From NCBI GenBank assembly GCA_900318955.1, contig ONMJ01000032.1, positions 1 through 35,792 of the forward strand: a DNA stretch of 35,792 nt. Direction: 5' to 3'. The notes below the pieces were generated by a model. That model did no database searches, was not told where the DNA came from, and was given only the letters and a program-made list of their open reading frames with translations. The translations under genes were made by a program, and so were the position numbers. Source of the DNA: an uncultured Bacteroidales bacterium. GTDB taxonomy: Bacteria > Bacteroidota > Bacteroidia > Bacteroidales > UBA932. Position 1 is the first letter of the stretch. Every line of letters begins with the position of its first letter. Shown here piece by piece: positions 1 through 35,792 of this stretch.

Positions 1-467
1 GTTGACGACTGTATTCCGTCAATCACCATAGCTGGATTCGAGAACAGGTCTGCCAGGGAAATCGCCCCGTTTGACTCTCCGGATTCATACAAACTCATCG
101 TTGACATCTTCATCAACTCAATACGATTAGAACCGGAATGCTTGACTTTATCAGGGTCAAAAGCTTTTGAACTTGTGAGAATATAGAGACCGACCTCATC
201 ACTTCCGTCTACCGAATTTCTAACGGCATCCCAAACAACAGGAAAATCTTGCCATTCGTCAATCAATCTGGGATTATCACCCCTCAACAGCATAGATGGA
301 CGAGACTCGGCCGTCGCCTTATAGGCTTCATAGTTGTCGGGGTCTTGGAGTTTGATAACGCTGGCTGCGACTTGCTGAGCGGTAGTTGTTTTACCGCAAC
401 CTTTGGGACCTTCCAGAACAACAGCGCCAAAAGCATCCAGATTATCAAGCAATAGCTTGTCTGACAT
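1..467 (-). CDS. AAA-type ATP-binding protein (AAA_14/DUF4143-like), N-terminal part
   Basis: The frame opens at an ATG at 467 and runs off the left edge of the window, so only the first ~155 residues are visible. It begins MSDKLLLDNLDAFG and has a clear Walker A motif, GPKGCGKTTTA, near residue 20, followed by a Walker B-like stretch RLIDEWQ near residue 69 and the sensor-like segment YILTSS. This order is typical of the Bacteroidota ATPases annotated as AAA_14 with a C-terminal DUF4143 domain; the C-terminal domain lies outside the window, so that family name is an inference. These proteins are common in accessory DNA and their cellular role is not well known. A good Bacteroidota promoter and a repeat array sit directly upstream. 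Confidence 0.85.
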   Translation of the reverse strand, partial: MSDKLLLDNLDAFGAVVLEGPKGCGKTTTAQQVAASVIKLQDPDNYEAYKATAESRPSMLLRGDNPRLIDEWQDFPVVWDAVRNSVDGSDEVGLYILTSSKAFDPDKVKHSGSNRIELMKMSTMSLYESGESNGAISLADLFSNPAMVIDGIQSS

Positions 468-511
468 TCTTTTCCTATATTCCATTCGCAAAAGTCTTTT
501 ATTATCAATTG

Positions 512-542
512 CAAAAATAAGAAACTATAGTCAATAAAACAA
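512..542 (-). promoter_or_regulatory. Bacteroidota-type promoter of the ATPase gene
   Basis: On the minus strand TTG (540-542) is followed by a 20-base spacer and TATTTTTG (512-519), matching the TTG/TAnnTTTG consensus. The ATG at 467 lies about 40 bases downstream of the expected start of transcription. Confidence 0.6.
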
Positions 543-634
543 TTTTACTTTAGGTTTTATCAGTATTTTACTTTAGCTTTTCGCAGTGTTTTACTTTGGT
601 TTTTTACAGCGTTTAATTTGGGTTACAGCAACCC
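543..634. repeat. 23-base tandem repeat array, three clear units plus a degenerate fourth
   Basis: Units start at 543, 566 and 589, exactly 23 bases apart. Each begins TTTTACTTT followed by AG or GG and ends with CAGTA, CAGTG or CAGCG. A weaker fourth copy (TTTAATTTGGGTT) starts near 612 and runs into the end of the recombinase remnant. The first unit begins at the base next to the -33 element of the ATPase promoter, so the array is placed as a set of protein-binding sites would be. The spacing is about two helical turns. No coding function is seen here. Confidence 0.7.
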
Positions 635-745
635 GTTGAGTTTAGTCATTGAAGATGCTTTGATGGAATCCACGATGTCAATGTAAGGCTTCATGGATGA
701 ATAGTCGCTGTGGCCTGTCCATTTCATCACGACGTTCGGTGGGAT
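623..745 (-). pseudogene. C-terminal remnant of a tyrosine recombinase (integrase)
   Basis: The minus strand reads 40 codons from IPPNVV to LNGLL and then TAA at 623-625. The stretch VMKWTGHSDYSSMKPYI matches the C-terminal active-site region of Bacteroidota phage-type integrases: the GH of the second conserved histidine box and the catalytic tyrosine in MKPYI. A stop codon lies in frame a few codons upstream of the recognisable part (the frame reads TAA, then LLHF, then IPPNVV), so the arm-binding and core domains are missing. It is a leftover of an integrated element and cannot be an active enzyme. It marks the left part of the window as a site of past insertion. Confidence 0.8.
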
Positions 746-789
746 AAAGTGTAACAATTATTTAGTTGCACCGTCTTTTTTGTTTTCCC

Positions 790-817
790 CACGCAGTATT
801 TCGACTTTTTGCGGTCT
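790..817 (+). promoter_or_regulatory. Candidate ECF sigma promoter box ahead of the sigma-barrel gene
   Basis: CACGCAGTATTT (790-801) recurs exactly at 2549-2560 ahead of the methyltransferase operon. In both places GTCT follows 12-13 bases later, here at 814-817, and a start codon lies about 36-41 bases after the box. The layout suggests a -35/-10 pair recognised by the adjacent ECF sigma factor. This is inference; no published consensus was matched. Confidence 0.4.
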
Positions 818-835
818 TTATCTAGTATAGACCGC
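811..835. promoter_or_regulatory. Perfect 7-base inverted repeat just before the sigma-barrel start
   Basis: GCGGTCT (811-817) and AGACCGC (829-835) are perfect inverted copies separated by 11 bases, ending seven bases before the ATG at 843. The left arm covers the proposed -10 element. It could be an operator or a hairpin in the mRNA leader. Confidence 0.45.
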
Positions 836-842
836 GAACTCT

Positions 843-2546
843 ATGGATAAGCGACAACTCGTGGATGGCTGCAAACGTGGGGACTCTGCATCGGCGGAGG
901 CCCTCTATCGGGACTATTCCGGCAAACTTATGGGGATATGTCGGCACTATGTGGATTCCCAGGAGGTGGCGGAAGACCTGTTGCATGACGCTTTTGTTGT
1001 GATCTTGTCCTCGATCGGCAGGCTGAGGAATCCGGAAAAGCTGGAATCCTGGATGGGGGTCATCGTGAAGAACCTTGCTATCGATTATCTCAAGGAGAGC
1101 CAGCATTTCACACATCCGGAGGAAGACATCGGCATAGAGGATGTCCCGGAAGAGACCGTGTATCCCGTCCCCCCTTACGATGATTTATTGGAACTGATTG
1201 ACCGCCTGCCAAAACAGTATGGAAAGGTGTTCCGCCTGTCCGTTCTGGAGGGGCTTTCGCATAAGGAAATCGGGGCGCTGCTGCATATCGGAGAGAAGTC
1301 ATCCTCATCCAATCTTTTCAGGGCAAGACAGGTACTACAGAAGGAGTTGAAACGGTATTGGCTGGCACTCCTTGCCTTGATAGCCCTGATTGTCACTCCA
1401 CTCCTGCTACATAAAGAGATGGAGTCCATGCCGGGACAGAATGGTCCTGTGGCCATGACGCCCGCCGAAGACAGTGTCCATGTGGTACTGTCGGTGGATT
1501 CGTTGTCGGCTCCCGAGACTCCTTCCTTGATAGAGAGTCCCCAAATGGCAGCAATCAGCGCCAATGATACAACGCTGACAAAGACTGATTCTTCCATAAT
1601 ACGCGAGAGGCTGGCTCCTATTGACATTCGTCCTATTTCTATCCCGTCCGTTTCACTCAGAGCATCCGGACAGGAATTCAGGATCAGAAAGCAAGAGCGA
1701 CAGGCGGCAGAGTTCAACCAGCGACTGCTGGCCGAAACCAGAGCAACGGCGCGTAAGAATCACCTTGGACTTCTGCCCTCCATTTCGGCACTGCCCAGCG
1801 CTATTGCCGGGAGCAGCCCGATTGTGATGGGTTCCGGTATCCTGGCTCAAGCATCGTCCCACATTCTGGCTCCGGACACGAGGGTCTCCTCTTGGGATGA
1901 CTTCCTCACGGCAGTACAGTCTATGGAAGGCCATTACAGCACCGGCGATTCGCTCGCTTACTACAACTCGCTCCTCCATATTGCGGAAAGGCTGGCAGTA
2001 CCGGAAGCAATGGATCCGAATCCGAAGCCTGTAGAGGAGAAAGCCGAATACGAAAAGCCGTTTACGCTAGGTCTCAGCACCAGTATCGGTTTGAATGACC
2101 GCTGGAGCGTACTGACAGGTCTGGAATATACTCGGCTACGTTCTACGCATTCCATCGGCCGTGATACGCTGTATATCAAGAATCAGCAGACCATCCATTA
2201 TCTGGGTGTCCCTCTCGGCCTGTCCTATACGGTCTGGTCAAAGGGCAATCTGAACTTGAATGCATCTGCCTTCGGCAAGATGGAGATTCCGGTTGCCGGA
2301 ATCCTGAACAGCGAGCACCACAACGGAGTGGCCTACACTTATCAGAACACATTGCGGCTAAAAGCTCCGGTTCAGTGGTCAGCGGGCGCAGGCATCGGGG
2401 TTCAGTATAATCTTACCCCTTGGATGGGCCTGTATGCGGAGCCGCAGGTTCGATATTATTTCGATACCGGAGGTGGCGTCCAGACAATCAGACAGGTTCA
2501 ACCCGTCGAGTTTACTGTACCTTTCGGCGTACGACTGACCTTCTAA
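843..2546 (+). CDS. ECF sigma factor fused to a membrane helix and an outer-membrane-type beta-barrel
   Basis: The single frame of 567 residues has three parts. Residues about 5-90 are an ECF sigma region 2, with the segments EDLLHDAF and SWMGVIVKNLAIDYL. Residues about 112-170 are region 4 with its helix-turn-helix (DRLPKQYGKVFRL, GLSHKEIGALLHI). A hydrophobic helix follows at about 172-190 (YWLALLALIALIVTPLLL). After a long Ser/Pro-rich linker, residues about 400-567 are amphipathic beta-strands ending GVRLTF, the C-terminal aromatic typical of outer-membrane barrels. No zinc-binding anti-sigma motif is seen. In related genomes such barrel proteins are usually separate genes next to a sigma gene; this is family knowledge from memory. 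The helix should hold the sigma part at the inner membrane with the tail in the periplasm, so release may need proteolysis. The start at the ATG at 843 fits the sigma N-terminus. Confidence 0.85.
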   Translation: MDKRQLVDGCKRGDSASAEALYRDYSGKLMGICRHYVDSQEVAEDLLHDAFVVILSSIGRLRNPEKLESWMGVIVKNLAIDYLKESQHFTHPEEDIGIEDVPEETVYPVPPYDDLLELIDRLPKQYGKVFRLSVLEGLSHKEIGALLHIGEKSSSSNLFRARQVLQKELKRYWLALLALIALIVTPLLLHKEMESMPGQNGPVAMTPAEDSVHVVLSVDSLSAPETPSLIESPQMAAISANDTTLTKTDSSIIRERLAPIDIRPISIPSVSLRASGQEFRIRKQERQAAEFNQRLLAETRATARKNHLGLLPSISALPSAIAGSSPIVMGSGILAQASSHILAPDTRVSSWDDFLTAVQSMEGHYSTGDSLAYYNSLLHIAERLAVPEAMDPNPKPVEEKAEYEKPFTLGLSTSIGLNDRWSVLTGLEYTRLRSTHSIGRDTLYIKNQQTIHYLGVPLGLSYTVWSKGNLNLNASAFGKMEIPVAGILNSEHHNGVAYTYQNTLRLKAPVQWSAGAGIGVQYNLTPWMGLYAEPQVRYYFDTGGGVQTIRQVQPVEFTVPFGVRLTF

Positions 2547-2548
2547 AG

Positions 2549-2578
2549 CACGCAGTATTTGCCCATCCGGTCAGTCTA
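2549..2578 (+). promoter_or_regulatory. Second copy of the candidate ECF promoter box, ahead of the methyltransferase operon
   Basis: CACGCAGTATTT (2549-2560) begins two bases after the sigma-barrel stop codon. GTCTA follows at 2574-2578 and the next ATG is at 2596. The box is identical to the one at 790-801 and sits at nearly the same distance from a start codon, which suggests that the sigma factor controls itself and the three genes behind it. Confidence 0.4.
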
Positions 2579-2595
2579 ATAGGAAAACAGACCTG

Positions 2596-3375
2596 ATGGG
2601 AAACAGATACAAAGACCGGCATCAATACTTCGACGAATTGGTGGAGACATCGACGGCTTTCTACGTCGATTATATCCGCCAATACACACCCGTTTCCGAG
2701 GGTACTCGTGTTTTGGAAGTGGGGTGCGGCGAAGGGGGGAATCTCTTGCCCTTTGCACTGATTGGCTGCGAGGTGACAGGAGTTGACTATTCCGAGAAGA
2801 AGATTGAAAATGCGCGGAACTATTTCCGGATAAATGGCGCTGAAGGTAGTTTCTTCTGTGCGGATTTCTTTGATTTTCCCCAACAGGACAAAGCATTTGA
2901 CGTAATACTTGTCCACGATGTGATAGAGCATATTGCGCCGGAAGACAAGGGACGTTTTCTGGAACGGATTCATACATTCCTGGCTCCCGAGGGTGTTGCA
3001 TTCCTGGCCTTTCCTGCCTGGCAGATGCCGTTCGGCGGTCACCAGCAGACCTGCGTCCGGAAGGGAGTCCGAGCCCTCCCGTGGATCCATCTACTGCCGA
3101 TGCCGGTATATCGGGGAATCCTCCGCATGTTCAAGGAACCGGAACAACACATAGAAGAGTTGATGGACATACGACGCTCACGGATGACTGTGGAGACATT
3201 TGAAAGCCTTTGCCGGATGGCAAGTTACGTTGTTTTGGACCGGACTCTCTGGCTCGTCAATCCTCACTATAAAGCCAAGTTCGGACTCCACCCCGTGAGG
3301 TTAAGGCTGGGCTTGGACAGGATTCCGTATCTGAGGAATTGGTTATCGACAAGTTGCTGGTATGTCATACACTGA
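2596..3375 (+). CDS. Class I SAM-dependent methyltransferase
   Basis: The 259-residue protein has the Rossmann-type SAM-binding core. Motif I is VLEVGCGEGGN (about 39-49), the acidic end of the second strand is GVDYSEKKIENA (about 67-78), and post-motif segments are FFCADFFDF and VILVHDVIEHI. This is the Methyltransf_11/23 type of small-molecule or glycan methyltransferase. The C-terminal third, rich in Arg and Trp, is not recognised and may set the substrate. No signal peptide is present, so it acts in the cytoplasm. Its last 14 bases overlap the acyltransferase gene, so the two are probably translated together. The pairing with an acyltransferase suggests modification of a surface sugar or lipid, which is inference. 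Confidence 0.85.
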   Translation: MGNRYKDRHQYFDELVETSTAFYVDYIRQYTPVSEGTRVLEVGCGEGGNLLPFALIGCEVTGVDYSEKKIENARNYFRINGAEGSFFCADFFDFPQQDKAFDVILVHDVIEHIAPEDKGRFLERIHTFLAPEGVAFLAFPAWQMPFGGHQQTCVRKGVRALPWIHLLPMPVYRGILRMFKEPEQHIEELMDIRRSRMTVETFESLCRMASYVVLDRTLWLVNPHYKAKFGLHPVRLRLGLDRIPYLRNWLSTSCWYVIH

Positions 3376-4432
3376 TTCCATACTTATCAAAAGACTCCGT
3401 TTCCCCCTTGCCGTAATGGTGGTTTTCATCCACTCAGGCAATAGGCCGTTTGTGCATGGTGGAGAATGGTTTCGAGTAATGTCTGCGGATGTTATTCCCA
3501 CAATAGCTGTCCCACTGTTCTTTCTGATTTCCGGGTATTTGTTCTTTCGAGGGCTGGAGAGATGGAACTGGGATGAATGGAGGAAGAAGATGTATCGGCG
3601 GGTCCATACACTGTTGATTCCGTATTTAATTTGGACAACGCTTTATATCGCATACGTCTATTTCCATCAATGCCGACTTTCTCTATGCGCAGACGAAGGA
3701 TGGATTCCGGTCGGCCAGTGGTTTTCCGATAATGGCGGAATGAGTATGTGGTGGGATTCAATCGTGACGGAAAACGTTCATCCGCTAGGGTACCGGATGA
3801 TCTCCGCCCATCCCTTCCATCGAGTACTTTGGTTTGTCAGGGACTTAATGGTTGTCAATGTATTGTCACCCACTATTCATTGGGCGCTTCGCAAAGGAGG
3901 GAAGATGGTCCTGATAGCGTTACTTATCCTGTACCTTCTGCAGCTTTGGCCACCATTTCACTGCATCGGGATAACCTGTGTGTTCTTCTATACGGCAGGT
4001 GCTTATCTCTCAATCAGAGGAAGAGACTTGAACGAAACCTTTTCAAGGTGGAAGACATCATCATGGTTGATATCGTCACTCATTTTGGTACCGATGATTC
4101 TCATTCGGCAAAGCGAATCTTTCATAATACTGAAACCAACGTGGTGTATCGTGGAGGCTGTCGCTTTTGCAAACCTTTTGGTCGCGCTTCCTCTTGAATC
4201 GCACGCAAGGACTATCTCATTGTTATCCGATAGCACTTTCTTCGTCTATGTTACACACTCTGTTGTCCTTTCTAACATCAGACAAGCATTACTTGTTTTG
4301 CTTCCGTTTCATTTAAGTGAAGCAACCGTGTTTTTGCTGACAGCTATACTCACCGTCGCATTCTGCGTCTCGGTTTATTTATTTGTGCGGAAATGTTTCC
4401 CGCAACTTTGTGTTTTCATCTGTGGAAGATAA
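3362..4432 (+). CDS. Membrane acyltransferase, acyltransferase-3 (OafA/YrhL-like) family
   Basis: This 356-residue protein is mostly membrane helices, about ten. It opens with the family signature: RLRFPLAVMVVFIH with the conserved histidine near residue 24, followed by AVPLFFLISGYLFF and, in the middle, WFVRDLMVVNVLSP. Family members move an acyl group, often acetyl, from a cytoplasmic donor onto sugars of surface polysaccharides or other acceptors at the inner membrane. The ATG at 3362 lies inside the end of the methyltransferase frame, and the start gives a normal N-terminus, so the overlap looks real. The gene ends 16 bases before the next start. The actual acceptor cannot be told from the sequence. 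Confidence 0.88.
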   Translation: MSYTDSILIKRLRFPLAVMVVFIHSGNRPFVHGGEWFRVMSADVIPTIAVPLFFLISGYLFFRGLERWNWDEWRKKMYRRVHTLLIPYLIWTTLYIAYVYFHQCRLSLCADEGWIPVGQWFSDNGGMSMWWDSIVTENVHPLGYRMISAHPFHRVLWFVRDLMVVNVLSPTIHWALRKGGKMVLIALLILYLLQLWPPFHCIGITCVFFYTAGAYLSIRGRDLNETFSRWKTSSWLISSLILVPMILIRQSESFIILKPTWCIVEAVAFANLLVALPLESHARTISLLSDSTFFVYVTHSVVLSNIRQALLVLLPFHLSEATVFLLTAILTVAFCVSVYLFVRKCFPQLCVFICGR

Positions 4433-4448
4433 TTGATTCTTGTATATT

Positions 4449-4952
4449 ATGCTTCGGTTTAGGTTTTTTCAATCATTGGCCATCTCCCTTTTTGCCGTTT
4501 CGATACTCTCGGGATGTAACCCCGCCTATTATGATCCGATTGTGCCAGAGGTTTTGGTCGGTCAAGGAGTTCATAGGGATGGCGGCACTTGTTATTTCAT
4601 GATTATCTGGGAAATCGACACGGAGCCACATTTCCCGGAGCATTTCCGGAACTGGGGATACAGGATAAGAGTGGAGAACTCCGGGGAAGAGTTCTTGACG
4701 GAAGAATATAAGACCATCGAAGAAGTCTTAGTTCGGAAAATGCCTGGTGCCAATTGGGAATATGATGAAGAGAGCCAGTGCTGGTTAGTCCCTTTCACAA
4801 TGCCCGCCAACCTGAACCTTATGCCGCGGGGTTATCGTGTTGAAGTCATTATCGCTTCCGATTATAAGCAGTACGATTCCGTACAAGATCTAGATGATGG
4901 GATTAACCAATGGCAGACGGTGTATCAGGGGATCCAGTTCGGAAGATTTTGA
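4449..4952 (+). CDS. Small lipoprotein of unknown function
   Basis: The ATG at 4449 gives MLRFRFFQSLAISLF and then a lipobox, SILSGC, so the mature protein starts with a lipid-bearing cysteine at about residue 23. A TTG three codons upstream is possible but would spoil nothing and is less likely. The mature part (~145 residues) is rich in Glu, Trp and Tyr and looks like a beta-sandwich, with alternating strands such as YRIRVENSGEEF and YRVEVIIAS. I do not recognise a family. It is the last gene of the methyltransferase-acyltransferase run and is probably placed in the outer membrane or periplasm. Confidence 0.7.
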   Translation: MLRFRFFQSLAISLFAVSILSGCNPAYYDPIVPEVLVGQGVHRDGGTCYFMIIWEIDTEPHFPEHFRNWGYRIRVENSGEEFLTEEYKTIEEVLVRKMPGANWEYDEESQCWLVPFTMPANLNLMPRGYRVEVIIASDYKQYDSVQDLDDGINQWQTVYQGIQFGRF

Positions 4953-5082
4953 TCGAGGCTCCTCGAGATGACGGATGGCACTCTCTGTTATTTTTCCCAT
5001 TTGATTTCAACGTGAACTGCCATAGGCGAAACTGTTTCCCACACTGGCATTTGCTTTTTCTCCCTCTTTCGGGCTTGCCCGT

Positions 5083-5221
5083 CGTACACCAGAGAGGGGT
5101 CTCGGTGTACGAGAAGAGGTCTGGATTGCTCGCCGTACACCAGAGAGGTGACACCTGGTGTACGAAAAGAGGGCTGGACTGCCGGCCGTACACCAGAGCA
5201 AGGCCACGGTGTACGAGAAGT
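5083..5221. repeat. Three tandem units of 51-53 bases, each forming a hairpin
   Basis: CGTACACC at 5083, 5134 and 5187 is followed, after 13-15 bases, by its inverse GGTGTACG at 5104, 5157 and 5208. Each unit therefore makes an 8-base stem. The sequence between hairpins (GAAGAGG-TCTGGATTGC and variants) is also shared. Loop bases vary more than stems, so the stems seem to be conserved. Confidence 0.85.
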
Positions 5222-5689
5222 GACCGGCATCAACCAAAAATGTCACAATCACCAACCATTTTCGGGCTCAAGGCAAAGGGCTGGAGCCGACAAATCGATA
5301 TAATTGACATTTCTGATGCAAGCCGGACAAATCCCGAAGATGAGTGAGGGATAAATCCCTATCCATGTTGCCCCTTTCCTCATACCCTTTCTCAATGCCC
5401 CTTTCCCATACTCCCTCCCCATACTCCCTCCCCATATTACCGCATAAACTTTCAGCGCCGTGAGGTGTAACTCGTTTACTATCAGCTATTTCTCGTTTTT
5501 AAACTTGTCTCTATTAATAGATTAAAGTCAGCATTTGACTCAGTATCAAGAGTTTACGTCTCACGCGGCGTGCTCCCTTCCCCTTTAAAGGAACGATTTC
5601 GCCGTAAGAGTAAACACTTTTTTGACATAATAGACATTTCCCGGCCTGAGGGCCTGCTCATCAAAGGGCTAATACTCAATTACTTCCAG

Positions 5690-5723
5690 CTTTTTCCCTA
5701 CCCAGACGGCCTTAGGGAAAAAG
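5690..5723. repeat. Strong 11-base inverted repeat, terminator-like
   Basis: CTTTTTCCCTA (5690-5700) pairs perfectly with TAGGGAAAAAG (5713-5723) across a 12-base loop. The A/T part of each arm means that transcripts from either side would carry a U-rich stem end. No gene ends nearby, so its role is uncertain. Confidence 0.55.
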
Positions 5724-5828
5724 TTATATATCACTGGCCTACAATAAGATACTGGGCAGGCGCAGGAGGCATGTTTTTCGGAGTTCTGTGCCAAGCCAAA
5801 GAATGATTTAGAACAGGCCAGATTTCTT

Positions 5829-5953
5829 GATGGCGCAGGTGCGGATTTTTTGTGGGGACTTGCGCCACCCTAAAAAGATAAGTTTCTGATATTTAGAAAG
5901 TTAATTATTTGTAACGGCGCAGGTCCCAAGCATTTTTTCGCACCTGCGCCATC
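5829..5953. repeat. Pair of inverted 38-base repeat elements (REP/BIME-like)
   Basis: The element at 5829-5866 begins GATGGCGCAGGTGCG and ends CTTGCGCC. The element at 5916-5953 is its inverted copy, ending CGCACCTGCGCCATC. Both are 38 bases long, with 15 bases identical at the outer ends, and each has its own short palindromic ends (GGCGCAGGT and a matching ACTTGCGCC or ACCTGCGCC). The 49 bases between them are A/T rich. The layout resembles paired REP sequences of other bacteria. Confidence 0.7.
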
Positions 5954-6107
5954 CCGTGCCACCAGGAGGCGGTTTCGTAGCACGGGTGGGAGAAACCATG
6001 ACTTTCCGCCCCGTTTTTATCGCCAGAGAGTTCTTTCCTAGAGGCACAACTCACTGCGATGCCGGCACTACGGTTCACAACGCTAAAAGAAACCGATTAC
6101 ATGAGCA

Positions 6108-6407
6108 TCAGCAGCCGGACCCGTCAATTCGGCATGATCCGCCAAACCCTGCAGGACGCGGCTCCAGGCCGACATCCACGGACATAAGAGTAACAGAGCC
6201 ATCCTCCAGGACATAGCAAGGGATGCCCACATCGCCTGTCTTCTTGGCCTCGTCAAAAGCCGGATGGCTGTCGCGAAGGTCAAGGAATTGCTTGAGATTG
6301 CGAACGTGCTTTCCAATATCAATCACTTCGAAATTGGGATTACCCTCTACCTGCTTTTCCACATACTCGCAGTCCGGGCAGGTCTCCATTACAAACATCT
6401 TTATCAT
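6108..6407 (-). CDS. Glutaredoxin-like thioredoxin-fold protein
   Basis: This 99-residue protein starts MIKMFVMETCPDC, with the redox pair C10 and C13 of a CxxC motif after the first strand. The proline at 63 in DVGIPCYVL is placed as the conserved cis-proline of the thioredoxin fold. It has no signal peptide, so it works in the cytoplasm, probably reducing disulfides or mixed disulfides. The C-terminus adds two more cysteines (SCRIDGSGC), a tail I associate with similar small Bacteroidales proteins, though that is from memory. It stands alone, with its own promoter upstream and the repeat region downstream. Confidence 0.85.
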   Translation of the reverse strand: MIKMFVMETCPDCEYVEKQVEGNPNFEVIDIGKHVRNLKQFLDLRDSHPAFDEAKKTGDVGIPCYVLEDGSVTLMSVDVGLEPRPAGFGGSCRIDGSGC

Positions 6408-6439
6408 AGACTAATAATGTGTTTCCTTTCATTTCAACG

Positions 6440-6468
6440 CAAATATAACCTTTTTCAGCCTCATCCAA
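6440..6468 (-). promoter_or_regulatory. Promoter of the glutaredoxin-like gene
   Basis: On the minus strand TTG (6466-6468) is followed by 18 bases and TATATTTG (6440-6447). The start codon at 6407 follows about 30 bases later. The spacer is slightly short of the usual 19-20. Confidence 0.55.
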
Positions 6469-6500
6469 CATATCACTGCATCAAATCCGAACAAATCCAG

Positions 6501-6827
6501 CTAAAGCTTTCCCTCCATCTCCTTGCGTTTCTTCTCGTAGTACTCATGTCTCAGAGGATTCTCAGGGAACCATCCGCGGAGAACTCTCTTTTCCTGGAGG
6601 AACATCTCATGGATGCCCCAGAGACAGCAGAAGGCGAAACCTCCGATAATTATAGAGAGAATATCGCTTTTAACAAACAGGGAAAGTGCACTAAATACGA
6701 TACCGGCAGAGAGCCATATCCACCAACTCTTCTTTCCCCAGCAATATTCCATCTTTATCACCAGAGGATGACAAATACCTATACTCATAAACACGGCTGC
6801 GCCGATGATGATTCCTGTGAAATTCAT
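6501..6827 (-). CDS. DUF4491 family membrane protein
   Basis: This 108-residue protein has three hydrophobic segments at about 4-20 (GIIIGAAVFMSIGICHP), 36-53 and 57-76. The middle part with WGKKSWWIW and the ending GWFPENPLRHEYYEKK match what I know as the DUF4491 family of Bacteroidota inner-membrane proteins. The function of the family is not known. A near-consensus GAACTTTG lies upstream, so the gene is probably transcribed by itself; it is 96 bases from the AraC-type gene. Confidence 0.8.
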   Translation of the reverse strand: MNFTGIIIGAAVFMSIGICHPLVIKMEYCWGKKSWWIWLSAGIVFSALSLFVKSDILSIIIGGFAFCCLWGIHEMFLQEKRVLRGWFPENPLRHEYYEKKRKEMEGKL

Positions 6828-6923
6828 ACAAAAAGGTTATTCTTGTCCATGCCCAACTTTTCAAGCTGCAAAGTTCGGCAATACAATCCTGATATTTTAG
6901 AACGGGAATGGAAGGATTTAGGA

Positions 6924-7724
6924 TTATCCTTGCATCTTCTTGCGGAAGGCAGATGGCGTCATTCCCGTTTCTTTCCTGAAAAACCTGGAAAAATAGGACT
7001 GATCTTCTAAGCCTACAGCACTTGCGACATCTATGACTGAGAACCTTGTTTCGCTGAGAAGACGCTTTGCCCGCTGGATTCGGGCAATATCGACCCAAGC
7101 ACCGACGCTGCGACCCGTCGCATTTTTAACAAGACGGCTGAGATAGTTACCGCTGATCCCAATCTGATCCGCATAGTACGAAACGGATCCGCTCATCCTC
7201 TCTGAATCGAAAACCAGCTCGAGGAAACGACTTACACCTGATGGCAGCGCCGTTTCCCGACCTGGATTAATGCGGGAAAGAAGCAGGTCAATCCCCTTTT
7301 CCACGAAAACTTGATCTCCCTTCTCAAAAGATGAGGCCAGCATATTAAAAAGTTCTCCTACAAACGCTCCCTCATCGAACCAGAAGCCCTGATGAAGCGG
7401 AGAAGACAGGAATCTCAATGGCTTGGAATCTGCCATTATAGATGGGGAGAATCCCCCCATATACCCGACGGCATCCCGGAAATACTTGATAGCGAAGGGA
7501 CTATTCTGCGGAATCAGAAGAAGCTGTCCCGGTTGGCAAAGAAACGGAGTGTCTCCGACCTCGACCAGAACCTCTCCTGAGGCGACATAAATAAAACCAA
7601 TCAAAGGAAGCCTTGCCTCAGGGATTTCTGATGCCTGGACATTGCCGGAGGTGTTTATTCTCCGTATTATAAACTTTACGGCCGAAAAGTCTCTTTCCGG
7701 ATTCCAGTGAGTCTTTGGATGCAT
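6924..7724 (-). CDS. AraC-family transcriptional regulator with an N-terminal cupin-like domain
   Basis: Residues about 40-110 form a small sensing domain of the AraC-binding cupin type (GFIYVASGEVLVEVGDTPFL, then QPGQLLLIPQNSPF). Residues about 165-263 hold the double helix-turn-helix: YYADQIGISGNYLSRLVKN, and then the signature RFSVIDVASAVGLEDQSYFSRFFRKETG. The protein has the usual length of 266 residues. Its ATG (7722-7724) comes one base after the TAG of the upstream hydrolase, so the two are one transcription unit. It may control that unit or the nearby SusC/SusD genes; the effector cannot be told. Confidence 0.9.
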   Translation of the reverse strand: MHPKTHWNPERDFSAVKFIIRRINTSGNVQASEIPEARLPLIGFIYVASGEVLVEVGDTPFLCQPGQLLLIPQNSPFAIKYFRDAVGYMGGFSPSIMADSKPLRFLSSPLHQGFWFDEGAFVGELFNMLASSFEKGDQVFVEKGIDLLLSRINPGRETALPSGVSRFLELVFDSERMSGSVSYYADQIGISGNYLSRLVKNATGRSVGAWVDIARIQRAKRLLSETRFSVIDVASAVGLEDQSYFSRFFRKETGMTPSAFRKKMQG

Positions 7725-7725
7725 A

Positions 7726-8457
7726 CTATTTCTTTTGAGAAAAAAGCCACTTCAGCCTTTCTTCCGAACATGAATTATCACAGGCACGACCATGCGTCAT
7801 TCCCTCTAGTTCATCGAAAAGTACTGTTCCTCCGGCTTCTTTGATTTGCTGCGAAAAACTCTTAAGTGCCTCATAGCTACGCTCTTCTGTACCCGCTGTA
7901 ACATATAGCGGCAAGTAGGTGTACAATGAAGGAGTTGCAAACTGCGCCTGTCCCGAGGAGACGATTGCGGCGGTGAAGAATCCAGGATAGTCACGAAGCA
8001 TTCTCCATGCTCCCATTGCTCCCATCGATGTCCCGCAAATATAGATGCGACTTTTATCGATATTTTTCTCTTTTAGGTAATAATCAATTAGTTCCTTGGC
8101 CTTCACATAATATCCGGGAGTACTTCCCCGGCTATCCCACTCATGTGTCTCGGGACATTGTGGCACCAGGAAATAAGCAGGAATATTATTGTCCTTGATG
8201 TATTTCTCAATATTTTGGGCCGAGACTTGACTCATCTGCTTTTTCCCATCTGTGCCGCTACCGCTGTTACTATGAAGATATATTATAAGAGCAGGATTGG
8301 CGGCTCCGCCCACAAGATTCTGAACAACATGATATGGAATATCCGGGGCCGCGGAGTTTGCTGCTTCTGTTTCAGAGGGCGAAGCCGTCTCTTTTTGATA
8401 AGGAAGAGAGCTGCATCCGGCAAGAAGAGCAAGGAGGATTGAAACAAAAAACTTCAT
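7726..8457 (-). CDS. Lipoprotein alpha/beta-hydrolase (esterase-like)
   Basis: The N-terminus MKFFVSILLALLAGC is a lipoprotein signal peptide with the lipid-carrying cysteine at 15. After a Ser/Glu/Ala-rich linker, an alpha/beta-hydrolase domain follows: an oxyanion-type segment LIIYLHSNSGSG (about 57-68), the nucleophile elbow CGTSMGAMGA with Ser144, a strand YVTAGTEERS that should carry the acid, and His222 in MTHGRAC. The type is close to the PHB-depolymerase/esterase proteins found with polysaccharide loci, which remove acetyl or feruloyl esters. The real substrate is unknown. It is probably anchored at the cell surface or in the periplasm and is co-transcribed with the AraC-type gene. 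Confidence 0.85.
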   Translation of the reverse strand: MKFFVSILLALLAGCSSLPYQKETASPSETEAANSAAPDIPYHVVQNLVGGAANPALIIYLHSNSGSGTDGKKQMSQVSAQNIEKYIKDNNIPAYFLVPQCPETHEWDSRGSTPGYYVKAKELIDYYLKEKNIDKSRIYICGTSMGAMGAWRMLRDYPGFFTAAIVSSGQAQFATPSLYTYLPLYVTAGTEERSYEALKSFSQQIKEAGGTVLFDELEGMTHGRACDNSCSEERLKWLFSQKK

Positions 8458-8479
8458 ATTGCTGATATTCAGGACAATG

Positions 8480-8487
8480 CAAATATA
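8480..8487 (-). promoter_or_regulatory. -7 promoter element of the hydrolase-AraC unit
   Basis: TATATTTG on the minus strand matches TAnnTTTG, 22 bases before the ATG at 8457. No good -33 element is seen at the expected distance. Confidence 0.45.
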
Positions 8488-8551
8488 AACATTTTTTTAC
8501 CACGTTACTTTCCTTCCTTTTCGGAGGAAAAACAGATTTAGTCAATACAAA

Positions 8552-8578
8552 GAAGCCGGCCCCAAAAGAGCCGGCTTC
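8552..8578 (-). terminator. Hairpin terminator after susD
   Basis: GAAGCCGGC (8552-8560) and GCCGGCTTC (8570-8578) are a perfect 9-base GC-rich stem with a 9-base loop, 18 bases after the susD stop. On the minus strand it is followed by TTTGTATTG, a weak U-tract. It ends the SusC/SusD unit before the hydrolase promoter. Confidence 0.7.
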
Positions 8579-8596
8579 ACTTAGACATTCACCTGA

Positions 8597-10459
8597 TTAC
8601 TCGCTGCTTCTGTCAATATCGTCCCAACCAGGATTCTGTTTGAGAGCGGGATTGAGTGAGAGCTCATCGAGAGGAATCGGATAGTAGTAGTCACGATTAT
8701 CATCGAAGGTAATCACAAGGTTCTGATAAGGCTCGATGTAACCACCGTTTTCTCCGTTGGAAAGGAACACATCGGTACCGATCTTCCAGATATAGGTAGC
8801 GGTCGAGCTAGCCGGCTTAGACTGGCTTGCCGTATAGAGGGCAACGTCATTCTTGCCGTCCTGATCGAGGTCATAGACACCGGGACCCGGGAAGTAGAGA
8901 CCGTACATAGGCTGCTTGATGCAGTATCCTGCCTTCCAGCGAATGAGGTCGTTGTAGCGGAGGCTTTCTTCTGCCATCTCGACACCACGCTCACGGCGAA
9001 TTTCAAGGATAACACCCTTATTGGCACCGGAGACATTGTTGAAGCCCCACTTGCCTTCGCAAAGGAACTTATCCGGGTTGGCGTTAGCCTGAGCCATATT
9101 CATGTGCGGCATTGCAACACGGTCGCGGAGCAGGTTGACGGACTTGTCAAGGTCGGCCTGGGTAAGAGTTCCGAGCTCAGCCTTTGCCTCAGCGAAGATA
9201 AGATAGATTTCAGCAAGACGGATGATCGGAAGGTCATTGTAAGACTGGTCGAACTTATCGTTCTGAGTGTTGGTGATAGGCATCAGATACTTGGAGTTCT
9301 GGTAGCCTGTAATAGGAACGAGAAGGTCAAGGCCGAGTTCAGGACCGGCATAGTTGTAATTCTTGGAAGCTCCTGAGCCGTCGATACGGTGGTAACCGGG
9401 AGTACGCATTGTCTGTCCGAGACGAGGGTCGCGATTGACAGTCTCCTCAATCCACATCTTGGTCTCCCAACCGGGGATATCGGTGAAGCGGCTTCCGTCA
9501 GCCATGAGGTAAGAGCAGACAGCCTTCTTGGTCATCGAATAACGGCCCTGTGAGTTCATCAGGTTGATAGCGGTTCCATTGTGGTAGTATGCATTGTCAT
9601 TACCATAACGGGTAGAGAAGATGAACTCGTCAGCAGTTGCATCGAACTGGGTGAACATCAAAGCATAGTCGAGGTTTGGACGACCGGTGCTGAAGAGCTT
9701 GTGAGGGCTCTCGGTCATGATCTTCTCAGCTGCTTCTGCTGCCTGCTGGAGATAGTAGTTGGCATCGTGACCTTCAAGAGTGATTCCGTGATATTTACGG
9801 AAAGTACCCTCGAAGAGGCAGAATCTTGCCTTGAGAGCAAGTGCAGCCCACTTGGTGGCACGATAGGTGGTACCGCCGTAAGAAGCAGGAAGGTGCTCTG
9901 CTGCATAATCAGCATCCTCGATCATCTTGGTGAGAACGAGTTCGCGGCTGTCACGAGCCTTGTAAAGAGCCTCATCTGAACTTCCGGGGACATAATCAAG
10001 CCATGGAACGTCTCCAAACTTGGTCACCTTGTCGAAATAGAACCATGCACGGAAGAAACGGCAAAGAGCGGAATAAGTATTATAAGTGCCCTCGTCCTCG
10101 CAGTTCTTTTTCATGTATTCGAGGCAGACATTAATTTTACGAAGCGCTGACCAAGACCAGCCATTACCTGAAGCAGGGGTGATACGCATGTTTCCGTTAC
10201 GAATCAGAGCGCCCGGGTTATCCCTTATGAAGAGATCACTTTGCTCGGCATAGACGGTGTGGCTTATCACACTCAAGTAGAGAGAATTCGTGAAAAGCTG
10301 GAGGTCGGTTTCATTCTTGAAATAAGTTTCAGGAGCCAACTCCGAAAGAGGATTAAGATCCAGTACGCTTTCGACCTTTTCTTCAAGCTTTTCGCATGCG
10401 GAGAATCCAATGAGGAAGGCCGCAAAAAGAATCATATATTTTTTCATACTGCAATTCAT
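8597..10459 (-). CDS. susD: SusD/RagB-family glycan-binding lipoprotein
   Basis: The protein of up to 620 residues has a lipoprotein signal peptide. The start at residue 5 (ATG at 10447, MKKYMILFAAFLIGFSAC) is the more natural one; the ATG at 10459 adds only four residues. SusD signatures are present: LNPLSELAPETYFKNETDLQLF near the mature start, YSALCRFFRAWFYFDKVTKFGDVPW (read from about 128), and the C-terminal RRERGVEMAEESLRYNDLIRWKAGY followed by YYYPIPLDELSLNPALKQNPGW. Such proteins bind glycan at the outer surface and form a lid over a SusC transporter. The gene starts two bases after the susC stop. The substrate is not clear from the sequence, as no enzyme genes are directly linked to this pair. 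Confidence 0.95.
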   Translation of the reverse strand: MNCSMKKYMILFAAFLIGFSACEKLEEKVESVLDLNPLSELAPETYFKNETDLQLFTNSLYLSVISHTVYAEQSDLFIRDNPGALIRNGNMRITPASGNGWSWSALRKINVCLEYMKKNCEDEGTYNTYSALCRFFRAWFYFDKVTKFGDVPWLDYVPGSSDEALYKARDSRELVLTKMIEDADYAAEHLPASYGGTTYRATKWAALALKARFCLFEGTFRKYHGITLEGHDANYYLQQAAEAAEKIMTESPHKLFSTGRPNLDYALMFTQFDATADEFIFSTRYGNDNAYYHNGTAINLMNSQGRYSMTKKAVCSYLMADGSRFTDIPGWETKMWIEETVNRDPRLGQTMRTPGYHRIDGSGASKNYNYAGPELGLDLLVPITGYQNSKYLMPITNTQNDKFDQSYNDLPIIRLAEIYLIFAEAKAELGTLTQADLDKSVNLLRDRVAMPHMNMAQANANPDKFLCEGKWGFNNVSGANKGVILEIRRERGVEMAEESLRYNDLIRWKAGYCIKQPMYGLYFPGPGVYDLDQDGKNDVALYTASQSKPASSTATYIWKIGTDVFLSNGENGGYIEPYQNLVITFDDNRDYYYPIPLDELSLNPALKQNPGWDDIDRSSE

Positions 10460-10461
10460 GA

Positions 10462-13400
10462 TTAGAAGGTGATGTCAATTCCGAACAGCATAGTCTTGCT
10501 CCAAGGAATCCACACTCGCTCATAAGTAGTACCTGAGGTCTTTTCAGCGACAGACTCCGGATCGATATAGACTGAATACTTCTTTAAAGGAGACCAGTAT
10601 GCCATGTTTTCACCCGTGAAGTAAACACGAACTTTGTCCATACCGACTTTGCGGGTCAAATTCTGAGGCAGTGAATAACCGACAGAGACATTCTTCAGAC
10701 GGAGATAACGAACGTTCTGGAGATATCTGGTGTTGGCGTAGTAGAGAGGAGCCTGAGATGTGTATGCATAGTATGCAACCGGACGAGGGAAGTATGCATC
10801 CTTATTCTCAGGAGTCCATGCAGACTCATAGAGACCCTTCTGGAGGTAGGTAAGCATCGGCTGGGAATAAAGACCCCAGAATGCCCAGTTGGTAGAAGGG
10901 AAATAGTACTGGCGTTTGCCGACTCCCTGGAAGAACATAGAGAAGTCGAATCCGGCATAATCGAAGCCGAAGGTCAGACCATAGTTGTATCTAGGAGTAG
11001 AGTTACCAATAATCTTACGGTCACCAGGCTTGTCTACTGTGTTCTCACCGATACCGATCTTTCCGTCAAGGTCGAGGTCGATATATTTCGGGTCACCACC
11101 AGCCCACTTGCTTCCGGGGACGCGCTTATTGACATAACTCATATCGACAGTCTGAACGTATTCCTGAGCTTCCTCATCACTCTGGAAGAGGCCGTCAACC
11201 TGGTATCCCCAGATTTCACCAATCTCCTGGCCTACATAGTAGTCCTTTGCGAAGGTCTTGTTGGGGTTATCATATTTGGTGATGTGAGATACATAGTCGC
11301 TGAGGGTCGCACGGATATTGTAGCCAAACGGACGGTTGCCGAGAACGAACTGATCCCTCCAGCCGATGGAAATCTCATATCCCTTGGTACGAAGGTCGGC
11401 GGTATTCGCCTGAGGAGCATCAGCGCCATAGAGGGCCGGGAGAGCGACACCCTCAGTAAGCATGTCCTTGGTGTCGCGGATGAAAGCATCAGCTGTGATT
11501 TCGAGCTTGTTGCCAAGGAAAGCGGCGTCAATACCGAGGTTGTACTGCTCGGAACGCTCCCAAGTCATGGTATCTGAGTTAGGCGCAGAAATGCTGGAAG
11601 ACTTGGCGGCAAGACCGCCGGGAGCGAAGTTGTAGTTGTCGGACATCTTTCCGATAGAAATGGTCTGCGCCCAGAGATAGTTGGACACGTTCTGGTTACC
11701 GAGGGTACCGAATGAAGCACGGACCTTGAGGTTATTGACAGTGTTCTTCAGAGGAGCGAAGAAAGGTTCCTCAGAGATACGCCAACCGGCGGAAACAGAG
11801 GGGAAGAAGCCCCAGCGGTGACCGCGGGCAAAGCGGGAAGTTCCGTCATAACGTCCGGAGACCTCGAGGAGGTAACGGCCCTTGTAGTCGTAGTTGAAAC
11901 GACCGAAGAAGCCAAGGAGTGCGTAAGCGGACTGTCCGCCTTCTACCTCAACTGCAGGCTCGCCGTTTTCATCAGTTCCGATGAGAGCAAGGTCATTCAG
12001 CTCTTCGGTAAGCATATACTTGCCATAACCGCCGACTCTCTTATAATGGTAGTGCTCATAGTTTGCACCGCCCATGAGAGTGACGTGGTGGCCGCTGAAG
12101 GTATCCTCGAAGGTACCGTAAATATTGGCGGTATCCCATCTGTAAGACTGGATTCTCTCTCTATAGTCATCAAGACCGGCACCTGTCGAGTAGTACTTCA
12201 TCGCTGCACCGGGGAGATCACGGTAAGGGATGTTGACCGAACGGGAGGAGAACTTAAACTCACTGGTACGATAGGTATAGTTACCGATGAGGGTGAAGTT
12301 CTTGGTCGGCTTGATTGTTAATTCTGTTGTGTTGGCAAATTCTGCGCGCTCCTCAAAGTTGGTGTGCTTACCCATACCGATAATGATGTGACGACCGTTA
12401 GCGACTGAGTAGGAACCGTTGAGGATACCGGAAGCCGGAGTATAGAGCCAGCTACCGTCCGGGTTCTTGAACGGGAACACCGGGAGAGCGTGAGCTGAAG
12501 AATAAGCGATAGTGTTCTCTACGGAGCCATCACCAAGATAGTTGTAATGGGTGCGGAAGTAAGAGGTGTTGTTGCTTAAACGGATGTACTTGTTGACCTC
12601 AATATCCAGTTTAGAACGGAGGTACACCTTGTTGAAAATATCCGGAGCCTGACGAATGATACCGATTCTGCGGTCGTAACCGCCGGAGAGGAAGTATTTC
12701 ATCTTCTTGGTACCTCCGGAGAGGGAGATGTTGTGCTGCTGGGTAGGACGGTCATCGCGATAGAGGAGGTGCCACCAGTCGTTGTTACCATAGTAGCGCC
12801 ACATGTTCTTACCGTTCATATATCTCTCGACAACCCAAGGACGGGAAGGATCCTCGACCTTATCGTTGCGACGCTCATAGAGAGCGGCCATATCCTCATC
12901 ATCATACATGATATAGTTGGAACCGAGGCAGTTGTAACGGAATGCGTTGGTTGCAACGACAGACTCGTAACCACAGGTCACATAATCAGTCGATGTGGTC
13001 GGTGAATCCCAACCGAAACGGCCGCTGTAGCGGACTGTAGCCTCACCGTCGGAAACAGCACCGCTCTTGGTGGTAACGAGGATAACGCCGTACGCAGCAC
13101 GTGCGCCATAGACAGCACCTGCAGCAGCATCCTTGATGACAGAGACGGACTCAACGTCATTAGGGTTGATACGGTTGAGGTTACCTACTGCACCATCAAT
13201 GAGTACGAGAGGTGAACCGCCATTGATAGAGGTGAATCCACGGATATTGATTGAAGGATCCTCGTTGAGACCGCCACGGCCCTGAGCCGTAGAAATGGTA
13301 AGTCCCGGAACCGATCCCTGGAGCATGAAGCCGAGGCTTCGTGCGGAACGGTTCTCGAGTTCTTTGGACTCAACAGCGGAGACCGCACCGGTCAGGTTGA

Positions 13401-13749
13401 CCTTTTTCTGGGTACCGTAACCGACAACGACTGTCTCCTCGAGTGACATAGTGTCCTCGGCGAGGGTTACGTTGATGGAATTCTGCCCTACGGGGACAGT
13501 AATTGTCTGGGACTCATATCCCATGGACGAAAACTCAAGGACAGCAGCTCCAGCGGGAACGCTGAGAGAGAACGTACCGTCGACGGTTGACATAGCTCCG
13601 CGGGTAGTTCCCTGGAGAATGATACCGACGCCCGGAAGCGGATCACCATTGCTGTCACGAACAGTACCGGTAATGGTTCTGTTTTAAGCAAACACCGTCA
13701 CTGCGAAAAACAATGACAGAGTCAGAGTCAAAAGTTTTTTGATGCTCAT
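10462..13749 (-). CDS. susC: SusC/RagA TonB-linked outer-membrane transporter, interrupted by one in-frame stop
   Basis: The natural start is the ATG at 13747-13749, giving the signal peptide MSIKKLLTLTLSLFFAVTVFA. The next codon is TAA (13684-13686), and then the frame continues unbroken with NRTITGTVRDSNGDPLPGV, the carboxypeptidase-like domain of SusC proteins. In relatives this codon is commonly a glutamine at the cleavage site, so a single C-to-T change (CAA to TAA) explains it. From there the frame is intact: a TonB box region (LEETVVVGYGTQKK), a plug domain (IRGFTSINGGSPLVLIDG) and a long barrel ending MLFGIDITF. The protein would be 1095 residues if the stop were read. Without the signal peptide (a start at 13593 or later) it could not reach the outer membrane. 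Either the gene is dead or the base is a sequence error. Confidence 0.93.
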
Positions 13750-13896
13750 AAGACTTTGGTTAGTTCGTTAAAAAATAGTTGATTATTAATGTGTTTATTG
13801 GTTGCCGATTTTTGAGCTGATCATTAGTAGCTTACGTACAACTTCAGCTAAATAGGTTTATTCATAAAAGATGTCAAGCCATTAGTTTTCACTTTA

Positions 13897-13927
13897 CAAA
13901 TTTATAAACAATTCTCAAATTTTCAAA
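13897..13927 (-). promoter_or_regulatory. Promoter of the susC-susD unit
   Basis: TTTG (13924-13927) is followed by exactly 19 bases and TAAATTTG (13897-13904) on the minus strand, a near-perfect Bacteroidota promoter. It leaves an mRNA leader of about 140 bases before the ATG at 13749, long enough for regulation at the RNA level. Confidence 0.65.
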
Positions 13928-13977
13928 TAATTTATTTTAATAATTAGGGCACCTTTTAATAAAATCTCATTTTTCAT

Positions 13978-13985
13978 TATCTTTG
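13978..13985 (+). promoter_or_regulatory. -7 promoter element of the HAD gene
   Basis: TATCTTTG matches TAnnTTTG. Transcription should start near 13991, almost on the first ATG (13992), which favours the next ATG at 14004 as the true start. Only a weak TTTT is seen at the -33 position. Confidence 0.5.
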
Positions 13986-14003
13986 CAAAACATGAATTCG
14001 CGT

Positions 14004-14636
14004 ATGGAGAACAAAAAGAATAGCATCAAAGCAATCATCTTCGATCTAGGCGGAGTACTCATCGACCTCGATTTCGACGCCTGCGTCAATGAATTCAAAA
14101 AGAGTCTTGGATTCGAGAGAATCACCGAAATCCTGGATAAATACCACCAGAGAGGGATCTACGGAGATATGGAGGAAGGGAAAATATCCGCTGACGAGTT
14201 CCGCACCGCGATACTCAGGGAAAGCCGCGAAGGCTCTACCCCCGAGATGATTGATAAATGCATTGATGTTTTTCTCACAGGAATGGATGACTACAAGGTT
14301 GATCTTCTCAAAGAGCTCTCCGGGAAATATGACCTCTACATCCTTTCAAACAACAATCCAATCGCCATGAACCGCTCCCATAAGCTTTGGGAAGAAAAGG
14401 GGCTCGATTACAAAAATATCTTCAAGGAGGAATTCATTTCCTGTGAAATGCACATGCTCAAGCCAGGGCAGGAAATCTATCTCGAGGCCATCAGGCGCAC
14501 TGGTAGAAAGCCCGAAGAGATTCTCTTTGTCGACGACTCTCTCTCTAATGTCGAGGCTGCAAAAAAGGCCGGCATGAACGCCGACTTTTACATCCCGGGG
14601 CATGACCTCCGAGCCCTTATCGAAGCATGGCTTTGA
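14004..14636 (+). CDS. HAD-superfamily phosphatase (YihX-like, HAD-IA)
   Basis: The protein (~210 residues) has the HAD motifs in order: AIIFDLGGVLIDLD with the nucleophile Asp14, the motif II segment YILSNNN, the motif III lysine in HMLKPGQEIYLEAI and the acidic motif IV in ILFVDDSLSNVEAA. A helical cap of the C1 type lies between motifs I and II. FDLGGV in place of DxD is also seen in E. coli YihX, a glucose-1-phosphate phosphatase, so a sugar-phosphate substrate is plausible in this sugar-degrading setting but not shown. No signal peptide is present. The start at 14004 is preferred over the ATG at 13992 because the promoter lies so close. Its last 20 bases overlap the end of the phosphodiesterase gene on the other strand. 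Confidence 0.88.
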   Translation: MENKKNSIKAIIFDLGGVLIDLDFDACVNEFKKSLGFERITEILDKYHQRGIYGDMEEGKISADEFRTAILRESREGSTPEMIDKCIDVFLTGMDDYKVDLLKELSGKYDLYILSNNNPIAMNRSHKLWEEKGLDYKNIFKEEFISCEMHMLKPGQEIYLEAIRRTGRKPEEILFVDDSLSNVEAAKKAGMNADFYIPGHDLRALIEAWL

Positions 14637-15813
14637 CCTCTTCGAGGTCTCCGTCGTTCGGCGATGGCTTGATTTTAAGTAATTTACATACAAGAGGATA
14701 GACCGAAACGTTTCTAAACTGTTCGGCCTTGAATCCTTTCTTGAAAGAAGGGCCCTCGGCACGGAAAATAGCCTGCATGTCCTTATCGAAAGGAGAGTAT
14801 CCGTGCGCTCCTCCGGGGCCTCTCGGGTGGCGGTCATGAATCTGCCAACCGATTTCAGGAGCAACCACTATGTCCCCGATGCGGTCGCTGGTCCCATAAT
14901 TGAGCTCGGCAGGAATCTCCTCCTTCTTCCACACGGTCACATGTGGAGCCTTCTTGAATGAATTATAGACAGAATCGCGGAACTCCGGCTTAGTAAAAAT
15001 AGACGTCGGAGTACCGTGAAGCATCCTTTCCACCCACTCTGGCTTCACATACTCGGTCGGATTGATATTGCGGCGGGGGTCGATAGAGGTCATCCCATGG
15101 TCAGAAAGGACTATGAGATCAGTCCGCTTGCCAACCTTTGAATGGGCGATAGCTTCGCGAAGCCTTCCGATCTGCTCATCCACAATAGAGACTGCATTCG
15201 CCACCTCGTCGCTATTTGGACCGAATCCGTGGCCGGTATGATCAGGCTCATCAAAATAAAGCATGATGAGTCTCGGCCTCTTGCTCTTAGGCATATTGAG
15301 ATATGCTTCAACAGTATCTACCCTAGCGCTGTACTCGATAAGCGGCTGGTCGCTGTAATTTTTCCAATACGTGGGGTACTGACCTTGGATATCGACGTCT
15401 GAGCCGACCCAATATACGACTCCGACTTTGAGCCCCTGCCTTTGGGCTGTCAGCCATATAGGCTCCCCGAGGAAAAACTCGGCTTTACTTCTGTTCGGTC
15501 CTCCCATGGAGTAGTACGCCTGCTGGTCCGGAGCCCAGAAAGAATTGTTTACCAAGCCGTTATGATCGGGGACCAATCCTGTTGCAATCGCATAATGATT
15601 TGGGAATGTCGAAGCAGGATAGGACGGGAACATATCTGCCGATACACCGTCCTCAGCGATTTCATCGATGTTGGGGGCATCGTAGAGGGTCGGATAATCC
15701 CACCGGAACCCGTCCAGCGAAACGAGAACGACATACCTCTCTCTCGGGATTAAACAGAAAACTAGTATTCCGGCAAGGAGAACGGTCAAAGCGATGGCAA
15801 GGCCTTTTTTCAT
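14617..15813 (-). CDS. Nucleotide pyrophosphatase/phosphodiesterase family protein
   Basis: This 398-residue protein has an N-terminal membrane anchor or signal (ALTVLLAGILVFCLIP). The metal-binding and catalytic residues of the alkaline-phosphatase-like NPP family are all visible: Asp34 (VSLDGFRWD), the nucleophile Thr69 (PASTFPNHY), Asp191 and His195 (EPDHTGHGFGP), Asp238 and His239 (LSDHGM) and His337 (GGAHGYSP). Family members use two zinc ions to cleave phosphodiester or pyrophosphate bonds outside the cytoplasm. The ATG overlaps the GH88 stop codon as ATGA, so the two are translationally coupled. The gene ends the second minus-strand unit and overlaps the HAD gene tail to tail. Confidence 0.92.
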   Translation of the reverse strand: MKKGLAIALTVLLAGILVFCLIPRERYVVLVSLDGFRWDYPTLYDAPNIDEIAEDGVSADMFPSYPASTFPNHYAIATGLVPDHNGLVNNSFWAPDQQAYYSMGGPNRSKAEFFLGEPIWLTAQRQGLKVGVVYWVGSDVDIQGQYPTYWKNYSDQPLIEYSARVDTVEAYLNMPKSKRPRLIMLYFDEPDHTGHGFGPNSDEVANAVSIVDEQIGRLREAIAHSKVGKRTDLIVLSDHGMTSIDPRRNINPTEYVKPEWVERMLHGTPTSIFTKPEFRDSVYNSFKKAPHVTVWKKEEIPAELNYGTSDRIGDIVVAPEIGWQIHDRHPRGPGGAHGYSPFDKDMQAIFRAEGPSFKKGFKAEQFRNVSVYPLVCKLLKIKPSPNDGDLEEVKAMLR

Positions 15814-16988
15814 AACCTGTCAGTAAGTTTTAATATTGCTTCAAGGAAATAATAGTCCGCATATGTGAGGGGAACATCCATCTCGGAGTCGCCCGGATGA
15901 TTCCCCACGCTGTGCTTTAAGAGAAAATGTCCGTTATCCCCCTCTTTTGCCAAATACTTACGCCCGGCAAGGGTCCTCACCTGTTTTTCGGCCATCGCCT
16001 TATATGCGGCGGCCTTTTCGGCCGATGCCGTATAGCCGGCAAGCTCCGTAAGGGCTGATGCCATAATCGCAGCGGCAGAAGCATCCCTGAGCTCATTCGG
16101 AATCTCAGGAGCATCGAAATCCCAGTATGGAATCCCGTCCTCGGGAAGCCGCTGAAGGAGCATCGCAGCAATTTTTTCAGCCTGGGCGAGATACGTCGAA
16201 TCATCAGTCTCCCGGTACATCATAGTGAATCCGTACAAGCCCCAAGCCTGTCCCCTCGCCCATGCCGAATCATCGGAGTATCCCTGGTGGGTCATCTTCA
16301 TACGCACATGGCCGTCCAAAGGGTCATAATCAACCACATGGAAGGACGAATAATCTTCCCGGAAGTGATTGAGAATCGTTGTGTTGGCATGAGTTCTGGC
16401 GATGACGTCGAGAGAGTCGGTCCCGGTGAGTTTATAGGCCTCTTCGAGAAGCTCGAGGTTCATCATATTGTCGATGATCACCGGAAACTCCCATGTCACA
16501 TTCTTCCCCTTAGGGCTGAAATTCCAGCTGCGGGTACATCCGACATTGCTATTGAAGCGTTTTGCAAGTTCGATGGCCGCCGTCTGCATCGGGGCGGCAT
16601 ACTTGCTCTCTCCGGTAATGCGGAGAGCGTTGCCGTAGCTGCAGTTTATCATGAACCCGATATCATGGCTTCGGGCCTTGAGAGACTCTTTGTAAAGCCT
16701 TTCAGTATACTTTTCTGCCAGGGCCTTGACCTCAGAATCCCCAGTGTAATAATATATGTACCAGAGACTTCCGGGATAGAAACCGGAGCCCCACCAAGCG
16801 CTTGTGCTCGTAAGAAGGGTATCTCCTTGGAATGTCCTTGGAAGCTCTCCCTCTCCAAGAGTGGTATCCATCGCTTCGTATTGCTCCCGGGCAAGATCGA
16901 ATACCCTCTCTGCAAGCTCATCCATGGACTCACTGCACCCTGCAAGAAGGGGGACAAGGGTAATAAGAATTACTATTAACTTCCTCAT
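15810..16988 (-). CDS. GH88 unsaturated glucuronyl hydrolase, lipoprotein
   Basis: With the ATG at 16988 the protein starts MRKLIVILITLVPLLAGC, a lipoprotein signal, and has 392 residues. The (alpha/alpha)6-barrel signatures of GH88 are visible: SWWGSGF-like AWWGSGFYPG, HDIGFMINCSYGNA with Asp109, IIDNMMNLELL with Asp173 (the two aspartates placed as in characterised unsaturated glucuronyl hydrolases), HQGYSDDSAWARGQAWGLYG, and GIPYWDFDAP followed by RDASAAA. Such enzymes remove the 4,5-unsaturated uronic acid left by polysaccharide lyases acting on glycosaminoglycans or similar acidic glycans. No lyase is seen in this window. The ATG follows the TAG of the upstream barrel gene by one base. 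Confidence 0.92.
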   Translation of the reverse strand: MRKLIVILITLVPLLAGCSESMDELAERVFDLAREQYEAMDTTLGEGELPRTFQGDTLLTSTSAWWGSGFYPGSLWYIYYYTGDSEVKALAEKYTERLYKESLKARSHDIGFMINCSYGNALRITGESKYAAPMQTAAIELAKRFNSNVGCTRSWNFSPKGKNVTWEFPVIIDNMMNLELLEEAYKLTGTDSLDVIARTHANTTILNHFREDYSSFHVVDYDPLDGHVRMKMTHQGYSDDSAWARGQAWGLYGFTMMYRETDDSTYLAQAEKIAAMLLQRLPEDGIPYWDFDAPEIPNELRDASAAAIMASALTELAGYTASAEKAAAYKAMAEKQVRTLAGRKYLAKEGDNGHFLLKHSVGNHPGDSEMDVPLTYADYYFLEAILKLTDRL

Positions 16989-16989
16989 A

Positions 16990-17745
16990 CTAGAAAAGAT
17001 ATCCAAGTCCAAGGCCTACAGTGTACTGCCACCTCACGGGCTTTGTCGTCAAAGCAGCTTCCTGATAGCGATAGGGATCGACGATAAAGTAATGAATAGC
17101 GGGAGTAAGGGATAGATTGAACCTATAGAGCCTGTAGCAAAGACTGAATCCGGCATCGGCGGAAAGGTAGAAACCTCCGTCTTTGATGATTCCCTGCTCC
17201 GCCGAAGCCTCACCTGGAGCATATGGCAGCACCACGCTGTCTCCCATAAGGAACCCCGGAGTAAGCCCGGCGAACACCTCCGCCCTTGAGAACATCGAGA
17301 GAATCAATGAGCCGAGCATATCAATCCACGTATCCTTCTGGTTCAATCTGTTACGGTTCCTGAGCGCTATATTGGCTGCATTATAGGCGCCATAAGCGAC
17401 ATTATAGCCGGAGCTGATAATAGGAGAACGGTACGCCACCCTTAGGGGGACTCCGAAACCTCCTCCCGTGGATATATTGTCCCTGACAACCTCAGCTCCC
17501 AATCCGTAACCGAAGCCCTTTGCAGAGAATCGTTTATATTCGAGAGAGAATACATAGCCCTGAGGCACGTTGCTATAACTCCCTATATAGCCCTTGTAGG
17601 CCCCCGAGAAGCGGACTTCCTGCCTGCTTTCGTTGGGATTGAACGAAGGAAGACCAGTCTGAGGCTGCCCTCCGGATACCGCCTGGGCACCTAGCGAAAG
17701 GGATATGGCGAAAAATGCCAAAAGGGAAGAAACTATTTTTCTCAT
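16990..17745 (-). CDS. Probable outer-membrane beta-barrel protein
   Basis: This 251-residue protein has a cleavable signal peptide (MRKIVSSLLAFFAISLSLGAQA). The rest is made of alternating polar and aromatic residues, such as YVFSLEYKRF, GYGLGAEVV and FNLSLTPAIHYFIV, and ends LGLGYLF, the terminal phenylalanine expected of an outer-membrane barrel. I do not recognise a specific family. It lies in one unit with LemA and DUF2207 genes upstream and GH88 downstream. Confidence 0.75.
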   Translation of the reverse strand: MRKIVSSLLAFFAISLSLGAQAVSGGQPQTGLPSFNPNESRQEVRFSGAYKGYIGSYSNVPQGYVFSLEYKRFSAKGFGYGLGAEVVRDNISTGGGFGVPLRVAYRSPIISSGYNVAYGAYNAANIALRNRNRLNQKDTWIDMLGSLILSMFSRAEVFAGLTPGFLMGDSVVLPYAPGEASAEQGIIKDGGFYLSADAGFSLCYRLYRFNLSLTPAIHYFIVDPYRYQEAALTTKPVRWQYTVGLGLGYLF

Positions 17746-17763
17746 ATTCAGATTATTAACTTA

Positions 17764-19425
17764 TTATCTAGCTCCACCGCCAAAGCCTCCGCCGGAGAAG
17801 CCGCCTCCTCCGCCGAATGACGTTCCTCCGCCGAAACCGCCAATACTTCCCGTAGTATGGTTGGCGACACGGTTGACCATCGATGTCGACATATTGGAGG
17901 TATAATTGATTGACCTCATAAGATTGGGAACATCCATTCCTATGGACTGGGTATACTCCTTGAATTCAACCGGATAAAGCTTCTGGAACTGCTTTGCCAC
18001 CTTGTCTGCAATGCCAAATAGGCCGGCATAGACCAGATAATCCTTCCAAAGTCCAACCTCAACAGCCTCCCTCTCTTTAGAAAGGGTAAAGTCTTTGAGG
18101 AAGTTCTTGAATCCGATAAGATTTGTAGCTTCTTTTTGTCCCGCTTCAGTGAAGGAACTACCTGACAGATAACCCTTTTCCCTCATCCAGCGGCCTCCTG
18201 CAATCTTAACCCTCGAAGGCCAGGCATTGATTCTCGAGACATGCTCTCCCGACCACTTCTCGAACTCTCCGGACTCGAGGACATGGTTGGCTCCGCTAGC
18301 CTCAAACGCCATTCCGTATAGCGCCTGCTCGGACTCGTCCTCAATGACATAACCGTCCTTGAATCCAAGATTCACCCTCTTTGAGTTGCGGGGATCCGGA
18401 GTGACGGTAAGACCACCTTCAAGAATCCATTTGAGGAAGAAGGCCGAGACGAGATCTGACATCTTACCCTCGGGATTAAACCTTCCTCCGCTCTGGAGAG
18501 TATACCAGGCTGCGGGAAGCGATTTTGAGAAGGGAGCCTCACGGAAATAGCTGTCTATCTTTGCACTGCCATAGACGCTCTTTTTATAAATGCGCCCGCG
18601 GGCCGTTTCTATACCGATGTAAAGCAGTCCGCCGAGAATCAGAGCGAAAAAGCCAAGCAGCATCGCAAAGAATCTCTTTGCCGCCTTGTCGGAATCCGAA
18701 TAAGAACTCTCTTCTAGAGCCCGGGCCTTCATCTCGTCAAAGCTCATGTCTCTCGAGACGGACGGAGTGAACATCCCCTTATTGAAGCTGACCATAGCAA
18801 TCATAGAGCTCCTGTACTCGAATGGCTCCGATGATTCGGCTACAATGGTACCATCCACGACATTGATATCGCCGTAGAAGCCGAATCCCCAGACTCGGGT
18901 ATTGTCATATGTCCATTCGGGGCCTCCGGTTGCATTGAAAATAGTCAATTTAGCATGCTGAGGAGGCGAAGAAAGGCCCGGATTGATGAACATGAAATTG
19001 AATGCGTCCGCGTCCGAGAGGCTCTGGACAAGGCCCTTTACTGTAAAAGAGACCGTCCATTGATGGGACCCGTAAGAACCTATTCCCCAGCAGAGTTCGA
19101 CAGATTTCGATCCTGTACGGACAATGCCGCAGCGGCCGGCCTTCTCGGATATGGACCTGTCCACATTCCATCCGTATCCCTCGCTGATGAAAGAATTTCC
19201 GCCCTCTGAGACGCTAAGGTCCTCGATGTCCATCTTGTCGAGATTGCCGACAGGGACGTACCATTCGGTACCTTCAGTAGTATAGACGCTCCAAACTTGG
19301 GTAATCCTGGCGGAACCGTCCTCACGAAGGCGGGCGGTGATGTCTATATCACTGATACTCTGGGCGGAACATGGAAGGAACAGCAGGAGGAACGCTCCTG
19401 CCGCCGCCACAAGACTCTTCCGCAT
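17764..19425 (-). CDS. DUF2207 domain membrane protein
   Basis: The ATG at 19425 (MRKSLVAAAGAFLLLFLPCSAQ) gives a proper signal peptide and follows the lemA stop by one base; the frame extends further upstream only through lemA coding sequence. The 553-residue protein has the DUF2207 layout: an N-terminal beta-rich periplasmic domain (ISDIDITARLREDGSARI, EWYVPVGNLD), a membrane helix (FFAMLLGFFALILGGLLYIGI, about residues 265-285), a C-terminal domain with GRFNPEGKMSDLVSAFFLKWI, and a Gly/Phe-rich tail (GGGTSFGGGGGFSGGGFGGG). DUF2207 genes very often neighbour lemA. Its role is unknown; it may help in envelope quality control or signalling. Confidence 0.9.
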   Translation of the reverse strand: MRKSLVAAAGAFLLLFLPCSAQSISDIDITARLREDGSARITQVWSVYTTEGTEWYVPVGNLDKMDIEDLSVSEGGNSFISEGYGWNVDRSISEKAGRCGIVRTGSKSVELCWGIGSYGSHQWTVSFTVKGLVQSLSDADAFNFMFINPGLSSPPQHAKLTIFNATGGPEWTYDNTRVWGFGFYGDINVVDGTIVAESSEPFEYRSSMIAMVSFNKGMFTPSVSRDMSFDEMKARALEESSYSDSDKAAKRFFAMLLGFFALILGGLLYIGIETARGRIYKKSVYGSAKIDSYFREAPFSKSLPAAWYTLQSGGRFNPEGKMSDLVSAFFLKWILEGGLTVTPDPRNSKRVNLGFKDGYVIEDESEQALYGMAFEASGANHVLESGEFEKWSGEHVSRINAWPSRVKIAGGRWMREKGYLSGSSFTEAGQKEATNLIGFKNFLKDFTLSKEREAVEVGLWKDYLVYAGLFGIADKVAKQFQKLYPVEFKEYTQSIGMDVPNLMRSINYTSNMSTSMVNRVANHTTGSIGGFGGGTSFGGGGGFSGGGFGGGAR

Positions 19426-19426
19426 A

Positions 19427-19978
19427 CTAGATCTCCGGATATTCTGTCTTTGTAGTATCCTCTGCGAGATATTCCCTCTGGGGGAACTTAAGAATAGATG
19501 CGACAATGCTCCCGGGGAACATGCGTACCTGATTGTTGTACTTTGTAACCGTGTCGTTGAAGGTCATACGGCTGAGGCGAACATTTTCCTCATAGCTCTT
19601 GATGCTCTGCATGGTCTCCTGATAAGTAGTGCTGGCTTTGAGGTCAGGATACTGTTCAGCGACTGCGATAAGACGGGAGAGAGCGCTGTTGAGAGCGGCC
19701 TCGTTAGCCTGGATCTCCTGGACAGTTGGATTGGCAGAAGCAGTTATCTTCCTGGCTTCCACAACCTTCTGGAGGGTCTCGCCTTCATACTGGGCATACT
19801 CGCGGGTAAGTTTAACGAGAGCCTTGATAGCATCATAACGGCTGACCTGCTGGACATTGATCTGCCTCAGTGCGTTTTTGCAGAGCTCGTCGGCCTTGAC
19901 GAGAGAATTCTGGACGGGAATGGCCCACAGGATAATGAGGGCGACTACCGCAAGGATAATGATAAGAGTTGTTGACAT
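19427..19978 (-). CDS. lemA: LemA family protein
   Basis: This 183-residue protein has an N-terminal membrane helix (LIIILAVVALIILWAIPV) and then the long helical LemA domain: VQNSLVKADELCKNALRQINVQ, QRYDAI-like SRYDAIKALVKLTREYA, and LIAVAEQYPDLKAS followed by FNDTVTKYNNQVRMFPGSIVA. The length is typical. LemA proteins sit in the inner membrane with most of the protein in the periplasm; their function is not settled. The stop codon (TAG) is one base before the DUF2207 ATG, so the pair is tightly coupled. It lies three bases after the upstream hypothetical gene. Confidence 0.95.
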   Translation of the reverse strand: MSTTLIIILAVVALIILWAIPVQNSLVKADELCKNALRQINVQQVSRYDAIKALVKLTREYAQYEGETLQKVVEARKITASANPTVQEIQANEAALNSALSRLIAVAEQYPDLKASTTYQETMQSIKSYEENVRLSRMTFNDTVTKYNNQVRMFPGSIVASILKFPQREYLAEDTTKTEYPEI

Positions 19979-19981
19979 GGC

Positions 19982-20857
19982 CTATTTTAATTTAAATCTG
20001 TAAAGTGTCGAATGTCTTGGGGATTTCGGTTTATGGAAGATCACATATAGCCAGTCGCCTTTCCGGTCGAGTCCTTCGGGCTCCAGACCAAAATCTGTAA
20101 CCTCCTTTGATACAATTATTTCCTTCTTTTCAAGATCGGCTACATGAATATATTCCTTATGGGGAGGATATCCGTCCGGAAGAAAGGCGTAGCGCCCGTC
20201 TACAAGACTCCCCTGCCAGATATTGATCTCGTTTTCAAAACGCGTTACGTCGAGGACGTCGCTTTCATGAAGGTGTACTTCCCCATTCTCGTCAGAGTCC
20301 GCAAGGGTCGGCATCTTGAATTTTTTCAGGAGCTTGAACGAGCCGTTCTTGCCTCCATATGTGTAGATGAAATCCCCCGAAAGATCCCGGGCCCAATCCA
20401 TCGAACCGGGATAGTCCCCGGCCTCATTGTCAAAATATATCTTCTGGACAACTTTTCCTCCCTCATCAGTAAGATCAGTGACAAGGCAAGCGTGGCCGCC
20501 ACGGCACTCCGAGATATATAAAAGCGGGAATTTAGAGCTCTTTGAGGCCTTTTCCTTACCGAAAAAGGCATTGTTGCAATGGGAGTCATTTCCCTCGAGG
20601 AAATAGGAAGCCCAGAGCTTCTTTTTCTTCATGTCAAAGACGCAGCACTGACCTTTGTCATGGACGACAACGCAGTATCTTCCCCACATTGCAAACCCCT
20701 GGGTCGAGCCTTTGACCTCAACATCTTCAGGAGTCCAGTCGGCTAAATCCGCAACTTTTTCAGCCTTGAGGGTAGGACGGAAATCCTTCTTTTTAGAGTC
20801 CATGCTGATTGGAAGGAGAATCAGAATCGAGGAAAGAATCAGTACCAGTCTTTTCAT
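19982..20857 (-). CDS. Secreted protein of unknown function, possibly beta-propeller-like
   Basis: The ATG at 20857 gives MKRLVLILSSILILLPISM, a signal peptide; an upstream TTG is less likely. The remaining ~275 residues contain repeated short strand patterns, such as GFAMWGRYCVVVHDKGQCCVFD, PLLYISECRGGHACLVTDLT, GRYAFLPDGYPP and GLDRKGDWLYVIFHKPK, like the blades of a beta-propeller. I do not recognise a named family. It is the first gene of the unit that holds LemA and DUF2207, with a clear promoter 20 bases upstream. Confidence 0.75.
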   Translation of the reverse strand: MKRLVLILSSILILLPISMDSKKKDFRPTLKAEKVADLADWTPEDVEVKGSTQGFAMWGRYCVVVHDKGQCCVFDMKKKKLWASYFLEGNDSHCNNAFFGKEKASKSSKFPLLYISECRGGHACLVTDLTDEGGKVVQKIYFDNEAGDYPGSMDWARDLSGDFIYTYGGKNGSFKLLKKFKMPTLADSDENGEVHLHESDVLDVTRFENEINIWQGSLVDGRYAFLPDGYPPHKEYIHVADLEKKEIIVSKEVTDFGLEPEGLDRKGDWLYVIFHKPKSPRHSTLYRFKLK

Positions 20858-20876
20858 GATAATTATCAATTATTTC

Positions 20877-20908
20877 CAAAAGTAAAAATAAATCCTGTCA
20901 ATAACAAA
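20877..20908 (-). promoter_or_regulatory. Promoter of the LemA-DUF2207-GH88 unit
   Basis: TTTG (20905-20908) is followed by 20 bases and TACTTTTG (20877-20884) on the minus strand. It lies directly after the GH97 stop codon (20910-20912) and about 20 bases before the next start, so the downstream genes have their own promoter. Confidence 0.6.
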
Positions 20909-20909
20909 A

Positions 20910-24306
<3,397 letters not shown>

Positions 24307-24316
24307 ATTCAATTAT

Positions 24317-26731
24317 TTATCTTTTGGGTACAATCGTTTTTCCCGTTTTTAGGCCCTTGCTCTTGACAGTCAGAATACCATCTTTCGAAGATGAGGGCTT
24401 AATGATAATCGATGCAAGGCCTCCAAAAGCTTTGAGGCTCTTACTGTAGAAAGGGACAAAGCTTGTCGGATCGCCTGCATCAGCCGCCACGAAAGAAGCG
24501 TCTTTAACGCTGATTTCCAGAAGGTTCTCTGCCGTAGGGACAAGATTACCATGACGATCCAGAACCCTCACTGTATAGAAAGCATAGCTATCGGAGTCGG
24601 AACCGCCTGCATCTTTTGTCACCTCGATCCTATACGGCTTACCTGCCGTACGGACAGCATCTCGAGCCCATTCGTGGCCGTCCTTGTAAGCAACGACTTC
24701 GACAGTACCGGGCTCATAGAGAACGTCATCCCAGCGTAGACGGTGTTCCCTGTCTCCCTTGACTTTCAAGCCCTTAGACTCTCCGTTTATAAAAAGCTCA
24801 GCGCTATCTCCGGACGTATATACATGAATCGGGGTCACCTTTCCCTCACGGCCCGGCCAGGTCCAGTGCGGAAGGATATGGGCCATAGGAAGAGACGGTC
24901 TCCACCGTGCCTGATAAAGCCAGAAACGGTCCTTCGGGAAACCGGCAAGATCGAAGATTCCGAAGTAGGAACTTCTCGAAGGGAGAGGCACGGAGGCGAC
25001 CTTCTGTCCCCATGATTCAAGTTCGGCAATTGCCTTGGCCTTTTCCTCCTCCGAGTGGAAGTTGGTCAGAATCGAAGGGTCGAGATTATAAGGAGTCGGC
25101 TCTCCGAGATAGTCATAACCCGTCCATACGAATTCTCCGGCGCACTCGGGATTCTCATCCTCGTAGAACCACTCGTAATCAGGAGATGAAGCCCAGGCGG
25201 GAGCATAAAGGTCATAGGAACTTACCTGGAAAGGAGCATCCATCGTCCATCCTTCGCCCTTCTCATTTGATACCGGGAACTCATAATATCCCCTTGTACT
25301 GATGCAGGAGGCCGTTTCGCTGCCAAGATAAGGCTGAGTAGGGTTGGCCTTATGGAAGGCGGAATATGAATGGGGCTTATAATTGAATCCATACACATCG
25401 ACGCTCTCGTGGTAGGGCTGGGTCGATGCCCAGAGATTGTCATTGCCGCTGGTTGTCGGCCTTGTAGGGTCCTCCTGATGGCAAATATAAGTTAGATGGT
25501 GCGGAATCCACCACTTTTCAGGCAGGCCCTGCTCACCGCACTCATTGCCGATAGACCAGAGGATGACCGAAGGGTGGTTGCGATCGCGGCGAATCATCGC
25601 GCGAAGATCCTTCTCCGCCCACTCTTCGAAAAGAGAAGCGTACCCGTTTGGTTTCTTGGCATAGGTCCATGTATCAGTAAGCTCATCCATAACGAGAAAG
25701 CCCATCCGGTCACAAAGGTCCAGAAGCTCCTGAGCAGGCGGATTATGAGAAGTCCTGATAGCATTGCAGCCCATTTCTTTGAGAGCCTTGAGCCTCTTGA
25801 CCCATACTTCCTCGTTCCAAGCAGCCCCGAGAGCACCGGCATCATGATGGAGACAAACCCCTTTGATGAAAGTCTTTTCACCATTGAGATAGAACCCGTC
25901 TGGGCGGAAAGAGGCCGAGCGGATTCCAAAAGGTGTATCATATTCAGCGGCGACCTTCCCTTCCTTCAAAAGTTCCGTACGGACTACGTACATCGAAGGG
26001 TGTTCAGGGCTCCAAAGGCTTATATCTTTTAGTTCAAAACCTTGATTGACAATTGCTTCTCCAGCTTCGGACACAACCTCTGCGAGGGCCTCTGAAGATC
26101 CTTCCCGAAAAATTCTGCTACGTATATTGACTCCTTCGAAGCCTCCGCGGAAGGAAACTGAAAGGCTGACTTTCGCTCCTTCTCCGACTAGCTCTGTCCG
26201 TACAAATGTCCCCCAATGGTCAACCGCTACTGGTCCCTCTCTAACAAGAGAGACATTGCGATAAATCCCTCCTCCGGGATACCAGCGGCTGGAATTCTCA
26301 GGATTATCGACCCGGACGGCGACAACATTATCGCCTTCCCGAAGAGTAGGAGTCAAATCGACCCTGAAAGAAGAGTATCCATAAGCCCAGCGACCCACCT
26401 CGACGCCGTTGCAGAATACTGTCGGATTGGCCATGACTCCTCCGAAATCAATGAAGACTGATTCAGACAAGTCATTGACAGTGAAGTGCTTCCGATACCA
26501 TGCAGTCCCCCACCAAGGGAGCTTTCCGGTCTCCCCGGGGTACTCCTGCTTAAACTCTCCTTCCACTCCCCAATCGTGGGGAAGGTCCAGAAGACGCCAT
26601 GAAGAATCGTCAAAGTCAGACGAGGCAAAAGCTGGATCATCCGCCTTTATGAACCTCCACCCGCCGTTGAAATTCTGGGCTGAGAGAGTCAGGGAAAAAA
26701 GAAGCGAGAATATCAGAAGCCTGTATTTCAT
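24317..26731 (-). CDS. GH2 beta-galactosidase-type glycoside hydrolase
   Basis: This 804-residue protein has a cleavable signal (LLFSLTLSAQ) and the GH2 domain order: an N-terminal sugar-binding domain (WRLLDLPHDWGVEGEF, VFIDFGGVMANPTVFCNG), an immunoglobulin-like domain, and the barrel from about residue 280 (GVCLHHDAGALG, IRTSHNPPAQELLDLCDRMG). The acid/base is Glu397 in SIGNECGEQ and the nucleophile Glu472 in YLGSETAS. Two further beta domains follow, including the DUF4982-type part seen in Bacteroidota beta-galactosidases (PHWTWPGREGKVTPIHVY). The likely substrate is beta-linked galactose, which fits the GH53 galactanase in the same operon. The gene is five bases from its upstream neighbour. 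Confidence 0.92.
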   Translation of the reverse strand: MKYRLLIFSLLFSLTLSAQNFNGGWRFIKADDPAFASSDFDDSSWRLLDLPHDWGVEGEFKQEYPGETGKLPWWGTAWYRKHFTVNDLSESVFIDFGGVMANPTVFCNGVEVGRWAYGYSSFRVDLTPTLREGDNVVAVRVDNPENSSRWYPGGGIYRNVSLVREGPVAVDHWGTFVRTELVGEGAKVSLSVSFRGGFEGVNIRSRIFREGSSEALAEVVSEAGEAIVNQGFELKDISLWSPEHPSMYVVRTELLKEGKVAAEYDTPFGIRSASFRPDGFYLNGEKTFIKGVCLHHDAGALGAAWNEEVWVKRLKALKEMGCNAIRTSHNPPAQELLDLCDRMGFLVMDELTDTWTYAKKPNGYASLFEEWAEKDLRAMIRRDRNHPSVILWSIGNECGEQGLPEKWWIPHHLTYICHQEDPTRPTTSGNDNLWASTQPYHESVDVYGFNYKPHSYSAFHKANPTQPYLGSETASCISTRGYYEFPVSNEKGEGWTMDAPFQVSSYDLYAPAWASSPDYEWFYEDENPECAGEFVWTGYDYLGEPTPYNLDPSILTNFHSEEEKAKAIAELESWGQKVASVPLPSRSSYFGIFDLAGFPKDRFWLYQARWRPSLPMAHILPHWTWPGREGKVTPIHVYTSGDSAELFINGESKGLKVKGDREHRLRWDDVLYEPGTVEVVAYKDGHEWARDAVRTAGKPYRIEVTKDAGGSDSDSYAFYTVRVLDRHGNLVPTAENLLEISVKDASFVAADAGDPTSFVPFYSKSLKAFGGLASIIIKPSSSKDGILTVKSKGLKTGKTIVPKR

Positions 26732-26736
26732 AAAAA

Positions 26737-28707
26737 CTATCTTTTGAATTCGACAACAAGAGCTGACTTTGCAGGCACAACCGTATCATCGGAAAGAACT
26801 ATCGCAGAGCCTGTTACGACGTCGCGCCCCTTGACTGGACCGGAGACGAATTCGCTATAGTGAGACCAGGGGATATTCTTGTCAACAGATTCGTTATTGA
26901 TGAAAACGTATACAGCGTCGGTGTCATTGTAACGGAAGTACCCGTAGGTGTTCTCTGTTATGTTGCGATTGTACTCATTGTGGCGGGAGAGGAAATGGAG
27001 GGTCTTGCCGTCATGAATGACCTTTGCAGTCTTTCTCCAATTGAAAAGAGCCTTCGCATAATCATGTAGCTCCGCAAAAGAAAGGCCCGCCGCCTCTCGG
27101 CCTTCTGCAGTGAAAAGATCGTACTTATCACCCTCCCAGCCCCCTGGGAAGTCGATTCTCTTAGATCCATCATTACCGAATCCCTCCCTTTCGAGAAACA
27201 TCATCTCGTCTCCATAGTAGAGTTGCGGTATGCCGCGGATCGTTGCGAGCATTGCATAGAGCATCTTCATCTTCCTCGGATCCCGGTTCATAATATCACC
27301 GGTTCTCGGATGGTCGTGATTGGCAAAGAACGTCATCATGTGGCTGAGGTCCGCATAAGCAAAATCCTGCGCGAGGACGCTATAGACCCGGGTCATCCCC
27401 TCGGACCAATTTACATTCTCCTCACACATCGCTCCAATCATCGCATCCCTCAGGGGGAAGTCCATTATTGAAGGGAGGTTACTGTCAAAGCCGTTCTTAT
27501 TGCCGGCACCGGTCTGCCAATAAGCGAGCTGAGCGATATTGTTGTCCCAGCACTCGCCTACAATGTTCATCGCGGGATACTCTTCCCTTACGGCAGCACA
27601 CCAGCGGCTCATCGGCTCCGGCTCATTATAGGGATATGTATCTACACGGAGTCCGTCGAGGTCGGCATACTCTATCCACCAGATCGCCCACTGCTGGAAG
27701 TATTTGAGAACAAAGGGATTATCGAGGTTCATATCGGGCATCGAAGGAACGAACCAGCCGCTTTCCTGCCGATCGAGATCGGTCTTCGCAGCGTTCGGAT
27801 CCATATAGACAGAGAACAATGCATTCATCTGCATATACGGTTCGTTGACATGGTACCAATCCTTGAACGGAGCGTCGTCCATCCACCAATGGCGGGTCCC
27901 GCAATGGTTGGTAACTACGTCCATTATGACCTTTATTCCCTTATCGTGAGCCTTTGAGACCATTTCCCGATAGAGGGCGTTATCTCCGAAACGGGGATCA
28001 ATATGGTAATAATCGCAGCAAGCGTAACCGTGGTAGGACTCATATTCCTGATTGTCAAGAAGAAGAGGGGTGCTCCAAAGAGCCGTAGCGCCGAGGTCAG
28101 CGATATAGTCAAGATGGTCAATTATGCCCTTGAGATCGCCTCCGTGACGATAAAGAGGCTTTTCCCTGTCCGCCCTGTCCGGCATTGTAGGGACCTTGTA
28201 AGCCCTTGCAGAACCGTCGTCATAGACATTTCCGGAGAAAGCATTGTCATTTGCCGGGTCGCCGTTGGCAAAGCGGTCCGGCATTATCAGATAGATAAGG
28301 TCGGCTGTGGTGAAACTCTCCCTGTCGGCGCTTCCTTCTCTCCTGCCGTTGATTACGTACGGAGCCTTGAAAGTATCCTCTCCCTTCTTAAAGACAAGAT
28401 AATATGTCCCCGGCACTGCCTTTGGGCCGATTTCAACATCGATAAATACATAGTTGGGATTATCTCCGGGATGGGTCCCTTTGACCTTTATGGCCGGAGT
28501 ATCGAATGAAACCTCATATTCAGAGATATTATCGCCCTTCACCATCAGCTGAAGGTCGGTTTTCATATCCGTCCACCAGGAAAGAGGCTCAATGCGAATG
28601 ACCTCTGAGCCAGTTGCAAAGGGGACATTTTCAGCGTTTGATGCCGACTTTGTCCCGCAGGAAGCAAGAAGAAGTGCGCCCGAGAGAAGTATGAGAATCC
28701 GTTTCAT
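26737..28707 (-). CDS. susA: GH13 neopullulanase/cyclomaltodextrinase-like lipoprotein (SusA-like)
   Basis: The 656-residue protein begins with a lipoprotein signal (MKRILILLSGALLLASC). Residues about 30-120 form the beta-sandwich typical of the cyclomaltodextrinase/neopullulanase group (VIRIEPLSWWTDMKT). The barrel has all four GH13 regions: DVVTNHC, DGLRVDTYPY with the nucleophile Asp356, NIVGECWD with Glu385 and FANHDHPR with Asp465. The C-terminal beta domain ends VVEFKR. The architecture matches SusA, the periplasmic neopullulanase that cuts maltooligosaccharides and pullulan taken in by SusC. Predicted to be a periplasmic lipoprotein here. It is four bases after GH53 and five before GH2. 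Confidence 0.92.
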   Translation of the reverse strand: MKRILILLSGALLLASCGTKSASNAENVPFATGSEVIRIEPLSWWTDMKTDLQLMVKGDNISEYEVSFDTPAIKVKGTHPGDNPNYVFIDVEIGPKAVPGTYYLVFKKGEDTFKAPYVINGRREGSADRESFTTADLIYLIMPDRFANGDPANDNAFSGNVYDDGSARAYKVPTMPDRADREKPLYRHGGDLKGIIDHLDYIADLGATALWSTPLLLDNQEYESYHGYACCDYYHIDPRFGDNALYREMVSKAHDKGIKVIMDVVTNHCGTRHWWMDDAPFKDWYHVNEPYMQMNALFSVYMDPNAAKTDLDRQESGWFVPSMPDMNLDNPFVLKYFQQWAIWWIEYADLDGLRVDTYPYNEPEPMSRWCAAVREEYPAMNIVGECWDNNIAQLAYWQTGAGNKNGFDSNLPSIMDFPLRDAMIGAMCEENVNWSEGMTRVYSVLAQDFAYADLSHMMTFFANHDHPRTGDIMNRDPRKMKMLYAMLATIRGIPQLYYGDEMMFLEREGFGNDGSKRIDFPGGWEGDKYDLFTAEGREAAGLSFAELHDYAKALFNWRKTAKVIHDGKTLHFLSRHNEYNRNITENTYGYFRYNDTDAVYVFINNESVDKNIPWSHYSEFVSGPVKGRDVVTGSAIVLSDDTVVPAKSALVVEFKR

Positions 28708-28711
28708 ATGT

Positions 28712-29836
28712 TTAGTTGTTTTTTAGCGTTAGGAATGCATCGGAAGGGGCTCCCTGGGCCGTAAAGCAGCCCATATCATAGCTGTTCCATCCAAGAGTCG
28801 TATAGATAGCCGGTTTCCATCCTCCATAGACCTCCGGTTCCCAGTAGAAGATACCGGAGCAAGAGCCTGAGCTCTTGATTTTTCCGATGAAATCAGTGAG
28901 GATTTGCTTCCCAAGGGCAAGGTCAGAAGCCTTTATGCCAACTTCAGAAACCATCACCTTGCAGCTATTCGCCGCCGAAAGGGCCTGAATTCTTGACACG
29001 GCAAGGTCATTGGCCTGCTGCCAGGTCTTCCCGGTGACGGTCTGGGGATAATGTGACAGAGCTATCATGTCCATCTTCCCCCCGGCGGCCTTGAACTTAG
29101 AGAACCACCATGCGTTGTCGTCGAAGGCGTTATTGAGATGGGGCATCACAAGTATATTGGAAAAAACAGCTTTTGCAGCATTGTATCCGGCATTATACAG
29201 GTTCACGAAGTTCTGCCATCCTCCGGCGATATCGCCTTTGTCATTCCAAAGTTGACCCGATGGCCATATCATTCCGTTTCTCGTCTCATTTCCTATCTGG
29301 ACCCATTTCGGAGTCACACCGGCAGCCTTCAGCGCCTGGAGCACTTCGGTAGTATGGTCCTTTACATGGGTGGCCATTTTGGAGATGTCACCGATATCCG
29401 CTTTCCAAGCCTCTGGGACAGTCTGCCTTGAAGGATCGGCAAAGAAATCGCTATAATGGAAATCCACCATCACCGCAAGGCCCTTTTCAGTTGCTCTCTT
29501 GGCGAGCTTTACCACATCGTCTTTTCCGCTCCATCCTCCAGTTGGCCCTACCCAGACGCGAAGCCTCACTGCGTCTACGCCGCAGTCTGAGAGGATTGCA
29601 AAAAGGTCAGCCGTTTTCCCATCCGTTCCCTTGAACGTCTTTCCAGCCGCCTCCATCTCGCTTGTCCAGCTGACGTCGGCTCCTGTCATAAACGGTTTTA
29701 CGACAACTTCCGGCGTCTTTTCTTCCTCCTTGTCGGAGCCACTTCCCTGCTTATTCTCGTTCGCATCCGGCTTCCCGCAGCCTACTACTACAGCGACCGC
29801 CAAAATAGTAAAAACTGTCTTATTCAATTTCATCAT
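28712..29836 (-). CDS. GH53 arabinogalactan endo-beta-1,4-galactanase, lipoprotein
   Basis: The 374-residue protein starts at a double ATG (29836 or 29833) and has the lipobox region VAVVVGC followed by a charged linker of about 30 residues, typical of surface-exposed lipoproteins. GH53 hallmarks are ADVSWTSEMEAAGKTF, AVRLRVWVGP, MVDFHYSDFFADPSRQ, the acid/base Glu184 in WVQIGNETRNGMIWP and the nucleophile Glu298 in KVMVSEVGI. Such enzymes cut the beta-1,4-galactan side chains of pectin (type I arabinogalactan) inside the chain. Its place between two GH13 genes is unusual and suggests that starch and galactan are handled by one operon. Confidence 0.93.
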   Translation of the reverse strand: MMKLNKTVFTILAVAVVVGCGKPDANENKQGSGSDKEEEKTPEVVVKPFMTGADVSWTSEMEAAGKTFKGTDGKTADLFAILSDCGVDAVRLRVWVGPTGGWSGKDDVVKLAKRATEKGLAVMVDFHYSDFFADPSRQTVPEAWKADIGDISKMATHVKDHTTEVLQALKAAGVTPKWVQIGNETRNGMIWPSGQLWNDKGDIAGGWQNFVNLYNAGYNAAKAVFSNILVMPHLNNAFDDNAWWFSKFKAAGGKMDMIALSHYPQTVTGKTWQQANDLAVSRIQALSAANSCKVMVSEVGIKASDLALGKQILTDFIGKIKSSGSCSGIFYWEPEVYGGWKPAIYTTLGWNSYDMGCFTAQGAPSDAFLTLKNN

Positions 29837-29851
29837 CGTTTTGTACTACAT

Positions 29852-31834
29852 TCATTGAATGAATACTGCCGAAGCATAGCCGCCTAGGGTAACGGAAGAT
29901 CCTGAGACTGAGACCGTTCCGTTAGAGACAGCTAGGTCGGTCAGCTTATAAAGACCAGGAGTTACACTTACCTGAACGGGACTGAAGTTATGGACTACAA
30001 GAGCTGTCTCTCCGTCATAACTCATTGTCCAGATGGCCACTGCAGTATTTGTAGAAGTAACCGCTGTCATCTCGCCTTTGGCAAGAGACTTATATTCGTT
30101 ACGCGCCTTTCCGAACTTACGGTAGACAGAGAGGACTGAATCATCTTTGCCGGATTGAGCCTCAACGGAAATGTCGGCATTCAGCATAGTATTGTCCACC
30201 TTGCCATTAAGGGCCGCCGACGGCACTGTTCCGGTCTTTGTCCACTTGATCGGAGTGCGGATATACTCATCGCCATTAGACTTGGTGCCATAATAGCCGA
30301 GCTCCTCACCCTGATAGATGAAAGGCTTGCCGGGAGAGGTCAGAAGGACGGCGCCGGCGAGTTTTTCCTTTCCTGCATTCCTGCCAAGATCACTTCCCGC
30401 ACGGTCCTCGTCATGGTTAGAGAGCTTGATAGCATCGATAAAGTCAGATCTCTGGGCCCTGAATTTATTCCTGAAAGATATTACAGTGGAGGCGAAGTCG
30501 TTACCCTTGCCGCCGTTGATCCTATCCTTGAGAGTCCAATAATAATAGAAGTTGAAATTCGACGGAAGTCCCTGATAATAAGGAGCCATCTGATCGACAT
30601 TGTCCGCCCAGGCCTCGCCTACCATAAAGAGGTTCCCCTCCCCTCCGCGAGCCTTATAGGTTGCGTTGCAGTGGTCATACCATTGCTTGAGGAAAGAGAC
30701 GTTTGCAGCAGTCTGCTTCTGGTAGATCCAGAGGACCGCATCAAGCCTGAGTCCGTTAACTCCCATCTGAATCCACTTGTCGGCAGAAGCCGCCAGGTCT
30801 TTGAAAGCAGCTGAAGATGAGGCCGTTGAATAGGGGCCATAGTTAAGATCCGGCATACTCTGGTCAAAGCTGGCAAAGTACTGGATGCTGGTGCCTCCGA
30901 AAGTAATGTCGGCGGCTGTCGTGTTGTTGATCGGGAAAGGAGTGCCAAAGGTGATGCTGGAGCCGTTCCCGCCATACTTGGTGCCTCCGTCCCATGTAGT
31001 GGTAGAAGTACGGATAAGGAATCCCCAGTCGGTATTGACATCAATCGTTATTTCAAAGATATTGGTCGATGTCTCATATAGACCGACGGCCCCTACGCTG
31101 CCAATCCAGAGCCATTTGGAGGCGGAAGGGTTGGACGTCTGGACGGCATCGGTACTCTGAGTCACAGTAATAGTCTTCTTTGCCCAGTCGAGGCGGAAAT
31201 GAAGTTTTCCCTTATAACCAAGATCACCGCCGGCAGCGACATGCCATGCCCCCATACCCGGCGTCTTCGCTCCGCCGTAGTTATCGACCTTCCCGGCGGC
31301 AACATCGGCCGTAGGGTTGGATGAAAGGACGTAGTAGCTACGATAAGGACTTGATTCAGAAGAGATTGCATTAGAGAACCACTCTCCCCTTCCGGAATGG
31401 TTGAGCACATAGTCCATGTAGATGTCTATGCCCTTTGCCTTAGCCTTGTCGATAAGGTCCTTGAAATCCGCTTCCGTGCCGAGCTTGGGGTTGATGGAAT
31501 AATAATCCAGAATATCGTAACCATGATACGAGGCCGAGGTCTGAATCGGAGAAAGCCAGAGGGCGCTTACCCCGAGGCTCTCGAAATAATCAAGATGAGA
31601 AGTGACGCCCTTGATATCTCCCCAACCGTCGGAATTACTATCGGCAAAGCTATAGACATTGACCTGATAAGTGATATCCGCAAGATCGGTTTCTGTTACA
31701 ACTGGGGTCGGTTCGTCCTCCTTGTTTCCACCGCCACCGCTTCCTCCCTGATTGTCGGGATTCTTGGGCTGACACGAAACTGCAAAAATACCGGCAGCGG
31801 CTACCGCTGCAAGGAAAAATCTCAACTTTCTCAT
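29852..31834 (-). CDS. susG: GH13 surface alpha-amylase (SusG-like) with an inserted CBM58-like domain
   Basis: The 660-residue protein has a lipoprotein signal (FAVSC) followed by a Gly/Glu-rich linker of about 25 residues, as expected of a cell-surface enzyme. The GH13 regions are YMDYVLNHSG, GVNGLRLDAVLWIY with nucleophile Asp365, LFMVGEAWAD with Glu407 and KLSNHDEDRAG with Asp475. Between regions I and II, residues about 195-320 form a separate beta-rich insert with many Trp and Thr residues (LDWAKKTITVT, KWLWIGSVGAVGLYE, TDWGFLIRT). SusG of Bacteroides thetaiotaomicron carries CBM58 at this same point in domain B. The role is to cut starch at the surface. It is the first enzyme after the SusE/SusF-like gene. 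Confidence 0.93.
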   Translation of the reverse strand: MRKLRFFLAAVAAAGIFAVSCQPKNPDNQGGSGGGGNKEDEPTPVVTETDLADITYQVNVYSFADSNSDGWGDIKGVTSHLDYFESLGVSALWLSPIQTSASYHGYDILDYYSINPKLGTEADFKDLIDKAKAKGIDIYMDYVLNHSGRGEWFSNAISSESSPYRSYYVLSSNPTADVAAGKVDNYGGAKTPGMGAWHVAAGGDLGYKGKLHFRLDWAKKTITVTQSTDAVQTSNPSASKWLWIGSVGAVGLYETSTNIFEITIDVNTDWGFLIRTSTTTWDGGTKYGGNGSSITFGTPFPINNTTAADITFGGTSIQYFASFDQSMPDLNYGPYSTASSSAAFKDLAASADKWIQMGVNGLRLDAVLWIYQKQTAANVSFLKQWYDHCNATYKARGGEGNLFMVGEAWADNVDQMAPYYQGLPSNFNFYYYWTLKDRINGGKGNDFASTVISFRNKFRAQRSDFIDAIKLSNHDEDRAGSDLGRNAGKEKLAGAVLLTSPGKPFIYQGEELGYYGTKSNGDEYIRTPIKWTKTGTVPSAALNGKVDNTMLNADISVEAQSGKDDSVLSVYRKFGKARNEYKSLAKGEMTAVTSTNTAVAIWTMSYDGETALVVHNFSPVQVSVTPGLYKLTDLAVSNGTVSVSGSSVTLGGYASAVFIQ

Positions 31835-31855
31835 AACGAGCTATTTAATTGGGAA

Positions 31856-31881
31856 GAGGAGGCCCGGCCAAGGGCCTCCTC
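31856..31881 (-). other. GC-rich intercistronic hairpin between the SusE/F-like and SusG-like genes
   Basis: GAGGAGGCCC (31856-31865) and GGGCCTCCTC (31872-31881) make a perfect 10-base stem with a six-base loop, in the only long gap (66 bases) of the operon. On the minus strand it is not followed by a U-tract, so it is more likely an mRNA processing or stability element, or a leaky terminator, than a full stop. Confidence 0.55.
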
Positions 31882-31900
31882 CTCAAAAAATCAAAGCGAA

Positions 31901-34900
31901 TTAGTCGCCGAAGGTAACACCGTCAGTGCTTCCGCCAGTGCCGAGATCAGAACCAAAAAGATGGTCCTTATAATTGCTGGATGTAAGAACCGTTGTCTCA
32001 CCTCCTATTACAAGAGTTCCGGCCACTTTTCCGGTCTGAGCTGTGGTAAACGGAGAATTATTTCCGCCAACAATACCAACCTTGCCGCCCTTTACAGAAA
32101 TTACGGTCTCCTTGGTAACGGTGAAATTTGTATAAGACGAGCTGACGCTTGTGAGCTGACCCATTATTCCACCTACGCTTCCATTACCAGCGACTGTAAT
32201 TGAGCCGGAGTTGGTGCAACCGTCGCAGACAACTTTTGTTGTAGTCTCGCCAATACCAAGTATTCCGCCAATATGGTTATTTGCAGATGTCAATGTACTG
32301 GTGAGTTCTCCCTTGTTCGTACAATTCTTGAATTCCCATACCAATGAACCCTCTGCATACGCATCATTGCTGATTCCGCCATGCGCAGCGATTCCTCCCA
32401 TACGGATTTTAGTTTTGGTATCAGTGACATTTGCGGTTACAGGGCCTTCGTTGACGCAGCCGTCATATACCACGCTGGAGCCCTGAGTCGGAGTACCGTA
32501 ATAACCGGTCAAACCTCCAATATAAGACCATGAACTTGCAGTATAATTACCCTCGTTCAGAACGATAGCTCCCTTGTTGGTACAATCCTTAAAGGTCATG
32601 TTGGTCAGATTATTGATATAACCGCACATGCCTCCGATACGAGGTGTTCCTGTGCCTTCATAAGTTACCTGTCCTTCGTTTACGCAGGAAGTAATTTCGA
32701 TACCACCTTCGATATGGCCGACAATTCCTCCAATCTGGGATGCATTGGCAGCTGCTTTTCCAGGAATGAACATTCCGACCGGTGCCTTATTGACACAGTT
32801 GGTAATCTTGCTTCCCGCATCAGCCCAACCTACAATTCCACCCATCTTCTGGGTGACTTTCTTAGTCGCAACAATAGTTACGTTGCTGACGCAGTGATCG
32901 ATGACGGCGCCGTCCTTGGCATGCCCGACAACTCCACCGATGTTGATTGCAGCAAGAGTATTGAGTGTACCAACTACATTGAGATTCTTTACCTGAGTGC
33001 CTTTAACCACTTGGAAGAGACCGAGACTGTTCTCGGTACCGTCCGATGCCTGGTCGAAAGAATAAGTAATCGTGTGATTACCGCCGTCGAAGTTGCAGAA
33101 AAGGGTATCTACAAGAGCAGTGACGGTTATGTCTGACGCGAGGGTAACTGTCTCTTCTTTGCCATACGTCTTTTCAGCAGATGCCGCGACGAATTTTGCC
33201 CAGTCGTCAGCACTGCTGATGGTAAATGCTGACATCCCCCCTTCTGCAGCAACTGTAACCTCTTCTGCAGCAGTATCGAATGTCACGGTATAAGTACCTG
33301 CTGCAGGAGCAGCGATATCCATACCGGGGCTTACAACCTTGAAGGCAGTGCCGGCGGTGAATGCAAAGCCTTCTGCCTCTGCTCCGCGGGTATTGACATC
33401 ATCCCAAGAAGAGTTGAAACGTACCTTGAACTTGGAAGCGTCAGTCATAGCGATAGGCTCGCTGACCCACTTGGAATGACCGTCGAATGTCATGACAAAG
33501 TCTTTATCCCAGTTGGAACCGGCAACAGTTCCAATTACTGACCAGCCCTGAATCTTAGAGATAGTTATAGTCTTCGCTGCTGTATCATAGACAATCTTGA
33601 ATGCGCCGATTTCAGAAACAACGATATCGGGACCACTTTCAGAAACAGCCTCAAACGGTGTATCAAACGAAACGAAGTTTCCTCCAACAGATACATCCCA
33701 GGCTGCGTTCTTTCTGATCTTGAACTTCTGGATAGTGTTGTCCTCTTTGTAGCCAATAACCGCAAATCCGGTGAAGACACCGTTGCTCTCGGTCATTACT
33801 ATATCATTGCCCCAGCTGTTGAAATCTCCGACAATACCCCAAGAGTCAACAGGCTCAGGTTCACCTGTATTCGGCTTTTCACCGGCCTTGACCGTGTAGA
33901 GCATCTCGTTAGTCTGGTCATAGTAGACATCGAACATGCCTTCCTCGGGAACAGCCATATTCTTACCACCAGCAGTAGCGGCAAGAGCCTCACCGAGAGT
34001 CACCACGAAGGGCTCGACCTCTCCGGGAGCGCCACGGTTGACACCCCAATCACTGTTGAAACGAACCTTGTACTGGTTGGAAGCGCTAAGAGCGATATTT
34101 CTTCCGACAAGCATGCCGCTTTCTTCTACCATCACGACGTCAGGTTTTTCACCCCAGGAGGTGAAGTCACCGACAACGCCCCATGTCTGAGGAAGGCCTG
34201 CTCCGGCTTTGACGACATAGAGGATCTCATTAACATCATCATACCAAACGTCATAAGAGCCGTCTTCTGCTACACCGAGGTTCTTTCCTCCGGCGGTAGC
34301 ACGGACGCCCTTGTCAGCAGACATGATATAAGGCTCGACTGAGCCGGGAGCGCCACGGTTGACATCCCAGTTGTTCTGATAACGGATCTTGAACTGAGAA
34401 CTGGTGGTGAGGGTGACATTCTTGCGGACAAGAAGGCCGTTCTCATACTCCATAACGAGGTCAGGAGTCTCTCCCCAGTTGTTGATATTGCTTCCGACAA
34501 GGCCCCATGTAGCAAGTTCAGCGGGCACTTCGCCGGCATTCATGACATAGAAGACCTTGGTGTCAGGATTGACATAGAGATCGTAAGCTCCGTCAGCAGG
34601 GACAGCAAGATTCTTACCTCCGGCAGCACCTTCGTAAGACTGACCGACAGTCACAACGAACGGCTCTACATCGCCGGCAGCTCCGATATTCTCACCCCAG
34701 TCATGGGCTTTACGGAACTTGAACTGGTCAGAAGTAGCGAGGGTGACATTCTTGACAGACCAGAATTCTCCGGCCTGAGACATGTCGATATCACCATCCC
34801 AGTTGATGGATGAACCGGCAATGGCACCGGTCACGCTCCAGCCTTCAAAAGCAGGCGTCGGTTCTTCGCCACCTTCATCCTCATCCTTTCCGTACATATC

Positions 34901-35792
34901 CGGATTGAGTGAGCAGGTCACCTTGTCAGAGTTGTTGAGGTTGAGGTAGATACGATACTTACCGGCCTCGATGGGGATATCGTCTCCACCATTCTTGAGG
35001 TCTTCCATAGAGCCACCCCAGTTGGTGCCCCAGGCTGCGTCAAGACGGAACTTGAACTTAGTAGCAGCAGCAACGTCGACATCGGCATAGAATACCTGCT
35101 TGGAGTTCATCTGCATGACGATATCGTTGTCCCAGTCGCCTCCAAGGCCGATAACACCTACCTGATTGAAGCCGTAGTCCATCTTAAGGGTAAGGCTCGG
35201 CTTGTCGAAGGTAAAGTGATAATAACGGGTTGCCCTGTACTGGGTAATATTGTCATTAGAGCCGTTGAGAAGGGTAATAGAGCTGGACTCAGCAGCAGCT
35301 GAAGGATCAGCAACACCCCAGTTTCCGGTTTCATTCTCCCAACCGGCAGCACCTGTAAGCTTGAACTGGTTGTCCGCGAATCCGTCTCCGAAATCGGTAA
35401 CGCCCTGATAGACGACCTCGTCCTCAGCAAAGTTGAAAAGATGCTGTGCCTTCTGATGGCTCCAACCATTTGCAGAACCTGGCAGCCATACCATAGGATA
35501 TTCCTTCTCTGCCTCGAACGGGGTCACTTTTGCGGAAAGACCGTTGGAAACAAGATCAGCAATACCGGCGACAGCACCGCTTTTTCCCTGTACTACGGAT
35601 TTGATTCGGAAGTTGACTTCAGTCTCTTCATTTGCAGGAAGACCTGCAGAGATGAGGATGGAGTTGAGTGCATTTGCAGGAATTGAAATCTGTGGATCCA
35701 TTCCGGCTGAATAATTCAGCGAGGCCACTCTTTTCTCAGAAGAGAAATCGCTGGAAAGAGGGTCGGCAAAGAGGACATACTGGACAGCGAAA
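31901..35792 (-). CDS. Giant SusE/SusF-like outer-membrane starch-binding protein with a GLUG-type beta-solenoid tail, 5' end outside the window
   Basis: The frame enters from the right edge; nearly 1300 residues are visible. Counting from the GTG at 35728, residues 1-70 look like the N-terminal SusE-type domain. About seven SusE/SusF-like binding modules of about 90-110 residues follow, starting near 75, 186, 296, 407, 515, 629 and 728. Most begin W(G/S)(V/I/L)xG and contain FK(I/V/F)R and late YDVxxDxxxxxLYVVKAG-type strands. Residues 830-1275 are different: about seven repeats of the GLUG kind (IGGVVGHAKDG, MGGIVGWADAG, IGGIVGHIEGG and so on), each followed by a cysteine in NCVNK or DCTNK, which should form a beta-solenoid. 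SusE and SusF bind starch at the cell surface. This protein is far larger than those. It should follow SusC and SusD genes beyond the window. Confidence 0.88.
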   Translation of the reverse strand, partial: FAVQYVLFADPLSSDFSSEKRVASLNYSAGMDPQISIPANALNSILISAGLPANEETEVNFRIKSVVQGKSGAVAGIADLVSNGLSAKVTPFEAEKEYPMVWLPGSANGWSHQKAQHLFNFAEDEVVYQGVTDFGDGFADNQFKLTGAAGWENETGNWGVADPSAAAESSSITLLNGSNDNITQYRATRYYHFTFDKPSLTLKMDYGFNQVGVIGLGGDWDNDIVMQMNSKQVFYADVDVAAATKFKFRLDAAWGTNWGGSMEDLKNGGDDIPIEAGKYRIYLNLNNSDKVTCSLNPDMYGKDEDEGGEEPTPAFEGWSVTGAIAGSSINWDGDIDMSQAGEFWSVKNVTLATSDQFKFRKAHDWGENIGAAGDVEPFVVTVGQSYEGAAGGKNLAVPADGAYDLYVNPDTKVFYVMNAGEVPAELATWGLVGSNINNWGETPDLVMEYENGLLVRKNVTLTTSSQFKIRYQNNWDVNRGAPGSVEPYIMSADKGVRATAGGKNLGVAEDGSYDVWYDDVNEILYVVKAGAGLPQTWGVVGDFTSWGEKPDVVMVEESGMLVGRNIALSASNQYKVRFNSDWGVNRGAPGEVEPFVVTLGEALAATAGGKNMAVPEEGMFDVYYDQTNEMLYTVKAGEKPNTGEPEPVDSWGIVGDFNSWGNDIVMTESNGVFTGFAVIGYKEDNTIQKFKIRKNAAWDVSVGGNFVSFDTPFEAVSESGPDIVVSEIGAFKIVYDTAAKTITISKIQGWSVIGTVAGSNWDKDFVMTFDGHSKWVSEPIAMTDASKFKVRFNSSWDDVNTRGAEAEGFAFTAGTAFKVVSPGMDIAAPAAGTYTVTFDTAAEEVTVAAEGGMSAFTISSADDWAKFVAASAEKTYGKEETVTLASDITVTALVDTLFCNFDGGNHTITYSFDQASDGTENSLGLFQVVKGTQVKNLNVVGTLNTLAAINIGGVVGHAKDGAVIDHCVSNVTIVATKKVTQKMGGIVGWADAGSKITNCVNKAPVGMFIPGKAAANASQIGGIVGHIEGGIEITSCVNEGQVTYEGTGTPRIGGMCGYINNLTNMTFKDCTNKGAIVLNEGNYTASSWSYIGGLTGYYGTPTQGSSVVYDGCVNEGPVTANVTDTKTKIRMGGIAAHGGISNDAYAEGSLVWEFKNCTNKGELTSTLTSANNHIGGILGIGETTTKVVCDGCTNSGSITVAGNGSVGGIMGQLTSVSSSYTNFTVTKETVISVKGGKVGIVGGNNSPFTTAQTGKVAGTLVIGGETTVLTSSNYKDHLFGSDLGTGGSTDGVTFGD
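33845..34843 (-). repeat. Tandem copies of the binding module, similar at DNA level
   Basis: Modules three to five of the SusE/F-like protein are clear tandem duplicates of about 108-114 codons. The 21-base string CCGGGAGCGCCACGGTTGACA occurs exactly at 34023-34043 and 34344-34364, 321 bases apart. The match at base level in synonymous positions points to recent duplication or gene conversion. Confidence 0.75.

Follow-up and report, generated by a model that had tools for sequence, protein, structure and literature searches.

The gene at positions 843 to 2,546 on the forward strand of the window, by which is meant the whole 35,792-nucleotide stretch of Bacteroidales DNA that was analysed, encodes a protein of 567 residues in which an ECF sigma factor, a membrane helix, a linker and an outer-membrane-type beta-barrel are joined in one chain. 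Judged from its sequence the product is a Dma-type (dual membrane-spanning anti-sigma) protein, and with a probability of roughly 60% it operates as a self-contained, autoregulated surface-to-promoter switch of the Dma3 type, in which the membrane tether itself represents the off state and proteolysis is the probable means of release. As a rule, sigma factors of the ECF class are controlled by a partner that keeps them hidden. Can anchoring alone do what such a partner does? The fused protein, a single chain from cell surface to promoter with no anti-sigma domain, makes silencing and release by anchoring directly testable, and a short candidate promoter suited to a reporter is at hand. A surface signal could reach genes through this single molecule, and the fusion could be a compact part for the engineering of gut Bacteroidales.

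Layout of the fused gene

The host of the window is a gut or rumen bacterium with a genome of 2.4 Mb. The frame of the fused gene is uninterrupted from the ATG at 843 to the stop codon at 2544-2546 and has no internal stops, which, together with the stop-free orthologs described below, bears out the sequence-only reading that one continuous gene runs from sigma factor to barrel. Its parts follow each other on the forward strand. Region 2 of the sigma factor (903..1100, residues 21-86) matches Pfam PF04542, Sigma70_r2, with 44.4 bits against a cut-off of 24, and region 4 (1179..1331, residues 113-163) matches PF08281, Sigma70_r4_2, with 48.6 bits against a cut-off of 25.7; with both regions above their Pfam cut-offs the protein qualifies as an ECF sigma factor. 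As regards the sigma group ECF21, the NCBIfam model TIGR02985 gave 81.2 bits, which is under its cut-off of 126.4. The family profile, compared with solved structures, matched 20 distinct sequences, all named sigma factors and all through the sigma part only.

Directly after the sigma domain comes a single membrane helix (1356..1412, residues ~172-190), predicted from hydropathy, which has a proline inside it and is the one hydrophobic segment of the fusion, with a mean Kyte-Doolittle value of 2.17 over 19 residues. Since the net charge is positive before the helix and negative after it (+3.4 and -1.0 respectively, as means of the clade of the window protein over 15 residues on each side), the N-terminus of the fusion is placed in the cytoplasm, and the helix could act as a signal anchor that leaves the sigma domain on the inside. 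The putative periplasmic linker that follows (1413..2042, ~210 residues) is variable in sequence and contains 13% serine and 8% proline. The chain ends in the outer-membrane-type beta-barrel (2055..2543, residues 405-567; PF13568), where the OMP_b-brl_2 match over residues 405-540 scores 26.6 bits, just below the cut-off of 27, and 29.1 bits, above it, in the genome search. This barrel has relatives in two separate Dma-like proteins encoded in the same genome, its C-terminal residue is phenylalanine, and it is presumably inserted in the outer membrane.

Distribution, integrity and origin of the fusion

The search for the same fusion in relatives, proposed in the sequence-only reading, returned 66 frames with both parts among 174 sequences (the window and the loci), of which 34 are distinct and fall in at least five families of the order; the anatomical counts given here rest on a direct check of ORFs. 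The genus sample of 400 genomes, which includes the own genome, contains at least 25 carriers of a sigma-barrel fusion, 22 of them recognised by a near full-span match in a single frame and three more (G211, G366 and G358) by the ORF check, with the incomplete copies of G005 and G359 left out. The order sample of 393 genomes holds at least six carriers beside the own genome (G755, G725, G619, G774, G763 and G785), which belong to families f111, f59, f5 and f25, together with a broken copy in G457. For the 151 genomes of family f59 there are at least 26 near full-span matches in a single frame, to which the ORF check adds G785, G795 and G925. Among the matches listed for the phylum sample (296 genomes, E <= 1e-55) only the own genome and G457 appear, at a cut-off that the most diverged fusions would fail. 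Candidate fusions in G029, G012 and G027 were rejected as two ORFs in the same frame with a stop codon between them.

The statement in the sequence-only reading that sigma factor and barrel are encoded by neighbouring genes in relatives proved correct, for the loci read contain 58 such split pairs. Two of these are in the own genome in addition to the fusion, each with a sigma gene followed at once by a separate barrel gene (G000:C34:4983-6657 and G000:C39:48290-50036). The total derives from 60 barrel frames that have no sigma domain, 59 of which have a sigma frame close upstream, less one broken fusion (L108), and it is a non-random set in that the loci were ranked high by a query based on the fusion, such that nearer split sisters could be missed. 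The broken fusion (L108/L192, from G457) was considered as a split pair and rejected. At L192:5922-7411 (G457:C13, another family) the fused gene has its frame broken past the helix and a transposase gene lies just upstream, as in a decaying copy.

What has been lost in the fusion is apparent when it is set beside the split barrel proteins. In all 58 of these the open frame extends for at least 43 residues ahead of the helix, with the likely start some 40-70 residues before it and a recurrent P..(L/V)W-type pattern, as seen by eye and with predicted starts, and this stretch is the place of the anti-sigma domain in the Dma papers. Of the 34 fusions, 31 have a gap of -5 to +3 residues between the sigma end and the helix, the window protein having a gap of 0, so that by sequence the anti-sigma domain is absent from these 31 and the sigma domain abuts the helix. 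The three remaining fusions (L058, L093 and L094), referred to as remnants, have 26-28 residues between sigma domain and helix, which by eye match the second half of the pre-helix stretch in split proteins such as those of L018 and L147. No sigma or anti-sigma gene is seen adjoining the window gene either, in line with the earlier view that there is no separate anti-sigma factor. Linker length is 132-215 residues in the 34 fusions and 141-228 in the 58 split barrel proteins. A proline is found in the helix of 28 of the 34 fusions, 12 of which are close kin (12/12 in the clade of the window, 13/19 of the others and 3/3 remnants), against 16 of the 58 split proteins, and alanine and glycine together account for 0.38 of the helix in split proteins versus 0.12-0.14 in fusions.

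Could the joined frame nevertheless be an artefact of sequencing or assembly, a dead gene fusion, or a frame from which internal initiation yields two proteins? This is very improbable. The ortholog search returned 14 loci, of which 11 from other assemblies (L043-L053) have a full-length, stop-free frame at 66-95% identity and L054 has one at 40%; L055, with runs of N, and L056, cut by a contig end, are uninformative. Several of these loci come from genomes that were also sampled under another handle, with equal scores, and duplicates were removed by sequence before counting. Because the same stop-free frame is kept across 11 other assemblies it is no frame accident. The case in which the parts are always separate in relatives and the fusion is an assembly error has thus failed, and assembly error or frameshift is ruled out by the stop-free orthologs, the 34 distinct fusions and dN/dS values well below 1. 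For the whole gene, dN/dS between the window gene and nine orthologs of equal length is 0.10-0.20 (L048 and L050, the latter with an indel, and L054 being left out), and by part it is 0.05-0.34 for junction and helix, 0.12-0.40 for the linker and 0.05-0.09 for the barrel, with the larger dS values (> about 1.5) near saturation; these ratios indicate that the fused gene is under purifying selection. On the side of an artefact, a broken copy with an interrupted frame and a transposase gene nearby does exist in G457 (L192), and on the side of internal initiation a GTG at codon 129, within region 4, is conserved in 12 of 13 sequences. Against the latter, the stretch from codon 121 to the helix end has no ATG in 12 of the 13, and the best-placed start, TTG 169, reads TTA or CTG in five of the 13, so that two proteins from internal initiation are not supported by the sequences. 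One of the 11 orthologs, L052, 66% identical to the window protein, comes from a bin labelled Fibrobacter (Fibrobacter sp. RGIG5144); a mis-binned Bacteroidales contig is a more likely explanation than transfer between phyla.

The fusions do not have one origin. In a tree of sigma and barrel parts with 87 rows, from which six near-copies of the window gene had been dropped, 25 fusions that have no anti-sigma domain form one clade with the broken L108 (support 100/99), and the three remnants are placed inside the split clade. A tree of the sigma part only, in which eight other ECF factors from the own genome served as root, gave the same picture (95/93), though with a less certain root due to the long outgroup branches. 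A single origin of all fusions is rejected, as forced monophyly costs 127 log-likelihood units (p-AU 4.5e-39, for a grouping that was chosen after seeing the tree), and for the three remnants the comparison of one with two origins gave a p-AU of 0.325. With remnants inside the split clade and a single origin rejected, sigma and barrel genes have therefore fused at least twice. Within the split pairs of L059, L060, L061, L147 and L148 the sigma stop and barrel start are in the same frame and only a few codons apart, which hints at the route by which fusions arise, and the three remnants group with L147 and L148 in the tree.

A promoter-like motif at the fused gene and its neighbours

In the sequences upstream of 12 orthologs good alignment is confined to the last ~60 nt, and within these lie an invariant ACGCAGTATTT box, a spacer of about 12 nt and GTCT. 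In the window this promoter-like motif, ACGCAGTATTT-N12-GTCT, lies on the forward strand at 791..817, starting 52 nt before the ATG, where it is a candidate promoter for the gene's own sigma domain and would allow autoregulation. A second copy, ACGCAGTATTT-N13-GTCT, is located on the same strand at 2550..2577; it begins 4 nt after the stop codon, and the next gene starts 46 nt beyond that point. These two are the only copies of the strict motif in the window, with none expected from 100 shuffles, and also the only two in the whole 2.4 Mb genome. Across 11 carrier genomes, 15 of 16 strict sites are at the fusion locus, against two hits for a backward control pattern, and 21 genomes with no full-span fusion among the matches listed contain two sites in all. 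A generic scan for sigma-70 promoters and terminators over 500-5400 gave no excess over shuffles (7 vs 5.0 and 2 vs 4.7, respectively).

Of 61 distinct fused genes, 53 have the box GCAGTNTTT within the 150 nt that precede them, as compared to a mean of 0.41 and a maximum of 2 in shuffles, and in 49 of these 53 it lies 44-71 nt from the chosen start; the other eight have none in those 150 nt. The 61 are what remained of 77 fused entries once 16 had been removed, 15 of them trimmed copies and one whose upstream sequence was too short. None of seven other ECF genes in the own genome has such a box. It is present before 10 of the 58 split sigma genes, and variants of it (GCAAC or GCAGC forms) are present before 17 more, so the box is partly a family trait. 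In the wide loci, after reduction of the clade of the window to two members, 10 of 40 immediate neighbours of the fusion have the box before them, as compared to one of 181 other genes (p 1.3e-7); the box stands before the fused gene itself in 25 of 31 cases, and 12 of 20 downstream neighbours do not have it. The fused genes are mutually related, such that the cases are not independent, though they span several families.

Through this co-occurrence the motif appears tied to the sigma factor of the fusion. It is rather improbable that the copies at 791 and 2550 are bound by another regulator while the sigma domain has other targets, a reading to which the shared box of the 10 split sigma genes lends itself. 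Opposed to it are the occurrence of the box alongside fused genes from several families and alongside neighbours that differ in function, the rarity of strict sites elsewhere (one of 16 off the locus in the carriers and two in the 21 genomes with no full-span fusion listed), and the shape of the motif, an upstream box, 12-13 nt in the window and a GTCTA-like box, which is similar to that of ECF promoters.

The second motif copy stands ahead of what is probably the first gene of a target operon, a SAM-dependent methyltransferase (2596..3375, forward strand; PF13649). This is overlapped by a gene for a membrane acyltransferase of the Acyl_transf_3 type (3362..4432, forward strand; PF01757), and the third gene of the putative operon encodes a small lipoprotein-like protein with no Pfam match (4452..4952, forward strand). 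In 16 of 32 wide loci the fusion has a methyltransferase gene of the same family next to it; 12 of these loci belong to the clade of the window, and two genomes are counted twice (repeats L174 and L175). The acyltransferase and the small lipoprotein-like gene each occur in five of the 32. A serpin-type gene is near the fusion in 11 of the 32 (six from the clade of the window, one repeat, L178, L179, L185 and L193); two of these were put to Pfam and both are serpins (3.1e-98 and 5.1e-89), the rest being assigned by clustering. Those of L178, L179, L185 and L193 each have their own box, and in L179 the serpin gene precedes the fused gene, which has no box of its own. Elsewhere the boxed neighbours are lipoprotein-like genes (L181 and L183), a gene for a 306-residue protein with no Pfam match (L186) and a radical SAM gene (L189), and in L186 and L187 secreted-type peptidases are encoded one gene further on. 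Serpin-type genes recur close to the fused regulator within this genus, one of them at L047:7368-8810, while in the window it is the acyltransferase that follows the methyltransferase.

Past the putative operon the window contains tandem repeats at 5075-5220 (period 53, 2.8 copies) and 5371-5436 (period 13, 5 copies), and an AraC-type regulator at 6924-7724. The stretches 8597-13593 and 23041-35728 resemble a polysaccharide utilisation region, with SusD, a SusC-type TonB-dependent receptor, an alpha-amylase and GH2 enzymes as well as a protein with a weak, sub-cut-off SusE match.

Proposed anchoring and release, and known systems

In split Dma pairs a cytoplasmic anti-sigma domain holds a free sigma factor, and in the fusion the sigma domain takes the position of that domain. 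With the anti-sigma domain lost and the sigma domain in its place, the off state would have to come from the tether itself, either through membrane confinement or because region 4 would be jammed against the membrane. The sigma domain would reside in the cytoplasm, and the helix, which comes after region 4 without a spacer, would fix it to the inner membrane; the linker would span the periplasm and the barrel would sit in the outer membrane. Whether it arises at the outer membrane or within the tether, a change could then travel down the linker and most likely lead to a periplasmic cut followed by intramembrane proteolysis, whereby the freed sigma domain would read GCAGTNTTT promoters, at its own gene and at the adjacent operon, which comprises the methyltransferase, acyltransferase and lipoprotein-like genes here and serpin or other genes in relatives. 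Tethering as the off state, proteolysis, recognition of the motif by the fusion's own sigma factor and the nature of the signal are all presumptive. A proline in a helix fits the substrates of intramembrane proteases. A cut is favoured by the greater frequency of helix proline in fusions than in split barrel proteins, although the Ala/Gly-rich helices of the latter may serve proteolysis as well as proline does, and by the precedent of IutY from Pseudomonas putida, a sigma/anti-sigma fusion that, in the accessible part of its description, is processed by Prc and RseP (PMC8999054). The own genome does have an M50 protease gene, but this discriminates nothing, because all 14 control genomes have one as well.

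The fused protein might instead work uncut. Membrane-bound regulators of the ToxR/CadC type provide the model for such action, in which barrel and linker would shift the conformation or position of a membrane-bound sigma factor and RNA polymerase would be recruited at the membrane. This is unlikely, though it accords with several features of the fusion, namely that no anti-sigma domain remains to be degraded, that purifying selection acts over the whole frame including the linker, and that the helix comes right after region 4, such that helix movement could act on region 4. That same closeness looks cramped for a region 4 that would have to reach both -35 DNA and polymerase with no spacer from the membrane, and the known fusion, IutY, is activated by cutting.

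It is also conceivable, but distinctly improbable, that a split Dma protein in the same cell represses the fusion in trans through its anti-sigma domain, with the tether serving only for localisation. The own genome has two split Dma-like barrel proteins, and in Bacteroides thetaiotaomicron expression of the dma3 locus rises on deletion of dma1 and of dma2, which the authors, in the part of the paper available, regard as possible cross-talk (PMC13088901). Against this, a deep division lies between the fusion and split clades, and the GCAGTNTTT box is seen much more often ahead of fused genes than ahead of split ones. According to the same accessible text, the hypervesiculation of dma1 and dma2 mutants persists when dma3 is deleted (PMC13088901).

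What might the tethered switch respond to? A split pair of the same architecture in Phocaeicola vulgatus is induced by an antibacterial toxin, and its authors, as far as their paper could be consulted, suggest an envelope-stress trigger (PMC9308784); by analogy the fusion may respond to envelope stress. The adjacent operon repeatedly contains a serpin, that is a protease inhibitor, or surface-modifying enzymes, which may point to sensing of outer-membrane attack or surface proteolysis. A wider interpretation, which is tentative and given slightly less than even odds, is that sigma and barrel genes have fused at least twice and that one old line of regulators in the Bacteroidales has dispensed with the anti-sigma domain. 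In this line the sigma factor would be held off solely by anchoring between two membranes, the anchoring chain would itself be the sensor, and the protein would drive itself and the adjacent operon on sensing such attack or proteolysis, with a matching defence.

Regarding known systems, the sigma domain, one or two helices and further regions of ECF48, ECF52 and ECF53 proteins from Actinobacteria (e.g. SCO4117) are likewise in one chain, to judge from the accessible portion of the source (PMC8999054). They differ from the fusion in having a zinc-finger anti-sigma domain and no outer-membrane barrel. IutY (ECF243) similarly combines a sigma factor with a membrane-bound regulator, as described in the section of the same source that was available (PMC8999054). 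It is unlike the fusion in that an anti-sigma factor is within its chain, a domain that the window protein does not have. IutY also acts together with an outer-membrane receptor that is a separate protein, and is not known to contain a barrel. Dma1/Das1, Dma2/Das2 and EcfO/Reo, compared by description and from partly accessible papers, share with the fusion a helix, a long tether, an outer-membrane barrel and an ECF sigma output (PMC13088901, PMC9308784, PMC13114119), but consist of two proteins, of which the barrel protein begins with a cytoplasmic anti-sigma domain. That feature is absent from the window protein, where the sigma domain ends at the helix with a gap of 0. The split pairs found in this analysis have their sigma families, barrel families and linker length in common with the fusion.

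The sequence-only reading could not say whether such a fusion had been described, and the answer is that it has. Dma3 of B. thetaiotaomicron (bt_2778-2779), likened here by description, has an N-terminal sigma domain and no cognate sigma gene adjoining, and is counted as a Dma member despite that sigma domain in the part of the paper accessible (PMC13088901). The window protein has the same two characteristics, an N-terminal sigma domain on a barrel protein and no adjoining sigma gene. The papers listed on membrane-tethered sigma factors, judged by title, do not deal with such fusions, and the literature located, in so far as its text was accessible, made no mention of anti-sigma loss in Dma3, a promoter motif, repeated fusion or adjacent targets. 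Within the accessible literature, then, the new elements are the absence of the anti-sigma domain from 31 of 34 fusions, the separate fusion of the other three and the promoter-like motif at fused and adjacent genes. The kind itself is already in print with Dma3, and the window protein adds to a sparsely described kind rather than representing a new one.
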